IMG/VR virus record: IMGVR_UViG_3300047472_000033 | Coordinates: 1 to 56,249 of that record | Strand: one strand, 5' to 3' | DNA from: a virus | Length of the DNA stretch: 56,249 bases | The notes under the pieces: generated by a model | What the model was told of the DNA's origin: nothing | Database searches by the model: none | What the model saw: only the letters and a program-made list of their open reading frames with translations | Made by a program: the position numbers and the translations under genes | Shown here: positions 1 to 56,249 of the stretch, piece by piece | Numbering within the stretch: the stretch's first letter is position 1 | How the letters are laid out: every line of letters begins with the position of its first letter

Positions 1-127
1 CTTGGTTCAGACACTACAGCAGTCTTGATGGCGGTGGTGGATGGACTCAGTGGCAGCTGGTTATCGATACCGATCTCGCTGTCATCGGTGCTCTGTCTCC
101 GGCGAACGATGACATCATCCAGCGTAA
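1..127. repeat. Terminal direct repeat (circular-assembly overlap), left copy
   Basis: These 127 bases are identical to 56123-56249. A length of exactly 127 is a common assembler k-mer size, so this is most likely the overlap left when a circular or head-to-tail concatemeric molecule was cut open by the assembler, rather than a biological terminal repeat. The open frame of the tail-fibre gene continues in phase across the join, which supports circularity. Unique genome length would be 56,122 bp. Confidence 0.93.
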
Positions 128-944
128 GGCTGGTTCATGGGTCAATCGAAGCATAGCTCAGCTCGCCGCTGATATTCAGGCCGCGACTCCGCTTCAGCCA
201 CTCGACTCCGACCTCACTGCCATTGCGGCCATCGCTCCTGCAAACGATGACGTGATTCAGCGTAAGGCCGGCGCGTGGATCAACCGGACCATGGCTCAGC
301 TAGCCACGGATATTCTGGCGACGAATACAGTTCAGGCTCTAAACACCAACCTGACTGCTATCGCTGGTCTGGCTCCTGCGAATGATGACATCATCCAGCG
401 TAAGGGTGGTGTCTGGGTCAACCGGACTATGGCTCAGCTCGTTGCTGACACGTTTGCTCTGCAGACGACCGGTGGCACCATGACCAACACCATCAACGGA
501 ATTTTCGGGGCAGCGACTACCCCCGTTATCGGTACTCTTGTCACTGGTACCGGTGGTTTCGACCAGTTCCGTATATATCCTGACGGTGTCATGGAGTTCG
601 GCAACGGCGCTGGTGCTCGTGACACCAAGTTCGCCCGTCTAACTCCGAACGCGATGTCTCTCCTCACCGCCGATTTCTTGATCGGTACGGTTGGGCGAGG
701 TATTCGTATCGCTGAGGGTACCAATGCCAAGATGGGCACAGCAACTCTAGTTACTGGAACTGTCACGGTTTCGAACACGTCTGTGACCGCTAACAGCCGC
801 ATATTTCTGACGGCTCAGAACACCGGTGGTACCCCCGGAGCGCTTCGTGTAAGTGCCCGAACTCCCGGAACATCCTTCACCATCACTTCGACGAGTGGTT
901 CGGACACCAGTCTGGTCGCTTACGAAATCAAGGAACCCGCCTAA
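1..944 (+). CDS. Tail fibre protein, 3' part (gene begins at 55522 and crosses the assembly join)
   Basis: Joined with 55522-56122 this gives one in-phase frame of 514 residues. The part here holds three copies of a repeat with core PANDDIIQRKxGxWVNRTMAQL, whose starts at bases 102, 240 and 378 are exactly 138 bases (46 residues) apart. A fourth copy lies in the 5' part. After the repeats comes a beta-rich C-terminal region of about 160 residues, likely the receptor-binding or trimerising end. Repeats of this type are common in fibres of actinophages. It sits between the second tail tube gene and the gp10-like/tape-measure genes. That it is a fibre is inferred from repeats and position; the receptor is unknown. 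Confidence 0.8.
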   Translation, partial: WFRHYSSLDGGGGWTQWQLVIDTDLAVIGALSPANDDIIQRKAGSWVNRSIAQLAADIQAATPLQPLDSDLTAIAAIAPANDDVIQRKAGAWINRTMAQLATDILATNTVQALNTNLTAIAGLAPANDDIIQRKGGVWVNRTMAQLVADTFALQTTGGTMTNTINGIFGAATTPVIGTLVTGTGGFDQFRIYPDGVMEFGNGAGARDTKFARLTPNAMSLLTADFLIGTVGRGIRIAEGTNAKMGTATLVTGTVTVSNTSVTANSRIFLTAQNTGGTPGALRVSARTPGTSFTITSTSGSDTSLVAYEIKEPA

Positions 945-959
945 CCGAAAGGGGCCGTC

Positions 960-1337
960 ATGATTAGTGTTACATCGTCCGGCTCCTTCAAGAACACGGA
1001 AACCTTTTTGCGTAGGATGACCACCGGCGATATTTACCAGTCGTTGGTTTCTGGCGCGCAAGAAGGAGTTCGTGCTCTCGCCGCTGCAACTCCAATGGAA
1101 TCCGGTCTAGCGTCAGATTCTTGGGATTACGAGATCGAAAAGTCCGGAAGGGCCGTCACGATCAAGTGGACCAACGTCGATGTTGAAAGTGGATTTCCTG
1201 TTGCCATCATGCTCCAGCTCGGATACGGAACGGGAACCGGAGGATATGTGCAGGGGCGAGACTACATCAACCCCGCTATGAAGCCCGTATTTGACTCCAT
1301 CGAAGCCAAGGTATGGAAGGCGGTGACCTCCGCATGA
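960..1337 (+). CDS. HK97-gp10-like tail completion/connector protein
   Basis: 125 residues. The segment LAAATPMESGLASDSWDYEI followed by a short beta segment fits the HK97 gp10 family, in which an A-TP-x(2)-SG-x-L-x-x-SW pattern is typical. Members help complete the neck or tail terminator region. The start follows a GAAAGGGG ribosome site. The stop overlaps the tape-measure start as ATGA. Its position directly before the tape measure, and not in the head-tail connector cluster near 52.6 kb, is a little unusual. Confidence 0.6.
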   Translation: MISVTSSGSFKNTETFLRRMTTGDIYQSLVSGAQEGVRALAAATPMESGLASDSWDYEIEKSGRAVTIKWTNVDVESGFPVAIMLQLGYGTGTGGYVQGRDYINPAMKPVFDSIEAKVWKAVTSA

Positions 1338-4300
1338 GTAGTATCGACGAGCGCGTCGTTCAAATGAAGTTCGACAACGCTGCGTTCGAGCAGGGCATCG
1401 CCAGAACCCGCGATTCACTCGGTAGGTTCACCAAGCAGCTCGAGCTCAAGGGCGCTTCAAAGGGTCTTGAGAACGTAGATGCCGCTGCCAAGAAGCTCTC
1501 GCTACAGAACATCGAAACTGGCGTTCAGGCGGTAGCGGACAAGTTCAAGGCGATGTCTGTTGTAGGCATCACAGCATTGGCTAGCCTCACTCAGCGGGCT
1601 GTATCTGCTGGGCTGAATATAGCAAAGTCTTTTACTTTCTCGCCCGTCATGGACGGGTTCCACGAGTATGAGACAAACCTGAACTCGATCCAGACCATCC
1701 TGGCGAACACTCAGGCCTCTGGAGCTACGCTCAAGGACGTCAACAAGTCCCTGAACGACCTCAACCATTATTCCGACCAGACGATCTATAACTTCTCCGA
1801 AATGGCGAAGAACATCGGTACCTTCACGGCTGCCGGTGTTGGTCTGAAGGAATCAACTTCAGCGATCAAGGGTATTGCCAACCTGGCTGCGTTGTCTGGC
1901 TCCAACTCGGAGCAAGCTTCTGGCGCCATGTACCAGCTCTCCCAGGCTATATCTGCGGGTCGGGTGTCCCTGGAGGACTGGAACTCAGTCGTAAACGCTG
2001 GTATGGGTGGTACCGTATTCCAGCGTGCTCTGGCTCAGACTGCCGAGAAAATGGGGACCCTGAAGGACGGGGCCGTCAAGCTCTCGGGCAAGATGAAGAA
2101 CGTCACGATCGATGGCAAGTCCTTCCGCGAATCCATAACGGCCAAGCCTGGTCAGGAATCGTGGCTGACGTCAAAGGTCCTGACGAACACTCTGGCCCAG
2201 TTCACCGGTGACCTTACGGATGCCCAGCTCAAGGCTGAAGGCTTCAGCAAGTCTCAGATCAAGGCGATCCAGGCCCAGGCTAAGACCGCCAAGGAAGCTG
2301 CAACCCAGGTCAAGACTTTCAGCCAGCTGATGGACACGACCAAGGAAGCGATTGGCTCCGGCTGGACGCAGACTTTCCAGACCATATTTGGTGACTTCAC
2401 TGAAGCCAAGGGTCTGTTCACGGGCATCAGCAACAGCATCGGCAAGATCGTCAACAACTCTTCCAACGCTCGCAATAAGATGTTGAGCGACTGGAAGAAG
2501 CTTGGTGGCCGAGACGCTCTCATCAAGGGTCTCGAGAACACCTTCCAGGCACTTGGTTCGGTAATCAAGCCGATCAAGGATGCCTTCCGGCAGATATTCC
2601 CCGCTACCACCGGCAAGCAACTTGCCGACATGACTAAGAACTTCCGGGACTTCACCGCGAAGCTCAAAATCGGGAGCGAAACAGCAGACAAGCTGAAGAG
2701 AACCTTTGCTGGTGTCTTTGCGATATTTGGTATCGCGGTTGACATCATCAAGGGTGTTGTTGGAACTATCTTTGATTTGGTCGGAGTAGCCACCAAGGGC
2801 TCCGGCGGTTTCCTCAACTTCACTGCGAAGATCGGCGATTTCCTCGTCGCACTCCGCAATGGCATAAAGGAGGGTAACGGTCTCACGAACTTCTTCAAGG
2901 GGCTCGGGACCGTCCTTGCCATACCGATCAAGCTTATTCAGAAGCTTGCCGGTTTCCTGGGGTCGTTGTTCAAGGACACCGACTCAAAGGGCGTTGAGAA
3001 GAGTGTTGAAGGCGTATCCAAGAAGCTCGAACCTCTCGGGCACCTGGGCAATATAGTCTCGAAGGCCTGGGAGAAGACCCTCACGGTCATGCACAACGTG
3101 GGAGACTTCTTCTCCAAGCTCGGCGACAACATATCCAGGGTTCTGAAGAGCATAGGAATCGACCTCGGTTCGATGTTCGAAGGCTTCGACAGTAAGACTC
3201 TCTTCGCCGGCCTCGACACTGGTTTGCTCGCTGGGCTGTACCTGATCATCAAGAAGTTCCTTGGGAGCTTCGGCGATGGAGCCGGTGGTATTTTCGACGC
3301 CATTTCCGAGGGCATCGAGAACATGACCGGCACGTTCACCACTATGCAGAGCACGCTGAAGGCGGCAACGCTTCTTCAGATCGCTCTTGCAATCGGTGTT
3401 CTAGCGGTGTCGCTCAGCATCCTGGCCAAGATCAATCCGAAGGATCTCAGCAAGGCTGCCGCTGGTATTACGGTTCTGTTCGGTCAGCTTCTGGGCTCGC
3501 TTGCCATATTCCAGAAGTTCATCGGATCGGCTGGTTTCGCCAAGTTGCCCTTTGTGATGGGATCTTTGATCCTTCTCGCTGCGGCTGTTCTTATTCTCGT
3601 CCAGGCGGTTAAGCAACTCTCTGGGCTGAGCTGGAACGAACTCGCTAAGGGTATGACTGGTCTGGCAGTCACGATGGGTCTAGTGGTTGGTGCACTGAAG
3701 TTGATGCCTAACCCGAAGGGTATGATCTCTACGGGTCTTGGGCTTATTCTTCTCGCCGCAGCCATCAAGATCCTCGCCAGTGCGGTCAAGGATATGTCTG
3801 GTCTTGGCTGGAATGAGATCGCTAAGGGGCTCGTCGGAGTCGGAGCGATTCTCGGGGCACTTACGCTCTTCACCATGTTCGCAAAGGCGGATGCTGGTGG
3901 ACTCGCACAGGGCGCCGGAATTCTGTTGTTGGCGGTAGGGATCAAGATCCTCGCCAGTGCAGTCAAGGACATGTCCAAGATGTCCTGGAACGAAATCGCT
4001 AAGGGTCTCGTAACCCTGGCTGGTGCTCTCGGTCTCATCACCGGTGCATTGATGCTCATCCCTCCGACGGCGCCGGCAGCGGCCCTTGGAGTCCTTGGTG
4101 TAGCCATATCCTTGGGGATGGTCGGCAAAGCCCTGGAAGAGATGGCAAAGATGAGTTGGGCCGAAATTGGCTCGAGTCTTACGGTAATGCTCGGAGCCAT
4201 GGCGATCATCGCAGCGGCTCTGTATGTCATTCCGCCTACGGCACCTCTTGCTGCGGCCGGCGTTCTTCTTGTCGCCATATCCCTCAAGCAGATCGCAGAA

Positions 4301-6649
4301 GTTCTTACCGAATTCGCTGCATTTTCTTGGGAAGACATCGGTAAGGCTATGCTCATGCTTGCCGGTACGATGGGAATCATCGCTGGAGCAATGTTGCTCA
4401 TGACTGGGGCTCTCCCCGGTGCAGCAGCGACGATCATCATCGCTGGAGCCCTGGCTATATTGGCTCCGGTTCTCATGCAGTTCAGCCAGATGTCTCTGGC
4501 CGAAATCGGTACGTCTCTTCTGATGCTGGCCGGCGTCTTTGCGGTGTTCGGGGTGGCTGCTCTGCTGCTTGCTCCGGTCGTTCCAGTGATGATCGGCTTG
4601 GGTATCGCTGTAGGCATCTTGGGCGCTGGCATGTTGCTAGCAGGTGCTGGCGTATTCCTGTTCGCTACGGGTCTCACAGCCCTAGCAGCAGCAGGTGCGG
4701 CAGGTGCGGCAGCCATCGTTGGTATCGTTGGTGCTCTTATCGGTCTTATTCCGAAGTTCATGGAAGGGATCGGCAAGGGCGTAATCGCGTTCGCTAAGGT
4801 GATCGCGACCGCTGGGCCGGCGATATTCCAGGCGATGACGGTTGTCATTGGGTCGATGATCAAGGCAATAGCCAAGCTCACGCCCCAGATCGTGACAACG
4901 CTTCTGCGTATGCTCACGATGCTGCTTCAGCAGTTGTCGAACTACGTGCCTAAGATGGTCGTTGCAGGTATGAACCTGATCACCGGCGTACTCAATGGCA
5001 TCGCTGCGAATATTGGCAAGATGGTCACGGCGGCAACCAATGTCATCGTGAACTTCCTCAACGGCATATCCAAGAATCTGCCTAGAATCATCGACGCCGG
5101 CGTGAAACTGATCATCAGTTTCGTCAACGGTGTCGCAAATGCTATCAGGAACAATACGGCAGCTATGAATGCTGCGGGAAAGAACCTGGCATCGGCGATC
5201 ATCGAAGGTATGGTGTCGGGTCTTGCCTCTGGCATCGGGTCTATCGTGTCTGCAGCGAAACACATTGCTGGCTCGGCGATCGATGCCGCCAAGGGTGTTC
5301 TTCACATCAACTCACCTTCCAAGGTGTTCATCGCAATCGGTAAGTCTGTCAATGAGGGCTTCCTCAAGGGCCTTCAGAGCGGCGACAAGGACAAGATCGA
5401 CGCCGTGTTCAAGGACCTGGTCGCTAAGATCAAGTCTGCGATGGCTGACTCCGGTAAGGATGTCGAGACACTTCAGGCTAAGCTCAAGAGGCTGACTAGT
5501 GCTCGCCACAAGGACAATGCAGCGATTGCGGCGACCCGTAAGGCATTGGCTCAGGCCCAGAAGGAGCACGCAGCAGAATCGGCGGCCTACACCGAGGTCA
5601 CGAAGAAGCTCACTGGTCAGCACAAGGCGCTTGATGATCTCGCTAAGAAGTACCAGAACGTAAGCGACAAGCTCAAGGACGCCAAGGACAAACTCGCCGA
5701 CATCGTCAAAACGAGAGATGATTTTAAGAAACAGATCATCGATCAGTACGACAATCTTCCGGACATCACCCCGGAAACACATGTCGCTGGTTACGAAGCA
5801 GACCTTAAGACACAGATCGAGAAGACTAAGGAATTCTCGAACACTCTCCAGCGTCTGCGTGATCTGGGCCTCAATGATGATGCGTACAAGCAACTCCTTG
5901 CAAAGGGAATTGATGCGCTTCCGTTCGCGAATGAACTCCTTGCCGGTGGTAAGGACGCGGTCAGCCAGGTCAACGACCTGGACAAGCAGCTCGCTACTGC
6001 CTCCAAGGCTCTTGGAATCCAGGCATCTAGCGAACTGTACGACGCCGCGGTTCATGCTGCTGAGGGACTCGTCAAGGGTCTGCAGGCTCAGCAGAAGGCC
6101 ATTGAGGCGATCATGGATAGCATCGCTAACGCCATGGTCAAGGCCATCAAGAAGAAGCTGGGTATCAAGTCTCCGTCCAGGGTCTTCATGGAGATCGGCT
6201 CATATTCCGCGAAGGGACTTGCTCGAGGCATGGACGAAATGTCCGGTGTGGTCGAGAAGTCCGCTTCAAGCATGGGAGTGGCTGCCACGGAGTCTCTCCG
6301 TAAGTCTCTCTCGAATGCTGCCGATATGGTCTCTGGTGGTATCGAAGTAAAACCCGTCATCACTCCTGTACTGGACTTGTCCAGTGTCAAGAAGGATGCA
6401 GGTCTTATCGGTACCCTGCTTCCGTCTCAGGCGATCTCGGTCGACTCGGCATATTCCAAGGCCCGGTACGTGGCATCCAGCTACGCAAGCAACCAGGCCG
6501 CAGATGCACAGACAAGTAGCCAGACTCAGGTTGCTCCGGTCATCTACAACCAGTACAACAATTCGCCCAAGGCTCTGTCTTCGGCACAAATCTACCGTCA
6601 AACCAAGAACCAACTGTCAAGGACGAAGGGAGGCTTGTCTACGTCGTGA
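1334..6649 (+). CDS. Tape measure protein
   Basis: 1771 residues from the ATG that overlaps the previous stop (ATGA) with GAAGGCGGTGA upstream; an in-frame ATG at 1313 is less likely. It sets tail length and probably helps DNA entry. Residues about 670-1130 are strongly hydrophobic and built of degenerate repeats of about 45 residues with a recurring W-x-EI-(A/G)-K-x-L pattern. A lysine/alanine-rich coiled coil lies near 1370-1450. Two matching motifs, NSPSKVFIAIG near 1325 and KSPSRVFMEIG near 1612, are typical of tape measures. It is the longest gene in the genome, as expected for a siphovirus. Confidence 0.95.
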   Translation: MSSIDERVVQMKFDNAAFEQGIARTRDSLGRFTKQLELKGASKGLENVDAAAKKLSLQNIETGVQAVADKFKAMSVVGITALASLTQRAVSAGLNIAKSFTFSPVMDGFHEYETNLNSIQTILANTQASGATLKDVNKSLNDLNHYSDQTIYNFSEMAKNIGTFTAAGVGLKESTSAIKGIANLAALSGSNSEQASGAMYQLSQAISAGRVSLEDWNSVVNAGMGGTVFQRALAQTAEKMGTLKDGAVKLSGKMKNVTIDGKSFRESITAKPGQESWLTSKVLTNTLAQFTGDLTDAQLKAEGFSKSQIKAIQAQAKTAKEAATQVKTFSQLMDTTKEAIGSGWTQTFQTIFGDFTEAKGLFTGISNSIGKIVNNSSNARNKMLSDWKKLGGRDALIKGLENTFQALGSVIKPIKDAFRQIFPATTGKQLADMTKNFRDFTAKLKIGSETADKLKRTFAGVFAIFGIAVDIIKGVVGTIFDLVGVATKGSGGFLNFTAKIGDFLVALRNGIKEGNGLTNFFKGLGTVLAIPIKLIQKLAGFLGSLFKDTDSKGVEKSVEGVSKKLEPLGHLGNIVSKAWEKTLTVMHNVGDFFSKLGDNISRVLKSIGIDLGSMFEGFDSKTLFAGLDTGLLAGLYLIIKKFLGSFGDGAGGIFDAISEGIENMTGTFTTMQSTLKAATLLQIALAIGVLAVSLSILAKINPKDLSKAAAGITVLFGQLLGSLAIFQKFIGSAGFAKLPFVMGSLILLAAAVLILVQAVKQLSGLSWNELAKGMTGLAVTMGLVVGALKLMPNPKGMISTGLGLILLAAAIKILASAVKDMSGLGWNEIAKGLVGVGAILGALTLFTMFAKADAGGLAQGAGILLLAVGIKILASAVKDMSKMSWNEIAKGLVTLAGALGLITGALMLIPPTAPAAALGVLGVAISLGMVGKALEEMAKMSWAEIGSSLTVMLGAMAIIAAALYVIPPTAPLAAAGVLLVAISLKQIAEVLTEFAAFSWEDIGKAMLMLAGTMGIIAGAMLLMTGALPGAAATIIIAGALAILAPVLMQFSQMSLAEIGTSLLMLAGVFAVFGVAALLLAPVVPVMIGLGIAVGILGAGMLLAGAGVFLFATGLTALAAAGAAGAAAIVGIVGALIGLIPKFMEGIGKGVIAFAKVIATAGPAIFQAMTVVIGSMIKAIAKLTPQIVTTLLRMLTMLLQQLSNYVPKMVVAGMNLITGVLNGIAANIGKMVTAATNVIVNFLNGISKNLPRIIDAGVKLIISFVNGVANAIRNNTAAMNAAGKNLASAIIEGMVSGLASGIGSIVSAAKHIAGSAIDAAKGVLHINSPSKVFIAIGKSVNEGFLKGLQSGDKDKIDAVFKDLVAKIKSAMADSGKDVETLQAKLKRLTSARHKDNAAIAATRKALAQAQKEHAAESAAYTEVTKKLTGQHKALDDLAKKYQNVSDKLKDAKDKLADIVKTRDDFKKQIIDQYDNLPDITPETHVAGYEADLKTQIEKTKEFSNTLQRLRDLGLNDDAYKQLLAKGIDALPFANELLAGGKDAVSQVNDLDKQLATASKALGIQASSELYDAAVHAAEGLVKGLQAQQKAIEAIMDSIANAMVKAIKKKLGIKSPSRVFMEIGSYSAKGLARGMDEMSGVVEKSASSMGVAATESLRKSLSNAADMVSGGIEVKPVITPVLDLSSVKKDAGLIGTLLPSQAISVDSAYSKARYVASSYASNQAADAQTSSQTQVAPVIYNQYNNSPKALSSAQIYRQTKNQLSRTKGGLSTS

Positions 6650-7473
6650 TCGTAAAATTTGAGGCAAGGAACAAGCAAGGCGATCTTCTGAGCCTTCAAC
6701 TGGATGACGACTCAGACAGCTACCTTGTTCAGGACATCGACGGTCTCGGCCCGGTGAAGGCGACTCTAGTATCGTCATCCTTTGCCGGGCTGGATGGAGA
6801 GCAATACCAGTCCAGTCGGCGGGAGGCCCGGAATATCAAGGTCCAACTAGGCCTGAATCCGGACCCCGCCGCTCTGGAGACGTACGACAGTCTGAGGAAC
6901 GATCTCTATAAGTTCTTCATGTCTGAGTCGAAGACCTCTCTTCGTTTCTACAAGGAGAGCGGTTTGTACGTGGATATTCCTGGGGTGGTGGAGTCATGCG
7001 ACCCTTCCATCTTCACTCAGGAACCAGCCATGGACATCTCGATTATGTGCTTTGATCCGGATTTCTACGATCCGAATCCTGTGCATCTGACAACGGGATC
7101 GACAACGTCCGGGGCTACCACTACTGTCATACCCTATGCCGGGAGTGTTGATACCGGAATCGTATTCACGCTCAACGTCAACCGTACGCTGAGTGGTTTC
7201 ACTCTCTATCACACACCACCAAATGACAGCGTTCGTTCGCTCGATTTCTCGGGCTCCCTTGTTTCTGGCGACGTGTTGGTCATCAGCACTGTTCCCGGAA
7301 GCAAGGGGGTCACCCTCACAAGGTCTGGAGTTCAAAGCTCCATGCTCTGGGCTGTATCTCCACAGTCCAATTGGCTGGCTTTGGAACAAGGTAGTAACGA
7401 ATTCCGTGCCTACGCAACAGGAGCGGCAATTCCTTACACCCTCGACTACACAACTAAGTACGGAGCTCTGTGA
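6646..7473 (+). CDS. Distal tail protein (Dit-like)
   Basis: 275 residues, starting at a GTG that overlaps the tape-measure stop (GTGA), with GAAGGGAGG upstream. The beginning (IVKFEARNKQGDLLSLQL, then a central YQSSRREARNIKVQLGL and DPDFYDPN) matches the N-terminal hub-ring domain of phage distal tail or phage_tail_2-type proteins. Its place directly after the tape measure and before a gp37-like protein supports a baseplate hub role. The C-terminal half looks like a beta-sandwich and may bind carbohydrate, but I see no specific motif. Confidence 0.75.
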   Translation: MIVKFEARNKQGDLLSLQLDDDSDSYLVQDIDGLGPVKATLVSSSFAGLDGEQYQSSRREARNIKVQLGLNPDPAALETYDSLRNDLYKFFMSESKTSLRFYKESGLYVDIPGVVESCDPSIFTQEPAMDISIMCFDPDFYDPNPVHLTTGSTTSGATTTVIPYAGSVDTGIVFTLNVNRTLSGFTLYHTPPNDSVRSLDFSGSLVSGDVLVISTVPGSKGVTLTRSGVQSSMLWAVSPQSNWLALEQGSNEFRAYATGAAIPYTLDYTTKYGAL

Positions 7474-8648
7474 TGGAGCTTTATACTCTTGACCCGCTTC
7501 TCCGTCGTGACAAGGTCGTAGATAGGTACGAGTCGCTCATCTGGACCGAAAGGTACCAGAGTTACGGTGACTTCCAGTTGGATATTTTCTCGAACCTTGA
7601 AAGTCGAGGTCTGTTCAAGGCTGGGACTCTTCTCGCCATGAATCAGTCCAACTACGTCATGAAGGTAGAAACCACCGAAGACGGCGCCAATGCAAACGGA
7701 GAGAAAATACTCTCCGTCAAGGGACGTTCTTTGGAGGCCATCCTTTACGACCGGATCGCCAAGGAATCAACAAGCGATCTAACCGCGTCGCCCAGTTGGA
7801 CAATCACGGGTACTCCCGGAGTCATAGCACGCAAGATCTTCCACGATATTTGCGTGACTGGGATCCTTGATGTCGGAGATAAGATTCCTTTCATCAACGA
7901 GGGAACGTTTCTGGCAGCGGGAACAGTCTCAGAACCAGTCGACCCTATCACTGTCGAGATCGAACCTACGACAGTGTATGAAGCAATAGCCCAGATCTGC
8001 ACAACCTGGAACCTGGGCTTTCGTCTTCTTCGCCAGTTCGACATGTCTAAGTTGTGGTTCGATATTTACTCAGGTAGTAACCGGACCACAGCTCAGACGA
8101 CGCTCCCTCCAGTGGTGTTTGCCCCGGGGCTTGATAACCTCCAGAACACCAAAGAACTAACCACGATCGAGGGATCTAAGAACGTCGCGTACGTGTTTTC
8201 CCCCGCGGGGTTCAAGAAGGTATATCCGGATGATGTCGATCCCGGAATTGCTGGGTTGGAACGTCATGTCCTAGTAGTCAATGCGAGTGACATCGACAGC
8301 ACCAACCCCGATATTCCTGCCGCACTCACTCAACGTGGTAAGGAAGAGCTGGCGAAGTACCGAACGCAACAAGCCTTCGATGGCGAGATCAATCAGAACA
8401 GCTCGTACAAGTACGGCGTCCACTACAACCTCGGCGATATCGTCGAGACTCGTAATTCGGACGGCGTCACCAACAACATGCGAGTCACTGAACAGATCTT
8501 CGTGTCGGACAAGGAAGGCGAACGGGCATATCCCACGCTGACCATCAACGTCTTCATCAACACTGGTTCTTGGCTGTCTTGGCTCAACAACAAGACCTGG
8601 GCAGATCTCGACCCCGACACCACGTCGGTGTGGAGTAACCAGCCGTGA
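7473..8648 (+). CDS. Minor tail/baseplate protein (ReqiPepy6 gp37-like)
   Basis: 391 residues from the ATG at 7473 (a GTG at 7470 would add one residue); the start overlaps the previous stop (TGATG). The opening MELYTLDPLLRRDKVVDRYE, followed by a SLIWTERYQSYGDF segment, is characteristic of the Siphovirus ReqiPepy6 gp37-like family, which forms the tail-tip hub in many actinophages and is related to tail-associated lysin or endopeptidase domains. The C-terminal part contains VYIVSDKEG-like and GDIVETR segments typical of the same fold. Specific enzymatic residues are not evident. Confidence 0.75.
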   Translation: MELYTLDPLLRRDKVVDRYESLIWTERYQSYGDFQLDIFSNLESRGLFKAGTLLAMNQSNYVMKVETTEDGANANGEKILSVKGRSLEAILYDRIAKESTSDLTASPSWTITGTPGVIARKIFHDICVTGILDVGDKIPFINEGTFLAAGTVSEPVDPITVEIEPTTVYEAIAQICTTWNLGFRLLRQFDMSKLWFDIYSGSNRTTAQTTLPPVVFAPGLDNLQNTKELTTIEGSKNVAYVFSPAGFKKVYPDDVDPGIAGLERHVLVVNASDIDSTNPDIPAALTQRGKEELAKYRTQQAFDGEINQNSSYKYGVHYNLGDIVETRNSDGVTNNMRVTEQIFVSDKEGERAYPTLTINVFINTGSWLSWLNNKTWADLDPDTTSVWSNQP

Positions 8649-8663
8649 TATTCGCAAGGGAGG
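8647..8663 (+). promoter_or_regulatory. Ribosome-binding leader GATATTCGCAAGG
   Basis: The 13 bases GATATTCGCAAGG followed by GAGG lie just upstream of the start at 8670. The same 13 bases recur at 16913-16925 before the DUF6353 gene. It acts as a Shine-Dalgarno and may be a duplicated leader. Confidence 0.4.
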
Positions 8664-8669
8664 TTCGAT

Positions 8670-8909
8670 ATGGCTGTCGGAGATCAGGCAGCAGCTGCAG
8701 GGTTTTCAGTCGTCCCGGAAACGGGTGAACAAGGTCGTGTTCGGTGGGGCGCCCTCGAGATCAACCGTACGCGTGACTATCTCGCTACGGTGAAGGCGCT
8801 CATTCCTGTCGGTAAGGCGGGGTTCCGAACGGCTACTGGCATTTCTTCGGGTACGGCCGACCCGACCGGCGGCGCTGATGGTGACATCTACTTCAAGATC
8901 ATCAGCTAG
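8670..8909 (+). CDS. Small tail-associated protein, unknown function
   Basis: 79 residues, glycine/alanine rich, between two minor tail genes with short spacing, so almost certainly part of the tail operon. The centre (RTRDYLATVKALIPVGKAGF) and the tail end with a GTADPTGGADGDIYFKI pattern resemble short beta-hairpin segments seen in actinophage minor tail proteins. I recognise no named domain. It could be an adaptor between the gp37-like hub and the fibronectin-containing protein that follows. Confidence 0.65.
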   Translation: MAVGDQAAAAGFSVVPETGEQGRVRWGALEINRTRDYLATVKALIPVGKAGFRTATGISSGTADPTGGADGDIYFKIIS

Positions 8910-8917
8910 GAGGTGGC

Positions 8918-9901
8918 ATGACTGACTGGACAAAGACCTCTGGAACCAACGGCACGATGATGATCCGGGATACCGGAACTGACGTCGAGTTCTGGTTCAA
9001 AGCTGGATATTCCAGCGACTGGTACAACGGCCTGGACTTCAGTTACACGGCCCAGGGGTCTACCACCAACAAGACCATCAACTACCCCACAGGGGCTGAC
9101 TGGTACAAGATTGGCGAACGAACAGTAACCACCGATCAAACGGTTACGTTCAAGCTGATCACAGACACCAGTATCGGTGGCATCGGTGGTCCGACGACAT
9201 TCAGTCATGCCATCGATCGGGCTACGGTTCCACAGGCACCGGACAAGCCCGTCATATCTGGCATCAAGTCGACATCCGTAGTCGTGACATTCACGGACAA
9301 TGGTAATGGCGGCGCCGCTATCAACTCGCGGCAGATCGGATATGCCACCAGCACTACAGGTACAAAGACGCTCGTCAGTTCTGATGGTTCTACGACCATA
9401 TCGGGGTTGGACGACGGCGTCACGTACTACTTTTGGGCGAGGGTACACAACTCGGAGGGCTACAGCGCGTGGTCCTCCTATGTCAGTGCTAAGACGCTCA
9501 AAACACCCGATCCACCGAGCACACCTTTGCTGTCCAGTGTCACATCGACAAGCGTAGACGTTGCGTTCACTCCGAACAGCAACGGCGGCGCCGCGATCAC
9601 TGGATATCAGATCGGGTACGGAACGAGCTCCACTACTCCGACTACAACTGTCGCGGCCTCATCTCCGCAAGTAGTCAGTGGACTCGTTCCAGGAACCGTG
9701 TATTACTTCTTCGCCAGAGCCCAGAACTCTGTTGGTTGGGGTGCATGGTCCGGGGCAGCCAGTACTAGGACAGTCGCTGGAGCCTATATTCAGGTGGGGG
9801 CCACGGTAAAACTTGCAGTGCCCTACGTAAGAGTAGGTGGGGTCTGGAAGATTGCGGAACCATGGGTCCGCAGCGTGGGAGTTTGGAAAAGGACCGTCTA
9901 A
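8918..9901 (+). CDS. Minor tail protein with two fibronectin type III domains
   Basis: 327 residues. After a beta-rich N-terminal domain (about 1-105) come two tandem fibronectin type III domains, about 108-195 (starting APDKPVISG, ending VSAKTL) and 196-280 (starting PDPPSTPLLSSV, ending ASTRTV). Both carry the NGGAAI-x(4)-QIGY and GLxxGxxYYFxARxxNS signatures. The last about 45 residues repeat a YVRVGGVWK / WVRSVGVWK element. Such domains decorate tail tips and may bind cell-surface glycans. A GGAGG ribosome site precedes the ATG. Confidence 0.8.
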   Translation: MTDWTKTSGTNGTMMIRDTGTDVEFWFKAGYSSDWYNGLDFSYTAQGSTTNKTINYPTGADWYKIGERTVTTDQTVTFKLITDTSIGGIGGPTTFSHAIDRATVPQAPDKPVISGIKSTSVVVTFTDNGNGGAAINSRQIGYATSTTGTKTLVSSDGSTTISGLDDGVTYYFWARVHNSEGYSAWSSYVSAKTLKTPDPPSTPLLSSVTSTSVDVAFTPNSNGGAAITGYQIGYGTSSTTPTTTVAASSPQVVSGLVPGTVYYFFARAQNSVGWGAWSGAASTRTVAGAYIQVGATVKLAVPYVRVGGVWKIAEPWVRSVGVWKRTV

Positions 9902-9917
9902 CAGAAAGACATATTCT

Positions 9918-10316
9918 GTGGAAACTTGGCTGCAGGTAGTTGCCGCCTCGGTTGCCTCGGTTGTCGCATCATCAGGCTTCTGGGCCTTCATGCAGCGCAA
10001 GGGCGATTCGAAGTCTGCGACCACACGACTCTTGATGGGTCTCGCGTACGACAAGATTACAACATCGGGCGTCGAACATATCGAGCGGGGGTGGGTCACC
10101 AGGGACGAGCTCGAGGAATTGCACAATTACTACTACGGGCCGTACAAGGACCTGGGCGGGAACGGGGTGGCAGAACGGATCATGACGGAAGTACGTGGGC
10201 TCCCGATCAGATCGCACAGCAAGTACGCCAGCATATTCCAGCATCAGAACGAAGGGTTCGTCAACAATGTCAGAGTCATCACTCCCAACGAAGCCCAAGA
10301 CACCCCTGCTGGGTGA
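9918..10316 (+). CDS. Lysis-cassette membrane protein (holin-associated)
   Basis: About 132 residues from the GTG at 9918 with CAGAAAGA upstream. The N-terminus (WLQVVAASVASVVASSGFW) is one membrane span, followed by a soluble domain with LLMGLAYDKITTSG and ERGWVTRDELEELHNYYYGPYKDLGGNG. This arrangement is known from proteins encoded beside holins and endolysins in many siphoviruses of Gram-positive hosts. It overlaps the holin gene by 50 bases, so the two are translationally linked. It may be a holin partner or antiholin; that is inference from neighbourhood. Confidence 0.6.
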   Translation: METWLQVVAASVASVVASSGFWAFMQRKGDSKSATTRLLMGLAYDKITTSGVEHIERGWVTRDELEELHNYYYGPYKDLGGNGVAERIMTEVRGLPIRSHSKYASIFQHQNEGFVNNVRVITPNEAQDTPAG

Positions 10317-10641
10317 CACCACCTACGCGCTCGTCAAGCAGACGGCCGCGCTGGTTCTGCCGGCGGTCGGGGCGTTGTATTTCGCCCTGGCTCAGATCTG
10401 GCACTTCCCGAACTCCGAGGGGGTAGTTGGAACCATCGCCGCGGTGAACACCTTCTTCGGTGTGGTACTCGGAATGGCGACCCGATCGTACAACAATAGT
10501 GACACCAAGTACGCCGGCGATCTCGTGGTCGAAGACCACCCTGAGGACAGCACTCAGAAGATCATCGTAGCTCATCTGAACGAGCAGCCCGAGACCGTTG
10601 CCTCTCTGCACGAGGCGATCTTCAAGGTCAAGGGAGAGTAG
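10267..10641 (+). CDS. Holin, r1t-like
   Basis: 124 residues from ATG 10267, preceded by GAAGGG. Two hydrophobic segments at about 26-45 (TAALVLPAVGALYFALAQIW) and 56-75 (GTIAAVNTFFGVVLGMATRS) are joined by a short loop with FPNSEGVVG, the layout of phage r1t-type holins. These proteins form membrane lesions that time lysis. The endolysin gene is over 32 kb away at 42.96 kb, so the lysis functions are split between two regions. Confidence 0.7.
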   Translation: MSESSLPTKPKTPLLGDTTYALVKQTAALVLPAVGALYFALAQIWHFPNSEGVVGTIAAVNTFFGVVLGMATRSYNNSDTKYAGDLVVEDHPEDSTQKIIVAHLNEQPETVASLHEAIFKVKGE

Positions 10642-10645
10642 TACC

Positions 10646-10888
10646 ATGGCGTACGGTAAGACCGATGTCGAGAACCGTTTCGGGTTCCACAAAGCCACCA
10701 TCGAAGGCGAGAATGCCACACTTCCGGATCACCGGGACGTACGCATCCTGTTCCGAGAATTCGCGGAGAGGCTCGATGAGATTCTCGTGGATGGTCGGGC
10801 CAAATCGATAGCCTTCACGCGTCTCGAGGATGCCTCGATGTGGTCGCACAAGGCAATCGCGGAACGTGCGCCATTGATCATGGAGTAA
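10646..10888 (+). CDS. Acb2/Tad1-hairpin-like small protein (putative cyclic-nucleotide sponge, anti-CBASS)
   Basis: 80 residues. The sequence carries the pattern I associate with the Acb2/Tad1 hairpin family: an N-terminal (E/D)-x-NRFxFH element (NRFGFHKATIEGE), an R-x(3)-REFAERLDEIL helix, and a C-terminal helix ending FTRLEDASMWSHKAIAER, where family members have a LEEAxMWANAAIAR-like motif. Acb2 proteins are compact helical oligomers that bind cyclic di- and trinucleotides and so block CBASS (and related) immune signalling. The gene is the last of the lysis operon and lies just before the first cassette promoter. The family match is from memory and function is inferred. Confidence 0.65.
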   Translation: MAYGKTDVENRFGFHKATIEGENATLPDHRDVRILFREFAERLDEILVDGRAKSIAFTRLEDASMWSHKAIAERAPLIME

Positions 10889-10903
10889 CTTCTTTCACAG
10901 GGG

Positions 10904-10947
10904 TCGCAGGAAAAACAGGCCCTATAATGAGACCCCTACGGAAGGAA
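10904..10947 (+). promoter_or_regulatory. Start-associated promoter element 1
   Basis: TCGCA block, A-rich spacer, TATAAT at 10923-10928, then GAGACCCCTAC and a GGAAGG ribosome site before the GTG at 10953. One of 13 copies of the same 40-45 base element. The -10 is perfect, but no TTGACA-like -35 lies at 16-18 bases. Confidence 0.75.
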
Positions 10948-10952
10948 CCACT

Positions 10953-11249
10953 GTGTTCAATCTGAAGTTCAAGACCGACAAGACGATCGACCTCCTCGAG
11001 GACGAAATCGCGCGTGTGTTTGAAGCGATGAAACTTTTGGGAGTCGAGGACGAAGCCTACCCGGTGCTTCGCGAACACCTCACCATGCTCTACAAGCTCA
11101 AGGAAGTTGATTCCAAGAAGAAGCTGAGCACTGATGCGATGGTCGCGGCACTGACAAGCATCCTCGGCATCCTGATCGTCATCGGCTACGAGCACGGACA
11201 CGTGATCACCTCGAAGGCGTTCAACCTCGTCGGCAAGACCGTCAGGTAA
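10953..11249 (+). CDS. Small membrane protein of cassette 1
   Basis: 98 residues from a GTG directly downstream of promoter element 1. A soluble N-terminal half (two amphipathic helices, about residues 10-50) is followed by one membrane span at about 62-79 (AALTSILGILIVIGYE) and a short HGHVITSKAFNLV tail. I know this architecture (a span followed by YEH-x-HVITSKA) from hypothetical proteins of many actinophages, but no function has been assigned that I can name. It is the first and longest-known-looking member of the small-gene array and is followed by a strong terminator. Confidence 0.75.
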   Translation: MFNLKFKTDKTIDLLEDEIARVFEAMKLLGVEDEAYPVLREHLTMLYKLKEVDSKKKLSTDAMVAALTSILGILIVIGYEHGHVITSKAFNLVGKTVR

Positions 11250-11278
11250 CACCGATTACCCCGCAAGATCAATGACTG

Positions 11279-11325
11279 ATGGCGTGTAGACCCCTAGCAA
11301 GGTTTACACGCCATCTGTTTTTTTT
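11279..11325 (+). terminator. Intrinsic terminator after cassette 1
   Basis: A perfect 10-bp stem (ATGGCGTGTA at 11279-11288 with TACACGCCAT at 11305-11314), 16-base loop, then eight T at 11318-11325. The loop includes GACCCCTA, part of the shared leader motif, and AGCAAGGTT, which recurs in the small-RNA candidate near 19.04 kb. Confidence 0.9.
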
Positions 11326-11330
11326 GCCTT

Positions 11331-11373
11331 TCGCAGAAAATACACGGCCTATTATGAGACCCCTACGAAAGGC
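11331..11373 (+). promoter_or_regulatory. Start-associated promoter element 2
   Basis: TCGCAG, A-rich spacer, TATTAT at 11350-11355, GAGACCCCTAC, and ribosome site GAAAGG, ten bases before the ATG at 11379. Confidence 0.75.
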
Positions 11374-11378
11374 ACACC

Positions 11379-11645
11379 ATGAACAAGAACCAGAAAATCG
11401 GATTCGTCATGATGGCTATAGGAGCGATTACGCCAATCGTTCTCGATCATATCTCTCACAAGATCAAGCTGAACAAGACCATCAAAGCGATCGACGCCGA
11501 AACCACGGCTGAGGTCGACGCGATGCGTAAGGCCAGCTCGATTGTGAAGTTGATGATCGAGAACGGTTACTACGAAAATCGTTCCCGCGCTGACATGGAG
11601 AAAGATTTCGAGTTCTTCCGAATGGCTGTCCGCTACAACGACTGA
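11379..11645 (+). CDS. Small membrane protein of cassette 2
   Basis: 88 residues. One N-terminal membrane span at about 7-24 (GFVMMAIGAITPIVLDHI) is followed by a charged helical region (KLNKTIKAIDAETTAEVDAM) and an acidic-aromatic end. With a short positive N-terminus, the tail is probably either periplasm-facing or held at the membrane. It has its own promoter element and terminator. No recognised family; function unknown. Confidence 0.7.
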   Translation: MNKNQKIGFVMMAIGAITPIVLDHISHKIKLNKTIKAIDAETTAEVDAMRKASSIVKLMIENGYYENRSRADMEKDFEFFRMAVRYND

Positions 11646-11649
11646 TCTC

Positions 11650-11690
11650 AAAAGCCTCTGAATCCCACACGGGATTTATGCTTTGTCTTT
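11650..11690 (+). terminator. Cassette terminator 2
   Basis: Nested stems AATCCC/GGGATT (11661-11676, ACAC loop) and AAAGC/GCTTT outside, followed by a T-rich tail that runs into promoter element 3. Confidence 0.65.
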
Positions 11691-11733
11691 CGCAGGAAAA
11701 ACACGGGCTTTAATGAGACCCCTCTACGAAAGG
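11690..11733 (+). promoter_or_regulatory. Start-associated promoter element 3
   Basis: TCGCAGG, A-rich spacer, TTTAAT at 11709-11714, then GAGACCCCTCTAC (two extra bases compared with the consensus) and GAAAGG before the ATG at 11740. Confidence 0.7.
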
Positions 11734-11739
11734 CCAGCA

Positions 11740-12060
11740 ATGGACCTCAAGAAGAAGTTCAAAGACACCAAAGCCAAGATCAAGCACTACGCTCCCGAGA
11801 TCGCTGCTTTCGGCGTCGTCGTCACCCTGGCCGCAGCTGCCATCTACGCGATCAAGAAGGACCTCTCAGAAGGCATCGAAGGAACACTAGTGTTCATTCC
11901 CCAGCCCTCTGAAGAATCTGACAAGACCGAACGTGGAACTGTGTTCAAGGTGACTGGCGAAGACCGCGACAGGATCATCGGAGATACTACGTTCGATCTC
12001 TACGGCATCACTGATGTGGATGACTTCTACTACCTGACCAACGACCCCTCAGACGACTGA
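11740..12060 (+). CDS. Small membrane protein of cassette 3
   Basis: 106 residues from ATG 11740, placed correctly behind the GAAAGG of promoter element 3; an in-frame ATG at 11683 would lie inside the promoter and is rejected. A lysine-rich N-terminus precedes a membrane span at about 20-38, followed by a 65-residue soluble, acidic domain (FKVTGEDRDRIIGDTTFDLY, then TDVDDFYYLTND). The positive-inside rule predicts the acidic part outside the cytoplasm. No family recognised. Confidence 0.7.
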   Translation: MDLKKKFKDTKAKIKHYAPEIAAFGVVVTLAAAAIYAIKKDLSEGIEGTLVFIPQPSEESDKTERGTVFKVTGEDRDRIIGDTTFDLYGITDVDDFYYLTNDPSDD

Positions 12061-12074
12061 TCTCAAACGCCATC

Positions 12075-12104
12075 GGCCGGCCCCACACGGCCTTTGGTTT
12101 TTGT
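12075..12104 (+). terminator. Cassette terminator 3
   Basis: GGCC (12079-12082) pairs with GGCC (12089-12092), followed by TTTGGTTTTTG. A weaker member of the cassette terminator set. Confidence 0.5.
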
Positions 12105-12109
12105 CTGAT

Positions 12110-12151
12110 TCGCACCATTTACATGGCTTATTATGAGACCCCTACGAAAGG
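12110..12151 (+). promoter_or_regulatory. Start-associated promoter element 4
   Basis: TTCGCA, spacer with ATTTACATGGC, TATTAT at 12129-12134, GAGACCCCTAC and GAAAGG before the ATG at 12163. Confidence 0.75.
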
Positions 12152-12162
12152 ACCATATTCTA

Positions 12163-12375
12163 ATGTCTACTCCTCCTCGCTTCAACATCTCAGACGCTCA
12201 GCGCCACTTCACCGCCCCTGTGAACAAGGCCAACATCGCCATCGACGAGATCAAGCGCGAACACAAACTCGCCAAGATCAAGCTCGCTGGTACGTACGTT
12301 GGAATCGTTCTCGGCGCGGCGACGACCGCTTACGTCCTGATCAAGAAGCAGAGCAAGACCACTGAAGAAGACTGA
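12163..12375 (+). CDS. Small membrane protein of cassette 4
   Basis: 70 residues from ATG 12163; the longer in-frame start at 12133 falls inside the leader motif and is rejected. A soluble helical N-terminus (ISDAQRHFTAPVNKANIAID) is followed by a lysine-rich stretch, a C-proximal membrane span at about 41-60 (LAGTYVGIVLGAATTAYVLI) and KK plus an acidic end (TTEED). The shape suggests a tail-anchored inner-membrane protein with the N-terminus in the cytoplasm. No family recognised. Confidence 0.7.
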   Translation: MSTPPRFNISDAQRHFTAPVNKANIAIDEIKREHKLAKIKLAGTYVGIVLGAATTAYVLIKKQSKTTEED

Positions 12376-12390
12376 CCTTCACGATCAACC

Positions 12391-12427
12391 TCAAAGCCCA
12401 CTCCCCCTACACGGGGTTTGGGTTTCG
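12391..12427 (+). terminator. Cassette terminator 4
   Basis: CCCC, TACAC loop, GGGG (12413-12416) then TTTGGGTTT, with an outer AAAGCCCA arm able to pair with TGGGTTT. Typical of the cassette terminators. Confidence 0.7.
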
Positions 12428-12466
12428 CAGGAAATACATGGCCTATAATGAGACCCCTACGAAAGG
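12425..12466 (+). promoter_or_regulatory. Start-associated promoter element 5
   Basis: TCGCAGG, spacer with AAATACATGGCC, TATAAT at 12444-12449, GAGACCCCTAC and GAAAGG before the ATG at 12474. Confidence 0.8.
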
Positions 12467-12473
12467 CATTACG

Positions 12474-12767
12474 ATGCAGCACACTTACTCGTTGTACGGC
12501 TCGCCCCTCCACCTCATTCTCGAAGAGAAGGTTGCTGACGGCTACAATCGTGTACACCTCGGCTTCATCGAGGCGCAGAAGAAATTCAAAGAGGACTACG
12601 GAATCCAGTGGACTCCCGAACTCCCGATCGAAATCAATGCGTCCCCCGAAGACCTCAAGGCATACGACGACATCGCCAAGCTCCTGAACCTCCTGATCGA
12701 GATCAACGGCGGCAGCCTCGACATCAACGAAGACCAGTGCATCACCGCAACGCTTGACCGAGTCTGA
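12474..12767 (+). CDS. Small soluble protein of cassette 5
   Basis: 97 residues from ATG 12474 (the in-frame ATG at 12438 precedes the promoter -10 and is rejected). Unlike most cassette products it has no membrane span. It looks mostly helical, with GSPLHLILEEKVADGYNRVH near the start and two acidic segments. It uses the same promoter and terminator design as its membrane-protein neighbours. Function unknown. Confidence 0.65.
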   Translation: MQHTYSLYGSPLHLILEEKVADGYNRVHLGFIEAQKKFKEDYGIQWTPELPIEINASPEDLKAYDDIAKLLNLLIEINGGSLDINEDQCITATLDRV

Positions 12768-12771
12768 TCTC

Positions 12772-12806
12772 AAAGCCTCTGAACCCCCACATGGGGTTTA
12801 TGCTTT
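12772..12806 (+). terminator. Cassette terminator 5
   Basis: AACCCC (12782-12787) pairs with GGGGTT (12793-12798), and outer AAAGC with GCTTT, then the TTTCGCA of the next promoter element. Confidence 0.65.
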
Positions 12807-12849
12807 CGCACGTAATACATGGCTTATTATGAGACCCTACTGAATAGGA
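12804..12849 (+). promoter_or_regulatory. Start-associated promoter element 6
   Basis: TTTCGCA, spacer with AATACATGGC, TATTAT at 12825-12830, then GAGACCCTAC (one C fewer than consensus) and a divergent AATAGGA ribosome site before the ATG at 12856. Confidence 0.7.
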
Positions 12850-12855
12850 AACGCC

Positions 12856-13098
12856 ATGTTTGGAAACCAGAAGCGCGGTATCCGCATCACCCTCGACAAG
12901 ACCAAGAAGACCGAAAACTCCACCCCCGGAGAGAACGAGATAATTCACCCCCAAACTGTCAAGCTCATCGCTGAGCGAAGCAAGGAAGTTGTGAAGTATG
13001 TCGCTCTCACCGCTATCGGAGCCTACGCAGCCTTCAAGGCTATCGACACCGTGAGCCAGATCGCCATTAAGAAGACCAAGAGCGCAGACCAAGAGTAG
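12856..13098 (+). CDS. Small membrane-associated protein of cassette 6
   Basis: 80 residues. A basic N-terminal tail (about 1-20) and a polar linker precede an amphipathic to hydrophobic segment at about 45-66 (VVKYVALTAIGAYAAFKAID), then a lysine-rich end. Layout is like cassette products 3, 4 and 8. No family recognised. Confidence 0.65.
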   Translation: MFGNQKRGIRITLDKTKKTENSTPGENEIIHPQTVKLIAERSKEVVKYVALTAIGAYAAFKAIDTVSQIAIKKTKSADQE

Positions 13099-13104
13099 AT
13101 CACC

Positions 13105-13131
13105 AACCCGCCCCGCAAGGGGTTTGGGTTT
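13105..13131 (+). terminator. Cassette terminator 6 with GNRA loop
   Basis: AACCC-G-CCCC-GCAA-GGGG-TTT-GGGTT: a CCCC/GGGG stem closed by a GCAA tetraloop and an outer AACCC/GGGTT stem. Confidence 0.75.
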
Positions 13132-13134
13132 AGC

Positions 13135-13178
13135 TCGCATTAAAAACACGGGCTATTATGAGACCCCTACGATTGGAA
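13135..13178 (+). promoter_or_regulatory. Start-associated promoter element 7
   Basis: CTCGCA, spacer with TTAAAAACACGGGC, TATTAT at 13154-13159, GAGACCCCTAC and GATTGGA ribosome site before the ATG at 13186. Confidence 0.75.
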
Positions 13179-13185
13179 ACCAAAG

Positions 13186-13332
13186 ATGTTCGAGAACCTT
13201 AAGCGTTCCGCTGCCGCGATCAACCGTATTGTCAAGTCCCGCCAGAACCACAAGGCGAGGATGAAGATGATCAAGGAAGACGAGGAGTGGATGCTGAATG
13301 CCATCGACGAAGCTTTCAGGAATCTGAAGTAA
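13186..13332 (+). CDS. Small basic protein of cassette 7
   Basis: 48 residues (first residues MFENLKRSAAAINRIV, last FRNLK), stop TAA. It is highly basic in its first two thirds and contains no membrane span, so it could bind nucleic acid or an acidic partner. It is supported by its exact fit between promoter element 7 and its own GCAA-loop terminator. Confidence 0.65.
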   Translation: MFENLKRSAAAINRIVKSRQNHKARMKMIKEDEEWMLNAIDEAFRNLK

Positions 13333-13336
13333 CCTC

Positions 13337-13363
13337 AACCCGCCCCGCAAGGGGTTTGGGTTT
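13337..13363 (+). terminator. Cassette terminator 7 with GNRA loop
   Basis: Identical design to terminator 6: AACCC-G-CCCC-GCAA-GGGG-TTT-GGG-TTT. Confidence 0.75.
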
Positions 13364-13377
13364 CGTCAAAATGAGAG
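13364..13377 (+). promoter_or_regulatory. CGTCAAAATGAGAG leader copy
   Basis: The 14 bases CGTCAAAATGAGAG are shared with the leaders of the connector (43830) and portal (48713) genes. A shorter CGTCAAAATG core precedes or contains the capsid and head-closure start codons at 50622 and 52643. Confidence 0.5.
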
Positions 13378-13385
13378 TGTTTTGT

Positions 13386-13643
13386 ATGAGGATTAAGAAG
13401 GCGATCATCGCCCCCACGTACATCCAGGCACGTCTGTTCTGTCAATTCGAGGGATGGGACGTCAGAGACTTCGACATCCTCACGAGGCCTGAACACCTCC
13501 AAGGTCGTTTCTTCGACGAGTACGAAGTGTGGTGGCTAGACCGTATGTGGTCGTGCAGGACTCACGAAGACGTGGCGTTTATGGTTGAGATGGAGCGCCA
13601 GGCAAAGATTCGCGGCGCCGACCTTCGAAGATGGTGGACCTGA
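13386..13643 (+). CDS. Hypothetical protein
   Basis: 85 residues from ATG 13386 (or 90 from ATG 13371). By analogy with the leaders at 43830 and 48713 the first ATG is probably part of the ribosome-site leader. The sequence has an IAPTYIQARLFCQFEGWDVR segment and is rich in Trp, Arg and acidic residues, with no membrane span. It has no cassette promoter of its own and probably relies on read-through of terminator 7. I do not recognise a family. Confidence 0.6.
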   Translation: MRIKKAIIAPTYIQARLFCQFEGWDVRDFDILTRPEHLQGRFFDEYEVWWLDRMWSCRTHEDVAFMVEMERQAKIRGADLRRWWT

Positions 13644-13679
13644 TCCAAAAAATCCCGCCGTGGAATTTTCGGTATAGGG

Positions 13680-13723
13680 TCGCAGGGTTTACACACCCTA
13701 TAATGAGACCCCTACCGATTGGA
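13680..13723 (+). promoter_or_regulatory. Start-associated promoter element 8
   Basis: GTCGCAGG, spacer with GTTTACACACCC, TATAAT at 13699-13704, GAGACCCCTAC and GATTGGA ribosome site before the ATG at 13731. Confidence 0.78.
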
Positions 13724-13730
13724 CGCTAAC

Positions 13731-13952
13731 ATGCTCCAGACCATCAACGGACGCGAATGCTACGTCGCCGTATTGACCCAGTCTCCTCAGATCTATCTCC
13801 CTGTTGGGGATGACGGTGATCCGCAGCTTACGCCCTACGCGAATGCTCTGGACACCGCCATCCGTACGGGAGTGATCACGGAGCCCGGCAAGTACGGTAT
13901 CGAAGTGAAAACCGACGGTGCCTGGATGGCTTACGCCATTATCGAGAACTGA
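13731..13952 (+). CDS. Small soluble protein of cassette 8
   Basis: 73 residues from ATG 13731; a TTG at 13719 is part of the GATTGG ribosome site. It looks like a compact alpha-beta protein (INGRECYVAVLTQSPQIYLP early, then GKYGIEVKTDGAWMAYAIIE) with no membrane span. Together with cassettes 5 and 7 it shows that the array is not limited to membrane proteins. No family recognised. Confidence 0.65.
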   Translation: MLQTINGRECYVAVLTQSPQIYLPVGDDGDPQLTPYANALDTAIRTGVITEPGKYGIEVKTDGAWMAYAIIEN

Positions 13953-13957
13953 TCTCA

Positions 13958-13992
13958 CCACCCATCCCCGATCCCACACGGGGTTTGGGTTT
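13958..13992 (+). terminator. Cassette terminator 8
   Basis: CCCC (13966-13969) pairs with GGGG (13980-13983), followed by TTTGGGTTT; an inner CCC-ACAC-GGG stem is an alternative. Confidence 0.6.
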
Positions 13993-14009
13993 CGTCGAAG
14001 GAGAAAACC

Positions 14010-14216
14010 GTGAACCGTAGGGCTGTCATGTTCGTTATTTCGCTCGCTGCAGCGGTGGTCACCCACCAGAGTATTATGTTGAAGAAGGTCTATGACCAGG
14101 CATTCGATGCCGGCTGGGAAGGACGCAAGGCATATGAGCAGTGCAAGGCCGACCTCGGCAACGACGACCCTACTGTCGAAGAGTTTGAGTACTGGAAGAA
14201 GTACATCAGGGGATAG
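14010..14216 (+). CDS. Small membrane protein
   Basis: 68 residues from a GTG behind a GAAGGAG ribosome site. An N-terminal span at about 4-22 (RAVMFVISLAAAVVTHQSI) is followed by an amphipathic domain with the segment AFDAGWEGRKAYEQCK. It lies just after terminator 8 without a start-associated element, so it is likely expressed by partial read-through. No family recognised. Confidence 0.65.
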   Translation: MNRRAVMFVISLAAAVVTHQSIMLKKVYDQAFDAGWEGRKAYEQCKADLGNDDPTVEEFEYWKKYIRG

Positions 14217-14217
14217 G

Positions 14218-14260
14218 TCGCATGGAAAACACGGCTTATAATGAGACCCCTACGAAAGGA
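14218..14260 (+). promoter_or_regulatory. Start-associated promoter element 9
   Basis: GTCGCA, spacer with TGGAAAACACGGC, TATAAT at 14237-14242, GAGACCCCTAC and GAAAGGA before the ATG at 14267. Confidence 0.8.
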
Positions 14261-14266
14261 TCCATC

Positions 14267-14443
14267 ATGGACCGCGACGAGAACGAAACCCCTCCCGCTG
14301 ACGCCAAGACCATCATCGCTATTGTCGGTGTGGTGAGCATTGCTACATTCAGTGCTTATCACCTCGGCAAGCTCGGTGTGGACTGGGCGCGCGAAGGTAT
14401 TCGCTCCCGCAAGGAAAAGAAAACGAACTGGACCGTAATCTAA
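14267..14443 (+). CDS. Small membrane protein of cassette 9
   Basis: 58 residues from ATG 14267; the ORF can be read from 14222 but that lies in the promoter. An acidic N-terminus (MDRDENETPPAD) precedes one span at about 14-32 (KTIIAIVGVVSIATFSAYH) and a basic tail (GIRSRKEKKTNW), so the C-terminus is expected in the cytoplasm. No family recognised. Confidence 0.7.
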   Translation: MDRDENETPPADAKTIIAIVGVVSIATFSAYHLGKLGVDWAREGIRSRKEKKTNWTVI

Positions 14444-14448
14444 TCTCA

Positions 14449-14477
14449 AGCCCGCCCCGCAAGGGGTTTGGGTTTTC
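14449..14477 (+). terminator. Cassette terminator 9 with GNRA loop
   Basis: AAGCCCG then CCCC-GCAA-GGGG-TTTGGGTTTT at 14455-14474. Confidence 0.75.
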
Positions 14478-14489
14478 GGAGGGGGAGGC

Positions 14490-14609
14490 ATGAAGAACCA
14501 AGGCTCCAATTTCGCTGTAGTCCTCGGTTGTCTGGCACTAGCTGGTGAGCAATACTGGTTGGGTTTCTGGCTGATCATCATCGGGTGTGTTATTCGCGAT
14601 TATACCTGA
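14490..14609 (+). CDS. 39-residue membrane peptide
   Basis: Starts at ATG 14490 behind a strong GGAGGGGGAGG ribosome site. The product begins MKNQGSNFAVVLGCLALAG and is almost entirely hydrophobic with two Trp-rich turns, ending IRDYT. It is a one- or two-span membrane peptide. The strong ribosome site and fit between terminator 9 and promoter element 10 support it as real. Confidence 0.55.
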   Translation: MKNQGSNFAVVLGCLALAGEQYWLGFWLIIIGCVIRDYT

Positions 14610-14615
14610 TCATTC

Positions 14616-14659
14616 TCGCACGAAAAACACGGCCTATAATGAGACCCCTACCGATTGGA
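14616..14659 (+). promoter_or_regulatory. Start-associated promoter element 10
   Basis: CTCGCACGAAAAACACGGCC, TATAAT at 14635-14640, GAGACCCCTAC and GATTGGA before the ATG at 14665. Closest copy to the consensus. Confidence 0.82.
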
Positions 14660-14664
14660 ATACC

Positions 14665-14853
14665 ATGCCCATCAAGCAGAAGCTCTCTTCCGCCAAGAAC
14701 GCCGTTGCTCGCAACCGTGTCAAGATCCTGGGCACCATCGCCGTCGTATCCACGACTGTGGTGTTGATCCAGGGCCGAAACATCAAGATGTTCAACAAGT
14801 TCCTGGACGAGAAGGGCCTGACTGAAGAGTACTACTTCCTCAACGAAGAGTGA
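14665..14853 (+). CDS. Small membrane protein of cassette 10
   Basis: 62 residues from ATG 14665. A basic N-terminus (KQKLSSAKNAVARNRVK) leads into a span at about 20-36 (ILGTIAVVSTTVVLIQG), followed by a short KMFNKFLDEKGLTEEYYFLN tail. The acidic end resembles that of cassette product 3. No family recognised. Confidence 0.7.
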   Translation: MPIKQKLSSAKNAVARNRVKILGTIAVVSTTVVLIQGRNIKMFNKFLDEKGLTEEYYFLNEE

Positions 14854-14858
14854 TCGAC

Positions 14859-14892
14859 AACCCCTCCCCGCCCCACACGGGGTTTGGGTTTA
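14859..14892 (+). terminator. Cassette terminator 10
   Basis: CCCC-ACAC-GGGG (14871-14882) followed by TTTGGGTTT, with outer AACCCC able to extend the stem. Confidence 0.7.
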
Positions 14893-14909
14893 GCTTTTCG
14901 TCCCAGGGG

Positions 14910-14952
14910 TCGCATGAAAAACATGCCTTATAATGAGACCCCTACCGATTGG
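14910..14952 (+). promoter_or_regulatory. Start-associated promoter element 11
   Basis: GTCGCATGAAAAACATGCCT, TATAAT at 14929-14934, GAGACCCCTAC and GATTGGA before the ATG at 14960. A CATG-AAAAA-CATG inverted repeat lies in the spacer. Confidence 0.8.
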
Positions 14953-14959
14953 ATTCGCC

Positions 14960-15148
14960 ATGCTTAAGAAGCCCTCGAACCCCTCCGAAATTCTCGACGA
15001 CGACTACCGCCGTGCCTACGCTGCGCAGGAAATCAAGAAGACCATCCTCATCTGGGGAGCGGTCAAGCTCGCTTCCACTGCTGCCGTGGTCATCACGCTG
15101 AAGGTCATCGCCAAGAAGCTCGAGGCGAACGCCGCTTCCGAAGACTGA
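14960..15148 (+). CDS. Small membrane protein of cassette 11
   Basis: 62 residues from ATG 14960. A soluble N-terminus (SEILDDDYRRAYAAQEIKK) precedes one span at about 29-50 (ILIWGAVKLASTAAVVITL) and an AKKLEANAASED tail. Orientation is probably N-terminus in. No family recognised. Confidence 0.7.
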   Translation: MLKKPSNPSEILDDDYRRAYAAQEIKKTILIWGAVKLASTAAVVITLKVIAKKLEANAASED

Positions 15149-15171
15149 CATCCACCGCAAGACCTCTACCG

Positions 15172-15202
15172 CCCACACCCCCCTGACACGGGGTTTGGGT
15201 TT
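15172..15202 (+). terminator. Cassette terminator 11
   Basis: CCCC (15180-15183) pairs with GGGG (15190-15193) and is followed by TTTGGGTTT. Confidence 0.65.
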
Positions 15203-15218
15203 CGCTGAAGGGAACAAA

Positions 15219-15389
15219 ATGGGTCAGAGCGTAGACAACGTGGTCAACAAGATGAAGGAAGCCTTCGAGGAAAACCCGCTCGGCGTCATTCTGGCGATCT
15301 CGACTCTGTTCGCTGGTACCGCCAAGCTGGTCAATGCCTTCGCCGGCATCCAGAGCAAGAGGGCTTACGCCCACAAGTACAGCAAGTAG
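15219..15389 (+). CDS. Small membrane protein
   Basis: 56 residues from ATG 15219 with GAAGGGAA upstream. A charged N-terminus (VVNKMKEAFEENP) is followed by one span at about 20-42 (LGVILAISTLFAGTAKLVNA) and a basic tail. It has no start-associated element. With the next two genes it forms a small three-gene unit whose last two members share a repeated ribosome-site leader. Confidence 0.7.
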   Translation: MGQSVDNVVNKMKEAFEENPLGVILAISTLFAGTAKLVNAFAGIQSKRAYAHKYSK

Positions 15390-15403
15390 TCCATATCTAG
15401 GGG
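15381..15403 (+). repeat. 23-bp direct repeat (translation leader), copy 1
   Basis: Identical over 23 bases to 15621-15643. It covers the stop of the upstream gene and the GGGGAGG-type ribosome site of the downstream one, consistent with a tandem gene duplication. Confidence 0.8.
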
Positions 15404-15413
15404 AGGAAGACCC

Positions 15414-15629
15414 ATGAGTGACGACAACGTTCAGAGCATCACGTCTGACGGAAGTGAAGAGGGCGGGGAGGGATTCGACATCAACAAGGAAGACCTCGAG
15501 GAGTTCGCGGCTCGAGTGAACAAGGCTCAGAAGAGCTTCCTGTTCAAGGCAGGCGTCTTCATCATCGCGCTCAAGGTCGTCGACGTAATCGGACGTGTGG
15601 CCATCGAGAAGGTCCGTTCCAGCAAGTAG
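15414..15629 (+). CDS. Small tail-anchored membrane protein, paralogue A
   Basis: 71 residues. The first 40 are acidic and polar (SDGSEEGGEGFDINKEDLEE), then one span at about 42-63 (LFKAGVFIIALKVVDVIGRV) and a basic IEKVRSSK end. The C-terminal third aligns with that of the next gene (both end in G-(R/K)-(V/I)-x-basic-SSK/SKK), so the two look like diverged duplicates. Ribosome site GGGGAGGAAG. Confidence 0.7.
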   Translation: MSDDNVQSITSDGSEEGGEGFDINKEDLEEFAARVNKAQKSFLFKAGVFIIALKVVDVIGRVAIEKVRSSK

Positions 15630-15643
15630 TCCATATCTAGGGG
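15621..15643 (+). repeat. 23-bp direct repeat (translation leader), copy 2
   Basis: Second copy of the leader at 15381-15403. Confidence 0.8.
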
Positions 15644-15654
15644 GAGGGGATCCC

Positions 15655-15891
15655 ATGGGTGAAGACATCACGCCCAACAGCGCCAAGGTCTACAACGTCG
15701 TATCGTACATGAACGACGACACGGACGAGTACACGCACGCGCAGGCAAGCGAAGATATTCGAAGGGCTTCGGAGGCGGTGTACAAGGCCACCAAGGGCGT
15801 TCTCACCAAGATCTGCCTGACCATCGTCGTCTGCAAGGTCATGGGAGTCACGGGGAAGATCATCCTGGGTCGGATGGCGTCCAAGAAATAG
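15655..15891 (+). CDS. Small tail-anchored membrane protein, paralogue B
   Basis: 78 residues from ATG 15655; upstream in-frame starts would run back through the repeat leader and are rejected. Polar N-terminus with THAQASEDIRRASEAVYKAT, then a span at about 49-71 (VLTKICLTIVVCKVMGVTGK) and the tail RMASKK. Probable duplicate of the preceding gene. Confidence 0.7.
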   Translation: MGEDITPNSAKVYNVVSYMNDDTDEYTHAQASEDIRRASEAVYKATKGVLTKICLTIVVCKVMGVTGKIILGRMASKK

Positions 15892-15899
15892 GGCAAACC

Positions 15900-15946
15900 T
15901 CGCATAAAAAACAAGCCCTATAATGAGACCCCTACTCCAGAATGGA
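15900..15946 (+). promoter_or_regulatory. Start-associated promoter element 12
   Basis: CTCGCATAAAAAACAAGCCC, TATAAT at 15919-15924, GAGACCCCTAC, then a longer, divergent gap with a weak GAATGGAA site before the ATG at 15953. Confidence 0.75.
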
Positions 15947-15952
15947 ACCGTC

Positions 15953-16207
15953 ATGCCCGACAAGACCAACTCCGAGAAGACCTCGATCCTCACCGACGCC
16001 ATGAAGCGCGCCGAAGAGCTGAAGAACCGCGTGACCCGCGACTCCAGCGAAGAGACCCCCATCGACAAGAAGACCGCTTACAAGCGTGCTGCTGCCGGTG
16101 TCGGAGTCCTCGCTGCAGTCGCCACCGCCGGCTACTTCGCTTGGAAGGCCGCTGCCAAGGCATCGAAGGACACCGAGACCTCCACGGACGAGTCCGTCGA
16201 AGACTGA
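15953..16207 (+). CDS. Small membrane protein of cassette 12
   Basis: 84 residues from ATG 15953. A charged helical N-terminal half (LTDAMKRAEELKNRVTRD) leads to one span at about 45-64 (RAAAGVGVLAAVATAGYFAW), then a lysine/alanine stretch and a strongly acidic end. No family recognised. Confidence 0.7.
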   Translation: MPDKTNSEKTSILTDAMKRAEELKNRVTRDSSEETPIDKKTAYKRAAAGVGVLAAVATAGYFAWKAAAKASKDTETSTDESVED

Positions 16208-16233
16208 CCCACCACACTGACCGGATGATCAAT

Positions 16234-16265
16234 ACCCAGACCCCCTAACACGGGGTTTGGGTTTC
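16234..16265 (+). terminator. Cassette terminator 12
   Basis: CCCC-TAACAC-GGGG (16242-16255) followed by TTTGGGTTTCC; outer ACCC can pair with GGGT. Confidence 0.68.
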
Positions 16266-16291
16266 CGTTTTCTCTCAAGGGGGATTGAAAG

Positions 16292-16729
16292 ATGTACGGA
16301 CAGAACCGCAAGAAGATGTTCCTGGCTATATCTGGTGCTGTACTGGCCGCGGCATTCATCGGAGGCGTTTCCGCAACGCAACTCGCCTCCGGCGATGACG
16401 AGCCGAAGACGAAGAACTCGATCATCGTGGATCTCACGGGTAAGTGGCACCAGACCGAGGGTGCTCCGGGGATGATCATGGATGCCATCGTAGAGGGCGA
16501 GAGCATCCAGGTCAACGTGATCACCCGTGACTCCAGCACCGTCTACTGGATGGGCTCGTTCAACGAGAACCCCACGTCCAGCAAGATCGTCTCGCTGGCG
16601 GACCCTGACGCGCAGAAGGTCATGAGCGGGTCCATATTCGGGTTGCAAGACCCGTCCAAGACGTTCAACTACGAGGACGGCGTACTCAGCTTCAAGTACG
16701 AGACCTCCACTGTTCAGCTCGAGAAGTAG
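16292..16729 (+). CDS. Membrane-anchored or exported protein
   Basis: 145 residues. The N-terminus (basic NRKK, then FLAISGAVLAAAFIGGVSAT) is a signal anchor or signal peptide. The remainder is a beta-rich domain with IIVDLTGKWHQTEGAPGMIM, SSTVYWMGSF and a repeated LSFKYETSTVQL end, resembling small lipocalin-like or beta-barrel hypothetical proteins of actinophages. It is predicted to act outside the cytoplasm. Ribosome site AAGGGGGA. Function unknown; superinfection exclusion would be one possibility. Confidence 0.65.
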   Translation: MYGQNRKKMFLAISGAVLAAAFIGGVSATQLASGDDEPKTKNSIIVDLTGKWHQTEGAPGMIMDAIVEGESIQVNVITRDSSTVYWMGSFNENPTSSKIVSLADPDAQKVMSGSIFGLQDPSKTFNYEDGVLSFKYETSTVQLEK

Positions 16730-16741
16730 GGATATTCCTCG

Positions 16742-16888
16742 ATGTCGAAGTCGATCAAGAAAGATCTCACCCACCTCATCGCCATCTCCCTCGGGACGTT
16801 CGTCGAATCGGCCTTCAAGGGTGCCGGGGTGGCGTTCGGTGCCGCCCTGATCGCCAAGAAGTTCGGCGTCCTCCCCCTCAAGAAGTAA
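16742..16888 (+). CDS. 48-residue membrane peptide
   Basis: Starts MSKSIKKDLTHLIAISLGTF and ends FGVLPLKK, with one glycine-rich hydrophobic segment at about 11-38 containing a FKGAGVAFGAALIAKK helix. It is compact and basic at both ends. It lies between the exported protein and the DUF6353 gene in what appears to be one operon. The ribosome site is weak (GGGATATTCCTCG). No family recognised. Confidence 0.55.
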   Translation: MSKSIKKDLTHLIAISLGTFVESAFKGAGVAFGAALIAKKFGVLPLKK

Positions 16889-16912
16889 CCGACCACCTCG
16901 CCAATCGCCGGC

Positions 16913-16929
16913 GATATTCGCAAGGAGAG
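16913..16929 (+). promoter_or_regulatory. Ribosome-binding leader GATATTCGCAAGG, second copy
   Basis: Same 13 bases as 8647-8659, here followed by AGAG and the ATG at 16937. An ATCGCCGGCGAT palindrome lies just upstream (16904-16915). Confidence 0.4.
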
Positions 16930-16936
16930 CTTTACC

Positions 16937-17716
16937 ATGGATTTCAGCGCACTCTTCAAGGGTGCCGGAAAGGCCGCTGCAGCAAATTCGCCGGCGATCC
17001 TGACCGCACTCGCTGTGACGGGCACTCTTACGACCGCGTTCTTCGCGGCTAAGGGTGCCTTCAAGGCCAAGGAAGTCATCGACGATGCTCAGGCTACGCA
17101 CGACGCCGAAGAGCAGAGTCACCCGTTCACGACCAGGGAGAAGTTCGATCTCACCTGGAAGTGCTACATCCCCGCGGCGGCTTCCGCTGCTCTGACCGTG
17201 GCGGCGATCATCGGGCTCAACCGCATGGGCGAGCGACGTGCGGCAGCTATGGCTGCTGCATATTCCACGATCCAGAAGGGGTACGAGGAGTACTCCAAGT
17301 CGACGAAGACGAAGCTCGGGAAGACCAAGGAAGAGGCGATGCGTGCGGACATCGCCCAGCGTCGTATCGACGACACTCCGAACAACAGGCTCCCGCGCTT
17401 CATCCAGGACTCCGGTCCAACGATGTGCTTCGATGCCTGGTCGGGTCGATATTTCGGCAGTGACGTGAACTCGATCGACGCCGCCGTGAACGAGTTCAAC
17501 CGGAAGATCATCAACGACAACTACGCATCGCTGAGCGACTTCTGGTACCTGCTCTCCGAGCACGAGCTCCCGCCGACCTCCGGGTCGGACCAGGTCGGAT
17601 GGACCACTGACAACCTCCTGGAGCTCACCAAGGTCTACGGAACGCACATGGGGAATCCCTGCCTCGTCATCGACTTCGAGGTTCCCCCGACCATGAAGTA
17701 CGACACGCTGTATTGA
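16937..17716 (+). CDS. DUF6353-family membrane protein, paralogue 1
   Basis: 259 residues. Two hydrophobic segments at about 19-38 (PAILTALAVTGTLTTAFFAA) and 76-95 (IPAAASAALTVAAIIGLNRM) flank a KAKEVIDDAQ helix. A long helical stretch (about 98-150) and a C-terminal domain follow, with GPTMCFDAWSGRYF and PCLVIDFEVPP. The same architecture occurs in the protein at 21297. I associate it with DUF6353, a phage family of unknown role. It may build a membrane-bound complex with the neighbouring single-span proteins. Confidence 0.7.
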   Translation: MDFSALFKGAGKAAAANSPAILTALAVTGTLTTAFFAAKGAFKAKEVIDDAQATHDAEEQSHPFTTREKFDLTWKCYIPAAASAALTVAAIIGLNRMGERRAAAMAAAYSTIQKGYEEYSKSTKTKLGKTKEEAMRADIAQRRIDDTPNNRLPRFIQDSGPTMCFDAWSGRYFGSDVNSIDAAVNEFNRKIINDNYASLSDFWYLLSEHELPPTSGSDQVGWTTDNLLELTKVYGTHMGNPCLVIDFEVPPTMKYDTLY

Positions 17717-17757
17717 AGAGCGGCGTGTTTCTACGCAGCTAACCACCTGGGGGATTA

Positions 17758-18243
17758 ATGGCATATTGCCACGACTGCCCCGATCGCGAAGCTTGCCATC
17801 AAGGCATGTCCTGCGAGCTTTCCAAGAAGTTCGCTGTAGCAGCACAACTGTTGTATTCCAAAACTAGCCCCGAGAGGCAAACCACCATGTCGAAGAACGC
17901 CGAGAGCAAGAACATCACCGCCGCCGACGTCGTCGCGGAGGCCGAGAAGGCCAACCTGCTCCAGGAGGACGCGACCGTTCCCGCCCAGGCCACCAACCCC
18001 GACACCGAGGTCGTCGACGAGAAGAAGACGGACGGGTGCGACCAGTCGGAGCCGAAGGTCTCGCTCTTCGGCAAGGTGAAGCTCTTCGTCCAGGACCACA
18101 AGGCGGCGATCTCCTTCGGCACGGTGGTCGCCACCGGTCTCGCGGCCCTCATGTTCAACAAGCTCTCCGACAAGAGCACCGAGGACGAGGCGGAGGAGAC
18201 CGACACCGTCGAGGTCACGGACTCCGAGACCCCCGAAGCCTGA
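17758..18243 (+). CDS. Membrane protein with possible Cys-rich N-terminal extension
   Basis: 161 residues if translated from ATG 17758, with CHDCPDREACHQGMSC (a possible metal-binding Cys cluster) at the N-terminus; 118 residues from the internal ATG 17887, which has a GAGAGG site. Codon use changes at 17887 to extremely GC-rich third positions, so the internal start is probably the main one. The core has a polar region, one span at about 118-137 (AAISFGTVVATGLAALMFNK) and an acidic C-terminus. Two starts could give two isoforms. No family recognised. Confidence 0.6.
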   Translation: MAYCHDCPDREACHQGMSCELSKKFAVAAQLLYSKTSPERQTTMSKNAESKNITAADVVAEAEKANLLQEDATVPAQATNPDTEVVDEKKTDGCDQSEPKVSLFGKVKLFVQDHKAAISFGTVVATGLAALMFNKLSDKSTEDEAEETDTVEVTDSETPEA

Positions 18244-18303
18244 TCAACCAACCCCCCAGTAAATACCGGCCCCCACCGGAACGCCAGATAAGGAAACACC
18301 ACC

Positions 18304-18867
18304 ATGGCACTCATCAACCACACCATATCGTACAAGGACCTGGACGGAAACCCCGCCGTGGTCACGTACCAGTTCAACCTGAACGCGTCCGAGATCGCCG
18401 AGCTGAAGATCGCTCACAACGACGACCTGCCGGCGTACCTCGACAAGATGATCAAGTCGCAGAACGGCCAGGAGGTCATTATCGGCTTCCGCTCGATCCT
18501 CACCAAGGCCGTAGGCATCCGTGAGGGCGACCAGCTCGTCAAGAGCCAGGAGATCGAGGACCGGTTCGTCCAGACCGGCGCCTACGACGCCATGTTCCTG
18601 GAGCTCATCGGCTCGAAGGACAGCGGTGCGGGCTTCATCAACTCCATCATGCCGCAGGAGATCATCGACAAGCACGCGCAGGAGACCCATCACTCCGACG
18701 AGGAGCTCCTCACGATGTCGAACCGCGAGTTCGCGGAGATCGCCGGCACCGACCCGAAGGCGATGTCCAAGCACCTTCTGCCCATCTACCACGAGCGCAA
18801 GGAGCGTGCCCGCGCGGAGAACGCCCACAAGAAGGTCCGCCCGAAGAAGCACCGTCAGGCGGCCTGA
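18304..18867 (+). CDS. Tail assembly chaperone-like protein
   Basis: 187 residues with very GC-rich codons. The opening (HTISYKDLDGNPAVVTYQFN then LNASEIAELKI), the middle (QEVIIGFRSILTKAVGIREG) and TGAYDAMFLELIGSKDSGAGF follow the pattern of a family often annotated as tail assembly chaperone in actinophages. The C-terminus is very basic (KKVRPKKHRQ). It is odd that it sits in the small-gene region and not beside the tape measure; another chaperone candidate is at 54164. Codon use suggests strong expression. Assignment is tentative. Confidence 0.5.
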   Translation: MALINHTISYKDLDGNPAVVTYQFNLNASEIAELKIAHNDDLPAYLDKMIKSQNGQEVIIGFRSILTKAVGIREGDQLVKSQEIEDRFVQTGAYDAMFLELIGSKDSGAGFINSIMPQEIIDKHAQETHHSDEELLTMSNREFAEIAGTDPKAMSKHLLPIYHERKERARAENAHKKVRPKKHRQAA

Positions 18868-18983
18868 TGTCTAGGCGAAAGAAGTACGGCCCGGGACGGT
18901 TCCTGGTCGACCTCACCCTCGGTTTCCTTACTGGTGGTCTGTGGTGGATCTGGATGCTGTTCCGGGCTTTGCGCACCGCCTGA
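18867..18983 (+). CDS. 38-residue membrane peptide
   Basis: ATG overlaps the preceding stop (TGATG), so it is translationally coupled. The product starts MSRRKKYGPGRFLVDLTLGF and ends LFRALRTA, with one Trp-rich span (GFLTGGLWWIWMLFRAL). Short basic peptides of this kind follow tail-chaperone-like genes in some actinophages. Function unknown. Confidence 0.55.
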   Translation: MSRRKKYGPGRFLVDLTLGFLTGGLWWIWMLFRALRTA

Positions 18984-19069
18984 TATATACGTGATGACTG
19001 GGGAATCAGCAACAGGCCTTGTCCCGTGTAGGGGTCTCAGCAAGGTTTGTCCTCCGGATGCTGATTTTA
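18984..19069 (+). ncRNA. Candidate small RNA with antisense seed to the cassette leaders
   Basis: An extended -10 (TGATATATAC, 18981-18990) precedes a structured segment. AATCAGCA at 19004-19011 and a second TCAGCA at 19037-19042 can each pair with TGCTGATT at 19059-19066, giving two alternative stems, the inner one followed by TTTT like an intrinsic terminator. Between them GTAGGGGTCTC (19028-19038) is the exact reverse complement of GAGACCCCTAC, the leader motif of the cassette genes. Transcription as a small RNA is inferred. The alternative is an inverted copy of a protein-binding site. It is too short and lacks the T-arm for a tRNA. Confidence 0.4.
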
Positions 19070-19157
19070 AACGCCAGCCGAGCCCATCCTCCCCCGTGTG
19101 GGAAACATGTGCCCTGGTCATCGCGCCATCGATATTCTGAAGAGGAGGTGTACAACG

Positions 19158-19232
19158 ATGGACGAAGAGGAATGGGTGGACGGTAATGGAAATCCTACCG
19201 CTCCCCCTGAGCAAATCATTTACCCCCGTTAG
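19158..19232 (+). CDS. 24-residue leader-like peptide
   Basis: Sequence begins MDEEEWVDGNGNPTAPPEQI and ends IYPR; it has a strong GAAGAGGAGGTG ribosome site. It is acidic and proline-rich. It ends 34 bases before the NlpC/P60 start and could couple or regulate its translation. Supported mainly by the strong ribosome site. Confidence 0.45.
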   Translation: MDEEEWVDGNGNPTAPPEQIIYPR

Positions 19233-19266
19233 GAAACGCAGTTCCTTCGAAAGATTGGACAGCACC

Positions 19267-19755
19267 ATGAAAAGCACCGTAAGCAAGATCGTCCTCATAT
19301 TCGTACTGGCATTCGGAACGGTTTCCGTTTCTATGCCCAGTGCAGAGGCCGCGCCGACGCTCAGGTCCGCCGCCATGGCAAGCGCCAACACCCAGAAGGG
19401 TGCGAAGTACGTATGGGGTGCAGCAGGGCCCTACAGCAAGGGCTACGACTGCTCTGGCCTGATCTACTGGGCGTACAAGCAGCACGGTAAGACGCTGCCG
19501 CGAGTCGCCCAGGACCAGTACAATCACTCAACTCACATATCCGCTGGATCCCGGCAGCCGGGAGACCTGGTGTTCATACGTGACGCTCGGGGTCACGTAT
19601 ACCACGTAGGGATATTCACCCGTGTCTACAAGGGCAAGGGCATGATGGTCAATGCGAACTACGGGAGAACCACCGCCCATATTGTTGGGGAGTGGCCGAT
19701 CTCGAACTACACGTATGGATCGCCGTACGCTTCATACGGCCGGTACTACAACTGA
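19267..19755 (+). CDS. Secreted NlpC/P60-family peptidoglycan hydrolase
   Basis: 162 residues from ATG 19267. A clear Sec signal peptide (about 1-28: basic start, KIVLIFVLAFGTVSVSM core, cleavage expected after SAEA) is followed by an NlpC/P60 domain. The catalytic Cys is C62 in YDCSGL and the His is H113 in HVYHVGI; the G-A-x-Y-x-W-G-A-A-G-P motif before the Cys is typical. These enzymes cut cell-wall peptides (usually D-Glu to diamino acid). A signal peptide means export without the holin, unlike the amidase at 42958. Likely roles are cell-wall remodelling, release or exclusion; this is inference. It may be host-derived. Confidence 0.85.
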   Translation: MKSTVSKIVLIFVLAFGTVSVSMPSAEAAPTLRSAAMASANTQKGAKYVWGAAGPYSKGYDCSGLIYWAYKQHGKTLPRVAQDQYNHSTHISAGSRQPGDLVFIRDARGHVYHVGIFTRVYKGKGMMVNANYGRTTAHIVGEWPISNYTYGSPYASYGRYYN

Positions 19756-19758
19756 CCA

Positions 19759-19807
19759 TCGCAGAAAAAACATGCTCTATAGTGAGACCCCTACTTTTTT
19801 CGAAAGG
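19759..19807 (+). promoter_or_regulatory. Start-associated promoter element 13
   Basis: ATCGCAGAAAAAACATGCTC, TATAGT at 19778-19783, GAGACCCCTAC, a T run, then CGAAAGG before the ATG at 19816. Last copy in the array. Confidence 0.72.
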
Positions 19808-19815
19808 CGCCAGCC

Positions 19816-19968
19816 ATGACCAAGGAACAGAAGAAGTGGCTCGTCAAAGCAGTATTCAGTGTTGTCACCTCGTACTTCATCGGCCAGATCATCAAGGCTG
19901 AGCGGAAGGTCGAGGACATGATCGACGCCAAGGTTGACGAGCACTTCGACGGCTCCAAAACCGGCTGA
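19816..19968 (+). CDS. Small membrane-associated protein of cassette 13
   Basis: 50 residues: MTKEQKKWLVKAVFSVVTSY, then FIGQII and a charged amphipathic helix (KAERKVEDMIDAKVDEHF). One short hydrophobic segment at about 8-26 may insert in the membrane. Promoter element 13 and terminator 13 frame it exactly, so I consider it real. Confidence 0.65.
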   Translation: MTKEQKKWLVKAVFSVVTSYFIGQIIKAERKVEDMIDAKVDEHFDGSKTG

Positions 19969-19991
19969 CCACACAGACCTATACCGACTCT

Positions 19992-20025
19992 CAAACTCGA
20001 CCCCCTGACACGGGGTTTAGGTTTC
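19992..20025 (+). terminator. Cassette terminator 13
   Basis: CCCC-TGACAC-GGGG (20002-20015) followed by TTTAGGTTTCT. Last of the cassette terminators. Confidence 0.65.
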
Positions 20026-20041
20026 TCTGATCGAGGTAATC

Positions 20042-20737
20042 ATGGACGATTTCGCCGCAAATCTCCCGAACAACAGCTACAAAGCGCACAATGAGAGCAT
20101 CATCGCCCAGAGCACCCCGGAGGCCTCCAAGCCCATTACGGAGAAGCCCGACCCCATAGAGGGTGTAGTCAAGCGTGAGAAGAAGTCCCTTGGAGCTCGG
20201 ATGAGTTCCATGTTCCGGACCGAGGGTCAGAGCTTCGCTGAGCACCTCGTCGAACAGGTCGTGGTTCCCACGATCAAGGGCGTGGTCGTCACGATCGTTG
20301 CCCAGGCTGGTGACGCTGTCCGGATGATGTTCGAGCAGATGCTCTACCCGGGTCAGGCTCCCACCCCGAACAGCCGGCCCGTCTACACGCCTGGACGACC
20401 GGTCTCGTACAACAACTACAGTGCCGCGAACGGCGTGCCTGTCACCACCACTCGAGTTCCTTCGTCGGGATATCAGCCCGTGCGTCGGTCGAACGTCGTG
20501 GACAACCTGAAGGTGAACACGCGAGAGCTCGGAGACGACATCCTCGCGCGGCTTGACCGAATCATCGACCGTCAGGGTCACTGCACCGTGGGTGACTTCT
20601 ACGAGATCGCCAACGAGCCTTCCACCAGCACTGATCACCAGTGGGGATGGAGGGATATCTCCGGTGCTCGAGTGAACGTCGTCCGCGGAGGATTCTTGGT
20701 GTGCATGCCGGAACCCGACTCGATCCCCAGCCGGTAG
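20042..20737 (+). CDS. Hypothetical protein, first gene of the 20-23.6 kb operon
   Basis: 231 residues. The N-terminal third is polar and probably disordered. A hydrophobic or amphipathic helix follows at about 66-98 (HLVEQVVVPTIKGVVVTIVA, ending at a FEQMLYPG turn), then a Pro/Ser/Tyr-rich linker and a C-terminal domain with DQWGW-like and GARVNVVRGGFLVCMPEP elements. I know this layout from actinophage hypothetical proteins. The gene lies downstream of terminator 13 and starts a run of coupled genes. Function unknown. Confidence 0.7.
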   Translation: MDDFAANLPNNSYKAHNESIIAQSTPEASKPITEKPDPIEGVVKREKKSLGARMSSMFRTEGQSFAEHLVEQVVVPTIKGVVVTIVAQAGDAVRMMFEQMLYPGQAPTPNSRPVYTPGRPVSYNNYSAANGVPVTTTRVPSSGYQPVRRSNVVDNLKVNTRELGDDILARLDRIIDRQGHCTVGDFYEIANEPSTSTDHQWGWRDISGARVNVVRGGFLVCMPEPDSIPSR

Positions 20738-20747
20738 AACCAACGCC

Positions 20748-20885
20748 ATGGGGGGCATATCTACCAGGGAGCTGGTCAAGCAGGCATATCCGGGCCCTAA
20801 ATGGGCTGCCAAAGTAAACGCGATGACCGATGCGCAGGTCGTCGCCATATTCTTCAAGCTGAAGCGTCAGGGGAGGATCGCATGA
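20748..20885 (+). CDS. 45-residue hypothetical protein
   Basis: Starts MGGISTRELVKQAYPGPKWA and ends KLKRQGRIA. The AYPGPKW and MTDAQVVAIFFKLK elements recur in short actinophage proteins encoded before membrane genes. Its stop overlaps the next start (ATGA). It may be a small helical adaptor; function unknown. Confidence 0.6.
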   Translation: MGGISTRELVKQAYPGPKWAAKVNAMTDAQVVAIFFKLKRQGRIA

Positions 20886-21121
20886 AGAAGCTCGGCATTT
20901 TCGTGGCCGGTGGTGTGGTTGGTGGGATGGCAGCGTCTGCCATAACGACGGTAGCCATCGGCAAGCTGTTCAGAGAAGAAGTGAAGGAGGCCGTCACGTC
21001 TCGAGTCGCTCGAGGGGTTGACTCCACCATCGGCGCATTCGAGAAGAAGGTCTTCGGCGAAGCCCGCTCTCGTCGTTACACCTACTCCTCGTTCAGCAAG
21101 GAAAGGCGAACTACTTCGTGA
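20882..21121 (+). CDS. Small membrane protein
   Basis: 79 residues, start ATG 20882 in an ATGA overlap with the previous gene and with AGGGGAGG upstream. An N-terminal Gly-rich span at about 4-28 (LGIFVAGGVVGGMAASAITT) is followed by an amphipathic helix and a basic Tyr/Ser tail. Its 3' end overlaps the next GTG start. Unknown function. Confidence 0.7.
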   Translation: MKKLGIFVAGGVVGGMAASAITTVAIGKLFREEVKEAVTSRVARGVDSTIGAFEKKVFGEARSRRYTYSSFSKERRTTS

Positions 21122-21300
21122 AATTCCTCGCAGGATTCGCACTGGGTGCTGCCGCCGGCAAACCCATCATGAAGGCGGTACGAATCTACGTTGTGCCTGT
21201 GGTACAGCGCAAGATCACCGCAAGCATCACCGGCATTTTCGCTTGGTCTGAGGGCTACCTCGCCGAGCATGACAAGATCAACAAGGAGAACAACCGATGA
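21118..21300 (+). CDS. Small membrane protein
   Basis: 60 residues from GTG 21118, overlapping the preceding stop (GTGA) and preceded by AAGGCGAA. A Gly/Ala-rich N-terminus (FLAGFALGAAAGKPIMKAVR), an IYVVPVVQRK segment and an acidic-Asn end. Part of a tightly coupled membrane-protein operon. Confidence 0.68.
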   Translation: MKFLAGFALGAAAGKPIMKAVRIYVVPVVQRKITASITGIFAWSEGYLAEHDKINKENNR

Positions 21301-22235
21301 GTATCAAGACTCTTGGCCATGCCATCAGTCGCAAGGCCACCAAGCAGGTCCTGACCGTCCAGAAGCACTCCCCCGTCCTGCTGATCGGCGTGGGTCTCAT
21401 CGGCGTTGGAACCTCCATGGTCCTCGCCTGCCGTGCGACGCTCAAGGCAAGCGATATCCTCGAAGAGGGTGAGAAGAACAAGTCCAAGTTCGAGCACGCC
21501 ACTCGGATGATGGACGAGGGTCGTGAGACCGAGCTCACCGACGAAGAGAAGAACATTCTGAAGAAGGGTCTCTTTGGGATCCAGCTTCGGGTCGCCTTCG
21601 AGATCACCAAGAAGTACGCGCCGGCCATCGCCCTTGGTGTGGCTTCTGTGGGTGCCATGGCGGGATCGCACATCATCCTGCAGCGCCGGAACGCTGGCCT
21701 TGCCGCGGCTCTTGGCATCGCTCACAAGGGCTTCGAGCAGTACCGGTCTCGCGTCGTCGAGGAGCTGGGTTCGGAGAAGGACCTCGAGTTCCGCTACGGC
21801 ACCATCGAAGAGACGGTGATCGAGGAGACCCCCGAAGGCCCGGTGGCCAAGACGATCAAGCGTATCGACAACAAGAGTGACACGACCGAGGTCGCCTACG
21901 CGCAGTTCTTCGACCCGGAGAACGTGAACTGGCGGGATATCCCGAACCAGAACACGCACTACATCCAGGGTCTTCAGCAGCACTTCAACAACCGCCTGCG
22001 GCTTGACGGCGTCGTCGTCCTGAACGACGTGTACGAGGCACTCGGCTTCAAGAAGACCAAGGCGGGTCACCTGGTCGGCTGGGTTCGCGACGCCGAAGAG
22101 GGTGACAACTTCATCGACTTCATCATCGTCGGCGACAAGCGGCACCGCATGGACTTCGCCAAGGGTCGCGTCATGGAACTCATGATCGACTTCAACGTCC
22201 AGGGCAACATCCTCGACCACATCTCGGAGCTCTGA
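21297..22235 (+). CDS. DUF6353-family membrane protein, paralogue 2
   Basis: 312 residues, ATGA overlap with the previous gene. Two membrane segments at about 24-45 (SPVLLIGVGLIGVGTSMVLA) and 97-120 (YAPAIALGVASVGAMAGSHI) with a KASDILEEGE helix between them, a long helix containing AHKGFEQYRSRVVEE, and a C-terminal domain with EVAYAQFFDPENVNWRDIPN and LMIDFNVQGN. Same architecture as the protein at 16937, so they are paralogues. I associate it with DUF6353; the role is unknown. Confidence 0.75.
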   Translation: MSIKTLGHAISRKATKQVLTVQKHSPVLLIGVGLIGVGTSMVLACRATLKASDILEEGEKNKSKFEHATRMMDEGRETELTDEEKNILKKGLFGIQLRVAFEITKKYAPAIALGVASVGAMAGSHIILQRRNAGLAAALGIAHKGFEQYRSRVVEELGSEKDLEFRYGTIEETVIEETPEGPVAKTIKRIDNKSDTTEVAYAQFFDPENVNWRDIPNQNTHYIQGLQQHFNNRLRLDGVVVLNDVYEALGFKKTKAGHLVGWVRDAEEGDNFIDFIIVGDKRHRMDFAKGRVMELMIDFNVQGNILDHISEL

Positions 22236-22240
22236 TCGGC

Positions 22241-23032
22241 ATGGAGAACAAGGGAGTGCTGTGGGCGATCGCAGGAGCAGCAATGGGTTATTACGTAGCC
22301 TACGTGCAGCTTGAGAAGAAGTTCCGCAAGGACCTCAAGACTGAGGGTGAGGTGGCTCGGAAGTTCTACCGGGAGAAGTACGAGGCCGAGACCAAGAGTG
22401 CCGTGGAGAGCCTCAAGGCTGCAGTTCTGGATGTGGAGGATATCCGCCAGAAGGCTGCGGAAGAGGCGATCGAGGGTAACTGGTCGAAGTGGTCCAAGGC
22501 CCTCAACGAAACTCCCGAGGAAGTCTCCGACGTTGTCGCGGATGCAGCAATCGCCGCCGGAAACATCGTGGGGAACGCCATGCGGGAAGAGGCCGACAAG
22601 GCCCTGACCAACTACCGAGGGTTCTCCGCGGGACCGTCCGTTCAGGAGATGGAGCAGGCCAAGACAGAGCAGGTTGATGCCGCTCCGCCTGAGGCGGAGG
22701 AAGAGGAAGAGGTAGTCCTCCCCGTCCCCAACCAGCGGAACCCTCAGACGCTCATCGAGAAGGACGAGTTCGATCTCAACCCGAACGAGTACAAGCAGTT
22801 CCCGATGACGTACTTCGCCGGCGACGACACGCTCTCGAGTCAGACGGACAAGAAGATCGAGGGCGCGAACCGCACGGTCAGCATCGGCGTCCCGATCGAT
22901 GAGTACCTCCGTGAGCGGTGGGGTGGAAACCCTGACGGGATCTACGTCAGGAACCCCCAGCAGAAGATCGAGTACGAGATCTTCTGGAGCTCGGGCACCT
23001 ACACCAAGGAAGTACTCAACGAGGAGGTGTGA
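22241..23032 (+). CDS. Membrane-anchored hypothetical protein
   Basis: 263 residues. N-terminal span at about 7-22 (LWAIAGAAMGYYVAYV), then a long charged coiled-coil-prone region (about 25-105), an acidic linker, and a soluble C-terminal domain with EYKQFPMTYFAGDDTLSS and REVNP-like charged segments (IPIDEYLRERWGG). Likely co-operates with the DUF6353 protein encoded directly upstream. No family recognised. Confidence 0.7.
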   Translation: MENKGVLWAIAGAAMGYYVAYVQLEKKFRKDLKTEGEVARKFYREKYEAETKSAVESLKAAVLDVEDIRQKAAEEAIEGNWSKWSKALNETPEEVSDVVADAAIAAGNIVGNAMREEADKALTNYRGFSAGPSVQEMEQAKTEQVDAAPPEAEEEEEVVLPVPNQRNPQTLIEKDEFDLNPNEYKQFPMTYFAGDDTLSSQTDKKIEGANRTVSIGVPIDEYLRERWGGNPDGIYVRNPQQKIEYEIFWSSGTYTKEVLNEEV

Positions 23033-23038
23033 TTTCAA

Positions 23039-23569
23039 GTGAGCGCACCTCTTGACGAGCTATATCTCAACTGGCTCTACGAGCAGGTCGCTGACCCGAA
23101 CATAGACGATGAGTACCTGACGTACTGGGGAGTACTGAGGGTTCTGTACACGAAAGAGTTCGTATCAGTCGTCCCACACGACGATAACAGGATCATGGAC
23201 GGGAAGGCCCTGAGGCGTGAGTTCATCAATTCTCAGGGCGTTCTCGTCGATTCATTCTGGATCGAGCTTGGGTGTTCAGTTCTGGAAGTAATGGTGGGGC
23301 TTTCTCGCCGGCTAGAGTTCGTAGCCGATGGGGAGCCCCACTATTGGTTCTGGGAACTCATGACCAATTTGGGTCTGCACCAATACAACGACACCGTCAT
23401 GATGCCGGAGGAGGATATCGATGAGATGCTCGATCGACTCATCTTCCGGCACTACGAACCAAGTGGCGTAGGCGGGTTCTTCCCGCTGAGCCACGTCAAT
23501 GAAGATCAACGATGTGTGGAGCTCTGGAAGCAACTGAGCAACTACGTCGAAGATATAGCCATAACGTAG
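23039..23569 (+). CDS. Hypothetical soluble protein
   Basis: 176 residues from a GTG. Acidic, rich in Trp and Tyr, with LDELYLNWLYEQVADP at the start, a KEFVSVVPHDDNRIMDGKAL segment, and a WFWELMTNLGLHQYNDTVM core. Such proteins recur upstream of replication genes in actinophages. No catalytic motif is visible. Last gene before the replication polyprotein. Confidence 0.7.
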   Translation: MSAPLDELYLNWLYEQVADPNIDDEYLTYWGVLRVLYTKEFVSVVPHDDNRIMDGKALRREFINSQGVLVDSFWIELGCSVLEVMVGLSRRLEFVADGEPHYWFWELMTNLGLHQYNDTVMMPEEDIDEMLDRLIFRHYEPSGVGGFFPLSHVNEDQRCVELWKQLSNYVEDIAIT

Positions 23570-23587
23570 TTAGAAAGGAGGGTTGAT

Positions 23588-26500
23588 GTGACGCTGGACT
23601 TCATTCAGTTCATCACGAAGGAAACCAAAAACGGGATCGAAGTAAGACCCGATTTCGTGGTTGGTCGTTCTACGGATCTGATGGTCCAGGGTGGGGCATT
23701 TTACGCCATCTGGAACGAAGAGAAGAAGCTTTGGTCCAGAGACGAGTACGACGTACAGAAACTCGTTGATGCGGAAGTCAAGGCGTTCGCCGAGGAATAT
23801 GTGGAGAAGGGCGTTGAGGTAGCTCCCAAGTACCTCAAGAACTTCGCCAATGGTGGGTGGAAGCAGTTCCGTGCGTTCGTCAAGAACGTCAGTGACAACT
23901 CCCACCCCCTCGACACGAGACTGACTTTCGCTGATACGAAGACTAAGAAGTCGGACTATGCCAGCCGTCGACTCTCCTACATCCTTGCTCCGGGCGATAT
24001 CAGTGCCTACGATGAACTAGTCAGTCTCCTGTACTCCGAAGAGGAGCGCGAGAAGTTCGAGTGGGCTATCGGTGCCATCATCTGCGGTGACGCCAAGAAG
24101 ATTCAGAAATTCTTGGTGTTCTACGGCAAGGGTGGTACCGGTAAGTCAACCATCATGGATATCGTGTTCCTGTTGCTCGGGGGCAAGGTCTCTGATGGTG
24201 GGTATGTCGCGATGTTCGACGCTAAGTCTCTCGTGGGGAATAACGGCGCCTTTGCTACGGAGGCGTTCAAGGACAACCCGCTGGTTGCCATTCAGCAGGA
24301 CGGTGACCTGTCCAAGATCGAAGACAACTCCAAGTTGAACTCGATCATTTCTCACGAGGACATGCGGGTCAACGAGAAGTACAAGGCGACTTACGACACC
24401 AAGGTCAATGCATTCCTCTTCATGGGCACCAATAAGGCCGTGAAGATCTCGGACGCAAAGTCTGGTCTTATCCGTCGCCTTATCGACGTCAACCCTACCG
24501 GTGAAACCCATTCGCCGGATCGATATTTCACGCTTGTCGACAGGTTGAAGTTCGAGCTGGGCGGGATCGCTTATCACTGCCTCCAGGTCTACAAGACCCT
24601 TGGTAGGAATTACTACAGCGATTATCGCCCTGAGAACATGATGCTCAAGACCAACGTGTTCTACAACTACATCGACTGGTACCGAGACATCTTCAAGGCT
24701 CAGGACGGCACGACCCTGAAGCAGGCATGGGAGCTTTATCTCGAATACGCGAAGGAAGCGGAACTCGAGTTCAAAACCCCTCGCCATATCTTCGGGGAAG
24801 AGTTGAAGAACTACTTCCACGAGTTCCATGAGCGTCGTCCCATGCCAGACGGATCACACCCCCGGAAGGTTTATGTTGGGTTCAAGAATCCCAACCCGTT
24901 CAAGGCGCCTGTGGACAAGGCTCATAAGATCTTCACTCTGGTTCTGGAAGAAACCGAATCACTCCTAGACGAGATGTATGCTGGGCTGCCTGCTCAGTAC
25001 ACGTCGAAGGCCGGAACCCCGAAGAGCAAGTGGGAAAGCGTCAAGACTACCCTTGGCGATATCGACACTCAGCAGCTGCATTACCTCAAGGTCCCCGAGA
25101 ACCATATCGTCATCGACTTCGACTTGAAGGACGAGAACGGGGAAAAGTCGCTAGAGGCGAACCTCATTGAGGCTAGCAAATTCCCGCAGACCTATGCCGA
25201 GGTGAGTAAGAGCGGCAACGGTGTTCACCTGCATTACATCTATGATGGGGACGTATCCGATCTCGCTCGGGTATATTCCGACAACATCGAGATTAAGGTC
25301 TACACCGGAAACTCTTCGCTTCGACGCCAGCTGACGTGGTGCAACAACGTAGCGGTGGCCACGATCAACGGCGGTCTGCCCTTCAAGGAGAATAAGTCAA
25401 TGCCCGCGTCCAAGTCCATGATGCAGACCGAGCAGGGCATCCGAGCCCTTATCGCCAAGAACCTTAGGAAGGGGGTCCACCCCGGCACCAAGCCCTCGAT
25501 GGAGTTCATCGAGCATATCCTCAAGGAAGCCAACAAGAACGGCGTCATTTATGACGTCAGCGACATGTTCCAGAAGATGTTCGCCTTCTGCAACAACAGC
25601 AAGAAGAACTCCGAGTACTGCATGACGATCCTCGAGCGGCTTCAGTTGAAGTCGGAGAAGTCATTCGACGAGATCGAAGAGGCTGAGAAGCCTTACGAGT
25701 CGGTGGCAGAGGCTGAGAAGCAGATCGTATTCTTCGACTGCGAGGTGTACCCCAACCTTTTCGTGGTCTGCTGGAAGTACCTCGGTACGCCGAACTCCAG
25801 TGTCGTCTCGATGATCAACCCGACGCCGGCCGAGATCGAACAGTTCATCTACTCGAACAAGCTCATCGGCTTCAACAACCGATCCTACGACAACCATATC
25901 CTCTGGGCTCGGTTCCTCGGATGTGACAACGAGGCTCTCTACGAGCTCTCGCAGCGGATCATCACCAAGAAGGACCAGAACGCCAAGTTCGGTCAGGCGT
26001 ACAGCATTTCCTACGCCGACGTGTACGACTACAGCTCCACCAAGATGGGCCTGAAGAAGTGGGAGATCTTCCTCGGCATTCCTCACGTCGAGATGGATAT
26101 TCCATGGGACAAGCCGGTCCCGGAGAAGCTGTGGACCAAGGTCGTCAACTACTGCATCAATGACGTCAACGCCCTGGAAGCGGTCTTCAACTACTGCAAG
26201 CAGGACCTAGTTGCTCGTGAGATCCTGGCGAGCATGAGTGGGCTGTCGGTCAACAACCCGACTCGGCAGCACGCGATCAAGATCATCTTTGGGGACGATC
26301 GAACCCCTCAGTCGAAGTTCGTGTACACGGACCTCTCCGAGATGTTTCCTGGGTACAAGTTCGACCCGTACTCCAAGAACGAGAAGAGTACCTACAGGGG
26401 CGAGGTCGCCGGCGAGGGTGGCTACGTCTATGCCGAGCCTGGCATCCACAAGAACGTCGCGCTCCTGGATGTCGCTTCGATGCACCCCACCTCGATCGAG

Positions 26501-27517
26501 GAGTTGAACCTCTTCGGTCCATACACGACGAAGTTCTCGGCTCTGAAGAACGCTCGTCTCGCTCTTAAGAACGGTGAGTACGAGTCGATCAAGGATATTC
26601 TCCCCTGGGAGATCGAAGGGGTCAAGAGCGACGCAGATGCCTCGGCTCTGTCGGACGCCCTGAAGCTCGTGATCAACTCGGTCTATGGGTACACCTCTGC
26701 CAAGTTCGAGAACCCGTTCAGGGACCCGCGCAACATCGACAACATCGTCGCCAAGCGTGGTGCTCTGTTTATGATCGACCTGAAGCACGCGATTCAGGAA
26801 CAGGGGTTTACGGTCGCTCACATCAAGACCGACTCCGTCAAGATCCCCAACGCGACGCCGGACATCATCGCCTTCGTCCAGGAGTTCGGTGCCAAGTACG
26901 GCTACACGTTCGAGCACGAGGCCACCTACGAGAAGATGTGCCTCGTGAACGACGCTGTGTACGTCGCTTACGAGAAGGAGTCTGTCAAGAAGGGCAAGAC
27001 GGTCCCGGCCCACTGGACAGCTACTGGAGCGGAGTTCAAGCACCCGTACGTCTTCAAGACCCTCTTCACCAAGGAACCCATTTCCTGGGCAGATCTGGGC
27101 GAGACCAAGATGGTCAAGGAGGGTGCTATGTACCTCCGGTACCCCGAAGGTCAGATGGAGGTCGGGCAGGAAGAGGTCACGGAGAACGGCGATATTCACA
27201 TCGGCCGCTCTGGTCTGTTCATCCCCGTCAACCCCATGCAGAGCGACATCGTGGGCGGTCAGCTCCTTCGCATCAAGGACGGCAGGGAGTACGCCGTTAC
27301 GGGTACCAAGGGCTACAAGTGGGTCGAGGAAGACACGGTACGGCAGCGCTACGGCGACGCCATCGATCGTCTGACCTTCGAGCGCTTCGATCAGTCCGAG
27401 GTCGGTACCGGAGGGATCCGGGACATCGTCGACGAGATGTATTATAACCAGCTCGCCGAGAACGCGGCTCAGTCCATCATGGAATTCGGTGACTTCGACG
27501 AATTCGTGACGGTCTGA
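23588..27517 (+). CDS. Fused SF3 helicase - AEP-type primase - family B DNA polymerase
   Basis: 1309 residues from GTG 23588 (site AGAAAGGAGG). Domains in order: N-terminal region about 1-150; SF3/P4-type helicase about 150-330 with Walker A GKGGTGKST near 180 and an acidic QQDGDL motif near 235; archaeo-eukaryotic-type primase about 470-600 with IDFDLKD near 508 and SGNGVHLHYIY near 542; 3'-5' exonuclease about 710-860 with FDCEVYPN, IGFNNRSYDN and YCINDV; family B polymerase about 900-1240 with motif A LLDVASMHP near 960, motif B LVINSVYG near 1027 and motif C IKTDSV near 1079. It appears to hold unwinding, priming, synthesis and proofreading in one chain. Motifs are seen directly; activities are inferred. 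Confidence 0.85.
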   Translation: MTLDFIQFITKETKNGIEVRPDFVVGRSTDLMVQGGAFYAIWNEEKKLWSRDEYDVQKLVDAEVKAFAEEYVEKGVEVAPKYLKNFANGGWKQFRAFVKNVSDNSHPLDTRLTFADTKTKKSDYASRRLSYILAPGDISAYDELVSLLYSEEEREKFEWAIGAIICGDAKKIQKFLVFYGKGGTGKSTIMDIVFLLLGGKVSDGGYVAMFDAKSLVGNNGAFATEAFKDNPLVAIQQDGDLSKIEDNSKLNSIISHEDMRVNEKYKATYDTKVNAFLFMGTNKAVKISDAKSGLIRRLIDVNPTGETHSPDRYFTLVDRLKFELGGIAYHCLQVYKTLGRNYYSDYRPENMMLKTNVFYNYIDWYRDIFKAQDGTTLKQAWELYLEYAKEAELEFKTPRHIFGEELKNYFHEFHERRPMPDGSHPRKVYVGFKNPNPFKAPVDKAHKIFTLVLEETESLLDEMYAGLPAQYTSKAGTPKSKWESVKTTLGDIDTQQLHYLKVPENHIVIDFDLKDENGEKSLEANLIEASKFPQTYAEVSKSGNGVHLHYIYDGDVSDLARVYSDNIEIKVYTGNSSLRRQLTWCNNVAVATINGGLPFKENKSMPASKSMMQTEQGIRALIAKNLRKGVHPGTKPSMEFIEHILKEANKNGVIYDVSDMFQKMFAFCNNSKKNSEYCMTILERLQLKSEKSFDEIEEAEKPYESVAEAEKQIVFFDCEVYPNLFVVCWKYLGTPNSSVVSMINPTPAEIEQFIYSNKLIGFNNRSYDNHILWARFLGCDNEALYELSQRIITKKDQNAKFGQAYSISYADVYDYSSTKMGLKKWEIFLGIPHVEMDIPWDKPVPEKLWTKVVNYCINDVNALEAVFNYCKQDLVAREILASMSGLSVNNPTRQHAIKIIFGDDRTPQSKFVYTDLSEMFPGYKFDPYSKNEKSTYRGEVAGEGGYVYAEPGIHKNVALLDVASMHPTSIEELNLFGPYTTKFSALKNARLALKNGEYESIKDILPWEIEGVKSDADASALSDALKLVINSVYGYTSAKFENPFRDPRNIDNIVAKRGALFMIDLKHAIQEQGFTVAHIKTDSVKIPNATPDIIAFVQEFGAKYGYTFEHEATYEKMCLVNDAVYVAYEKESVKKGKTVPAHWTATGAEFKHPYVFKTLFTKEPISWADLGETKMVKEGAMYLRYPEGQMEVGQEEVTENGDIHIGRSGLFIPVNPMQSDIVGGQLLRIKDGREYAVTGTKGYKWVEEDTVRQRYGDAIDRLTFERFDQSEVGTGGIRDIVDEMYYNQLAENAAQSIMEFGDFDEFVTV

Positions 27518-27518
27518 G

Positions 27519-27671
27519 ATGAACGAACAGAAGGCTGAAGAGCCGGCAGAGATACCGTTTGATCCTGTGGCGTATGCCGAGAAGTGGTTCGAGGATCATC
27601 CCGAGTCCCTGAACTACCTCATCGGCTCGTACAAGCGACCGCAGAACCAGCGTAAGAACCAGCAAGACTAG
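27519..27671 (+). CDS. 50-residue acidic protein
   Basis: Starts MNEQKAEEPAEIPFDPVAYA and ends QNQRKNQQD. Acidic N-terminus and basic C-terminus, no membrane span. It begins immediately after the replication polyprotein stop (TGAGATG), so is probably co-translated and may be a replication accessory factor. The ribosome site is weak. Confidence 0.55.
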   Translation: MNEQKAEEPAEIPFDPVAYAEKWFEDHPESLNYLIGSYKRPQNQRKNQQD

Positions 27672-27730
27672 GTCTGAGTGGGGTGTGAAGGGCGATCCAA
27701 CACCTTTGCGCCCCACCTGGAAGGGAACTG

Positions 27731-28108
27731 ATGAGTAGCACATACTACGTCCTCTGTATGTCCCATGATCCGGCCACCATCGTTACCGAGCACGGTAATA
27801 CCCATGATGCTGAAGCGGCGATACTCGAGAGGTTCGAGAACCATCCGCACTGCGACTTCCTCATAATGAGAGTCTCAGGAGCTCCTGTCGAGTTCGGCTG
27901 CCCCGGTACTGATCTGCCTGTGGGTACGGCAGGCGGCTGTCTGGGCCACTCCAAGACGTACTGGATAGACGCTGACTGGTTGCGTCTTCTCACTTACGTA
28001 GAGGGTGACCAGAGCGGTGAGCTACAGAAGTTGAGGCTTCGGCCGGCATTGCGGTGCTGGTCTGCTGACAGGTTGAAGAGACTCCGATTCCATCTCGGGG
28101 TCGCCTAA
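27731..28108 (+). CDS. Hypothetical protein
   Basis: 125 residues with GGAAGGGA upstream. Contains several Cys and His (YYVLCMSHDP, NHPHCDF, FGCPGTDL, GGCLGHSK) that could bind metal, and a Trp/Arg-rich C-terminus (ALRCWSADRLKRLRFHLG). I do not recognise a family. First of a run of small genes to 31.3 kb that are nearly all overlapping. Confidence 0.65.
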   Translation: MSSTYYVLCMSHDPATIVTEHGNTHDAEAAILERFENHPHCDFLIMRVSGAPVEFGCPGTDLPVGTAGGCLGHSKTYWIDADWLRLLTYVEGDQSGELQKLRLRPALRCWSADRLKRLRFHLGVA

Positions 28109-28122
28109 GGAAGAGGAGCATC

Positions 28123-28314
28123 ATGGGTAACATGATCGGACCGATGTGTCACCGTGGACCCGGCGGTCGTGGGTGCCACTGTTGCAACGACCCCGCGGGG
28201 AAAAACCGGAAGACGAAGAGACGTTCGGTCAAGCGCGGGGAGCGAAGTGCTTGGCGGGTGAGCACCATATTCAAGAAGCCCGTCGAGTGGTCCGTGAAGT
28301 CCAAGGAGAACTGA
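28123..28314 (+). CDS. Small Cys/His-rich basic protein
   Basis: 63 residues. MCHRGPGGRGCHCCND near the N-terminus looks like a zinc knuckle; the remainder is very basic (KNRKTKRRSVKRGERSAW). A nucleic-acid-binding role is plausible. The stop overlaps the next start (TGATG). No named family. Confidence 0.6.
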   Translation: MGNMIGPMCHRGPGGRGCHCCNDPAGKNRKTKRRSVKRGERSAWRVSTIFKKPVEWSVKSKEN

Positions 28315-28508
28315 TGAACAAGACCTCCGGTCAGATACTGCAAGAGATCATAGAGGAAGGTCTCCAGGAGGCTTCTAGGGTCGCTGATGCTGCGGTAGCC
28401 AAGGCTATCGAAGAGGACTTCAAAGGACTCGAAGACTGGAAACCGATAGGGATCTCTGGGATGTTCCCTGATGAGATCATCAAGATCGAAAAGCACAAGG
28501 AGAGTTAG
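28314..28508 (+). CDS. Small hypothetical protein
   Basis: 64 residues from ATG 28314 (TGATG overlap, AAGGAGAA site). Helical and acidic, with QILQEIIEEGLQEASRVADA followed by an FKGLEDWKPIG turn. No membrane span and no named family. Confidence 0.6.
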   Translation: MNKTSGQILQEIIEEGLQEASRVADAAVAKAIEEDFKGLEDWKPIGISGMFPDEIIKIEKHKES

Positions 28509-28913
28509 ATGGCATACACCGGTCACGGGCACCACATACCCGGGTCGAACAGAGGCGAAGGCGTTACCAAGGCCAACGACGTCGCTAAGTGTGGTGGTCC
28601 GGACATGTGCCCTAGATGCAAGAGGGACGTCCAGGACTACAAGACAGCGATCATGGGGTCCTCCACGAATTACCCCGAGATCGCCATGAGACGGGTCAGG
28701 GTATATCTCGAGGCGAGACGTACCGTTCTGGGGATCATGGAGGACTACGACCTCTACGTCGTTCTGTTCGCCTACATCCTCGGGGGATGGAAGGCGACGG
28801 TGGGTACCACTCTCGAGGACGGCCACTACTTCGAGGTCACCTACAACAAGGCCAAGGGCGAGACGTACCTTGACCGCTATCTCAAGCTCGACAACATCGT
28901 TATCCCGGACTGA
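28509..28913 (+). CDS. Hypothetical protein with Cys-x2-Cys motif
   Basis: 134 residues. The N-terminus has HGHHIPGSN and a metal-binding-like CGGPDMCPRCK element at about 28-38; the C-terminal half is helical followed by beta strands (EDGHYFEVTYNKAKGETYLD). Its start follows the preceding stop directly (GTTAG-ATG) with AAGGAGAG upstream. No named family. Confidence 0.65.
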   Translation: MAYTGHGHHIPGSNRGEGVTKANDVAKCGGPDMCPRCKRDVQDYKTAIMGSSTNYPEIAMRRVRVYLEARRTVLGIMEDYDLYVVLFAYILGGWKATVGTTLEDGHYFEVTYNKAKGETYLDRYLKLDNIVIPD

Positions 28914-28922
28914 GGGGGAGCC

Positions 28923-29198
28923 GTGGGGGCTGAGGAAGAGCCGAACTGGATCGAGAACGCCAGGGAAGCTGTCAGAACGTACATATCCAACTCGTACACC
29001 CTGACGCCTGATGCAGAGCTCGACTACGAGCTGCGTATCAAGTGGGCGTCGCAGACCAACCTCGTTCGAACGGTGATGTTCTACTCCGACTTCGACGATG
29101 TCCGGTACAGGGTCTCCTACGAGATGACCAAAGACGGTGAACTGACGTACATCGATCCGTGTGACGTCAGCCGAGGATTCTGGGGGGAACGTACGTGA
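28923..29198 (+). CDS. Hypothetical protein
   Basis: 91 residues from GTG 28923 with AGGGGGAG upstream. Acidic; looks like an alpha-beta fold (AREAVRTYISNSYTLTPD then LRIKWASQTNLVRTVMFYSD). Overlaps the next GTG start by four bases. Function unknown. Confidence 0.6.
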   Translation: MGAEEEPNWIENAREAVRTYISNSYTLTPDAELDYELRIKWASQTNLVRTVMFYSDFDDVRYRVSYEMTKDGELTYIDPCDVSRGFWGERT

Positions 29199-29383
29199 CC
29201 GAGAAGCTTCCGATCATCATCGATCCCGATGGTCAGCGCATCGTCATCGGCGAGGCAGAAATCCGGAACGACGGAACCATAGATGGGGTGCTCAACGACG
29301 TTGAGTTTACAGGCCCCTTCCGCGGCTACGTCGACGGGTTCTCCATCATCCCCGACATCTTCAGGAGCGGCACACATGGTTAA
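29195..29383 (+). CDS. Small hypothetical protein
   Basis: 62 residues from GTG 29195 (GTGA overlap). Beta-rich: KLPIIIDPDGQRIVIGEAEI, then GTIDGVLNDVEFTGPFRGY. Overlaps the start of the next gene. Its opening strands resemble those of the next product, suggesting related folds. Function unknown. Confidence 0.58.
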   Translation: MTEKLPIIIDPDGQRIVIGEAEIRNDGTIDGVLNDVEFTGPFRGYVDGFSIIPDIFRSGTHG

Positions 29384-29606
29384 CCTCAGCAAGATCACGT
29401 CGGAAACACCTGACGGATTCATCGGCGAGGTCCCGTTCAAGGATCGTCCCGGTGGGGAGGTCATCGGCACGGCCAAGCTCGAGAAGGTCGGCGACAAGAT
29501 CATCGTGCATATCGACGCCAGCGGCGTTCCGGAGGCGGTCACGAAGGGCTTCTCGCTCGGATCCCCGTCGTTCTCGATACTCGACAAGGGGGAGTCATCC
29601 GAGTAA
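29376..29606 (+). CDS. Small hypothetical protein
   Basis: 76 residues from ATG 29376 with TTCAGGAG upstream. Beta-rich, SETPDGFIGEVPFKDRPGG and VIGTAKLEKVGDKIIVHIDA. A run of five G at 29588-29592 near its end could allow a -1 slip into the coding-like frame of the next feature. Function unknown. Confidence 0.58.
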   Translation: MVNLSKITSETPDGFIGEVPFKDRPGGEVIGTAKLEKVGDKIIVHIDASGVPEAVTKGFSLGSPSFSILDKGESSE

Positions 29607-29830
29607 TTCGGAGGTGGATCTACCGGCTTGGGTTCACGCCTAAGCCGGGGTCCATATTCTTCTCACCGACCCATCATCTCAATCGTCTCATGAAACCGGC
29701 AGCAGAGGCTTTCACCAAGTGTCTTCAGACAGGGGTTATATCCCCGAATGAAGGTCGAGAGCTGTACAAGGCTGCCTACCAGAACGCAGTAGCTTCGATG
29801 CAGAAGCACGAACAATCAGGAGCACAATAA
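29606..29830 (+). CDS. Small protein without a canonical start (ATT start or -1 frameshift product)
   Basis: A protein-like frame runs through RRWIYRLGFTPKPGSIFFSP, then THHLNRLMKPAAEAF and a helical end, resembling short actinophage proteins I have seen with a PRPGSIFFSP-type motif. No ATG, GTG or TTG lies at its beginning; the first ATG (29690) would remove the conserved-looking part. Options are an ATT start at 29606, which overlaps the previous stop and has GGGGAG 11 bases upstream, or a -1 slip of the upstream gene on the G5 run at 29588-29592. At minimum 29690-29830 (46 residues) is open. Confidence 0.45.
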   Translation: MRRWIYRLGFTPKPGSIFFSPTHHLNRLMKPAAEAFTKCLQTGVISPNEGRELYKAAYQNAVASMQKHEQSGAQ

Positions 29831-30456
29831 TGGCAGTCCCCGCACGACGACGCGTCTCTGAGGAGCTTGTCCTCGAGGACGTCCGTCTCATCTTCCGCAA
29901 CTTCAAGGGGGAGGAGCGTCTCCCCTACAACGCTGCGGGTGACCGCAACTTCTCGATCCCGCTCGACCACGAGCTGGCGATGAAGCTCCAGGAGATCGGA
30001 TGGACCATCAAGGGTGGCAAGGTCCGTGAGGACGGCGAGCCCCCTCTCTGGCACCTTCCGGTCAAGGTCAGTTACAAGGGCCGGCCTCCACGCATCTTCA
30101 CGATCTCCGACTTCGGCACCGCCCGGAACGAGATCAAGGAGCGGTTCGTTCACTTCCTCGACCAGCTCGAGTTCGACCTCGTGGATGTCACGCTCAGCCC
30201 CTACAACTGGGACATGAACGGGCGTCAGGGATGCTCGGCCTACCTCAAGACGTTCTACGGCACGGTCCACGAGGACCCGTTGGACATCAAGTACCGCGGC
30301 GTGGGACAGCTCGCGATCGAGGGTGGTAGGAGCCCGGAACAGCTCGCGATCGACTCTGGACTCGAGAACCGGTTCGACGACGAGGACATCATCGATGTCG
30401 AGGGTGAGTGGATCGAAGACAGCGAGCAGCTCGCTCTGTCTCGCGGTACCAGCTGA
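29830..30456 (+). CDS. Probable single-stranded DNA-binding protein
   Basis: 208 residues. The motifs LVLEDVRLIFRNFKGEE, GDRNFSIPLDHELAMKLQEI, YKGRPPRIFTIS and SPYNWDMNGRQGCSAYLKTF mark a family frequent in actinophages and Firmicutes phages that is often annotated as ssDNA-binding (OB-like). The acidic C-terminal tail (DDEDIIDVEGEWIEDSEQ) fits an SSB-like protein that recruits partners. It is the best candidate to coat single strands for the fused replisome at 23588. The exact family name is from memory. Confidence 0.6.
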   Translation: MAVPARRRVSEELVLEDVRLIFRNFKGEERLPYNAAGDRNFSIPLDHELAMKLQEIGWTIKGGKVREDGEPPLWHLPVKVSYKGRPPRIFTISDFGTARNEIKERFVHFLDQLEFDLVDVTLSPYNWDMNGRQGCSAYLKTFYGTVHEDPLDIKYRGVGQLAIEGGRSPEQLAIDSGLENRFDDEDIIDVEGEWIEDSEQLALSRGTS

Positions 30457-30542
30457 TGGCGTGGACCCTACTGGCCCTAGGGTTTGTCAGCGGTTTCATA
30501 GTCGCGATGTTCTCTGTCGTCATCGGCGTCATCACAATCTGA
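30456..30542 (+). CDS. 28-residue membrane peptide
   Basis: TGATG overlap with the previous gene. The peptide (MAWTLLALGFVSGFIVAMFS, then VVIGVITI) is a single uninterrupted membrane span. Coupled position between two genes is the main support; it may be a membrane-disrupting or regulatory micro-peptide. Confidence 0.45.
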   Translation: MAWTLLALGFVSGFIVAMFSVVIGVITI

Positions 30543-30557
30543 ACAGGGGATCCAAAC

Positions 30558-30812
30558 GTGAACATACTCGAGTTCGTCATAGCGACTTCGCTGACTCTCG
30601 TGGCTTTCTGGGTGAGCATCGACGCGCTTCCTTCGGCCGTTGCTGAGTGGAGGATGGACCGCAAGCTGAAGAAGGCGGCAGCCCTGGCGGAGGAGTCCAA
30701 GAGGCGTTACTGGGAGGTCCGAGACAACGAGGAGACGGTCAACATCAGGGTGGTGAAGCTGCCTCACAAGAAGTTGCACCGCACCGGAACCCACCGCAGG
30801 GTGAAGGTCTGA
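30558..30812 (+). CDS. Small membrane protein
   Basis: 84 residues from GTG 30558 with CAGGGGA upstream. N-terminal span at about 4-24 (LEFVIATSLTLVAFWVSIDA), then a charged helix and a basic end (KLPHKKLHRTGTHRRVKV). Predicted N-out, C-in. No family recognised. Confidence 0.6.
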   Translation: MNILEFVIATSLTLVAFWVSIDALPSAVAEWRMDRKLKKAAALAEESKRRYWEVRDNEETVNIRVVKLPHKKLHRTGTHRRVKV

Positions 30813-30817
30813 TATCC

Positions 30818-30973
30818 ATGGAACCGACACCTATGGAATGGCTCCTAGCCTACTGGGTCTTGTTGGCTGCTGCTATATTCGGAGCGGCCTTCCTCGTGAT
30901 CGGGATACTCCGACTTATCGAGGAGATCGGATTCAGGCTGGAGCGTCGCAGATACCGTCGTGCACGAATGTGA
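30818..30973 (+). CDS. Small membrane protein
   Basis: 51 residues: MEPTPMEWLLAYWVLLAAAI, then FGAAFLVIGILRLIEEIGF and a very basic tail (RLERRRYRRARM). Single span with strongly positive cytoplasmic end. Starts a few bases after the preceding gene, GATATCC leader. No family recognised. Confidence 0.58.
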   Translation: MEPTPMEWLLAYWVLLAAAIFGAAFLVIGILRLIEEIGFRLERRRYRRARM

Positions 30974-30986
30974 ACGGAGGGGCGCT

Positions 30987-31271
30987 ATGTCCGAAAAAGA
31001 GATCCGCTTCGGCAGATTCACCGTCACAACTGATGACCCGCTGATGTCGTTCGAAGAGCTCATCAACGTGGTCGACGATTTCCTCATGCGGGAGATCCGA
31101 CGTGACAAGTCGGGGATTCTGATGAAGCTGTACAACTTCTTCGACAGCGGTAAGCGACCCCTGGACCCTCGAGAGTTCTTCGAGTTCCTCGGATCTCTGA
31201 ACATCGTCGAAGAGCTTGAGTACATGGACGCCGGCAATGCTCTTCCGGACTTCTGGTACTCGACTCTCTGA
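30987..31271 (+). CDS. Hypothetical protein
   Basis: 94 residues from ATG 30987, preceded by GGAGGGG. Acidic, helical: MSFEELINVVDDFLMREIRR, LMKLYNFFDSG, LDPREFFEFLGSLNIVEELE. Last gene of the operon before the promoter at 31274. Function unknown. Confidence 0.62.
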   Translation: MSEKEIRFGRFTVTTDDPLMSFEELINVVDDFLMREIRRDKSGILMKLYNFFDSGKRPLDPREFFEFLGSLNIVEELEYMDAGNALPDFWYSTL

Positions 31272-31273
31272 GC

Positions 31274-31310
31274 TTCACTGTCCTGGGGCATGACACTATA
31301 AAAGGCCCCA
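31274..31310 (+). promoter_or_regulatory. Promoter with overlapping inverted repeat (operator-like)
   Basis: TTCACT (31274-31279), a 17-base spacer, and TATAAA (31297-31302) form a sigma70-type promoter for the gene at 31342. A perfect inverted repeat TGGGGC (31284-31289) / GCCCCA (31305-31310) brackets the -10 and could be an operator. Confidence 0.65.
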
Positions 31311-31341
31311 CCCACACACCCACACATGCTAGAGAGACATC

Positions 31342-31827
31342 ATGGACGCTTCGCTCATGCCCAAGTACTACAGGATGAACCCCAAGTTCGAGGAAGTGCT
31401 TCCGAGTGGTAGCCACCTCAGTAACGGGATGACGGTTCTGATTGAGAACCCTGACAACCGTACGACCATCAATGACTTTGACGATCTCTCGGACTGGCTC
31501 AAGGACCGTGCTCTGGAGTCCAACCGCTGGTGCACCATCTCGAACCTTCACGAGGTGAACGGCGGTACCAGCATCCGGTTCGTTGCCACGTACGAGGATG
31601 GCTGCCAGCGTATTCGTACATTGGCTGCGTCTCACGCGTGGATCGTCAAGAGGAACACCTCCGCGCGATCGGCCGAGAAGTACGCCCAGGTGTACGGAGT
31701 TGTGTCTGGTGTGATCCGCAAGACCATGGGGGATGACGCTTCCGACCCCGTCTCTGCCAGGATGGTCATGGCCGACAGGGCGACTCGCGAGATCCTCGAC
31801 TTCTTCGGGATGGGTGAGCCGAAGTGA
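31342..31827 (+). CDS. Hypothetical protein, first gene of an operon
   Basis: 161 residues. Contains a NDFDDLSDWLKDRALESNRW segment and a C-terminal MADRATREILDFFGMGEPK. The last eight residues (FFGMGEPK) match the end of the next protein (LFGMGEAK), suggesting duplication of a C-terminal helix. It follows the promoter at 31274. No named family. Confidence 0.65.
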   Translation: MDASLMPKYYRMNPKFEEVLPSGSHLSNGMTVLIENPDNRTTINDFDDLSDWLKDRALESNRWCTISNLHEVNGGTSIRFVATYEDGCQRIRTLAASHAWIVKRNTSARSAEKYAQVYGVVSGVIRKTMGDDASDPVSARMVMADRATREILDFFGMGEPK

Positions 31828-32012
31828 CACAGCCGATAGACGCCGGCGAGCGGGAAAAGAAGTACGTCACTGTACACGAGATCCTGATGCGGATAAGTAG
31901 AGCTCAGGACGTGGCCACGTACTACGGCGACAGCAGTGGTGAGGTCATCCTCCTGGTCCAGAAAAGCACTGACCAGATCCTCAATCTCTTCGGAATGGGT
32001 GAAGCGAAATGA
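31824..32012 (+). CDS. Small hypothetical protein
   Basis: 62 residues from GTG 31824 (GTGA overlap). Helical (KYVTVHEILMRISRAQDVAT), C-terminus QILNLFGMGEAK related to that of the preceding product. Its stop overlaps the next ATG. Function unknown. Confidence 0.6.
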   Translation: MTQPIDAGEREKKYVTVHEILMRISRAQDVATYYGDSSGEVILLVQKSTDQILNLFGMGEAK

Positions 32013-32458
32013 ACCTTCAGCTCGAGCACTTCCTGACCACGTCGCGTCTTGTCACTGGAGTGACAGTCACCAAAGAGAACATGTCGGACATCGAAGATTG
32101 GTGCGGTGGCGACATCGAAGAGATGCGTGTCTCGGGTGAGAAGATCCGTTACATCAATCTCAAGGTCTTGTCGACCGTTCACAAGGACCACTACGAGCGA
32201 GCATTCGTGGGGGACTTGGTCATTCTCGATGACAACCTGTTCTCGATTGTCTCCAAGGAGCTTTCACCGAAGACTCTAGTGTCTTCTGCCGGCGCAAAGG
32301 GTGAGGGTAAGGATCGGGCCACCCACAACCTGATCGTCGCTCTGGTGAAGAGTGCCATGGAGTACCAGGACGGCATCACTCAGCGCGGTGGAGAGTTGTC
32401 GGAGGGCTTCCCCGCAGCTGAGTTCGTCGCCAACCAGGTGCTGAAGCTCCTGCAATGA
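32009..32458 (+). CDS. Hypothetical protein, tandem paralogue 1
   Basis: 149 residues, ATGA overlap. The first half (SRLVTGVTVTKENMSDIEDW, then RYINLKVLST and AFVGDLVILDD) shares a layout with the proteins at 33219 and 33515: a beta strand, (T/E)-x-EN-(M/I/L)-x(3)-(E/A) helix, then a (Y/F)-(I/V/L)-G-(D/N)-x-(V/I) strand. The second half is a separate helical extension. This is a phage family of unknown role. Confidence 0.62.
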   Translation: MNLQLEHFLTTSRLVTGVTVTKENMSDIEDWCGGDIEEMRVSGEKIRYINLKVLSTVHKDHYERAFVGDLVILDDNLFSIVSKELSPKTLVSSAGAKGEGKDRATHNLIVALVKSAMEYQDGITQRGGELSEGFPAAEFVANQVLKLLQ

Positions 32459-32763
32459 CTTACGACACGGTGTTCAACGGAGAGATGCGGGTCGTCTTCT
32501 CAGATGAACCTGACGTGGTCCTTCGCCGGCTGAAAGCGAAGCATCCAGATAGTTGGATGAAGGTCTGCATCGGAGAGACGAACCTCATCGTCACCATCCC
32601 TGAGTACCTGTACAGGGAGAAGTTCGGCGCCGTGGAAGAGCTGGTTAGGGAGGTCTTGAAGAGAAGGGACCTCCCTATGTTCAAGCGGCACCCAGAGCGC
32701 TTAGACGCTCACATCCAACGAACTGTCCATCAGATCATAAAGATCGCTCAGGGGGACCAATGA
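32455..32763 (+). CDS. Hypothetical protein
   Basis: 102 residues, ATGA overlap. VFNGEMRVVFSDEPDVVLRR at the start, then a beta strand with VCIGETNLIVTIPEYLYREK and a basic helical C-terminus. Coupled to its neighbours on both sides by overlaps. No family recognised. Confidence 0.6.
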   Translation: MTYDTVFNGEMRVVFSDEPDVVLRRLKAKHPDSWMKVCIGETNLIVTIPEYLYREKFGAVEELVREVLKRRDLPMFKRHPERLDAHIQRTVHQIIKIAQGDQ

Positions 32764-33203
32764 ACGAGCCTCGCTACTCCGCAGTACTCAAGTCGGATCG
32801 AGACATGGGGGCTGACGTCGCCTTCGAGGGGTTGGCACCGGACGTATTCCTGTGGCTGTGCATGACGGCAAGGAACCTCGAAGCGTGGGAAGTCTTCAGC
32901 GCTGAGACCAACACCTATCAGGACGCGATCACCTTCGTGGGCTGGTTCCGTTCGGTCGTGCTGAGCCTCTCGGAGACCCGGATCCGTCTCATCGTCCGCG
33001 AAGAGCTGAAGTCCCTGATGGGATCTCTCAAGGAGAGGGCATATCCGGGTAGTGAGGCCGGCGACCTCGAGCATGCTGCTCTGTCAGCGATCGCTGACGT
33101 GGTTGAGCGGGAAGAGGACCAGCTCCCTCACGCCTGGGACTGCGCCAAGCGAGACCGTCGCAAGTGGAACGCCAAGTGCACGTGCGGTGCCGACAAGGAT
33201 TAG
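32760..33203 (+). CDS. Hypothetical protein with C-terminal metal-binding-like cluster
   Basis: 147 residues, ATGA overlap. Helical body (GLAPDVFLWLCMTARNLEAW, LIVREELKSLMGSLKERAY) ending in HAWDCAKRDRRKWNAKCTCG, a His/Cys cluster (H-x3-C-x(11)-C-x-C) that could hold zinc. No named family. Confidence 0.6.
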   Translation: MNEPRYSAVLKSDRDMGADVAFEGLAPDVFLWLCMTARNLEAWEVFSAETNTYQDAITFVGWFRSVVLSLSETRIRLIVREELKSLMGSLKERAYPGSEAGDLEHAALSAIADVVEREEDQLPHAWDCAKRDRRKWNAKCTCGADKD

Positions 33204-33218
33204 GGGAGGAACAGAACC

Positions 33219-33515
33219 ATGGAATTCATAGCTGTCCGTCGGAAGCCCTTGGAAGGGCGAGCCATCCGGATCACGGAACAGAACATCGCAGACGTGGCCG
33301 AATGGGTGGGCAGCTATCCCATGGTCGATCGTACCAAGGGGCTCCAGAGGACCTGTGTCAGGGTTCTCGAGGCCGTCGTTATGGGCAACCCGAAGTACAC
33401 GAAGGCGTACATCGGCGACTGGATCACGGAGTCGATGGGCACGTTCCAGAGACACGACAACCGTACGTTCAGACGCCGGTTCGATGAGGTACCCGACGAA
33501 GAGGGGGACTCCTGA
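33219..33515 (+). CDS. Hypothetical protein, tandem paralogue 2
   Basis: 98 residues, ribosome site GGGGAGGAA. KPLEGRAIRITEQNIADVAE followed by CVRVLEAVVM and YIGDWITESMGTF matches the repeat unit of the proteins at 32009 and 33515. Stop overlaps the next ATG (TGATG). Small beta-alpha-beta domain of unknown role. Confidence 0.62.
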   Translation: MEFIAVRRKPLEGRAIRITEQNIADVAEWVGSYPMVDRTKGLQRTCVRVLEAVVMGNPKYTKAYIGDWITESMGTFQRHDNRTFRRRFDEVPDEEGDS

Positions 33516-33982
33516 TGGAGCTCGGGAAGTACAAGACCAAGCCGATCAACGTGTCAGTTGTTCAGCTGACCGATGAGAACTTGGAGGAGGTGGCGCTGCA
33601 CTTCGACGCCAAGATCCTCGAGGCGGGCAAAGAGACCTACCTCAAGCTCCCCATCGCGAGGATGACGGGTGGGAAGACGGGATTGTCGGTCTTTCTCGGC
33701 AACTGGATCGTGGTCTACGACGACGTACACATCGTCCGTATCTTCGAGGACGAGATGTTCCATCAGAAGTTCGACCCGATTCCAGAGCCCAAGCAGGGAC
33801 CGCAATCCCCGGACAAGGACTGGGTTCTCGACAACAAGTTCAACTCCGTCTTCGGTGGCCAGCCGGATGAAGTCAAGAAGTGGCTCGAGGTCCACCGCGA
33901 TCGGTGGGACAGGTTCTGGTGGGTCTTCAACGGAACCCACGAGCTGGTTTCCATCCAGGACTACATGGATGGTAAGTCATAA
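33515..33982 (+). CDS. Hypothetical protein, tandem paralogue 3 with C-terminal extra domain
   Basis: 155 residues. N-terminal half (KPINVSVVQLTDENLEEVAL, then FLGNWIVVYDDVH) is the same domain as paralogues 1 and 2. The C-terminal about 50 residues (SVFGGQPDEVKKWLEVHRDR, then a WVFNGTHELVSIQDYMDG end) are closely similar to the whole of the next small protein, showing duplication of that domain too. Confidence 0.65.
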   Translation: MELGKYKTKPINVSVVQLTDENLEEVALHFDAKILEAGKETYLKLPIARMTGGKTGLSVFLGNWIVVYDDVHIVRIFEDEMFHQKFDPIPEPKQGPQSPDKDWVLDNKFNSVFGGQPDEVKKWLEVHRDRWDRFWWVFNGTHELVSIQDYMDGKS

Positions 33983-34005
33983 GCCCCAGTGAGGTATTCA
34001 TAGAC

Positions 34006-34158
34006 GTGGTACTCAACGAACTCATGCAGCCGGTATTTCAAGGCACGTCTGAGGAAGTGAGCAAATGGCTGGAGGGTAATCCTCGAGCTGCGAGATACTA
34101 CGTCCGTCCAGGCGAAACCTACTGGATCAAGACCGTGGCAGAGTACCTGAAGTCCTGA
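34006..34158 (+). CDS. 50-residue protein, duplicate of the preceding C-terminal domain
   Basis: GTG start at 34006 with GTGAGG upstream; begins VVLNELMQPVFQGTSEEVSK and ends KTVAEYLKS. It aligns along its length with the C-terminal domain of the preceding protein (VFxGxxxEVxKWLE shared). Either an independent small gene or a recently split-off copy. A short GATCCC-TTC-GGGGTC hairpin follows. Confidence 0.55.
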   Translation: MVLNELMQPVFQGTSEEVSKWLEGNPRAARYYVRPGETYWIKTVAEYLKS

Positions 34159-34176
34159 TCCCTTCGGGGTCGGGGA
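34156..34176 (+). terminator. Short GC hairpin after the paralogue cluster
   Basis: TGATCCC-TTC-GGGGTCGGGG: a compact stem directly after the stop codon with no T run. A weak terminator or RNA-stability hairpin. Confidence 0.35.
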
Positions 34177-34185
34177 AGGAGTGTG

Positions 34186-34225
34186 AGGCAGGGGTAGGGG
34201 CCATAATAGGTTCTTATCCCTGCCT
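34186..34225 (+). promoter_or_regulatory. Promoter/operator with 8-bp inverted repeat
   Basis: A perfect inverted repeat AGGCAGGG (34186-34193) / CCCTGCCT (34218-34225) brackets CATAAT (34202-34207), a -10-like box without a clear -35. It precedes the DUF3310 gene. On the other strand the same site reads CTATTATGG-CCCCTAC, close to the cassette element. Confidence 0.5.
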
Positions 34226-34265
34226 TACATGTCATTGCGTTTTACGAATCAAAAGGAACGGTGGT

Positions 34266-34664
34266 ATGTCAGAAGATGTTGTGAACCACCCGTCGCACTA
34301 CACCCACTACAAGGGTGTGGAAGTGATAGAGATCACGCGAGAGATGAACTTCAACCTTGGCAATGCGGTGAAGTACATCGCAAGGGCCGGCCTGAAGGAT
34401 CCGTCCAAGGAGGTCGAGGATCTGCAGAAAGCGATCTTCTACATCAAGGACGAACTGGCTCGTGGTGTGTTCCCCGAAGAGCCGGATGATCTGGAAAGCG
34501 CTTGGGGGGACAAGGTGTATGAGTTGGCTTCACAGATGAGTGTGAACCGGCAAGAAGCCGTGGAATACATCTGCATGGGGTCGGCAGCCTCTCTCCAGTA
34601 CGCGTACAACTTCCTCGACAGGGAGATCGAAGAGCTGAAGAACCGGGGCTTGGGGAAGTCTTAG
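34266..34664 (+). CDS. DUF3310 (SaV-like) protein
   Basis: 132 residues. The N-terminal NHPSHYTHYKGVEVIEITRE, then LGNAVKYIARAGLKDP and a DLQKAIFYIKDEL helix, is the hallmark of the phage DUF3310/SaV family, which is found near nucleotide-metabolism and replication genes in many phages and has no firm function. It has its own promoter/operator and an AAAAGGAACGG ribosome site. The C-terminal about 50 residues are an added helical region. Confidence 0.8.
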   Translation: MSEDVVNHPSHYTHYKGVEVIEITREMNFNLGNAVKYIARAGLKDPSKEVEDLQKAIFYIKDELARGVFPEEPDDLESAWGDKVYELASQMSVNRQEAVEYICMGSAASLQYAYNFLDREIEELKNRGLGKS

Positions 34665-34717
34665 TTCTTCGGTAGCAATACCCACGCAAGCACGATCCAG
34701 ACAGGGGACCCACCATC

Positions 34718-35416
34718 ATGTCCAACACGCCCATATTCGACCAGCTGTCCAACGAGCGTAACTACGACCGCATGCTCGCGTCCTTCCCGAAGCGTCAGAT
34801 GCCCAGCTTCTTCGCCAAGCGTGAAGAGACCATAGTCGAGGCGAAGGTCCTCGAGCCCGACCCGTACCTGGACGGCCCGTTTGAGTGCATCAACGTGCAG
34901 GAGCCGGAGGAAGAGGTCCTTGCTGTGCCGTTCGTCAAGATAGATGGCATACCGCGGGGTACTGGTTCTCCGTTCCAGAGGTTCGAGCGCGAGGGCTGTG
35001 CTTCGTCCACCAACTTCGAGCAGAAGAACCTCGATCTCTTCTCCAGGGCCAAGGCTGATGAGGAGTTCGACCCGCTCGATTTCACGAACTTCGATTTCTA
35101 CGCCTTCCTTCGGACCAGCGTCGAGAACTTCGTGAAGGAGCACCCCAACGCGAGGAACATCGAGATCTCTAGCCGCCAAGAGCTTGACGGAACGATGACC
35201 CTGGGCATAGAGGGTATGGTGCCCACTCATGACCTTGTGGAGGGCATGGGAGATGTTCTGGCGGACGTTCGTGACGCGTTCCGACAGGAACACCCCGGAG
35301 CTGTCATGACGGCTGTGACGGCCATGGAGGAGCACGAGGACGGTAGCGCAACGCTCACGGTCGAGGGGCAGTCGCTCATTCCCGTAAAGCCGCTTTCCGA
35401 GAGGAACACGGCGTAA
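34718..35416 (+). CDS. Hypothetical protein
   Basis: 232 residues. Acidic throughout, with FPKRQMPSFFAKREETIVEA, a linker, and a C-terminal domain (VENFVKEHPNARNIEISSRQ, then two parallel TLTVEG/TLGIEGM strands). It precedes the helicase gene closely and may be a helicase partner. Ribosome site CAGGGGA. No named family. Confidence 0.62.
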   Translation: MSNTPIFDQLSNERNYDRMLASFPKRQMPSFFAKREETIVEAKVLEPDPYLDGPFECINVQEPEEEVLAVPFVKIDGIPRGTGSPFQRFEREGCASSTNFEQKNLDLFSRAKADEEFDPLDFTNFDFYAFLRTSVENFVKEHPNARNIEISSRQELDGTMTLGIEGMVPTHDLVEGMGDVLADVRDAFRQEHPGAVMTAVTAMEEHEDGSATLTVEGQSLIPVKPLSERNTA

Positions 35417-35431
35417 CCAACGGAGTAGTTC

Positions 35432-36625
35432 ATGCTTAACCTATACGACCATCAGAAGGCTGCCATTGCCAAGATGGGGAATGGCAAGATCCTCTATGGC
35501 GATGTAGGTACTGGTAAGTCCCGCACGGCCGCGGGTTACTACCTGCAGAGGGAAGCGCCAAAGGACGTCTACGTGATCACGACAGCGAAGAAGAGGGATT
35601 CCCTCGACTGGGAGAACGAGTTCGCCATGGCCGGCGTGTTCACACATTCACGTGGACCTGTCGCCGGTAAGCTCACTGTCGATTCGTGGAACAACATCGC
35701 GAACTACAAGAACGTCCGCGGCGCTTTCTTCATCTTCGACGAGCAGAGACTCGTCGGCAGTGGTGCTTGGACAAAGGCCTTCGAATTCATAGCGAAACAC
35801 GGGAACAACTGGATCTTGTTGACAGCCACCCCCGGGGATAATTGGCTGGATTACATGTCCGTGTTCATCGCGAATGGGTTCTACAAGAACAGGACCGAGT
35901 TCAAGCAAGACCATGTGGTGTATGACACCTACGCGAAGTTCCCGAAGGTTAAGGGATACCTGAACGTGGGTAAGCTAGTCCGTCTGCGTGCGTCCATCAT
36001 GGTGCACATGCCGTTCGAGAGGCACACCACAAGGGCCACGCACGAGGTCGAAGTGCAGTTCGACGAAGTCATGATGAAGAGAGTCACCAGGGACCGCTGG
36101 AACCCCTATGAGGACCGGCCGATCAGATCCTTGGCCGAGTACTTCTACATCATGCGTAAGGTCGTCTACTCGCATCCTAGCCGGCTTCACTGGGTCCGCC
36201 AGACCATGGAGAAGCACCCCAAGCTCATCGTGTTCTACAACTTTGACTACGAGCTCGAGATCCTTCGGACGCTGTCCAAGGAAGTGCCGATGGCGGAGTG
36301 GAATGGGCACAAGCACGAAGAGATTCCGGACACGGATGAGTGGGTGTACTTGGTCCAGTACACCTCTGGGTCTGAAGGCTGGAACTGTACGTCTACAGAT
36401 GCGACGCTCTTCTACTCGATGACGTACTCGTACAAGCAGTGGCACCAGTCGCACGGACGCATCGATCGCCTCAACACCAAGTACACACTTCTGCACTACT
36501 ACACGTTGCTGTCAGAGGCAACAATCGACAAGGGGGTGAAGAAAGCATTGGGTGAGAAACGGAACTTCAACGAGTCAGTATTCGTCAAAAATGCGCTGCC
36601 TTTAGCCTACACCAAGGCGGCGTGA
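35432..36625 (+). CDS. Superfamily 2 DNA helicase (DEAD/SNF2-like)
   Basis: 397 residues. Helicase motifs in order: Q-like DHQKAAI near 6, motif I GDVGTGKS near 23, motif II FDEQ near 103, motif III LTATP near 130, motif V SGSEGWN near 311, motif VI QSHGRIDRLNT near 339. It is a compact two-RecA-domain SF2 translocase as found in many phages, where members help replication initiation, recombination or branch migration. It sits next to the repeat-rich putative origin, consistent with an initiation role. That role is inferred. Confidence 0.85.
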   Translation: MLNLYDHQKAAIAKMGNGKILYGDVGTGKSRTAAGYYLQREAPKDVYVITTAKKRDSLDWENEFAMAGVFTHSRGPVAGKLTVDSWNNIANYKNVRGAFFIFDEQRLVGSGAWTKAFEFIAKHGNNWILLTATPGDNWLDYMSVFIANGFYKNRTEFKQDHVVYDTYAKFPKVKGYLNVGKLVRLRASIMVHMPFERHTTRATHEVEVQFDEVMMKRVTRDRWNPYEDRPIRSLAEYFYIMRKVVYSHPSRLHWVRQTMEKHPKLIVFYNFDYELEILRTLSKEVPMAEWNGHKHEEIPDTDEWVYLVQYTSGSEGWNCTSTDATLFYSMTYSYKQWHQSHGRIDRLNTKYTLLHYYTLLSEATIDKGVKKALGEKRNFNESVFVKNALPLAYTKAA

Positions 36626-36654
36626 AAGAAGGGCCAAAAAGGTGGTATCACGAG

Positions 36655-36679
36655 GTCTTTACATTAGGCCAAACTAGGG
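36655..36679 (+). repeat. Iteron-like 25-bp repeat, copy 1
   Basis: Identical to 36784-36808. Core TTTACATTAGGCCAAACTAG. Confidence 0.85.
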
Positions 36680-36783
36680 TGTTTAGCGGCGAACTAGGAC
36701 AAACGCTATGCAGACTAGGACAAATTGGTATACCACCTTTTTGGCAACTTGCCAGTTATTTTTGGCAAGTGAGACGACCGGAC

Positions 36784-36808
36784 GTCTTTACATTAGGCCA
36801 AACTAGGG
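36784..36808 (+). repeat. Iteron-like 25-bp repeat, copy 2
   Basis: Identical to 36655-36679 at a spacing of 129 bases. Confidence 0.85.
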
Positions 36809-36992
36809 CGACTACGGACAAACCAGGGCGATCGCTACGTAAAGTAGGACATTTTGAAGAGGCGCCAGAAGCCCCTTGCCAAATAAGTGGCAAATCTTGC
36901 CAAACTGGCAAGCAAACTGGTATACCAAACTGTCCTTAAATGTCCGTTTCGTGATTTCTAAAACCGCAGGTCAGAGCGTTGCGCTGTTTTTG

Positions 36993-37014
36993 CTTGCCAG
37001 TTTGCCACTTTTTT
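36993..37014 (+). repeat. 22-bp perfect inverted repeat, left arm
   Basis: CTTGCCAGTTTGCCAC followed by six T; exact reverse complement of 37085-37106. The 70 bases between the arms are extremely A-rich (including A12), a plausible unwinding element. Confidence 0.85.
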
Positions 37015-37084
37015 TAGTATAAACTTTTGAAAAAAAAAAAAGAGGAACAGATACCGTACACGTTCATTTAAAAAGTTTTGCTCG

Positions 37085-37106
37085 AAAAAAGTGGCAAACT
37101 GGCAAG
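37085..37106 (-). repeat. 22-bp perfect inverted repeat, right arm
   Basis: Six A followed by GTGGCAAACTGGCAAG; exact reverse complement of 36993-37014. Confidence 0.85.
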
Positions 37107-37120
37107 CGATTTTTCGGCGT

Positions 37121-37144
37121 CCGTTTTGTCCTAATGTAAAGACC
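37121..37144 (-). repeat. Inverted iteron-like copy 3
   Basis: CCGTTTTGTCCTAATGTAAA carries the reverse complement of the TTTACATTAGG core (one change in the GGCC part). Confidence 0.75.
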
Positions 37145-37180
37145 AAAAACAGGCACCAGCGAGCAGGCAGCTCGAAATGT

Positions 37181-37203
37181 CCGTTTTGGCCTAATGTAAA
37201 GCC
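37181..37203 (-). repeat. Inverted iteron-like copy 4
   Basis: CCGTTTTGGCCTAATGTAAA is the exact reverse complement of TTTACATTAGGCCAAA plus flank. Copies 1-2 and 3-4 thus face each other across about 500 bases. Confidence 0.8.
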
Positions 37204-37227
37204 GCGCAATCAGAAAGTGAACCAAAC

Positions 37228-37719
37228 ATGCAAGAGTGGCGTGAGATTGTCGAGTTCCCGGGCTACTCGGTAAGTAGCGGCGGCCTCATCCGTAACGACG
37301 CGACTGACCGAATAATGGCTCAGTCCCCCAACACTCGAGGCATAGCCACCGTGGGACTCACGAGGCTGGGTGTTCAGTACAAGCGGTCTGTCTCCGTCTT
37401 GGTCGCTGATGCCTTCATCCTTCACGCGAAGAGCTTTCAGTTCAACACCACCATCAACCTCGATGGTGATCGGTTCAACAACGAAGTAAGCAATCTCGCA
37501 TGGCGCCCTCTCTGGTTCGCTAGGAGGTACAACCAGCAGTTTGAGATCGGTCCTCAAGGATTCGGTCGTCCCATCGAAGAAGTGGAAACAGGTGAGCAGT
37601 TTGCTAACTCTTGGCTCGCAGCAATTACACGGGGCGTACTAGAGCGTGAGATCGTGTTCTCGGTCATGAGGCGAACGTGGGTCTTCCCGATCTACAGAAC
37701 CTTCCGAGTCCTCGATTAA
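37228..37719 (+). CDS. NUMOD4/HNH-like protein with degenerate active site
   Basis: 163 residues. Opens with the NUMOD4 pattern EWREIVEFPGYSVSSGGLIR, followed by an HNH-type core (VLVADAFI, then INLDGDRFNNEVSNLAW). Active relatives usually have NHIDGDxxNNxxxNLxW; here the catalytic His position reads Asn (INLDGD), so cleavage activity is doubtful. Such genes are often mobile homing endonucleases. Its position next to the putative origin is notable. It could now be only a DNA-binding protein. Confidence 0.7.
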   Translation: MQEWREIVEFPGYSVSSGGLIRNDATDRIMAQSPNTRGIATVGLTRLGVQYKRSVSVLVADAFILHAKSFQFNTTINLDGDRFNNEVSNLAWRPLWFARRYNQQFEIGPQGFGRPIEEVETGEQFANSWLAAITRGVLEREIVFSVMRRTWVFPIYRTFRVLD

Positions 37720-37745
37720 AACAGATACCGTAGAGGCGAAATTAC

Positions 37746-37765
37746 ACGGGGTATAATAGAAGGGG
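37746..37765 (+). promoter_or_regulatory. Promoter before the nuclease/RNA-polymerase-like operon
   Basis: ACACGGGGTATAATAGAAGG with TATAAT at 37752-37757. As in the cassette elements an ACACGG block directly precedes the -10 and no -35 is obvious. A 13-base sequence AACAGATACCGTA at 37720-37732 just upstream is repeated in the origin region (37046-37058). Confidence 0.6.
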
Positions 37766-37805
37766 TAAGATAAGCCTCCCGTTTCGTCGATGAAAGAGGT
37801 GACAC

Positions 37806-38093
37806 ATGAAGGAATCTGAGTTCCAAACGAAGCTGATCAAAAAGCTTCGACACATGTTTCCTGACTGTGTCATACTCAAGAATGACCCCAGCTACTTGCA
37901 AGGCGTACCGGACCTCGTGATCTTTCACGGAGCCCGGTACGCCTTTCTCGAAGTCAAAGCGAGTGAGACCGCACCGTTCCGGCCGAACCAGCCTTACTAC
38001 CTTGAGCTGTTGAACGGCATGTCCTTCGCTGAAGCTATCTACCCTTCGAACGAACAGGAAGTACTCGATGAACTCGCAAGAGTATTCGGGTAG
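37806..38093 (+). CDS. VRR-NUC family nuclease
   Basis: 95 residues, GAAAGAGGTGA ribosome site. Minimal VRR-NUC domain: N-terminal E-x(4)-L helix (KESEFQTKLIKKLRHMFP), GVPDLVIF near 33-40 with the catalytic Asp, and FLEVKA near 48-53 with the E-x-K. Stand-alone VRR-NUC proteins are common in phages and cut DNA junctions or ends. It starts an operon with a second PD-(D/E)xK nuclease. Confidence 0.85.
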   Translation: MKESEFQTKLIKKLRHMFPDCVILKNDPSYLQGVPDLVIFHGARYAFLEVKASETAPFRPNQPYYLELLNGMSFAEAIYPSNEQEVLDELARVFG

Positions 38094-38103
38094 AGGGTGA
38101 TCG

Positions 38104-38715
38104 ATGAGTCTCGAAATCGTAAGGTTCGACGGATTCAACGCTCACTCAAGGCTAGACGGCTCACACGCCTTTCTCAGCCCCTCGAACTACCACTGGCTAA
38201 ACTACCCTCCAGACAAGCTCCTCGAGCGTCTAAGGACTGCTCAAGCTGCTTCTGAGGGTACCGAGCTCCATCTGCTTGCCGCGCTCAACATCAAGCACGG
38301 TACCAAGCTTATGGAGACAGACGAGAACAAGACGCTGTGGCTCTACGTCAACGACTGCATTCGATTCGGCATGTCACCCGAGCAGACCTTGTTCTACTCG
38401 ATGAACTGCTACGGTACGGCCGATGCTATCGGATTCGCACCAAACGAAGATGGCGAGAAGTACGCCGGCTACCTTCGCATCAGTGACCTGAAGACGGGTC
38501 TGACGAAGGCATCGGATAAGCAGCTCTACATCTACGCAGGGCTGTTCTGTCTGGAGTACGGCTACCTCCCGTATGAAATCGAAGGCGAACTCACCATCTA
38601 CCAGAACGGTCACCGAAACATCACTTTGATTGATCGGAACTTTCTGGCGTTCGTGTACGACAAGATCCAAACCTCACATGAGACCATCGAGAACTCGAAG
38701 GGAGGACTGCTGTGA
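38104..38715 (+). CDS. RecB/Cas4-like PD-(D/E)xK exonuclease
   Basis: 203 residues. Catalytic motifs GTADAIGF near 103, ISDLKTG near 127 (D-x-K) and QLYIYA near 140 (Q-x3-Y of the RecB family) are present and correctly spaced; a helical N-terminus carries an HLLAALNIKHG segment. No Fe-S Cys cluster is seen. It likely processes ends for recombination or replication together with the VRR-NUC protein upstream. Confidence 0.8.
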   Translation: MSLEIVRFDGFNAHSRLDGSHAFLSPSNYHWLNYPPDKLLERLRTAQAASEGTELHLLAALNIKHGTKLMETDENKTLWLYVNDCIRFGMSPEQTLFYSMNCYGTADAIGFAPNEDGEKYAGYLRISDLKTGLTKASDKQLYIYAGLFCLEYGYLPYEIEGELTIYQNGHRNITLIDRNFLAFVYDKIQTSHETIENSKGGLL

Positions 38716-41405
38716 TCATTGACGAAGAACATCGAGACGATCTAGTCATCGATGAAGAAGACCACCTCACGCATTACGGCATCCTCCGTAAGTCGGGTCG
38801 GTATCCATGGGGTTCTGGTGAAACTCCTCACGAGCGGGCCAACTCCTTCCTCGGTTACCTCAAGAGTTTCCGTAAAGAAGGAATGACCGACACTGAGATT
38901 GCTCATGCGTGGGGTATGACCACGTCTCAGCTTCGTGACACCGTCTCAATAGCGAATGAGGCGAAGAAGACTGCTGACATCGCTCAGGCTATGAAGCTGA
39001 AATATGATGTTGGCATGTCCAACGTCGCCATCGGTAAGAAGATGGGCATTGGCGAGTCCAGTGTTCGCTTGCTCCTGAAGCAGGGAGAAGCCGATAGGCA
39101 GCCGATTCTGGATACTACTGCTGAGATGCTTCGTCAAGAGGTAGCCAGCAAGAAGTACATCGATGTAGGTCGAGGCGTTGAGGTCCAACTTCACATCAGT
39201 GAGAAGAAGCTCAAGACCGCGGTCTCAGTCCTCAAGGAAGAGGGCTACAGCTTCCACTACATCCAAGTCCCCCAACTTGGAACCGGTAAGAAGACCAACA
39301 TAAAGGTGTTGTCTGCTCCGGGCACCACGTATGCCGAGGTCTCCAAGAACAAGGCTGAGATCAAGCAGATCCGTAAGAGCAGCCGAGATGGTGGTCGTTC
39401 TTACGATGAGATCCTTCCACCCATCTCGATCGATTCGAAAAGGGTCAAGGTTCGTTATGCCGAAGAAGGCGGAACTGATGCGGACGGCACGATCTATGTC
39501 CGCCCTGGCGTAAAAGACGTTTCCCTTGGAAGCGCCAAATATGCACAGGTTCGCATCGCTGTTGACGGTAGCCACTACCTCAAGGGTATGGCCCTCTACA
39601 GAGATGATCTGCCTGCCGGTGTAGACCTAGTGTTCAACACGAACAAGAAGAACACCGGGAATAAGCTGGATGCCATGAAGCCGATGAAGAAGGATCCTGA
39701 CGATCCTTTCGGTTCCATGATCGCTGACCAGCTCAAGGAGATGGGCCCTGATGGGAAGCTCCGCCCGAGTTCAGTAATGAACATCGTCAACCAGGAGGGC
39801 AACTGGGATGAGTGGTCCAAGACACTCTCGTCTCAGATGTTGTCGAAGCAGAAGCCTAGCCTTGCGGACCATCAGCTTGCGCTGACCCGTGAAGCCAAGC
39901 AGCGCGAGTTCGACACGATCATGAGTCTCACCAATGAGACCGTTAAGAAGCACCTTCTGGAGAAGTTCGCTGACGAGACTGATTCAGCTGCCGTTCACCT
40001 CAAGGCGGCGCACCTTCCTCGACAGAAGACGAAGGTAATACTTCCGATCAACTCGATGAAGGAAACCGAGATCTATGCACCGTCCTTCCGAGATGGTGAA
40101 AAAGTAGTTCTCGTTCGGTTCCCTCATGGACACATCTCTGAGATCCCTGAGCTCACCGTCAACAACCGTCACCCCGAAGCCAAGAAGATTCTTGGTAATG
40201 CACCTGATGCTGTCGGCATCCACCATGCGGTTGCCGAACGTCTCTCTGGTGCAGACTTCGATGGTGACACTGTACTTGTCATCCCGAACAACCTAGGCAA
40301 GGTCAGGAACAAGGCTCAGCTTGAGGAACTGAAGGGTTTCGATCCTCAGTCCGAATACAAGGGTTACCCTGGCATGCCCCAGATGACATCTCAGCAAAAG
40401 GGTAGTGAGATGGGGAAGGTTTCCAACCTCATCACGGACATGACTGCCCTTGGCGCACCTGACGCTGAGATCGCGCGAGCGCTCAAGCATTCCATGGTCG
40501 TCATCGATGCTGAGAAGCATGGGCTGGATTACAAGCGCTCTGCCATCGAGAATGGTATCCCAGCCCTGAAGAAGAAGTATCAGGGTGGTGCTACCAGAGG
40601 CGCTGCAACAATCGTGTCTAGGGCCAAGTCTACTGAGCGAGTGCTCGATAGAAAGCCCCGATCCGCCAAGGAAGGCGGACCGATTGACAGGGCTACTGGA
40701 AAACTGGTTTACACAGAGACCGGCGCTGAGTACACCAATGGCAACCCGAAGATGATCAAGTCTACGAAGCTTGCCGAAACGCACGATGCGCACACACTGG
40801 TTTCTGATCACCAGGCTCCTATCGAGAAGATCTATGCAGATCACTCGAACGCCCTTAAGAAGATGGCTAACGATGCGAGGTTGGCAACCCTCGACATCAA
40901 GGGAATCGTTCGCTCCCCCTCTGCCGCGAAAGCGTATGAGAAGGAAGTGAAGGATCTGGAAGCATCCCTCCAGGAGGCTCTCAGGAACGCCCCCTATGAG
41001 AGACAAGCCCAGCTCCTAGGTAACGCCATCTACCAGCTCAAGAAAGAATCGAATCCTGACCTGGACGATGCCGATCTGAAGAAGCTCAAGGCAAAGGCCA
41101 TTAAGGAAGCTCGTCTCAGGGTGGGTGCTGAAAAGCAGTCCATCGACATCACGCCCAAGCAATGGGAAGCCATCCAGGCTGGAGCTATCAGTAAGACACA
41201 GCTCGAGCACATCCTTGACAACACAGACGTGGACAAGATCAAGGAACTGGCTACACCTAGGGACAAGCCGGTTATGAGTGTGGCTGATAAGAACCGCGCT
41301 CTTCTCCTGCTTCGTGATGACAAGTACAGCCTTGCTGACGTGGCTGATCAGCTTGGTGTATCGGTGTCCACTCTAACTGCAGCCATGCGTGGTGATGCAG
41401 CATGA
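38712..41405 (+). CDS. YonO-like single-chain RNA polymerase candidate (DFDGD motif)
   Basis: 897 residues from GTG 38712 (GTGA overlap). The segment with LVRFPHGHISEIPE followed by HAVAERLSGADFDGDTVLVI matches the second double-psi beta barrel of the beta-prime RNA polymerase subunit, in which R-x-P, then N-ADFDGD binds catalytic Mg; the three Asp are residues 515, 517 and 519. Length and motif fit the YonO/crAss-like one-chain polymerases. The N-terminus has an LTHYGILRKSGRYPWGSGE tag-like stretch (19-37), then two predicted helix-turn-helix-like segments (MTDTEIAHAWGMTTSQLRD and SNVAIGKKMGIGESSVRLLL). A third similar HTH is at the C-terminus. Polymerase activity is inferred. Confidence 0.7.
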   Translation: MIIDEEHRDDLVIDEEDHLTHYGILRKSGRYPWGSGETPHERANSFLGYLKSFRKEGMTDTEIAHAWGMTTSQLRDTVSIANEAKKTADIAQAMKLKYDVGMSNVAIGKKMGIGESSVRLLLKQGEADRQPILDTTAEMLRQEVASKKYIDVGRGVEVQLHISEKKLKTAVSVLKEEGYSFHYIQVPQLGTGKKTNIKVLSAPGTTYAEVSKNKAEIKQIRKSSRDGGRSYDEILPPISIDSKRVKVRYAEEGGTDADGTIYVRPGVKDVSLGSAKYAQVRIAVDGSHYLKGMALYRDDLPAGVDLVFNTNKKNTGNKLDAMKPMKKDPDDPFGSMIADQLKEMGPDGKLRPSSVMNIVNQEGNWDEWSKTLSSQMLSKQKPSLADHQLALTREAKQREFDTIMSLTNETVKKHLLEKFADETDSAAVHLKAAHLPRQKTKVILPINSMKETEIYAPSFRDGEKVVLVRFPHGHISEIPELTVNNRHPEAKKILGNAPDAVGIHHAVAERLSGADFDGDTVLVIPNNLGKVRNKAQLEELKGFDPQSEYKGYPGMPQMTSQQKGSEMGKVSNLITDMTALGAPDAEIARALKHSMVVIDAEKHGLDYKRSAIENGIPALKKKYQGGATRGAATIVSRAKSTERVLDRKPRSAKEGGPIDRATGKLVYTETGAEYTNGNPKMIKSTKLAETHDAHTLVSDHQAPIEKIYADHSNALKKMANDARLATLDIKGIVRSPSAAKAYEKEVKDLEASLQEALRNAPYERQAQLLGNAIYQLKKESNPDLDDADLKKLKAKAIKEARLRVGAEKQSIDITPKQWEAIQAGAISKTQLEHILDNTDVDKIKELATPRDKPVMSVADKNRALLLLRDDKYSLADVADQLGVSVSTLTAAMRGDAA

Positions 41406-41653
41406 GCGTACTACTCAGTACCAAGGACAATCCATACAACCCACACACAGAGTGGGATGAGTGGCTGTCGTGGGACACCGACCATGGGTACCACACACTA
41501 TCTCTACTCGGTCGTGTGGTTCGCTCATCTGATGAACTCTCCGAGTACTGGCAACAGAGAGCAATCGAGGATGCGATGAATGAGATCGTGTCCTACAACG
41601 TGTCTGGCCAACACATCCTAGTCGAACCTCCAAAAGAGGTAGAGACTCCTTAG
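41402..41653 (+). CDS. Small hypothetical protein
   Basis: 83 residues, ATGA overlap with the RNA-polymerase-like gene. Trp/Tyr-rich (TEWDEWLSWDTDHGYHTLSL) with an acidic C-terminus. Coupling suggests a polymerase partner, for instance an inhibitor or sigma-like factor, but nothing in the sequence proves this. Confidence 0.6.
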   Translation: MSVLLSTKDNPYNPHTEWDEWLSWDTDHGYHTLSLLGRVVRSSDELSEYWQQRAIEDAMNEIVSYNVSGQHILVEPPKEVETP

Positions 41654-41658
41654 CAAGT

Positions 41659-41750
41659 CGGAGATCAGACGAAGTCAAGGCTCGTTAATCAGACGTCACA
41701 AGGCGTCGCGGGCCAACCTCTCGGGCAAAGAGAACTTCGTCTGATCTCCG
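41659..41750 (+). ncRNA. Long-stem structured RNA or DNA element
   Basis: Perfect 17-bp arms CGGAGATCAGACGAAGT and ACTTCGTCTGATCTCCG enclose 58 bases with room for two small hairpins (GACG...CGTC and CTCT...AGAG), giving a branched structure. ATCAGACG is repeated inside the loop, offering alternative pairing. No T run follows at once, so it is not a simple terminator. It could be an RNA processing signal, a regulatory RNA or part of the packaging site. Confidence 0.5.
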
Positions 41751-41796
41751 GCTGTCACCAGGTACATGGGTCGCAACTTTTTGTCTAAAAAATCTT

Positions 41797-41816
41797 GAGA
41801 CCGGGGGAGGGGTCTC
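41797..41816 (+). promoter_or_regulatory. GAGACC/GGTCTC hairpin or operator
   Basis: GAGACC, eight G/A bases, GGTCTC. It includes GGGGTCTC, eight bases of the complement of the cassette leader motif, and may be recognised by the same factor. Confidence 0.4.
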
Positions 41817-41985
41817 GCAAAATCAGACCCCCCTCTGCATCGCCGCCCTCCATATTTTTCCCCCGGCGGGAATTTTCGCCAAAACTTTTTGACCCCGAGG
41901 CATCACCCCAGTGAAACGAGCTAACGTGAAGCCCCTGTAACCCCGGGATTACTTGTCATGAACCCATCGAAAGGGGGTGTGATCC

Positions 41986-42333
41986 ATGGCCCAACGCCAG
42001 AGAAGAGAACCAGAACCCAGCGATGCTCAGCGAGTGCCAGCCACGACCCCAATGGGCCGAGAGAACCGAATGGTTTCTCTAGCTGCAGACCTTGCAGAAC
42101 AGCAACTGAGGGATGGTACAGCCTCGGCCCAGGTGATCACACACTACCTGAAGCTAGGTTCCTCAAGAGAGATACTCGAACAGCAGCGACTGAGACACGA
42201 GAACGAACTCCTTGCTGCTAAAAGGGAGTCTCTGGCTTCCCAGCAACGAGTTGAAGAACTTTACGTCAAGGCTATCGGTGCCATGCGAGCTTACAGCGGT
42301 CATGGTCCGGTGGAGGAAGACGATGAGCAATAG
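41986..42333 (+). CDS. Small terminase subunit
   Basis: 115 residues. The core (MVSLAADLAEQQLRDGTASA, VITHYLKLGSSREILEQQRL, ENELLAAKRESLASQQRVEE) is the actinophage small-terminase pattern: a helix-turn-helix-like segment, then a charged oligomerisation helix, and a disordered acidic end. It recognises the packaging site, probably the structured region directly upstream. It overlaps the HNH gene by 11 bases. The large subunit is separated from it by five genes. Confidence 0.7.
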   Translation: MAQRQRREPEPSDAQRVPATTPMGRENRMVSLAADLAEQQLRDGTASAQVITHYLKLGSSREILEQQRLRHENELLAAKRESLASQQRVEELYVKAIGAMRAYSGHGPVEEDDEQ

Positions 42334-42733
42334 GTCGTATTCGGAAGTCCTCAAACTCAGGACATTCGAAGAGCGATTCCACTACCTTTCTCTCCGCGGG
42401 AATGTTGGCGAGGCAACTTTCGGCTTCGACCGTTATCTCAACCAACAGTTCTACACGTCGAAAGAGTGGAGAGATCTCCGACACCACATCATTGTTCGAG
42501 ACAATGGCTGTGACCTTGGTATCGATGGGTATGAGATCCACGACGCCATTTACATCCACCATCTCAACCCAATGACCGTTGCTCAGATCGAGTCTGGCGA
42601 CCCCCGCATCCTCGACCCAGACAATCTTATCTCGGTAACCCACCGAACACACAACGCCATTCACTACGGCGATGAGAGACTACTCCCAGGTAAGCTCATC
42701 GAACGAAGGCCTGGCGACACGAAACTCTGGTGA
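42323..42733 (+). CDS. HNH endonuclease (packaging-associated)
   Basis: 136 residues from ATG 42323. HNH core: FYTSKEWRDLRHHIIVRDNG, then IYIHHLNP, DPDNLISVTHRTHNAIHYG with the catalytic His pair and terminal H. HNH proteins beside terminases are required for cos cleavage in HK97-like phages (gp74 family). Intact motifs distinguish it from the degenerate copy at 37228. Confidence 0.85.
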   Translation: MSNRSYSEVLKLRTFEERFHYLSLRGNVGEATFGFDRYLNQQFYTSKEWRDLRHHIIVRDNGCDLGIDGYEIHDAIYIHHLNPMTVAQIESGDPRILDPDNLISVTHRTHNAIHYGDERLLPGKLIERRPGDTKLW

Positions 42734-42793
42734 ACGTCTATGGGAATCGCCGGATTCAACGTTCTCTATCAAATCGAAGACGAGGTACAACGC

Positions 42794-42961
42794 ATGACCG
42801 AACCCAAGCCGCACTACGACGAGGAAGACGTCCCCGCGGCGCTCGAGCGAGTGACCCAGGATGGTTCCGGCTTCGAGTCCGTGGACGAGCTGCCCGAGAG
42901 TGACTTCGTCAGCTTCTCCGCGAACGACGTCGAGCTGGTCGAGGGGAGTGACGACAAGTGA
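42794..42961 (+). CDS. Small acidic protein
   Basis: 55 residues from ATG 42794 (GAGG upstream); an in-frame ATG at 42740 lacks a ribosome site and precedes a sharp shift to GC-rich codons. Very acidic, ending SANDVELVEGSDDK. Directly coupled to the endolysin gene (GTGA overlap) and sharing its codon bias; might be an endolysin partner. No family recognised. Confidence 0.55.
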   Translation: MTEPKPHYDEEDVPAALERVTQDGSGFESVDELPESDFVSFSANDVELVEGSDDK

Positions 42962-43821
42962 CTGTCGCCATCGCCTATGACAAGCCTGTCAAGAACCTCA
43001 TCGACGCGCTGAGCAAGACCGGCCACGTCACCCACACCGCCTACAAGAAGAAGTCGGTCACTCTTCATCACAACGGCGGACGTCTCTCTCACGAGGGTGT
43101 CCTCTCCGTTTGGAAGACCCGGCCGGCCTCGGCCCACTTCGACGTCGACTCTGCCGGTGCTGTCGCCCAGTACGTCAAGGTCAACGAGTACGCCTGGGCC
43201 GTCGGCAACATGAAGGGCAACCAGGAGACCATCTCCATCGAGATGGCGGACGCAACTCTCGGCCCCGGCTGGACCGTTGCCGACACCACCTGGCAGAGCG
43301 CCGCCCGTCTCGCTGGCTGGCTCTTCCTCAAGGTAGTCGGTGAGCGACCCACCAAGAACAACTTCTTCTACCACAAGCACTGGTCCGCCACGGACTGCGC
43401 CGGCCCGTACATGGACAAGATCTACCCCAAGGTCTTGAAGGCGGCACAGATGGCCTACGACAGCTTCGCCAAGCAGCCTCGTACCCCCTCCGCCCCGGAC
43501 CCCACCACCCCCGAGAAGCTCACCCTCACTGAGGTCGCAGAGGACGTCATCGCCGGCAGGTACGGCAACGGCCCCGAGCGAGTCCGCAAGCTGAGGGCTC
43601 ACGGCTACGACCCCGTCAAGGTCCAGGCCGAGGTCGACCGCCTGCTTCACAAGAGCACTCCCGCCGTGACCAAGCCCTACCGGCAGGTCGCTGACGAGAT
43701 CTACCGAGGCGTAGGTGGATGGGGCAACGATCCCGAGCGAAGCAAGAAGCTGAGGGCCGCCGGCTACGACCCGACTCGTGTTCAGCGAGAAGTCAACAAG
43801 CTCGTCACCGAAGGCCGCTAG
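42958..43821 (+). CDS. Endolysin: N-acetylmuramoyl-L-alanine amidase with two CW_7 repeats
   Basis: 287 residues from GTG 42958. Amidase_2/PGRP domain about 1-170: zinc-binding LHHNGG near 37, SAHFDVD near 58, the strand TISIEMAD, and KHWSATDCAGPY near 142 with the second His and the Cys. Two C-terminal repeats (about 190-232 and 243-287: VAEDVIAGRYGNGPERVRKL and VADEIYRGVGGWGNDPERSK, each ending in A-x-GYDPxxVQxEVxxLV) are CW_7/Cpl-7 wall-binding modules. It cuts the sugar-peptide amide bond at lysis and needs the holin. Codons are strongly GC-biased, suggesting high expression. Unusual location inside the packaging/head region. Confidence 0.93.
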   Translation: MTVAIAYDKPVKNLIDALSKTGHVTHTAYKKKSVTLHHNGGRLSHEGVLSVWKTRPASAHFDVDSAGAVAQYVKVNEYAWAVGNMKGNQETISIEMADATLGPGWTVADTTWQSAARLAGWLFLKVVGERPTKNNFFYHKHWSATDCAGPYMDKIYPKVLKAAQMAYDSFAKQPRTPSAPDPTTPEKLTLTEVAEDVIAGRYGNGPERVRKLRAHGYDPVKVQAEVDRLLHKSTPAVTKPYRQVADEIYRGVGGWGNDPERSKKLRAAGYDPTRVQREVNKLVTEGR

Positions 43822-43829
43822 TAGTTCAT

Positions 43830-43849
43830 CGTCAAAATGAGAGGAGGTG
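43830..43849 (+). promoter_or_regulatory. Late leader CGTCAAAATGAGAGGAGGTG, copy before connector gene
   Basis: Twenty bases identical to 48713-48732 (portal leader). Carries the ribosome site for the GTG at 43856 and a CAAAAT box that may be a promoter -10. Confidence 0.6.
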
Positions 43850-43855
43850 TCCCAC

Positions 43856-44236
43856 GTGGCACAGAGCATTCTAGACACTACCAAGAAGACCGTAGGTCTT
43901 TCTTCAGATGATGACAGCTTTGATGACGACATCGTGATGCACATCAACACAGCTCTGTCAACTCTGAACCAACTGGGGATAGGCCCAACTGAGGGCTTCG
44001 AGGTAGAAGACTCCTCGGCCACGTGGGACGACTTCCTTGGCGGTGACAAGCGCCTCAACTTCGTAAAGACGTACGTCTACCTCCGAGTACGTCTCGTGTT
44101 CGACCCATGGCAAACCTCATTCGTCATCGACTCGATGAACAAGCAGATCCAAGAGCTTGAGTGGCGGATGAACGTCCTCAGGGAAGGAGAAGCATGGACG
44201 GATCCAACCGTTCCCGTATCCGTTCCGGCAGTCTGA
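43856..44236 (+). CDS. Head-tail connector protein (gp6-like)
   Basis: 126 residues from GTG 43856, eight bases after GGAGGTG (a GTG at 43847 lies inside the ribosome site). DDDIVMHINTALSTLNQLGI, then FVKTYVYLRVRLVFDPWQTS and a C-terminal helix match the phage gp6-like connector fold. It normally sits below the portal; here the gene lies upstream of the large terminase. It overlaps the next gene by 43 bases. Confidence 0.75.
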   Translation: MAQSILDTTKKTVGLSSDDDSFDDDIVMHINTALSTLNQLGIGPTEGFEVEDSSATWDDFLGGDKRLNFVKTYVYLRVRLVFDPWQTSFVIDSMNKQIQELEWRMNVLREGEAWTDPTVPVSVPAV

Positions 44237-44706
44237 CCCACTATGGCGTCAAGGGTATGAAGTGGGGTGTGACTCACAACCCGTCAGGGGGTGGCTCAGG
44301 TTCCCGATCTCGTGCTTCCGAAGATGCCAAGGCAGTTGCCGTAGCAACCCGCAAGATTGAGACTCACGGCACCAATGCCCTGAGCAACAAGGAACTTCAG
44401 AACGTCATCTCTCGGATGAATCTGGAGAACCAGTACCACAAGCTGACGACCGAGAACAATGACTACCTCGATCATGGTCTGGCAGCATCCAAGAAGGTCC
44501 TCAAGATCGGTAAGACGATCGAGGAGGCTCGGAAGTTCTTGGAGACTCCAACTGGTCAGGCAGTCAAGACCGGTGTCCTGGCTTCACTCACAGCAATCAA
44601 GGTGGCAGCCGCCTTCAAGACTGGTGGAGCTTCCGCCGCCGCTACCAAGGGCGCCTCGATCGTCATTCGTAAAGCGGCGAACCACTACACCAACGTAGGG
44701 AACTAG
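44194..44706 (+). CDS. Tag-bearing virion-module protein 1 (HYGVKGMKWGV)
   Basis: 170 residues from ATG 44194 with AAGGAGAAG upstream. Residues 14-26 are LTHYGVKGMKWGV, the motif shared with four more proteins at 46477-48700. After a Gly/Ser/Arg linker comes a helical body (RKIETHGTNALSNKELQNVI, LENQYHKL) and a hydrophobic segment near 128-150 (VLASLTAIKVAAAFKTGG), possibly membrane-active. Candidate internal head protein ejected with DNA; function unknown. Confidence 0.65.
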   Translation: MDGSNRSRIRSGSLTHYGVKGMKWGVTHNPSGGGSGSRSRASEDAKAVAVATRKIETHGTNALSNKELQNVISRMNLENQYHKLTTENNDYLDHGLAASKKVLKIGKTIEEARKFLETPTGQAVKTGVLASLTAIKVAAAFKTGGASAAATKGASIVIRKAANHYTNVGN

Positions 44707-44721
44707 AAGGGAGGGTAGACG

Positions 44722-46464
44722 ATGGCTCTGTCGAACACAGCAACTCCGACTTATTACGGTCGGTTTCGTGAAGCGGTGATTCGTGGCGAGATACCCGTCA
44801 ATCGGGAAATCTCACTGGAGATGAACCGTATCGACGCACTCATCGCCAACCCGAACATCTATTACGATCCCGATCCGGTGGAAGGGTTTGTTCTTTATTG
44901 TGAGAGCGAACTAACCCTGACCGACGGAAGTGATCTTCACCTCCTCGATACCTTTAAGTTGTGGGCCGAGCAGATTTTCTGCTGGTACTACTTCGTCAAT
45001 AGAAGCGTCTATGAGCCTCTTCCAGACAATCGGGGAGGTATTTACGTAGACAAGGTGATCAAGAAGCGCCTAACTACGAAGCAGTATCTCATCGTGGCAC
45101 GAGGTTCAGCCAAGTCGCTGTATGAGTCATGTCTGCAGAGTTATTTCCTAAACGTAGACACCTCAACCACCCACCAGATCACGACAGCCCCCACCATGAA
45201 GCAGGCCGAAGAGGTGATGTCACCCATTCGTACTGCGATCACTAGAAGTCGTGGACCTCTGTTTGCATTTTTGACAGAAGGATCACTTCAGAACACAACT
45301 GGGTCAAGAGCGAACAGAGTTAAGCTCGCTGCGACCAAGAAGGGTGTCGAAAACTTCCTCACAGGATCGATGCTCGAAGTCCGACCGATGACAATCAACA
45401 AGCTTCAGGGTCTAAGGACCAAGGTTGCCACGGTCGACGAGTGGTTGTCTGGTGATCTACGTGAGGATGTTATTGGTGCCATCGAACAGGGTGCCTCGAA
45501 GCTCGATGACTACCTTATTGTAGCCGTTAGCTCAGAGGGAACTGTTCGTAACGGCAGCGGTGACACCATCAAGCTTGAGCTTGCCGACATTCTCAAGGGT
45601 AAGTACCAGGCGCCCCATATCTCGATCTGGCACTACAAGCTAGACGAGTTGGAAGAAGTCGCCAATCCGGCGATGTGGCCAAAAGCAAACCCCAACCTCG
45701 GGAAGACCGTCACCTATGACGTATACCAACTCGATGTTGAACGCGCCGAGAAAGCCCCAGCTGCTAGGAACGACATCCTGGCAAAGCGCTTTGGAATCCC
45801 GATGGAGGGCTACACGTACTTCTTTACGTACGAGGAAACTCTCCCTCACCCTCGGTCGTGGTTCGATGGCATGCCTTGTGCTCTCGGTGCAGACCTTTCC
45901 CAGGGTGATGACTTCTGTGCTTTCACATTCCTCTTCCCACTGCAGGAAGGGTTTGGAGTAAAGACCAGGAGCTACATCACTTCGTTGACTTTGTCCAAGC
46001 TTCCAGGAGCTATGCGTCATAAGTACGACGACTTCATCAATGAAGGAAGCCTTCATGTACTCGAGGGAACAATCCTCGACATGATGGAGGTCTATGAGGA
46101 CCTGGATGAATTCATCCAGCACTCTAACTATGATGTGCGCGCATTTGGTTTCGACCCTTACAACGCTAAGGAGTTCGTAGCCCGCTGGGAAGCGGAGAAC
46201 GGGCCATACGGCATCGAGAAGGTTATTCAGGGGGCGCGAACAGAGTCTGTCCCGCTTGGGGAACTCAAGGCTCTGAGTGGTGCACGATTGCTCTACTTTG
46301 ATCAAGCGTTGATGACATTCGCGATGGGTAATGCCATCACGATGGAAGACACAAACGGCAACCGAAAGCTTCTCAAGAAGCGACAGGACGCCAAGATCGA
46401 CAATGTAGCTGCCATGATGGACGCATTTATTGCGTTCAAACTCAACAAGGAGGCGTTTGGGTGA
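44722..46464 (+). CDS. terL: Terminase large subunit
   Basis: 580 residues. ATPase: Walker A-like VARGSAKS near 125 (deviant), Walker B VATVDEW near 234, with a preceding TAPTMKQAEEV Q-like helix. Nuclease domain: GADLSQGDDFCAF near 390 (first catalytic Asp), GFDPYNAKEF near 478, and DAKIDNVAAMMDA near the end (third Asp). This is the HK97-type Terminase_1 pattern. It cuts concatemers and pumps DNA into procapsids. Flanked on both sides by HYGVKGM-tagged genes. Confidence 0.95.
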   Translation: MALSNTATPTYYGRFREAVIRGEIPVNREISLEMNRIDALIANPNIYYDPDPVEGFVLYCESELTLTDGSDLHLLDTFKLWAEQIFCWYYFVNRSVYEPLPDNRGGIYVDKVIKKRLTTKQYLIVARGSAKSLYESCLQSYFLNVDTSTTHQITTAPTMKQAEEVMSPIRTAITRSRGPLFAFLTEGSLQNTTGSRANRVKLAATKKGVENFLTGSMLEVRPMTINKLQGLRTKVATVDEWLSGDLREDVIGAIEQGASKLDDYLIVAVSSEGTVRNGSGDTIKLELADILKGKYQAPHISIWHYKLDELEEVANPAMWPKANPNLGKTVTYDVYQLDVERAEKAPAARNDILAKRFGIPMEGYTYFFTYEETLPHPRSWFDGMPCALGADLSQGDDFCAFTFLFPLQEGFGVKTRSYITSLTLSKLPGAMRHKYDDFINEGSLHVLEGTILDMMEVYEDLDEFIQHSNYDVRAFGFDPYNAKEFVARWEAENGPYGIEKVIQGARTESVPLGELKALSGARLLYFDQALMTFAMGNAITMEDTNGNRKLLKKRQDAKIDNVAAMMDAFIAFKLNKEAFG

Positions 46465-46476
46465 GGAGGTTTAGTA

Positions 46477-46842
46477 ATGGCCCACATCATCGCTGACAAC
46501 ACCGAGATCTTCCACTATGGCGTCAAGGGTATGCACTGGGGAGTTCGGAGAGAAGAGAAAGCCGCCCAGAAGAATGCTCGTAGAGTCGCCAAGGGCGGTG
46601 AACTCGTTCGAAAGGCCCAGTCCAAGGGAATCAAGAACCCAGCAGCTGCTATCGCTCTGCGTGGAGCTGGTGAGGTAGGCGTTATCCTCTTCACCGGAAC
46701 CAAGATCTCCAACGCCATATCCAACCAGAACGCCAGGAACGGGGCTCACATCGTCAAACTCGCCCTCGCTGGCAAGGTTGGAGCGACTCGTATCGGAGAA
46801 ATCCGGGCGGTCAACGCATACAACAAGCAGAACGCGGGGTAG
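46477..46842 (+). CDS. Tag-bearing virion-module protein 2 (HYGVKGMHWGV)
   Basis: 121 residues. Residues about 13-25 carry FHYGVKGMHWGVRREEK. The body is basic with two hydrophobic stretches (AAIALRGAGEVGVILFTGTK, VKLALAGKVGATRIGE), which suggests a membrane-interacting or DNA-associated internal virion protein. GAGGAGG ribosome site. Function unknown. Confidence 0.62.
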   Translation: MAHIIADNTEIFHYGVKGMHWGVRREEKAAQKNARRVAKGGELVRKAQSKGIKNPAAAIALRGAGEVGVILFTGTKISNAISNQNARNGAHIVKLALAGKVGATRIGEIRAVNAYNKQNAG

Positions 46843-46845
46843 ACG

Positions 46846-47547
46846 GTGTCAAGCACCGACCTGACCCACCATGGCATCAAAGGGATGCATTGGGGAGTCC
46901 GTAAGGACGAACAAGTATCTGGTCGATTCGCAGGTCCCGGACCCGAAGTAGACGCGGCCCTTCACGAGTCCACGAAAGTAGCCGCTACAAAAGTGGCTGC
47001 TCTGATCGGTGACCGGTACGATTTTCGTATCCGGAAAGTCATTGCCATGGGACCCGGTCATCCTGAGTATGAAGCAGGAACCATGGGTTTCGTCCAGAAC
47101 ACCGGCAAACAAAAGGCCGAAGGCGAAATTCTCGTAACCGTGGATGATACTCGTCCTGCTCTGAAGAAGTGCGAGAAGGTGAAGTGGGTCGGTAAAGGCT
47201 GCGGAACTACCGAAGCTTTTCTCACCCACGAAGCTGGTCATGCCATCTTCCATTCTCGTGAGTACTACAAAAAAGACGGAACAATTGGTGGCGGGAACAT
47301 CGAGGCCCGTATGAAGGCCATGCAGGCCGCCTTTGATCAGTCTGAAAAAGACGGTATACCGGAAAGAAAGTTCATGTCCTCGATCTCGGGTTATGCGCGC
47401 CATGGTGCGAATAAAGAAGAAGTCGAAGCTGAACTGTTTTCTCAATACCACTGGGGTACGAATCCCCCGGAGTTCGTAAAGGTGTGGGGTCAAACCCTCC
47501 ACAATGAGTTGGGTATTGATGGTACTCCATTCAAAGAGAGGGGGTAA
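46846..47547 (+). CDS. Tag-bearing zincin-like metalloprotease (HHGIKGMHWGV + HEAGH)
   Basis: 233 residues from GTG 46846. LTHHGIKGMHWGV at 6-18 is the shared tag. A central domain contains LTHEAGHAIFH (zinc motif HEAGH, residues 128-132) and, about 70 residues later, SGYARHGANKEEVEAELFSQYHW, where E in a GANxEExxAE context is the usual third ligand of zincins. A tagged protease in this position could process virion proteins or be injected to act on the host. Activity and targets are inferred. Confidence 0.68.
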   Translation: MSSTDLTHHGIKGMHWGVRKDEQVSGRFAGPGPEVDAALHESTKVAATKVAALIGDRYDFRIRKVIAMGPGHPEYEAGTMGFVQNTGKQKAEGEILVTVDDTRPALKKCEKVKWVGKGCGTTEAFLTHEAGHAIFHSREYYKKDGTIGGGNIEARMKAMQAAFDQSEKDGIPERKFMSSISGYARHGANKEEVEAELFSQYHWGTNPPEFVKVWGQTLHNELGIDGTPFKERG

Positions 47548-47549
47548 CC

Positions 47550-48122
47550 ATGTACAAGACACCAGGTTTTGTCACGCCGTTCTCATATTCTTCGGAGGAA
47601 GAACTCGATGCAGATCTCAAACGACGTGGTGAAGCTTCTGGATCCACGCCGTTCGAAGTTTCCTATTCCGAAGGAAAGGGAATCAAGCACCACGGTGTCA
47701 AGGGCATGCACTGGGGAGTTCGAAAGAACACTCCTACCAATGCCAACTACGCCAAGTCTCAGCAGAGATACGACCGTAACAACGTCGGCAAGGGCGGCGT
47801 CAAGCGCATCAACAGGCGCATGAACAAGGGCATGGACATCAAGTCCGCCCGTAAGGCTGAGTTCACCTTCCGAGGTAGGCGAGCCTCCGCTCTTGTTGCC
47901 TCTGCTGCAATCGCCAAGATGGCTTACATGTACGGACCTACGATCAAGACCATCCTTCAGATGGTCGGCGGAGTAGCAGCCCAGTCGGTAGCCAAGCGAG
48001 CTGAAACGAACCGTGGTCGAGCCGCTGCGGCAAATGCCAGAGGGATCCCGAGGATGGGTTCTTCCGGTCCGAGCTATGCCAAGAAGAAGCGTAGCGGAGC
48101 CTACAACATCTCGTCGATCTAG
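47550..48122 (+). CDS. Tag-bearing virion-module protein 4 (HHGVKGMHWGV)
   Basis: 190 residues. A 48-residue lead (MYKTPGFVTPFSYSSEEELD onward) precedes the tag KHHGVKGMHWGVRKNTP at about 50. The rest is very basic (RRMNKGMDIKSARKAEFTFR) with one hydrophobic stretch (MAYMYGPTIKTILQMVGGVA). Likely DNA-bound in the head. Function unknown. Confidence 0.62.
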   Translation: MYKTPGFVTPFSYSSEEELDADLKRRGEASGSTPFEVSYSEGKGIKHHGVKGMHWGVRKNTPTNANYAKSQQRYDRNNVGKGGVKRINRRMNKGMDIKSARKAEFTFRGRRASALVASAAIAKMAYMYGPTIKTILQMVGGVAAQSVAKRAETNRGRAAAANARGIPRMGSSGPSYAKKKRSGAYNISSI

Positions 48123-48145
48123 CCCCCGGAGGGAGGCTACTCAAG

Positions 48146-48700
48146 TTGTACACAGTCAAGGGAACGCCGCCCTCTAGTGATCTCACACACTATGGTGTCA
48201 AAGGGATGCACTGGGGCGTTCGTCGCGATGGTCCTGAAGGCGTACCTGGTAGAACCAACCGAGAAGCCAAGAAGGATGCCAAGGAATTCGCTCGAGCCAA
48301 GCAGTTCTATGGTGAAGGCGCCGGCACCCGACGCAAGCTGATCAAGGCCACAGTCGAGGGTAAGAGTCGACGGAGTCCTTACTACAAGAAGGCCTTCGAC
48401 CACCACCTCGAAAGGCAGGACACATCCAAGCACGCCGCCAAGGCTCAGAGCGAGCGTAAGCGGAAGAACATCAAGAAGAGCACCGGTCGAGGAATTCGTG
48501 GAACTCGCCACATCCTCAACGGTAATTCTCAGTACGCCTCTGCAGTAACAGCCATTGCAGTCGGTGGGGCTTTGTACGCTCACAAGACCGGTATTGACAA
48601 GATCGTGTTCAATGCCGGAAAGACTGCAGTCAAGAAGCTCCGAGACCCCAATGGGATCAAGCGAGCTCAGGATCTGCTCAAGGGCATGGGAATCGGCTGA
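48146..48700 (+). CDS. Tag-bearing virion-module protein 5 (HYGVKGMHWGV)
   Basis: 184 residues from a TTG start, supported by a strong GGAGGGAGG site. DLTHYGVKGMHWGVRRDG at about 12-29, then a Lys/Arg-rich body (NREAKKDAKEFARAKQFYGE, KRKNIKKSTGRGIRG) and a hydrophobic segment (YASAVTAIAVGGALYAHK). The TTG start may keep its dose low. Function unknown. Confidence 0.62.
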   Translation: MYTVKGTPPSSDLTHYGVKGMHWGVRRDGPEGVPGRTNREAKKDAKEFARAKQFYGEGAGTRRKLIKATVEGKSRRSPYYKKAFDHHLERQDTSKHAAKAQSERKRKNIKKSTGRGIRGTRHILNGNSQYASAVTAIAVGGALYAHKTGIDKIVFNAGKTAVKKLRDPNGIKRAQDLLKGMGIG

Positions 48701-48712
48701 CCAAGTCCAAAC

Positions 48713-48732
48713 CGTCAAAATGAGAGGAGGTG
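48713..48732 (+). promoter_or_regulatory. Late leader CGTCAAAATGAGAGGAGGTG, copy before portal gene
   Basis: Twenty-base identity with 43830-43849. The ATG of the portal follows five bases after it. Confidence 0.6.
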
Positions 48733-48736
48733 ACAC

Positions 48737-50083
48737 ATGGCAGGTTTGCTATCAAGAGTAGCCGGAACCTTGGCGCATAGTTGGAATCTGTTCAAGGACC
48801 AAAACTACCTGAATGGGCTGCACTCCCATGATCAGGGATCAGGCTTCTCTTCAATGCCCCACAGGAGTCGGTCCTACTATTCGACTGAGCGATCGATCAT
48901 ATCATCGATCCACACTCGGATGAGTATCGACGTCGCGGCAATCGACATTCGACACGTTCGGCTGGACGAGCAGGGCCGCTATCTTGAGGACATGGGCAGC
49001 AGTCTTCAGGACTGTCTGACGGTCGAAGCAAACCTCGACCAGGGAGCTCGGCAATTTCGTCAGGACATAGTGATGACGCTCTTCGAAAGGGGGCACGCCG
49101 CTATCGTCCCTGTCGATACCGATATCGATCCCTCGGAATCGGCCGGGTACATCATCCAATCGATGCGAGTGGGACACGTGGTCGGCTGGTTCCCCCGGCA
49201 TGTTCGGGTGAGTCTATACGACGACAGAACCGGTCAGCGCAAGGAAGCAACCGTTCCGAAGTCGATGTGTGCCATCGTCGAGAACCCGCTTTACTCGGTG
49301 ATGAACGAGCCGAATTCGACTCACAAGAGGCTTATTCACAAGCTCAACATGCTGGACACTATGGACGAGCAAACCAGTTCCGGTAAGCTCGACATGGTCA
49401 TTCAGCTTCCTTACGTTGTCAAGTCTGAAGCCCGCCGGCAGCAGGCCGAACAGCGTCGTAAGGATCTCGAATTCCAGCTGAAGGGCAGTCAGTACGGCAT
49501 TGCCTACACCGATGGAACCGAGAAGATCACCCAGCTCAACCGTCCGGTAGAGAACAACCTGCTCAAGCAGATCGAATACCTGACGGACCAGTTGTACGTA
49601 CAGCTGGGGCTGACCCCTGAAGTAATGAACGGCACGGCTGACGAAAAGGCCATGCTGAACTACTTCAACCGAACGGTCGAACCAATCGTTCAGGCGATAT
49701 CTGAAGCCATGAAGCGCACCTTCCTGACCAAGACGGCCAGGACTCAAAGGCAGTCGATCATGTACTTCCGCGACCCGTTCAAGCTTGTTCCGATGGAACA
49801 GCTCGCCGAAATCGTTGACAAGTTCACTCGGAACGAGGTTCTCTCCTCGAATGAAATCCGAGCAGCGATCGGTATCAGGCCCTCGAAGGACCCGAAGGCT
49901 GATCAGCTCGTCAACAGCAACATGCCACAACCACCCCCTACTGATGGTGGGGACGTCAGCGCACCGATGGATGATGGATCGGACCTGGCATCGGATGGCG
50001 GTGACGCTATCCAGAGTGGTCTTGATGATCTAAACGGAATCGTTGATTCGATCTTTGCAGATCTTGGCATCGAAGATGGATGA
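48737..50083 (+). CDS. Portal protein
   Basis: 448 residues. SGFSSMPHRSRSYYSTERSI, then a DVAAIDIRHVRLDEQGRYLE beta region, the long clip/stem helices (QQAEQRRKDLEFQL), the motif QLGLTPEVMNGTADEKAMLN and a C-terminal crown helix, as in HK97/SPP1-type portals. The last about 45 residues are acidic and Asp/Gly-rich. The 3' end overlaps the next gene by eight bases. Confidence 0.9.
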   Translation: MAGLLSRVAGTLAHSWNLFKDQNYLNGLHSHDQGSGFSSMPHRSRSYYSTERSIISSIHTRMSIDVAAIDIRHVRLDEQGRYLEDMGSSLQDCLTVEANLDQGARQFRQDIVMTLFERGHAAIVPVDTDIDPSESAGYIIQSMRVGHVVGWFPRHVRVSLYDDRTGQRKEATVPKSMCAIVENPLYSVMNEPNSTHKRLIHKLNMLDTMDEQTSSGKLDMVIQLPYVVKSEARRQQAEQRRKDLEFQLKGSQYGIAYTDGTEKITQLNRPVENNLLKQIEYLTDQLYVQLGLTPEVMNGTADEKAMLNYFNRTVEPIVQAISEAMKRTFLTKTARTQRQSIMYFRDPFKLVPMEQLAEIVDKFTRNEVLSSNEIRAAIGIRPSKDPKADQLVNSNMPQPPPTDGGDVSAPMDDGSDLASDGGDAIQSGLDDLNGIVDSIFADLGIEDG

Positions 50084-50600
50084 GGAATTCCTCTTTCATG
50101 ACTACGACGCTGCCAAGCGACGTGAGTACTACCTGAAGAATCGTAAACTGAAGGGCCGTAAGCACGGTTCCCCTCAGATAGCGACCCACCCAAAGAAGAC
50201 GAGAGCACAGCTAAGCCAAGAGCATCAGAAGAGGCTCGAAGCTCAGGTAGGCCAACTCAAGGCTCGCCTGGAGAAGCTCAAGGCTGCTTTGGAACTTCTG
50301 GTCAAGCAAGCTAAGGCCCGGAGCGGGGTCAAGGACACTACCTCTAAAGCAAAAGCCGCTGAACGGAAAGCCAAGGCTACCCCGACTACGGCCGCGCAGA
50401 AGAAGGCAGATTCCAAACCTCGCCATTTGACGGCTGCTCAGAAGCTCGCTGAAGAGAAGGCCCAGGCAAAGTACCGGAGTAAGAACGAACAGCTCTCAGT
50501 TGAGGTCAAATCTCTGACCGACAAGATCAAGACTATTCAAGAGCGCATCGCAAAGATGAAGAAGTCCGGCTCTCTCGGAGCCAGGGACACCAAACATTAG
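50076..50600 (+). CDS. Basic coiled-coil protein (scaffold- or head-associated)
   Basis: 174 residues from ATG 50076, overlapping the portal stop; the longer reading from 50043 lies in the portal gene. The start MDEEFLFHDYDAAKRREYYL with KNRKLKGRKHG is a short motif I have seen on head-module proteins of other phages and may be a second tag type. The rest is Lys/Ala/Gln-rich coiled coil (LEAQVGQLKARLEKLKAALE). Position between portal and protease-capsid suggests scaffold or internal DNA-binding protein. Confidence 0.55.
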   Translation: MDEEFLFHDYDAAKRREYYLKNRKLKGRKHGSPQIATHPKKTRAQLSQEHQKRLEAQVGQLKARLEKLKAALELLVKQAKARSGVKDTTSKAKAAERKAKATPTTAAQKKADSKPRHLTAAQKLAEEKAQAKYRSKNEQLSVEVKSLTDKIKTIQERIAKMKKSGSLGARDTKH

Positions 50601-50621
50601 TAGGGAAGGAGAACCGTCAAA

Positions 50622-52628
50622 ATGGCAGTAAAGGAAGCTGACTTCGGCGGCTGGGCCACCAAGGTGGGTCTCAAGTGCACCGATGGTCGGACCATCATGC
50701 GCGGTGCTTTCCAGCACATGGACCAGCAGCAGGTCCCGCTCGTCTACCAGCACGGGCACAACGACATCAAGAACGTTCTCGGCCACGCCATCCTCGAGCA
50801 CCACGACGAGGGTGTCTACGCCTACGCGTTCTTCAACGAGACGCCGCAGGGCCAGAACGCCAAGGCCATGGTCAAGCACCGTGACCTCAAGCACCTGTCC
50901 ATCTACGCCAACAACCTGACCGAGACGAACAAGAACGTCACCCACGGCAACATCCGTGAGGTCAGTCTCGTTCTCGCCGGCGCCAATCCCGGCGCTGTGA
51001 TCGACTTCGTCAACATTCGTCACGGTGACGGCTCCCTCAGCGAGCTGGAAGACGAGGCGGTTATCCACACCGGACTCGAGCTCGACCACGCTCTCGACGC
51101 GGATGACGATGACCTCGAGCACTCCGACGAGACGGACGACGACCTCGAGCACGCCGACGGTCAGGACATGTCGGTCCAGGACGTCATCGACGGCATGACC
51201 GAAGAGCAGAAGAACGTCATGTACTACGTGGTCGGCACCGCCGTCGACAACGCCCTGGCAGAAGCCCAGCACTCCGACGACCAGCCCGGTTCGGGCACCA
51301 TCACCCACCAGGAAGGAGCCGACAGCATGTCGCGCAACGTGTTCGACCAGGACCAGGCCAACGAGGCCGAGAAGAAGCACGAGCTGACCCACGACGCCAT
51401 GAAGGGCATCTTCGCCGACGCCGTCAAGCGCGGCTCTCTGAAGGCAGCGGTCGAGGCCTACGCCCAGGAGCACCTCGAGCACGGCATCACCAACATCGAC
51501 GTGCTGTTCCCGGACGCCAAGGCGGCCACGGGTGCCATCGAGCTGGACAAGCGCCGCACCGAGTGGGTCTCGAACGTCCTCAACGGCACCCGCCACACCC
51601 CGTTCTCCCGGATCAAGACCTTCACGGCTGACCTGACCCAGGACGAGGCCCGCGCCAAGGGCTACATCAAGGCCCAGTACAAGCTGGAAGAGTGGTTCGG
51701 CGTCACCAAGCGCACCACCGGCCCGACCACGATCTACAAGAAGCAGAAGCTCGACCGTGACGACATGCTCGACATCACGGACTTCGACATCGTCGCCTTC
51801 CTCAACGCCGAGATGCGTCTCATGCTGGAGGAGGAGGCCGCCCGCGCGATCCTCATCGGTGACGGTCGTCAGATCACCGACGCGGACAAGGTCAAGGACC
51901 CGATGGGTGCCTCGAGCGGCGACGGCGTCCGTTCGATCCTGAACGACCACGAGCTCTTCGTCACCACGCTGCTCGTGAACGTCGACGACGCCAACTCCAC
52001 CTACGACGAGGTCGTGGACGCCGTCATGGACGGCATGGAGTTCTACAAGGGCACCGGCACGCCGACCTTCTACACCACCATCCCGCAGCTCAACAAGTTC
52101 CTGAAGGCCAAGGACCTCCAGGGCCGGCGTCTCTACGCCAACAAGGGTGAGGTCGCCGACGCGCTGGGCGTCAAGGACATCGTCACCGTCGAGCCGATGA
52201 AGCAGATCACGGACCTCGTGGGCATCATCGTCAACCTGGACGACTACAACGTCGGTACGGACCAGGGCGGAGAGATCAACCTCTTCGACTTCTTCGACAT
52301 CGACTACAACCAGCAGAAGTACCTGATGGAGACCCGCATGTCGGGCGCTCTCGTCCGGCCGAAGGCTGCTCTGGTCATCCGCAAGACCGCTGCGGCCAAC
52401 GTCCTCGTCACCCCGACCAAGCCGACGTTCGTAGCGGCCACGGGTGTTGTCACGATCCCGACCGTCACCGGCGTGGTCTACAAGGGCAACGATGGCACGA
52501 CCACCCTGACCGCTGGCGCGCAGACCGCCCTCGCGTCCGGTGCGTCGACCACTGTCTACGCTGTCGCGGCGGCCGGCTACTACTTCGCCGACAACCAGAG
52601 CGACTCCTGGATCTTCAAGCGTCCGTAA
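50622..52628 (+). CDS. Capsid maturation protease fused to major capsid protein, with C-terminal decoration domain
   Basis: 668 residues. Residues about 1-130 are an HK97-type prohead protease (YQHGHND near 42-48, LKHLSIYAN near 89-97 with the likely nucleophile S93, REVSLVLAGANPGA near 112). About 135-235 is a very acidic linker, a probable scaffold/delta region with an internal ATG at 51327. About 236-597 is the HK97-fold capsid (NGTRHTPFSRIKTFTADLTQ and MLDITDFDIVAFLNAEMRLM). About 598-668 is an Ig-like end also present on the tail tube at 53269. Very GC-rich codons suggest high expression. The mature capsid should be released by self-cleavage. Confidence 0.88.
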   Translation: MAVKEADFGGWATKVGLKCTDGRTIMRGAFQHMDQQQVPLVYQHGHNDIKNVLGHAILEHHDEGVYAYAFFNETPQGQNAKAMVKHRDLKHLSIYANNLTETNKNVTHGNIREVSLVLAGANPGAVIDFVNIRHGDGSLSELEDEAVIHTGLELDHALDADDDDLEHSDETDDDLEHADGQDMSVQDVIDGMTEEQKNVMYYVVGTAVDNALAEAQHSDDQPGSGTITHQEGADSMSRNVFDQDQANEAEKKHELTHDAMKGIFADAVKRGSLKAAVEAYAQEHLEHGITNIDVLFPDAKAATGAIELDKRRTEWVSNVLNGTRHTPFSRIKTFTADLTQDEARAKGYIKAQYKLEEWFGVTKRTTGPTTIYKKQKLDRDDMLDITDFDIVAFLNAEMRLMLEEEAARAILIGDGRQITDADKVKDPMGASSGDGVRSILNDHELFVTTLLVNVDDANSTYDEVVDAVMDGMEFYKGTGTPTFYTTIPQLNKFLKAKDLQGRRLYANKGEVADALGVKDIVTVEPMKQITDLVGIIVNLDDYNVGTDQGGEINLFDFFDIDYNQQKYLMETRMSGALVRPKAALVIRKTAAANVLVTPTKPTFVAATGVVTIPTVTGVVYKGNDGTTTLTAGAQTALASGASTTVYAVAAAGYYFADNQSDSWIFKRP

Positions 52629-52642
52629 GGACAATCGTCAAA

Positions 52643-52966
52643 ATGACACGATTCTCTGGAAAGGTGGGGTACGGCACATCTGTTGAAACGAAGCCCGGTG
52701 TATGGGACGACGTGATTACCGAGTTTACTTACTACGGTGATGTCATCCGAAACACTATGCAGCTTCGTGAGGGAGAAAGCGTAAATGGCGATCTCTCTGT
52801 GAGTAACTCAATCAGCATTGTCGCTGATGCATATGCTCGGGCGAATTTCGTCTCGATCAAGTATGTGATGTGGATGGGGGTGGCGTGGACGATTTCCAAT
52901 GTCGAAGAGCGTCACCCCCGTCTAATTCTGGCGCTGGGGAGTGTCTACAATGGCCCAAAGGCTTGA
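52643..52966 (+). CDS. Head closure/head-tail joining protein
   Basis: 107 residues. The fold pattern (KPGVWDDVITEFTYYGDVIR, then LSVSNSISIVADAYARANFV, IKYVMWMGVAWTISNVEERH) matches small head-completion proteins. The start codon is embedded in a CGTCAAAATG motif. Overlaps the next gene by 17 bases. Confidence 0.7.
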   Translation: MTRFSGKVGYGTSVETKPGVWDDVITEFTYYGDVIRNTMQLREGESVNGDLSVSNSISIVADAYARANFVSIKYVMWMGVAWTISNVEERHPRLILALGSVYNGPKA

Positions 52967-53255
52967 TCTCCAGACACTCCTAGAGGGGGTGCTGGGAAGC
53001 CGTAACGTGTATTTCCAGCCCCCTACCGGCCTCCAAATTCAGTATCCATGCATTGTGTATCAACGTGACAACGCAATCACTGAGTTTGCCTCCAACAAGC
53101 CGTACGCCCATACCAAGCGGTACCAGGTGACGGTCATCGATTTGGATCCCGACAGCGAGATCCCCGATAAAGTCGCAGCTCTGCCAATGTGTGAACGAAA
53201 CAGGTTCTTCGTGGCAGACAAGCTCAACCACGACGTCTTCAATCTTTACTTCTGA
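52950..53255 (+). CDS. Tail terminator/neck protein
   Basis: 101 residues from ATG 52950 with GGGGAG upstream (a GTG nine bases earlier is possible). LQTLLEGVLGSRNVYFQPPT, PCIVYQRDNA and KRYQVTVIDLDPDSEIPDKV fit the gpU-like tail terminator family (a beta sheet with a YQVTVID strand). Its place between head closure and major tail tube agrees. Confidence 0.72.
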   Translation: MAQRLDLQTLLEGVLGSRNVYFQPPTGLQIQYPCIVYQRDNAITEFASNKPYAHTKRYQVTVIDLDPDSEIPDKVAALPMCERNRFFVADKLNHDVFNLYF

Positions 53256-53268
53256 AAGGGAGTATTCC

Positions 53269-54135
53269 ATGACCAAGATCGCTTGGGACCAGTCCGGTCA
53301 GCGGGTGTACGAGACCGGCGTCGACCGCGGTGTCCTGTACCTCCCCGATGCCTCGGGTGCCTACGTGAACGGCTACGCCTGGAACGGTCTGACGACCGTC
53401 ACGGAGTCGCCCTCTGGCGCCGAGTCCAACAAGACGTACGCCGACAACCGTGTCTACTCCAACCTGATCTCCATCGAGCAGTTCGGTGGCACGATCGAGG
53501 CCTACACCTACCCGGCCGAGTTCGGTCAGTGTGACGGAAGCGCGTCCCCCTCGGCCGGCGTCTCCATCGGCCAGCAGCCCCGCAAGACCTTCGGTGTGTC
53601 CTACCGGACCCTGGTCGGAAACGACATCAGCGGTACCGAGTACGGCTACAAGCTCCACCTGGTCTACGGTGCCATGGCGGCTCCGTCGGAGAAGGCTTTC
53701 GCCACGGTCAACGACTCGCCTGAGTCCATCACCTTCAGCTGGGAGATCTCGACCACCCCGGTCGACGTTCCTGGCTACAAGCCGACGGCCACTCTCACGA
53801 TCGACTCGACCAAGGTCGATGCCGCCGCCCTGGCCAACCTCGAGGACTTCCTGTACGGCACCGCGGGTACCAACCCGTCTCTTCCGCTGCCGGCAGACGT
53901 CTTCGCGATCTTTGCCTCCGGCATCACCGAGGTCTTCCCGACCGCTCCTACCTTCAACTCGGGTACTCACGTCATCACGATTCCCACCGTGACCGGCGTG
54001 CAGTACAAGATCAACGGCATCGTCAAGACCGGTGCGGTCACCATCACCCAGGACACGATCGTCACCGCCAACCCGACGACTGGCTACCGCTTCCCGCCGG
54101 TGTCGGACAACGACTGGTTCTTCGACTTCGTCTAA
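53269..54135 (+). CDS. Major tail tube protein with C-terminal decoration domain
   Basis: 288 residues from ATG 53269, GAAAGGGAG site. TETGVDRGVLYLPD-like opening, YAWNGLTTVTESPSGAESNK, EAYTYPAEFGQCDG, and RTLVGNDISG strands define a siphovirus tube fold. Residues about 224-288 (PTFNSGTHVITIPTVTGVQY, ending DWFFDFV) are an added Ig-like domain closely similar to the end of the capsid protein. Strong GC codon bias fits abundant production. Confidence 0.85.
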   Translation: MTKIAWDQSGQRVYETGVDRGVLYLPDASGAYVNGYAWNGLTTVTESPSGAESNKTYADNRVYSNLISIEQFGGTIEAYTYPAEFGQCDGSASPSAGVSIGQQPRKTFGVSYRTLVGNDISGTEYGYKLHLVYGAMAAPSEKAFATVNDSPESITFSWEISTTPVDVPGYKPTATLTIDSTKVDAAALANLEDFLYGTAGTNPSLPLPADVFAIFASGITEVFPTAPTFNSGTHVITIPTVTGVQYKINGIVKTGAVTITQDTIVTANPTTGYRFPPVSDNDWFFDFV

Positions 54136-54163
54136 ACCCTGATGGCAGAAAGGAGGCCAGAGG

Positions 54164-54706
54164 GTGCTCACCATCACGGTTCCTATGGAAGAACACTTCA
54201 ATGAGGAGACGCGAAAGTTTGTAACAGCAATTGGGTTTGAGCTAAACTTGGAGCACTCTCTGGTCTCCCTGTCAAAATGGGAGTCATTCTTTGAAAAACC
54301 CTTCCTGAGCAAAGAAGACAAAACTCCGGAAGAGGTTCTTTGGTACGTCAAGGCTATGGTGTTGACCAAGAAAGTCCCACCGGATGTCTTCTTGAAACTC
54401 TCCGATACCAATGTTACGGAGATCAACACCTACATCAATGCCAAGATGACCGCAACCTGGTTCAATGAAGCAGCCAACAAAAAGCACAATTCAGAGGTCA
54501 TCACTGCTGAGATCATCTACTATTGGATGATCGCGCTCAACATCCCGTTTGAATGTCAGTACTGGCACTTGAGCCGGCTTCTGACCCTGATCAAGGTATG
54601 CAACGAGAAGAACTCGCCTCAGAAGAAGATGACTCGAAGCGAGGTCGCTCAGCGGAACCGGATGCTCAACGAACAGCGGATGGCCAAACTTGGCACTACT
54701 GGCTGA
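54164..54706 (+). CDS. Tail assembly chaperone
   Basis: 180 residues from GTG 54164 (AAAGGAGGCC). [49 protein letters not shown] and [17 protein letters not shown] form the typical tail-chaperone pattern of phages of Gram-positive hosts. It protects the tape measure during assembly. Many relatives make a frameshifted second product; I see no overlapping downstream frame here, and the next gene is a tube paralogue. Confidence 0.78.
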
Positions 54707-54720
54707 TAGGAGGAGCCTGA

Positions 54721-55506
54721 ATGCCGCGGATCGCATGGGGCGCCCCCGGTGAGCGTTTCTATGAGGCCGGTGTTGACCGAGGTGTTCTGTACGTCGGTGC
54801 ACTACCGGGTGCCCCCTGGAATGGGTTGACATCCGTCAACGTGAGTTCTTCCGGTGGAGACGCAAAAGCGTACTACATCGATGGGATAAAGTATCTGAAC
54901 ATCCCTTCGTCAGAGGAATTCGAAGCGACCATAACCGCCTACACGTACCCCAAGTTGTTTGGGGAATGCGATGGCACAGTCCAAGTTCGAACAGGACTGT
55001 TCGTAACGCAGCAGCGGAGAAAGTCTTTCGGATTCTCTTTCCGCACCCAGGTGGGTAACGAACTGACGTCGGATCTCGGCTACAAGATCCACATCGTGTA
55101 CAACGCACTAGCCGCCCCAACCGACAGGAAGAATGCCACTCTCAGCGACAATGCTGATGCAGAAGATTTCAGTTGGAGTGTCACAACACGTCCTCCTGCC
55201 ATATCCGGCTACAGACGAACTTCGCATGTCGTCATCGATTCTCGTGAAACCGATCCTGTAACTCTTTCGGCAGTCGAAGATATTCTCTACGGCACCGACA
55301 TCAATACAGCACGACTTCCTGACTTTGCTGAGCTGGTAACGATCTTCGATACCCTCACCACAGTCACGGTAACTGACAATGGCGATGGAACATTCACTGT
55401 AGTTGGTCCGGACAGTGCCGTTCAGATGCTGGATGCCGAGCTGTTCCAGATCACTTGGCCGACTGCCGTCTATATCGACGCAGACACCTACAACATCAGT
55501 TCCTAG
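54721..55506 (+). CDS. Second tail tube-like protein (paralogue)
   Basis: 261 residues. It aligns with the major tube protein at 53269 through IAWGAPGERFYEAGVDRGVL, APWNGLTSVNVSSSGGDAKA, TAYTYPKLFGECDGT, RTQVGNELTSDLGYKIHIVY and the VEDILYGT end. It lacks the Ig-like C-terminal domain. Codons are less GC-biased, so it is probably made in smaller amounts, for example as the tail-tip or neck-proximal ring. Confidence 0.8.
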   Translation: MPRIAWGAPGERFYEAGVDRGVLYVGALPGAPWNGLTSVNVSSSGGDAKAYYIDGIKYLNIPSSEEFEATITAYTYPKLFGECDGTVQVRTGLFVTQQRRKSFGFSFRTQVGNELTSDLGYKIHIVYNALAAPTDRKNATLSDNADAEDFSWSVTTRPPAISGYRRTSHVVIDSRETDPVTLSAVEDILYGTDINTARLPDFAELVTIFDTLTTVTVTDNGDGTFTVVGPDSAVQMLDAELFQITWPTAVYIDADTYNISS

Positions 55507-55521
55507 CAGAAAGGCGGCCCT

Positions 55522-56249
55522 ATGGCTACCGTCACAGGCATGACTGCCGCTGCGATGATCGCGATCCGGGCTGCGACGGTAGTCAGCGGAGCGATCAACG
55601 GTTCCGGCCACCTCATCCTCACAACGTATGATGGAACCCAGATCGATGCGGGTTCCATTCCTAGCGCCATCGGTTCAGCAAGCCTCACGGCCCAGGGAAT
55701 CGTCGAGCTCGCTACGGATGTGGAGACTGCAGCAGGGACGGACAACGTCCGGGTGGTAACCCCATTCGGTCTGTCATCCGTTCTCAGCGGTAAGCAGACT
55801 GCAGATGGCGACCTCACGGCTATCGCCAACCTGACTCCGGCGAACGACGACATTATCCAGCGTAAGTCTGGTGCATGGGTCAACCGAACCATAACCCAGC
55901 TCTATGCGGATATTGCGGTAAAGCAGACTCTCGCTTCGAATGCGCTTGCTGAAACTGCTCTTCCTTCTTCATATCCGCCCGGTCTTTCGACTATGGCACT
56001 CACGACTGGTTCTGGCTGGTCCCGCAACGCCGGTTTCGGTTCGGTCGTAACCAACAACTTCACTACTGACCGAGTGTCGCAGTGGTTCTACTCGAGCTCA
56101 GGCGGTACGAACCTCCCACAGGCTTGGTTCAGACACTACAGCAGTCTTGATGGCGGTGGTGGATGGACTCAGTGGCAGCTGGTTATCGATACCGATCTCG
56201 CTGTCATCGGTGCTCTGTCTCCGGCGAACGATGACATCATCCAGCGTAA
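55522..56249 (+). CDS. Tail fibre protein, 5' part (continues at base 1)
   Basis: ATG 55522 with GAAAGGCGG upstream. The N-terminal part holds GIVELATDVETAAGTDNVRV followed by VTPFGL, the pattern of the tail-fibre repeat family known from many phages. It is followed by the first PANDDIIQRKSGAWVNRT repeat and a YPPGLSTMALTTGSGWSRNA domain. It runs open to the end of the window and in phase from base 3 of the window to the stop at 942-944, giving 514 residues. Confidence 0.82.
   Translation, partial: MATVTGMTAAAMIAIRAATVVSGAINGSGHLILTTYDGTQIDAGSIPSAIGSASLTAQGIVELATDVETAAGTDNVRVVTPFGLSSVLSGKQTADGDLTAIANLTPANDDIIQRKSGAWVNRTITQLYADIAVKQTLASNALAETALPSSYPPGLSTMALTTGSGWSRNAGFGSVVTNNFTTDRVSQWFYSSSGGTNLPQAWFRHYSSLDGGGGWTQWQLVIDTDLAVIGALSPANDDIIQR
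56123..56249. repeat. Terminal direct repeat (circular-assembly overlap), right copy
   Basis: Identical to 1-127. Confidence 0.93.

Follow-up and report, generated by a model that had tools for sequence, protein, structure and literature searches.

A Promoter-Like Motif Without a −35 Element

A single virus record of IMG/VR, analysed here over its whole length of 56,249 bases (the window), carries an array of repeated promoter-like elements in front of small genes, and the question that it raises is which transcription machinery reads them. The explanation favoured here, which we consider probable, is that the 13 copies serve as promoters for a single-chain two-barrel RNA polymerase that the phage itself encodes at 38712-41405.

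The core of the motif is TCGCA-N6-ACA-N5-TATAAT-GAGA. The original prediction had counted 13 copies, and all of them are found on the + strand at the positions that it implied (10904-15935 and 19759-19794; Table 1). A further, degenerate copy at 37733, absent from that prediction, reads ACACGGGG-TATAAT-AGAAGGGG in the core-match count over the window. The description of the −10 as perfect holds only in part: a hexamer is present in every copy, and it is TATAAT in only 7 of the 13, with TATTAT in four, TTTAAT in one and TATAGT in one. A at position 2 and T at position 6 of the hexamer occur together in 12/13 copies.

Information in the motif is concentrated in three blocks, TCGCA, ACA and the hexamer plus GAGACCCCTAC, separated by constant gaps of N6 and N5 and with centres about 10 bases apart, which places them on the same face of the helix. 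TCGCA, expected about 14 bases before the hexamer, is exactly 14 nt from it in all 13 copies, outside the 16-18 nt that lie between a sigma-70 −35 hexamer and its −10. Positions upstream of TCGCA carry at most 0.2 bit each in the window matrix and show no conserved bases, which agrees with the predicted lack of a −35.

When scored on a 15-position core (TCGCA, ACA, TATAAT, G), the 13 + strand sites reach 14-15 of 15, and no site on the − strand of the window scores 12 or more. The position weight matrix that had been suggested as a check sets the copies far apart from the rest of the window, with 45.7 bits for the weakest copy vs 8.0 for the best unrelated place and a top score of 6.9 in three shuffles. 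By itself, TATAATGAGACC is not above chance (33 matches vs 27 expected with 3 mismatches allowed); only the full architecture exceeds it. Conventional TTGACA-N16-18-TATAAT promoters show no excess in 8000-46900 (8 vs 7.6; 3 vs 7.3). Hairpin promoters like those of N4 were considered and rejected: TCGCAG/CTACGA pairing is possible in some window copies, with a right arm, within CCCCTACGA, that is conserved only in close relatives.

The array has the tail/holin genes on one side and the replication genes on the other, a layout shared by relatives. Behind each of the 13 copies, 23-32 nt separate the end of the hexamer from the start codon of a small gene. The encoded proteins are 48-106 aa long, and a hydrophobic stretch of membrane-spanning quality is predicted in 10 of the 13. 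Terminator-like hairpins are enriched in the same region (41 vs 16 expected in 8000-27000). Two DUF6353 paralogues (phrog_2152), at 16937-17716 and 21297-22235, flank the end of the array and are kept in nearly all relatives.

Table 1. Positions of the motif copies, of the polymerase operon and of related features in the window and in other records.
Feature	Record	Position	Strand	Context
Motif 1 (TCGCA to GAGACCCCTAC), TATAAT	Window	10904..10939	+	Before orf 10953-11249
Motif 2, TATTAT	Window	11331..11366	+	Before orf 11379-11645; strong terminator immediately upstream
Motif 3, TTTAAT	Window	11690..11725	+	Before orf 11740-12060
Motif 4, TATTAT	Window	12110..12145	+	Before orf 12163-12375
Motif 5, TATAAT	Window	12425..12460	+	Before orf 12474-12767
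Motif 6, TATTAT	Window	12806..12841	+	Before orf 12856-13098
Motif 7, TATTAT	Window	13135..13170	+	Before orf 13186-13332
Motif 8, TATAAT	Window	13680..13715	+	Before orf 13731-13952
Motif 9, TATAAT	Window	14218..14253	+	Before orf 14267-14443
Motif 10, TATAAT	Window	14616..14651	+	Before orf 14665-14853
Motif 11, TATAAT	Window	14910..14945	+	Before orf 14960-15148
Motif 12, TATAAT	Window	15900..15935	+	Before orf 15953-16207
Motif 13, TATAGT	Window	19759..19794	+	Before orf 19816-19968, then replication genes
Degenerate 14th motif, GAGGC-N6-ACA-N5-TATAAT-AGAAGGGG	Window	37733..37768	+	Before VRR-Nuc / Cas4 / RNA polymerase operon
VRR-Nuc-like nuclease gene	Window	37806..38093	+	Polymerase operon; kept in 14/15 relatives compared
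Cas4-like exonuclease gene, phrog_3953	Window	38104..38715	+	
Single-chain two-barrel RNA polymerase (predicted fold), 897 aa, phrog_4291	Window	38712..41405	+	Proposed motif reader
N-terminal tag THYGILRKSGRYPWGSG codons, residues 20-36	Window	38769..38819	+	Resembles DUF7211 virion-module tag
DFDGD codons, residues 515-519	Window	40254..40268	+	Invariant, metal-binding
C-terminal helix-turn-helix codons, residues 861-888	Window	41292..41375	+	Sigma-70 region 4-like
83-aa protein, phrog_4303	Window	41402..41653	+	Immediately 3' of polymerase; kept in 13/15 relatives compared
DUF7211-tag proteins	Window	44161-44706, 46477-46842, 46846-47547, 47550-48122, 48146-48700		
tRNA genes directly behind a motif copy, three phages	L003; L169; L180	14409-14483; 17342-17417; 2935-3006		
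Copies before apparent non-coding stretches	L003; L004; L010; L174	14518, 21652; many; 23429; 14786, 14647		

The Polymerase-Like Protein

The suggestion that the protein encoded at 38712 is RNA-polymerase-like is borne out by a full-length match to phrog_4291 (1325 bits) and by a predicted core resembling QDE-1. An AlphaFold2 model built with 20 sequences was of moderate quality (pLDDT 72, pTM 0.48). In a fold search with residues ~237-732 of this model, QDE-1 matched with a Z of 10.6 over 373 residues at 4.3 A, RDR2 matched as well (Z within 10.6 to 9.1), and the RNA polymerases P74 gp62 and P32 gp64 of the P23-45 group of phages gave Z 9.1-9.4. In addition, the DFDGD sequence (DxDxD, residues 515-519) is invariant in the homologue alignments, so the active centre appears intact. 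Based on these core matches and on the invariant DFDGD, the protein is assigned, by predicted fold and active site, to the single-chain two-barrel RNA polymerases. A search of PDB sequences with the polymerase returned helix-turn-helix and repeat proteins only, and a profile comparison with YonO (probability 2.4%, 20 columns) gave no significant sequence similarity.

Two helix-turn-helix-like stretches near the N-terminus and one at the C-terminus are kept in the homologues, and the C-terminal one also scores as sigma-70 region 4. Small stand-alone proteins or fragments that are similar to the N-terminal helix-turn-helix region occur in Qui (51094-51710), in contig G052 (23429-23989) and in contigs G055, G056 and G061, all of which also encode the full polymerase; such proteins could compete for or modify promoter recognition. 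Among the neighbouring genes, the VRR-Nuc-like gene is labelled 'VRR-Nuc domain protein' in the records of relatives, and the phrog_4303 protein is a possible partner of the polymerase.

Co-occurrence of Motif and Polymerase

The core pattern is found in at least 120 stretches of IMG/VR, vs 0 for a letter-reversed control. Among 35 IMG/VR contigs of at least 38 kb, selected by the motif alone, 33 encode phrog_4291, which is also present in Arthrobacter phage Qui. The two contigs without the polymerase contain the DNA polymerase and continue for about 3.0 and 11.5 kb beyond it; in the window the RNA polymerase gene starts 11.2 kb beyond the DNA polymerase. Because so little sequence follows the DNA polymerase, both contigs are probably incomplete and end before the usual place of the gene.

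A wider comparison set a motif BLAST over 50,697 phage records against a tblastn search with the polymerase, counted by genus. Records with motif and with polymerase were equally numerous in Gordonia (55/55), Streptomyces (54/54), Rhodococcus (4/4) and Microbacterium (4/4), as well as in the saliva contig89 set (12/12). In Arthrobacter the motif BLAST reached 50 of the 95 polymerase-bearing records, and the remainder may carry drifted copies like those of Mudcat. TCGCA or ACA has likewise drifted in RavenPuff, 1706 and P078, phages that simple regular-expression counts miss. Each of the listed Listeria phage matches is a lone, incomplete copy within a gene on the opposite strand, and these matches were set aside as chance-like.

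All motif-bearing related phages that were found have the same replication genes. Genomes with the replication backbone and without the polymerase were not seen, and the genus counts match; since the two never occur apart, presence and absence cannot single out the polymerase from the backbone. What points to the polymerase as the reader is that it is the only annotated shared protein found to combine an RNA polymerase active centre with helix-turn-helix motifs.

Variation of the Hexamer Beyond the Actinophages

The motif and the polymerase occur together in phages of Streptomyces, Gordonia, Lactococcus and Faecalibacterium. Across two bacterial phyla, the architecture of the motif accompanies one and the same phage backbone with its polymerase gene. 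In Lactococcus phage 1706 the array takes the form TTTTACA-N5-TATAGT-AGAAAGAAGG, with 13 short-form matches forward and 1 reverse (2.35 expected per strand). The array of Lactococcus phage P078, TTTTACATACCC-TATAAT-GAAAGG/GAGAGG, has 11 forward and 3 reverse matches where 1.35 are expected.

Other lineages have departed further in the hexamer itself. Contig G043, whose polymerase is 46% identical, was searched with a pattern that held CGC, CA, the spacing and the end of the hexamer constant and left everything else free. This gave 23 forward sites and 0 reverse, with the hexamers CTTTAT (12), TATTAT (7), TTTTAT (2) and two others, so that 16 of the 23 are without A at position 2. The isolated Faecalibacterium phage FP_oengus has 12 forward sites and 1 reverse, and A is at position 2 in 0/12. 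A scan for the CTTTAT form found the polymerase in 13 of the 16 contigs examined; the other three comprise two fragments (17 and 27 kb) and one contig with a single match, probably due to chance. Twelve further contigs of this group were chosen for a CTTTAT copy, and their sites were listed allowing any base at hexamer positions 1 and 2; 63 of the 94 sites listed have no A at position 2. Sites in the CTTTAT group share their strand with the polymerase gene, and 13 genomes of the group have one site 0.9-1.5 kb upstream of that gene. Degenerate copies ahead of the polymerase operon are also found in several actinophages, as at 37733 in the window.

Sigma-70 reads the −10 element through the A at position 2 (the −11 A) and the T at position 6. 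In FP_oengus and the related contigs, the upstream elements and their spacing are retained although the hexamer is mostly CTTTAT or TTTTAT, and this combination indicates that, in those lineages if not elsewhere, the motif cannot be read by way of host sigma. The original proposal that a phage factor recognises the motif is well supported by this pattern and by the architecture shared across phyla. Of the three candidates named in that proposal, an activator, an alternative sigma and the polymerase-like protein, the polymerase is favoured, and an activator is less probable.

The activator alternative holds that the host holoenzyme with the main sigma factor reads TATAAT while a phage activator bound to TCGCA and ACA replaces the −35. 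In its favour, the actinophage hexamer is near-consensus and is followed by GAGA, the published notes on phages Vardy and Conley call the motif a sigma-70 −10 (PMC9671010, PMC10868162), and other core proteins without known function exist. The persistence of the upstream elements where the −11 A has been lost argues against it, however, and so does the fact that, unknowns aside, no annotated core protein but the polymerase has a DNA-binding regulator fold. Together with the tRNA positions considered below, these observations make the activator rather unlikely.

Suggested Position of the Transcription Start

In three phages a tRNA gene lies directly behind a copy of the motif, and its predicted 5' end is 8 nt behind the hexamer in ReqiPepy6, 3 nt in G043 and 1 nt in FP_oengus, where the anticodon is unclear. 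These genes suggest that RNA starts about 1-4 nt after the hexamer, and the window of 4-12 nt originally given for the start may therefore be off. If the tRNA ends are right and the tRNAs are transcribed from those copies, the ends in G043 and FP_oengus are too close for a sigma-70 start, which speaks further against a host polymerase assisted by an activator. Some copies precede GAGAAGG... and putative small structured non-coding RNAs rather than coding genes.

A second alternative is that the motif is used twice, by host holoenzyme early through TATAAT and by the phage polymerase later, with the phage enzyme acting alone in the CTTTAT lineages. This would account both for the near-perfect hexamer of the actinophages and for its loss elsewhere, and it would solve the start-up of transcription without packaging a polymerase. 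In actinophages, host RNA polymerase could use the motif too, given a hexamer that makes a good sigma-70 −10 and a GAGA that looks like a good discriminator. On the other hand, there is no −35, the spacing does not fit and host use has no separate support, and we regard this alternative as quite improbable. It is very improbable that the motif is instead a regulatory or leader element, either a repressor operator like the stoperators of cluster A or an element associated with translation starts, because despite the nearness of most copies to ribosome sites the motif also precedes tRNA genes and apparently non-coding stretches, lies behind terminators and always in the direction of transcription, and has the ribosome site outside its conserved core at a variable distance.

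Proposed Mechanism and Timing

If the phage polymerase is the reader, it would recognise double-stranded DNA at TCGCA and ACA, which are about one helical turn apart, and melt the T-rich hexamer. No host sigma factor would be needed, and RNA would then begin at the purines right behind the hexamer (G of GAGA). The unit driven by each promoter would be small, mostly a membrane-protein gene and often with its own terminator, and motif 13 may lead into the replication genes. Through the degenerate copy at 37733, the polymerase would increase its own expression. Since there are no copies at the late genes or over most of the genome, the regulon would be a partial one.

The polymerase, probably carried in the virion, would transcribe the genes of the array early. 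In the deposited record of phage 1706 (EU081845) the polymerase, orf75, is named 'structural protein', and the ReqiPepy6 record repeats this name. All homologues compared start with a tag like HYG...SGRYPWGSG. Five otherwise unlike proteins of the window, around the terminase and portal genes, share the N-terminal sequence HYGVKGMKWGV (Pfam DUF7211), which is perhaps a virion-packaging tag. The likeness between the two tags is one seen by eye, as the Pfam DUF7211 model does not match that of the polymerase, and a literature search on the polymerase in virions returned nothing usable. Based on the label in 1706 and on the tag resembling that of the packaging module, the polymerase may be carried in the virion and injected with the DNA. 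It is then plausible, by analogy with P23-45, that it switches on the array of small genes at once (PMC10770324).

A broader reading can be proposed only tentatively, with somewhat less than even confidence: a widespread family of phages would carry in their virions a sigma-free single-chain two-barrel RNA polymerase with helix-turn-helix domains of its own. This enzyme would read TCGCA-N6-ACA-N5-hexamer in hosts of two phyla, start RNA 1-4 nt behind it, and switch on both its own operon and a scattered set of early units of one gene each.

Relationship to Known Systems

Single-chain two-barrel RNA polymerases of phages are distantly related to the cellular polymerases, and only for a few has the way in which they locate promoters been worked out. 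P23-45 encodes two such enzymes, gp96 in the virion and gp64 outside it, and two promoter motifs have been mapped by experiment (PMC10770324). Like the window, this system combines a phage single-chain two-barrel enzyme with DxDxD, matched by the predicted core at the Z values given above, and its own conserved promoter motif repeated before early genes, only in relatives that encode the enzyme. In contrast, phrog_4291 belongs to another sequence family, is not fused to the tape measure protein and has helix-turn-helix motifs at both ends; the promoter sequence differs, and one such enzyme is seen per genome.

In the Gordonia cluster DJ phages Vardy and Conley, a repeated TATAAT motif of 50 bp or 43 bp has been reported, with five copies in single phages, and was read as a sigma-70 promoter (PMC9671010, PMC10868162). 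By its description this is the same motif, being intergenic and mid-genome, containing TATAAT and accompanied by small membrane-protein genes and terminators. Those accounts draw no link to a polymerase and do not follow the motif outside cluster DJ. Searching the literature by motif sequence returned no phage paper, and no earlier link between motif and polymerase or tracing to other hosts was found in a literature that excludes most subscription journals. While the motif was already known in two Gordonia phages, what is new is a set of promoters proposed for one more family of two-barrel polymerases in phages.

In more than 200 sequenced phages, many of them propagated on laboratory strains in teaching programmes, a predicted promoter and its predicted reader are available together with natural variants of both, which makes a little-known polymerase family easy to test. 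If the proposal is true, it explains the TATAAT-bearing repeats without a −35 in these genomes and provides a compact orthogonal expression pair for actinobacteria, and the labels 'HTH DNA-binding protein' and 'RNA-dependent RNA polymerase' need correcting. It would also describe an RNA polymerase whose upstream recognition bases stay the same while the hexamer that it melts drifts.

The second of those labels derives from QDE-1 and the RDR enzymes, onto which the predicted catalytic core superposes. Unlike the phage enzyme, which gives no sign of copying RNA, these proteins act in RNA interference. T7 offers a resemblance of another kind, with one enzyme, a compact promoter, a start right after TATA and a likeness by eye between TATAATGAGACC and its TATAGGGAGACC; its enzyme family is unrelated, and the resemblance is probably fortuitous.

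YonO of Bacillus phage SPbeta is likewise a single-chain two-barrel, DNA-dependent phage RNA polymerase, whose promoter sequence was left open in the paper describing it (PMC5467207). Unlike the enzyme proposed here, it transcribes a late operon from one start. No copy of the motif is found upstream of yonK in SPbeta (L178). Several ATTTATGAGG/TTTATGGC-like strings occur there that resemble the 3' half of the FP_oengus-type promoter; they are without the upstream elements and probably reflect chance.

Follow-up and report, generated by a model that had tools for sequence, protein, structure and literature searches.

We identified in the genome of a virus of soil bacteria a structured RNA that probably controls many viral genes at once. 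In our preferred reading, which we consider about 60% probable, this anti-leader RNA acts in trans, pairing with a leader shared by about 13 small-gene cassettes and controlling them together. The analysis backs this reading with the fold of the RNA, with covariation between its seed and the leader, and with the co-occurrence of the RNA, a promoter class and a phage RNA polymerase.

A shared leader and its antisense copy

The virus is represented by a single record of 56,249 bases, analysed over its whole length and referred to here as the window. Genes annotated on the record include terminase, portal, tail and lysis genes and a DNA polymerase gene at 23588-27517. The region from 10.6 to 20 kb holds an array of small genes, of which most have a separate promoter and many a separate terminator. 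Over the whole window, the leader GAGACCCCTAC occurs 11 times on the + strand (10929 to 19784) and once on the - strand (19028-19038). Only 0.02 copies, both strands together, are expected in dinucleotide shuffles, which argues that the antisense copy at 19028-19038 is not a chance match. Every + strand copy is located directly 3' of TATAAT or a close variant and 5' of a Shine-Dalgarno sequence. The exact leaders, all on the + strand, are at 10929-10939, 11356-11366, 12135-12145, 12450-12460, 13160-13170, 13705-13715, 14243-14253, 14641-14651, 14935-14945, 15925-15935 and 19784-19794. Two further cassette leaders on this strand, GAGACCCCTCTAC (11715-11727) and GAGACCCTAC (12831-12840), are variants with one- or two-base indels. 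The initial annotation of this DNA had reported a leader unchanged in 11 of 13 cassettes and GTAGGGGTCTC at 19028-19038 as its perfect reverse complement, and both observations held, the latter on the + strand. RNA-RNA interaction prediction, which that annotation had suggested as a check, gave a mean of -29.5 kcal/mol for duplexes of the seed RNA with the 13 leaders, compared with -17.3 kcal/mol at other gene starts.

The promoter found at the cassettes is laid out with constant spacing, as CGCA-N6-ACA-N5-TATAAT, in phages of Streptomyces, Gordonia, Arthrobacter and Curtobacterium. Within the array, a strong hairpin resembling a terminator (GGCGTGTAGACCCCTAGCAAGGTTTACACGCC and a subsequent T run, 11281-11315) includes the leader-like AGACCCCTA, and a similar terminator-like hairpin was seen in phage LibertyBell.

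Distribution and novelty of the RNA element

The antisense copy lies close downstream of a tail assembly chaperone gene (PF23803, phrog_4282; 18304-18867, + strand) that is syntenic in relatives, possibly with a small ORF in between. By BLAST, Streptomyces phages from several genera share this intergenic stretch, and the relatives inspected had the same gene neighbourhood, with the element downstream of the tail assembly chaperone gene as defined by Pfam and PHROGs. The two adjoin each other in many Streptomyces and Gordonia phages, which all belong to a lineage with a YonO-type RNA polymerase. In the window the element is followed by an NlpC/P60 gene and then by the nearest leader, 0.75 kb off; the downstream gene varies among related phages. 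When the first eight sequences were aligned, AGGGGTCTC was invariant and its flanks were variable, and ATCAGC...GCTGAT was swapped for CCAGC...GCTGG or TCTGC...GCAGA.

A search pattern built on the 3' part of the element, with the anti-leader left out, retrieved dozens more elements from IMG/VR. GGGTCT was conserved in 93-96% of 57 elements, although it had been absent from the pattern. A covariance model also found the RNA in the Gordonia phages Avazak, Petito, Secretariat and Kenosha, and in LibertyBell, SscP1EGY and Scarif. A protein-based search of viral contigs for the neighbouring gene gave no relatives, and among the matches listed for the RNA-scaffold pattern in bacterial genome contigs, all looked random. 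Against Rfam 15, the window, Gordonia and IMG/VR copies had no match at the gathering score, with chance matches only at E values up to 10, and no earlier report of the RNA was found in open-access papers. We conclude that the anti-leader RNA is a previously undescribed structured RNA outside the Rfam families. A c-di-AMP (ydaO/yuaA) riboswitch was considered because the NlpC/P60 gene follows the element; it was rejected, as there was no covariance model match and the downstream genes differ among relatives.

Structure of the RNA element

Comparison of 57 sequences delimits a structured RNA of about 135 nt at 18989-19125 on the + strand, as defined by covariance model R1, alignment A1 and the predicted fold. 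Model R1, of which the window is itself a member, matched the window over 131 of 131 positions with an E value of 7e-23. The window element has a predicted folding energy of -55.8 kcal/mol, and its z-score against shuffled sequences is -2.9 on the + strand and -0.6 on the - strand.

The element is closed by P1, whose 5' strand (GATGACTGGGG core, 18990-19003) pairs in the fold with its 3' strand (CCCTGGTCATC core, 19112-19125; fold and covariation). The GGG/CCC base of P1 is conserved, and column 12/197 is double-changed in 17 sequences. P2 is formed by AATCAGCA (19004-19011) and TGCTGATT (19059-19066), with compensatory changes in six of eight pairs (for example CG 30, UA 12, AU 10). The inner hairpin P3 (19012-19052, fold of the window element) carries in its apical part the anti-leader seed GTAGGGGTCTC (19028-19038), which complements the 11-nt leader exactly and covaries with it. 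Inner segments fold better than their dinucleotide shuffles, with a mean z-score of -1.5 over 58 sequences. Between P3 and the 3' strand of P2 lies a conserved bulge, TCCGGA (19053-19058, alignment A1); CCGGA belonged to the search pattern, so its invariance in A1 is by construction, and it is also present in the phages first found by BLAST. P2 is followed by a conserved joining stretch, TTAAACGCCAGCCG (19067-19080; consensus CTTAAACGACAGCCG in the sequence alignments), all of these features being on the + strand.

Across P1 and P2 we counted 123 double-changed cells, compared with 34.7±6.2 in shuffled alignments and at most 28 in slid ones, and 95% of cells were paired. The compensatory-change score was 0.536, compared with 0.183±0.015 for shuffled and at most 0.098 for slid controls, and none of 500 shuffles scored as high. 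Compensatory change above both shuffled and slid controls indicates that the element is a conserved structured non-coding RNA.

This structure changes several details of the initial annotation. It had proposed two mutually exclusive stems using either copy of TCAGCA; both copies are present (19006-19011 and 19037-19042), but only the first pairs, in the conserved P2, and the second is not conserved, so that the alternative stems find no support. The TTTT that it had taken for a terminator (19066-19069) is present in letters but falls inside the conserved stretch (C)TTAAACGaCAGCCG and does not terminate the RNA, and the predicted species of 70-80 nt ending near 19069 is too short, since the comparative data extend the element to about 19125. 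The letters of its extended -10 are likewise there (18981-18990), but alignment of relatives revealed no conserved promoter immediately upstream, nor a conserved promoter or terminator at either end of the element. Its core proposal of an RNA pairing with the common cassette leader gained support from the covarying structure and from the covariation of loop and leader across phages.

Seed and leader change together

As judged from the sequences compared, the loop of the RNA and the leader tag mostly change together across dozens of related viruses. Leaders were searched for in whole contigs with a leader-free pattern, and then collected by promoter spacing alone. Among genomes with mainly GAGACCC leaders, 33 of 41 have a GGGTCT loop. 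Leaders of the form GAGAACCC accompany the loop GGGTTCTC in both genomes that have them (L035 and L375) and in 0 of 47 others, and in these two genomes GGGTTCTC sits within loops whose flanks are unrelated. Other pairs also match: in L123 the leader GAAGACCCCTTCAC is matched over 12 nt by the loop GTGAAGGGGTCT, in L029 GAACCCCTA by TAGGGGTTC, in L124 GAGGACCCTACG by CGTAGGGTC, and in both L018 and L107 GAGACCCA by TGGGTCTC, and five C in the leaders of L024 and L092 meet five G in the loop.

When leader sets were permuted among 33 non-redundant loops, the observed complementarity was reached in 0 of 20000 permutations; with the 14 divergent loops only, it was reached in 2-86 of 20000 depending on the measure used, and both figures include the effect of shared ancestry. 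The initial annotation had named as a possible refutation relatives whose leader motif differs with no corresponding difference in the RNA. Loops usually match, with a few exceptions: L103, L059, L371 and L378 have general-type leaders and no complementary loop, and the fit of seed to leader is poor in L055 and L120. On the contigs of L103 and L059 the RNA scaffold is kept (L313 and L309, respectively) with a loop that is not complementary to the leaders, and these genomes are useful as natural loss cases.

Promoters in phages without the anti-leader

Phages that lack the anti-leader provide a natural control. In Streptomyces and Gordonia phages with the RNA and at least 6 promoters each, the 11 bases after TATAAT hold 12.8-19.0 bits of information, compared with 4.1-7.9 bits in six Arthrobacter phages without the anti-leader, which represent essentially one clade. 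The Arthrobacter promoters keep mainly G1, A2 and A4 after TATAAT. In two of the six, Uzumaki and Mudcat, the scaffold has diverged to CTTAAACGACCGC...G[TC]GCCC and lacks the anti-leader, and no RNA scaffold was found in the other four. The joining stretch is retained in these Arthrobacter scaffolds. Curtobacterium phage AddiRose calls for caution in taking leader conservation to track the RNA: its leaders are partly conserved (AGACCCC), but the covariance model found no anti-leader RNA in it.

Copies of the anti-leader in cis

At 15 of 286 promoters, an antisense copy of the promoter's own leader was found within 126 nt upstream, compared with 0 and 1 in two control windows. In three of these 15 the copy belongs to the RNA element, which lies beside the promoter, and the remaining copies mostly have the arrangement anti-leader arm, promoter, leader. 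Some cis arms match the leader-specific flank, over up to 14 nt (for example CCGTTAGGGGTCTC with GAGACCCCTAACGG, and TTCGTAGGGGTCTC with GAGACCCCTACGAA), as folding of the transcript would predict. Only in read-through transcripts would these hairpins arise. A leader-bearing promoter also lies within about 126 nt downstream of the seed in LibertyBell and in the genomes of L123 and L048. Inverted leader copies were seen immediately upstream of promoters at 5820 in L278, 3234 in L279, 3697 in L286, 17516 in L301, 12426 in L333 and 7557 in L336 (positions on the scanned strand).

A single-chain phage RNA polymerase accompanies the RNA

The window encodes a single-chain phage RNA polymerase (phrog_4291; 38712-41405, + strand) with a GADFDGD motif, as in YonO-like and multisubunit polymerases, and a helix-turn-helix (HTH) resembling sigma region 4 at its C terminus. 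PHROGs annotates it as 'RNA-dependent RNA polymerase', and its relatives usually carry that name or are annotated as HTH proteins. These relatives were found in 250 phage records, mostly of Arthrobacter, Gordonia and Streptomyces phages. The polymerase is encoded in 41 of the 46 records that bear the RNA element, the other five being contigs of 13-39 kb that are possibly incomplete. As a DFDGD single-chain enzyme it is of the same broad class as YonO of SPbeta. The promoter specificity of YonO-like polymerases was reported in 2017 as undetermined, and in SPbeta an unannotated non-coding RNA was described at the start of the YonO operon (PMC5467207). Comparison of the SPbeta YonO start region with the cassette promoters gave no confident alignment.

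Mode of action

In the mechanism that we propose, P1 would close the RNA, and P2 and the inner hairpin P3 would present a 9-11 nt anti-leader. This seed would base-pair with GAGACCCCTAC directly after the -10 hexamer of the approximately 13 separately transcribed cassettes, and pairing in trans would control the cassettes as one group. The anti-leader RNA would be a discrete transcript, and its target would be RNA, either the 5' leader of the message or nascent or read-through transcripts. Our guess is that the effect is repression, because an 11-bp duplex would reach, or stop a few bases short of, the Shine-Dalgarno sequence GAAAGG/GATTGG, and because the promoters of some relatives hold an anti-leader in cis that would fold over the leader in read-through transcripts.

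The position of the complementarity bears on the target. It covers positions 1-9 after TATAAT, peaks at positions 3-7 and ends precisely at the edge of the -10 hexamer. Candidate Shine-Dalgarno sequences with a first base upstream of position 7 are very rare. Ordinary sigma-70 promoters start transcription about 7 nt downstream of the -10 hexamer. With such a start, most of the paired bases would be missing from messages initiated at the promoter, leaving read-through RNA or the melted promoter as the target; with a start at the G after TATAAT, the RNA would pair with the exact 5' end of every message. The span of the complementarity, together with an A at position 8 in 60% of Arthrobacter promoters that could be the start site, would suit an RNA that acts at the promoter, its seed pairing with the non-template strand of the open complex or with the melted promoter and blocking or modulating initiation by host or phage RNA polymerase. 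The G1, A2 and A4 kept by Arthrobacter phages point the same way, as GAGA resembles a promoter discriminator. We nevertheless regard this reading as unlikely, since the cis copies of the anti-leader are most simply explained as RNA hairpins, and we know of no precedent in bacteria for a protein-free RNA acting in trans in this manner. Similarly tentative is the broader possibility of a programmable promoter-targeting phage RNA, in which a conserved scaffold with an exchangeable loop, in a lineage with YonO-type polymerases, might set a whole promoter class without a Cas-like protein, the loop pairing with the melted non-template strand just 3' of the -10 hexamer or otherwise acting at initiation.

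Three further explanations appear considerably less probable than action at the promoter. Downstream of the -10 hexamer the template strand has the same sequence as the seed, and the RNA co-occurs with the GADFDGD polymerase encoded by these phages, so that the loop could be a 6S-like decoy, a mimic of the phage promoter's template strand by which the polymerase is titrated, seed and leader covarying because the same enzyme reads both. This is improbable: the mimicry stops short of the -10 element, although a decoy would be expected to contain it, the RNA matches neither 6S nor any other Rfam family, and Arthrobacter phages have the polymerase and the promoters but no seed. Slightly less probable again is the operator proposed as an alternative in the initial annotation, with GAGACCCCTAC as a protein-binding site and the copy at 19028 as a further site for the same factor. 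An asymmetric site repeated at promoters, with a second inverted site upstream of some of them, would be consistent with this, but the conserved unit at 19028 is a + strand RNA fold of more than 130 nt (about 135 nt) with compensatory changes and G-U pairs, which holds the site inside a hairpin, and the match of some cis arms extends into leader-specific flanks, which base pairing would call for. Least probable of all, we think, is that the element is a 3' UTR or 5' UTR fold controlling its neighbours alone, with its match to the leader stemming from the adjacent downstream promoter. The promoters that closely follow the seed in several relatives fit such a cis-only role; in the window, however, 0.75 kb with the NlpC/P60 gene separates the element from the next leader, different phages have different downstream genes, and conservation of the leader is genome-wide and is lost where the seed is lost.

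Relation to known systems

The CI RNA of satellite P4 and the c4 RNA of P1 and P7 (Rfam C4) are small phage antisense immunity RNAs that act on the leader of their own operon. The anti-leader RNA would resemble them as a small phage RNA that pairs through short complementary stretches with phage transcripts and shuts genes down, although those RNAs target one operon and here one seed matches about 13 independent promoters; the RNA of the window also has no Rfam C4 match, a different fold and different phage hosts of the element. It may also be likened to bacterial trans-acting sRNAs, with a hairpin-loop seed predicted to pair near the ribosome-binding site of many targets. In contrast to the targets of those sRNAs, every cassette here carries the same target tag, joined to its -10 hexamer, and tag and seed co-evolve as a unit; no Hfq module or terminator was recognised in the anti-leader RNA. 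By analogy, it would work most like the phage antisense RNAs P4 CI and P1 c4 or like multi-target sRNAs. With 6S RNA it shares a structured RNA and a possible relation to promoter sequence, but there is no match to the 6S covariance model, and the resemblance to the promoter extends over 9-11 nt only and does not include the -10 hexamer.

The nearest published repeat class is that of the SAS elements of Cluster K mycobacteriophages. SAS/ESAS is a short asymmetric repeat near many small-gene starts, with an opposite-strand copy in some genomes, and the 13-bp SAS GGGATAGGAGCCC includes the Shine-Dalgarno sequence and lies 3-7 bp from the start codon (PMC3203893). Its authors leave open whether a phage RNA or a protein binds it, and describe no complementary phage RNA there (PMC3203893). 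Both repeats are short, asymmetric and near the starts of small phage genes, but GAGACCCCTAC is fixed to the -10 hexamer with the Shine-Dalgarno sequence downstream, and sequence and phages differ.

A phage that transcribes dozens of small genes separately needs a means of switching them jointly, and, if our preferred reading of a trans-acting anti-leader RNA is correct, a common leader and one complementary RNA would form a genome-wide RNA switch. The same system would offer a first approach to the promoters that phages with YonO-like polymerases use. An exchangeable loop on a fixed scaffold suggests that natural orthogonal RNA-controlled promoters could exist. Since the RNA is found in many cultured Streptomyces and Gordonia phages, these proposals are directly testable in existing collections.

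Other repeats in the window

Two pairs of paralogues were observed: DUF6353/phrog_2152 proteins encoded at 16937-17716 and 21297-22235, and major tail proteins (phrog_2645) encoded at 53191-54135 and 54721-55506. On its + strand the window has 41 copies of the motif [CG]ATATT[CT], and on its - strand four (for example at 8647, 16731, 16913 and 19131), in intergenic DNA and in all reading frames. Its strand bias is absent from Mudcat, Uzumaki and Lactococcus phages, is present in contig89 and a Curtobacterium phage, and is equally extreme in related Streptomyces and Gordonia phages, with 28:0, 25:0 and 18:0 copies per 12-14 kb.

Follow-up and report, generated by a model that had tools for sequence, protein, structure and literature searches.

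A new sequence of the HelPrimPolB/GP55 kind: helicase, primase, exonuclease and family B polymerase domains in one chain encoded by a viral genome

The window, that is the whole stretch of viral DNA analysed here (56,249 bases), carries a long gene at 23588–27517 on the plus strand (stop included), which forms a single intact frame of 1309 codons. The gene starts with GTG, and an AGGAGG sequence lies a few bases 5' of the start codon. At its N-terminus, the 1309-aa product (hereafter the replicase) has an SF3/D5-type helicase; an archaeo-eukaryotic primase (AEP) domain and a small helical domain come next, and a 3'-5' exonuclease of the DEDD type leads to the family B polymerase at the C-terminus. 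The predicted features are listed below with the basis for each domain; GP55 is the homologous protein of lactococcal phage 1706.

23588–24877, plus strand: N-terminal region and SF3/D5-type helicase (aa 1–430; DUF5906, primase_Cterm, AlphaFold model)
24125–24151, plus strand: helicase motif, Walker A GKGGTGKST (Lys186)
24935–25387, plus strand: AEP (PriS-like) catalytic domain (aa 450–600; phage primase families, identity to GP55)
25112–25132, plus strand: AEP motif I, IDFDLKD (D510, D512)
25211–25237, plus strand: AEP motif II, SGNGVHLHY (H547)
25286–25300, plus strand: AEP motif III, IEIKV (E568)
25418–25663, plus strand: alpha-helical domain, aHD (aa 611–692; residue mapping to GP55, helices in the model)
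25703–26407, plus strand: 3'-5' exonuclease (aa 706–940; invariant residues, model with PolB fold)
25733–25756, plus strand: exonuclease motif ExoI, FDCEVYPN
25868–25894, plus strand: exonuclease motif ExoII, GFNNRSYDN
26150–26164, plus strand: exonuclease motif ExoIII, YCIND
26408–27514, plus strand: family B polymerase core (aa 941–1309; motifs, Pol II profile match, fold)
26468–26488, plus strand: polymerase motif A, DVASMHP
26663–26689, plus strand: polymerase motif B, KLVINSVYG
26819–26836, plus strand: polymerase motif C, HIKTDS

The earlier note on this DNA had described one 1309-residue frame with a series of motifs in a given order, and every one of them is present there: GKGGTGKST (residues 180–188), IDFDLKD (509–515), SGNGVHLHYIY (542–552), FDCEVYPN (716–723), DVASMHP (961–967), NSVYG (1030–1034) and KTDS (1080–1083). 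The key motif residues are unchanged in 18 of 18 aligned homologues, and in a search of phage protein families phrog_4210 ('DNA polymerase') covers residues 3–1308 with 1852 bits; these motifs are therefore no chance matches. The domains, and their order from helicase through primase and exonuclease to PolB, had been assigned correctly. The sequence-only search of the PDB with the whole replicase gave no significant match, so that the helicase and polymerase parts had to be identified by profiles and folds.

The helicase part is matched by Pfam DUF5906 (E=1.9e-12) and, below the cut-off, by the NCBIfam model TIGR01613 (primase_Cterm), and none of the 18 aligned homologues lacks its Walker A lysine. 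In the AlphaFold model of residues 1–712 (mean pLDDT 82), residues 1–425 align with the SaPI5 primase-helicase (7ola; Z 21.7, rmsd 4.3, 372 residues), and the poxvirus D5/E5 proteins follow with Z of 17–19. Residues 1–430 belong to the SF3 helicases, within the D5/primase-helicase type.

Residues 450–600 contain AEP motifs I–III, in which D510, D512, H547 and E568 are invariant in 22 sequences. Several phage primase families (phrog_3022, 695, 13901 and 1829) match this part with E of about 1e-6 to 1e-4, and its identity to the PriS-like domain of GP55 reaches 53%. The matches to Pfam Prim-Pol and to AEP-TOTE were marginal, the former below the cut-off, and the AEP profile found no match in the PDB even at E=10. 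The list of structure matches for the model of residues 1–712 was taken up by the helicase part. The predicted AEP domain, with its three motifs, is recognised from these sequence comparisons. It is followed by the aHD, for which the AlphaFold model gives helices at 615–626, 634–650, 658–669 and 675–684; Tyr655 and Phe667 are conserved at the positions aligned with GP55. In GP55, the aHD is required for priming, and the same two residues are essential (Zhang et al. 2025, PMC12205980).

In the C-terminal half, the exonuclease residues D717, E719, D768 and D859 are invariant in the 18 aligned homologues. Over its whole length, the AlphaFold model of residues 704–1309 (pLDDT 86, pTM 0.77) can be superposed on Pol alpha, E. 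coli Pol II and KOD polymerase (VIA-align Z of 13–16.5, with 16.5 for KOD), and the family profile matches E. coli Pol II with E=4e-7. The structural models thus bear out the earlier reading for both the helicase part (SF3/D5 fold, Z 21.7) and the PolB part (PolB fold, Z 16.5). In the profile match, KTDS aligns with the DTDS of E. coli Pol II. Motif C (HIKTDS) is divergent; D1082 corresponds to the second Asp of DTDS, and KTDS is invariant in the 18 aligned homologues.

Seven other genes of phage 1706 have homologues in the window, mostly in the same order:

21297–22235, plus strand: gp51 homologue, DUF6353 (phrog_2152 paralogue, upstream of the replicase gene)
29830–30456, plus strand: phage ssDNA-binding/single-strand annealing protein (SSAP), gp66 homologue (PF24083, E=2.8e-49; phrog_4787)
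34266: gp63 homologue (homology to phage 1706)
35432–36625, plus strand: accessory DNA helicase, gp67 homologue (phrog_62, E=1.3e-62; 39% identity to gp67)
37806: gp68 endonuclease homologue (homology to phage 1706)
38104–38715, plus strand: exonuclease, gp69 homologue (phrog_3953, E=2.6e-61; relatives annotated as Cas4 family)
38712–41405, plus strand: single-chain YonO-like RNA polymerase, gp75 homologue (phrog_4291 over residues 13–894, 1325 bits; DFDGD)

The SSAP is a candidate partner of the replicase at the fork. Several repeated genes were also observed in the window. The phrog_2152 family has two paralogues, at 16937–17716 and 21297–22235 (both plus strand), and a major tail protein (phrog_2645) occurs twice at a short distance, at 53191–54135 and 54721–55506 (plus strand). 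In the region of the terminase and portal genes, five genes (44161–44706, 46477–46842, 46846–47547, 47550–48122 and 48146–48700, plus strand) have a common short N-terminal segment, where phrog_7502, phrog_7021 and other families hit jointly, which suggests from sequence a duplicated family or a common tag.

The 897-aa RNA polymerase contains SGADFDGDT near residue 515, i.e., the DxDGD catalytic motif of the double-psi-barrel, which in YonO-like enzymes is carried by a single chain of about 100 kDa. The label 'YonO-like' is putative, drawn from the size of the single chain and its DFDGD motif; PHROGs label the family 'RNA-dependent RNA polymerase', and relatives in phage records are often annotated just as helix-turn-helix proteins. 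The presence of this gene requires a correction to the earlier statement that the genome encodes no other polymerase or primase. The statement holds for DNA polymerases and primases, as no second one of either turned up in a scan of 40 other ORFs, and fails for the RNA polymerase at 38712–41405, which had been missed.

In almost all of the phages examined, the replicase and the RNA polymerase occur together. Phage records with the replicase (at least 80% covered) number 252 and those with the RNA polymerase 250, and among the name groups listed the two counts are identical in each of the eight that are shared; these figures compare group totals, not individual records. In IMG/VR, 30 of the 31 records with the replicase also have the RNA polymerase, and the record of the single exception stops just past the replicase gene. 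No description of such a tight pairing was found in the literature searched. Shared ancestry is its simplest reason, since the large terminases are also highly conserved among related actinophages (76–92% identical in the four sampled, listed rows), and lineage probably explains most of the co-occurrence. It is rather improbable that the two enzymes form a functional pair beyond joint inheritance, with the RNA polymerase, e.g., opening or transcribing the origin.

The distribution of the replicase itself is wide. A tblastn search of 50,697 phage records matched 377, of which 252 had a coverage of 80% or more, and 36 further loci were found in IMG/VR. The search of viral databases that had been suggested for this domain order thus returned 252 full-length homologues. 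They come from phages of Arthrobacter, Gordonia, Streptomyces, Lactococcus, Curtobacterium, Rhodococcus, Microbacterium and other hosts, and in most of the records listed they are annotated as 'DNA primase/polymerase'. In the Enterococcus and Paenibacillus records examined, the match is limited to the exonuclease-polymerase part. The nearest homologue belongs to Streptomyces phage RosaAsantewaa (61% identity), and judging from the nearest relatives the host of the window virus is probably an actinobacterium.

Some records show departures from the single-gene arrangement. Two-piece matches in phages Bing and Scarif were considered as a split replicase and rejected, as both phages have a full-length replicase and a separate small helicase paralogue. 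The small protein (Bing, L040 1983–2438; Scarif, L039 1983–2426) is a stand-alone chain of 147–151 aa that resembles the replicase helicase core (residues 140–336); it is encoded four genes upstream of the full-length gene and is possibly a mini-SF3 paralogue. In Bifidobacterium phage BitterVaud1 (L045 1480–6110), the replicase is in two genes, with the break just before motif A (window residues 949/952), and a 213-aa ORF without a match to the replicase lies between the halves.

The earlier note had presented this combination of domains as unusual, which does not hold. A 2016 survey of viral replication proteins is reportedly its probable first description. The HelPrimPolB group of PolBs was named in 2020 for the N-terminal fusion of an SF3 helicase and a PrimPol, and it was placed in the EpsilonN-like PolB clade; its motif C, described as profoundly divergent, counts with the KxY motif among the traits of the group (Kazlauskas et al. 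2020, PMC7544198). Purified GP55 unwinds DNA in a UTP/dTTP-dependent manner, synthesises RNA primers, has 3'-5' exonuclease and polymerase activities and copies M13 DNA de novo, unaided; its primer extension was seen at 1.25 nM enzyme, and more than 1000 homologues have been reported (Zhang et al. 2025, PMC12205980). The window replicase is 37% identical to GP55 over residues 19–1304, nearly end to end. The residues mutated in GP55 map to the window protein as K189 to K186, D509 to D512, Y655 to Y655, F667 to F667, D712 to D717, E714 to E719 and D949 to D961, and all seven are identical. In an alignment of 34 sequences, five of them never vary, and the two in the aHD hardly do. The suggestion of a compact replisome is thus backed by the published biochemistry of a homologue.

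We are close to certain that the gene product serves a tailed phage as its replicative DNA polymerase and is a multifunctional replicase of the HelPrimPolB type homologous to GP55. By analogy with GP55, the window replicase would carry all four activities. The N-terminal SF3 helicase would unwind the duplex, driven by UTP/dTTP as in GP55, and the central AEP domain with the small helical domain would synthesise short RNA primers on the single-stranded template. At the C-terminus, the family B polymerase would extend these primers, while its exonuclease would proofread. As in GP55, the replicase may act as a dimer, in which one subunit primes and the other extends.

The AEP domain could instead be a degenerate structural remnant, with priming left to the host primase or to the phage YonO-like RNA polymerase. 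The window does encode this second polymerase, in principle an RNA-making one, and the AEP sequence diverges from the Pfam models. However, all the AEP catalytic residues are kept together with the aHD residues essential in GP55, and GP55, whose motifs are the same, synthesises RNA primers and needs no help to replicate M13, which leaves loss of priming very unlikely. An impaired polymerase is a still weaker proposition, one that we consider scarcely credible. It would follow from the loss of the first aspartate of motif C (KTDS instead of DTDS), in a group whose motif C is known to be profoundly divergent. Nevertheless, D1082 is retained in an invariant KTDS, and the motif C of GP55 (HVKTDS) has the same KTDS letters. 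GP55 polymerises, extending primers at nanomolar concentration; the loss of the first Asp is therefore no argument against activity, and the reading of KTDS as the mark of an inactive polymerase was rejected.

A multifunctional replicase of the GP55 kind, in which one chain unwinds, primes, proofreads and polymerises, would represent a minimal replisome and a possible enzyme tool, a value already established by GP55. Both the architecture and the biochemistry of HelPrimPolB have already been published. What the window adds is one well-conserved member, whose source appears to be an actinobacteriophage, together with the finding that residues on which GP55 depends are kept throughout the family.

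As a protein of this known and characterised kind, the window replicase is new in sequence. With the HelPrimPolB group it shares the N-terminal SF3 helicase and PrimPol fused to PolB, and its motif C likewise looks divergent; in these features no difference was found. Its likeness to GP55 (YP_001828703) extends to the length (1309 vs. 1317 aa), the domain order, the mapped catalytic and aHD residues and the KTDS motif C. The loci are also alike, with a DUF6353-type protein upstream and SSAP, helicase, small endonuclease, exonuclease and YonO-like RNA polymerase downstream. The two differ in sequence (37% identity overall) and in host, which is Lactococcus for phage 1706 and probably an actinobacterium for the window virus; the activities demonstrated for GP55 are predicted for the window protein. 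The proteins of the Streptomyces/Arthrobacter/Gordonia phage type (e.g., RosaAsantewaa gp39, Miek gp56 and Rainydai gp57) are full-length homologues of about 50–61% identity and differ by sequence divergence only. In contrast, the stand-alone PolBs of Enterococcus phage PMBT2 and Paenibacillus phage LincolnB share the exonuclease-PolB core (about 24% identity, roughly residues 700–1115) but lack the fused helicase and primase, and in both genomes primase genes are annotated elsewhere.

Follow-up and report, generated by a model that had tools for sequence, protein, structure and literature searches.

Gene order at the locus

The window (the whole stretch of DNA that was analyzed, IMG/VR record IMGVR_UViG_3300047472_000033) is a phage sequence of 56,249 bases with a direct terminal repeat of 127 bp. 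Matches to its replication and packaging genes were found in Streptomyces phages such as Bing, Rima, Scarif, and Kardashian. The genes and the intergenic gap considered here are as follows.

23588-27517 (+), helicase-primase-DNA polymerase in a single chain (phrog_4210 over the full length; DUF5906)
34718-35416, hypothetical protein gene directly before the helicase gene
35432-36625 (+), DNA helicase (phrog_62, 1.3e-62)
36626-37227, helicase-HNH intergenic gap from the helicase stop to the HNH start, with repeat excess and the lowest GC content of the genome; probable replication origin/control region
37228-37719 (+), HNH-annotated protein, the proposed switch (NUMOD4 and an I-HmuI-like fold without the catalytic residues, C-terminal DNA-binding-type domain; varies with the central element)
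37806-38093 (+), VRR-Nuc-type nuclease (phrog_93 endonuclease, 9e-13; copies in relatives are named VRR-Nuc)
38104-38715 (+), Cas4/RecB-like exonuclease (phrog_3953 exonuclease; copies in relatives are named Cas4 family exonuclease)
38712-41405 (+), RNA-polymerase-like protein (phrog_4291; DFDGD motif; Sigma70_r4_2/HTH_23 at the C-terminus)

The single chain of 1309 amino acids combines the DUF5906 domain, primase-like matches, and a DNA polymerase. In several relatives, its Walker-A part gave a short second match about 2.5 to 3 kb upstream of the polymerase gene, for example at 36235-36402 in Bing and 2519-2689 in pSt2402. The RNA-polymerase-like protein contains the motif SGADFDGD and has helix-turn-helix domains (HTHs) at both its ends; proteins of this kind presumably resemble the YonO/QDE-1 polymerases.

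Repeats and base composition of the gap

The first-pass annotation had described the gap as an iteron-like, AT-rich putative replication origin in which two direct and two inverted copies of a long repeat face each other. All four copies were located, together with the palindromes and short elements listed below.

36658-36673 (+), TTTACATTAGGCCAAA copy 1, lineage-specific repeat
36726-36735, palindrome TGGTATACCA, a possible variant of the element site, with the same TATACCACC as in the element of relative L009
36787-36802 (+), TTTACATTAGGCCAAA copy 2
36918-36927, palindrome TGGTATACCA, second copy
36941-36946 (+), TGTCCG element
36966-36980 (+), GCAGGTCAGAGCGTT, containing AGGTCA
37125-37140 (-), TTTACATTAGGACAAA copy 3, inverted
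37178-37183 (+), TGTCCG element, second copy
37185-37200 (-), TTTACATTAGGCCAAA copy 4, inverted

Three copies of the long repeat read TTTACATTAGGCCAAA and one reads TTTACATTAGGACAAA, and TTTACATTAGG occurs nowhere else in the window. The shorter units exist as described, their number of "more than half a dozen" being slightly generous: TAGGnCAAA was counted six times in the gap, four of them within the long repeats. Eleven of the 35 TTGCCA units of the window lie in the gap, on both strands. The palindromes at 36726 and 36918 are those stated earlier, and the A-tract corresponds to a run of 12 A at 37030-37041. Two short elements recur among the gaps compared, AGGTCA in 24/42 (shuffles, at most 13) and TGTCCG in 31/42 (shuffles, at most 12).

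The repeat density of the gap is real and far above chance: it holds 122 repeated 9-mer pairs, whereas none of 1087 other windows of equal size exceeds 27 and none of 300 dinucleotide shuffles exceeds 10. The reported AT-richness was borne out as well, the GC content being 44.5% in the gap versus 55.7% in the genome. The 150 bp with the lowest GC content of the genome begin at 36999, inside the gap.

Conserved core and its 8-bp units

The longest inverted repeat, missed in the first pass, consists of 41-nt arms that are 83% complementary and enclose the AT-rich center.

36992-37032, left arm of the conserved core, with tandem 8-bp units TTGCCAGT TTGCCACT; equivalent paired units in relatives
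37030-37041 (+), A12 tract of the AT-rich center
37047-37058 (+), central element ACAGATACCGTA, proposed site 1 of the HNH-like protein, from the pairing test with the promoter copy
37067-37107, right arm of the conserved core, with AAAAAGTTTT and AGTGGCAA ACTGGCAA; equivalent paired units in relatives

The conserved core thus spans 36992-37107 and comprises paired 8-bp repeats in inverted arms and an AT-rich center with a GATACC-type element. When the gaps were aligned on the central GATAYY, most of them shared one plan: a tandem 8-bp pair, a T-rich run, the center, AAAAAGTTTT, an A-rich run, and an inverted tandem pair. The 8-bp unit itself differs among relatives (TTGCCACT, TAGACACT, CTGTCAGT, and TTAGTCAT). 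The 7-mers of the arms were found at 29.4 per kb in the own flank versus 10.0 in the flanks of other genomes (28 loci; 0/20000 permutations), own-flank copies being absent at 5/28 loci. Such joint variation of the arm units and the single copies in the flanks is expected if one protein reads the whole repeat family.

Six proteins were compared with the 8-bp repeats as their possible readers. No clear signal was obtained for the helicase, HNH-like, VRR, Cas4-like, and RNA-polymerase-like proteins (27 to 28 loci) or for the helicase-primase-polymerase (18 loci), and the initiator is therefore missing from this set. A possible candidate partner of the 8-bp repeats is the hypothetical protein encoded upstream of the helicase, which shows 69 and 64% identity where its neighbors have about 90% or more. 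Its gene (34718-35416) changes faster than any other in the module, and even close relatives differ in it by large insertions and deletions.

Conservation of the locus among relatives

A helicase end followed by a downstream HNH start was found in 60 of the 89 sequences examined. Two carried the helicase without a downstream HNH gene (L030 and Arthrobacter phage Qui, L206), and in the rest, the helicase or the HNH match was absent from the stretch compared. All seven Gordonia phages examined in addition have, in this order, the helicase, gap, HNH gene, VRR-Nuc-type nuclease, exonuclease, and a large last gene. The locus, previously called unusual for a siphovirus, is instead conserved in this phage type.

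The absence of the repeats from close relatives had been named as evidence that would speak against an origin. It was observed for TTTACATTAGG, which does not occur in the gaps of close relatives such as Bing and Rima; these repeats are lineage-specific and lie outside the common pattern, whereas the locus itself is retained. In a scan of viral contigs with TTTACATTAGGnCAAA, a facing pair was present among the 80 matches listed only in L099, L103, and L107, which are contigs of helicase relatives, and the other 77 hold one copy each.

Repeated 9-mer pairs were also counted in the homologous gaps of 12 named relatives. No window equals the gap in Bing, SendItCS, ClubPenguin, and Madamato, and 1 to 32 windows do so in Scarif, LibertyBell, Moozy, Rima, SscP1EGY, pSt2402, and Kardashian. 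The gap of RosaAsantewaa is not repeat-rich, with 1 pair and 362/837 windows that equal or exceed it.

Evidence for a probable replication origin

The lowest-GC 150 bp of the genome lie inside the gap in 13/13 complete genomes (the window and 12 relatives), as expected of an AT-rich melting region beside the repeats of an iteron origin. The maximum of the detrended cumulative GC skew was located -0.4 to +2.9 kb from the gap in 13/13 genomes. At four-fold degenerate sites, the 10 kb upstream were less C-rich than the 10 kb downstream in 13/13 genomes (Bing being a tie), and the cumulative maximum fell 0.3 to 2.1 kb from the gap in 10/13 and elsewhere in Bing, Kardashian, and ClubPenguin. The skew extremum expected at the gap is thus close to it, with those three exceptions at four-fold sites, but it is a maximum, opposite in sign to the usual bacterial origin. 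Given this sign and the relatedness of the genomes, the skew supports a boundary of strand asymmetry and is not by itself a mark of an origin.

Iteron-type origins are arrays of directly repeated sites of about 17 to 22 bp. Here, the 16-bp repeats are two direct and two inverted copies confined to a lineage, and the conserved units are 8 bp long, two per arm, in inverted arms, unlike classical plasmid iterons of about 20 bp. An origin is still the best reading of the gap, partly supported by its place in the replication module, the lowest GC content, the inverted repeats around an AT-rich center, and the skew maximum; the classical iteron form and the conservation of the motif were not upheld. 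On balance, it is fairly probable that the gap at 36626-37227 functions as a putative replication origin. No papers on a replication origin in these phages were found in open-licence full text and, to our knowledge, few actinobacteriophage origins have been mapped.

The central element and its promoter copy

A second copy of the central element lies after the HNH gene, upstream of a -10 hexamer.

37721-37732 (+), second element copy ACAGATACCGTA, proposed site 2
37752-37757 (+), -10 hexamer TATAAT, 22 nt after the 8-nt element

A promoter-like element was present between the HNH and VRR-Nuc genes in 28/28 Streptomyces-type loci, with an AGATACC-type word, an ACAYG stretch, and a TATGAT-type -10 in this order. 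After the elements of 48 loci were phased by eye, the word was found exactly 22 nt before a TATAAT-like hexamer (at least 4/6 matches to TATAAT) in 44 of them, 7 Gordonia phages included. A generic sigma-70 scan of 34500-42500 gave nothing above chance (2 found, 3.4 expected); it did not report the hexamer at 37752, where there is no -35 of that type.

The two element copies differ between genomes yet agree within a genome, reading CCTATACCACC in L009, ACTTTCTACCTAG in L021, TAACTAACTATTAAC in L047, and CCGTGTATTAAG in Odesza. Promoter elements matched their own core at 9.85/12 positions on average and other cores at 8.35/12 (55 loci; 0/20000 permutations), and five control slices from the same promoters showed no signal. 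The automatic choice of elements used 55/57 loci, L050 and L054 being left out by length limits; with hand phasing, the outcome was unchanged, both for 42 loci and for 16 divergent ones among them. The Gordonia phages alone are too uniform to test the pairing well, the own match being clearly best only in Odesza. The joint variation of the core element and its promoter copy across genomes is a new finding.

Variation of the HNH-like protein with the element

Distances between elements were compared with those between the five proteins of the module at 42 of the 60 gap loci. Ten duplicates or near-duplicates (L007, L010, L013, L017, L026, L028, L029, L042, L195, and L196) and eight loci with no clear element, an odd gap, or a near-duplicate (L020, L022, L023, L025, L050, L052, L054, and L063) were left out. 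The HNH-like protein correlated with the element at r 0.70 and, with the mean of the other four proteins as the control, at partial r 0.48 (0/5000 label permutations, which leave shared ancestry in the correlations). The partial r was 0.07 for the helicase, 0.15 for VRR (217/5000), -0.17 for the Cas4-like protein, and 0.01 for the RNA-polymerase-like protein. Since the Cas4-like protein has diverged about as much as the HNH-like protein (mean 0.51 versus 0.55), speed alone does not explain the link.

The effect persisted at a lower strength in the Streptomyces-type subset (partial r 0.20, 43/5000) and in the deep subset (partial r 0.32, 79/5000); in a less redundant set, the partial r was 0.47 for the HNH-like protein (0/5000) and 0.24 for VRR (33/5000). 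In a scan by 8 residues, 55 of the best 74 windows fell in the HNH-like protein, and the columns of the five proteins most tied to a CC versus another ending of the element, R5, R37, Q50, and V57, all belong to it. We consider it likely that the element and the HNH-like protein are linked, this protein varying most clearly with the element of the five.

Fold and active site of the HNH-like protein

A profile of 47 members, built from 46 of 49 HNH references and the window (L001, L025, and L063 were left out), matches I-HmuI at 5e-11, and NUMOD4 was found in 46/47 members. The structure model of the window protein has a mean pLDDT of 96.7. Its residues 2-108 superimpose on I-HmuI (1u3e) with Z 13.0 and rmsd 2.1 over 104 residues, and the protein has the NUMOD4/HNH fold. 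Residues 113-163 align with the small DNA-binding domain 8b6e (Z 6.4, 49 residues) and with I-TevI 1i3j (Z 4.5, rmsd 1.4, 43 residues), Z values that can arise by chance.

The catalysis of I-HmuI relies on D74, H75, and N96 (PMC12724721). The window protein has I76, N77, and A98 at these positions. Over the 49 aligned proteins, the D74 position is occupied by I in 42, V in 6, and L in 1, with D kept in 0; H is kept at the H75 position in 12; and the N96 position holds A in 45, V in 2, T in 1, and S in 1, with N kept in 0. The N96 pairing is our own reading, for which the printed I-HmuI alignment was extended ungapped by a few residues with what we take to be the I-HmuI residues around N96. With its catalytic residues replaced, the protein is predicted to bind DNA and not to cut it in the manner of I-HmuI. 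The gap has the position originally given, between helicase and nuclease genes, but the "nuclease" probably binds the central element without cutting DNA, which would make the locus a control region, too.

Proposed mechanism and alternative explanations

From the computed anatomy of the locus, its conservation, the 22-nt spacing, the joint variation of the element copies and the HNH-like protein, the fold, and the catalytic loss, we infer a scheme in which DNA binding by this protein, origin firing, activation or repression, and the order of events would be as follows. The two tandem 8-bp repeat pairs face each other across an AT-rich center that would melt, and a separate repeat-binding initiator protein would open this center for the single-chain helicase-primase-polymerase of the phage. 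The HNH-like protein would have two binding sites, the GATACC-type element of the origin core and its second copy, which is situated at about -40 of the promoter driving the VRR-Nuc, Cas4-like exonuclease, and RNA-polymerase-like genes. One protein at both sites would couple the state of the origin with the expression of the downstream operon. The element in place of a -35 suggests activation, the alternative being repression, as by I-TevI.

We lean slightly toward this whole picture, in which the gap is an origin and control region with a domesticated HNH-fold protein as the likely switch. The HNH-annotated protein would then probably be a domesticated, non-cutting DNA-binding switch that joins the probable origin with the VRR-Nuc/Cas4-like/RNA-polymerase-like operon. 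More tentatively, an inactive homing endonuclease may have been recruited as the specificity factor of the origin; the word that it binds, both in the core and at the operon promoter, would diverge together with the protein. On this reading, the phages of Streptomyces, Gordonia, and Rhodococcus would each have a private code for origin and promoter.

Somewhat unlikely is a gap that serves as a control region only, that is, an operator or enhancer array through which the HNH-like protein would regulate its own gene and the next operon while replication starts elsewhere. The firmest evidence does concern the promoter element and its likely binder, and with I-TevI there is a known case of an endonuclease acting as a repressor at its own promoter (PMC2988022). 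However, the lowest GC content of the genome at the gap in 13/13 genomes, the skew extremum, and the inverted paired repeats would be left unexplained, and a few genomes inspected by eye showed no -10 at 22 nt downstream of the core element.

The repeats could also be promoters or binding sites of the RNA-polymerase-like protein, which would prime or transcribe from the gap, and its terminal HTHs make it a conceivable reader. Between Bing and pSt2402/SscP1EGY, where the repeats differ, the N-terminal HTH is among the locally divergent patches. This suggestion was not supported across 28 loci, at which neither HTH tracks the repeats, and the second HTH is contradicted by L004 and L005, whose repeats differ while the second HTH helix is common to both. 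As the central element is not tracked either (42 loci, partial r 0.01), we regard this explanation as improbable.

A selfish insertion, in the form of an active homing endonuclease gene with target sites of its own on both flanks, would account for the HNH annotation, the I-HmuI homology at 5e-11, and the site copies on either side of the gene; the replaced catalytic D, H, and N positions and the presence of the gene at the same place in syntenic relatives, unlike a sporadic insertion, make it very improbable. A plasmid-type centromere or partition site is harder still to credit despite the dense ordered repeats, since no partition protein was seen among the selected ORFs scanned and Abafar, another phage of the paper on Scarif, is called virulent without lysogeny genes (PMC11536984). 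That the long nested inverted repeat of the core encodes a structured RNA or terminator is the least credible reading, as there is no Rfam match in the window and the flanks hold single units in both orientations that change with the arms, a pattern that fits protein sites on DNA.

Comparison with known systems

The proposed origin and control region has partial counterparts in phage T4. I-TevI is a homing-endonuclease protein that binds a site copy overlapping a promoter (PMC2988022), and its C-terminal DNA-binding domain resembles residues 113-163 of the HNH-like protein (at a Z of 4.5, which can be chance). In contrast, I-TevI has GIY-YIG nuclease activity and acts on its own gene, whereas here an HNH fold has lost its catalytic residues, and its two proposed sites are at the promoter of the following operon and in an origin-like core. 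In T4, MotA sits at -30 of the middle promoters, which make up oriF and oriG when combined with an A+T-rich unwinding element (PMC3016281). Common to both would be a viral factor site replacing the -35, an ordinary -10, and the inclusion of an A+T-rich unwinding element in one control system; here the factor would be the HNH-like protein with its site at about -40, and the promoter and the AT-rich core are ~0.7 kb apart. The middle-promoter form is recognizable in the exact 22-nt distance at 44/48 loci, the activator role being putative.

The likeness to I-HmuI (1u3e) is one of fold over residues 2-108 and of sequence profile; D74, H75, and N96 are replaced and the gene is fixed and syntenic rather than intron-borne. 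Iteron origins of plasmids and phages, such as the P1 type, have ordered repeats beside an AT-rich stretch, as does the gap, in which the units are instead 8 bp long, form inverted tandem pairs, and vary between relatives, and no known Rep was found.

With the gap, a large group of sequenced phages gains a specific origin candidate that can be tested, and the gene routinely annotated as "HNH endonuclease" in them is suggested to encode a regulator that does not cut. Matched variants of protein and site occur here as a natural series, from which the DNA recognition of HNH/NUMOD4 folds could be decoded and which could explain how related phages avoid origin cross-talk within one cell.

Other repeated elements of the window

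A third AGATAYC site (AGATACC) is located at 30950, at the end of a small coding frame, and among relatives, its C/T state seems to vary with the class of the element. Promoter-like repeats with TCGCA upstream, ACAYG, TATAAT, and GAGACC were found at 11700, 12435, 14228, 14626, and 14920 (+), and all 12 relatives scanned have one or more similar copies. They share the extended -10 of the promoter at 37752 and lack the GATACC-type element. The DUF6353 protein is encoded twice in the genome (16937-17716 and 21297-22235). A terminator- or leader-like sequence, ACACGGGGTTT(G/A)GGTTT with a C run before it, occurs in six copies at 12409, 13976, 14875, 15186, 16248, and 20008 (+), compared to 0 to 2 copies in the 12 relatives.
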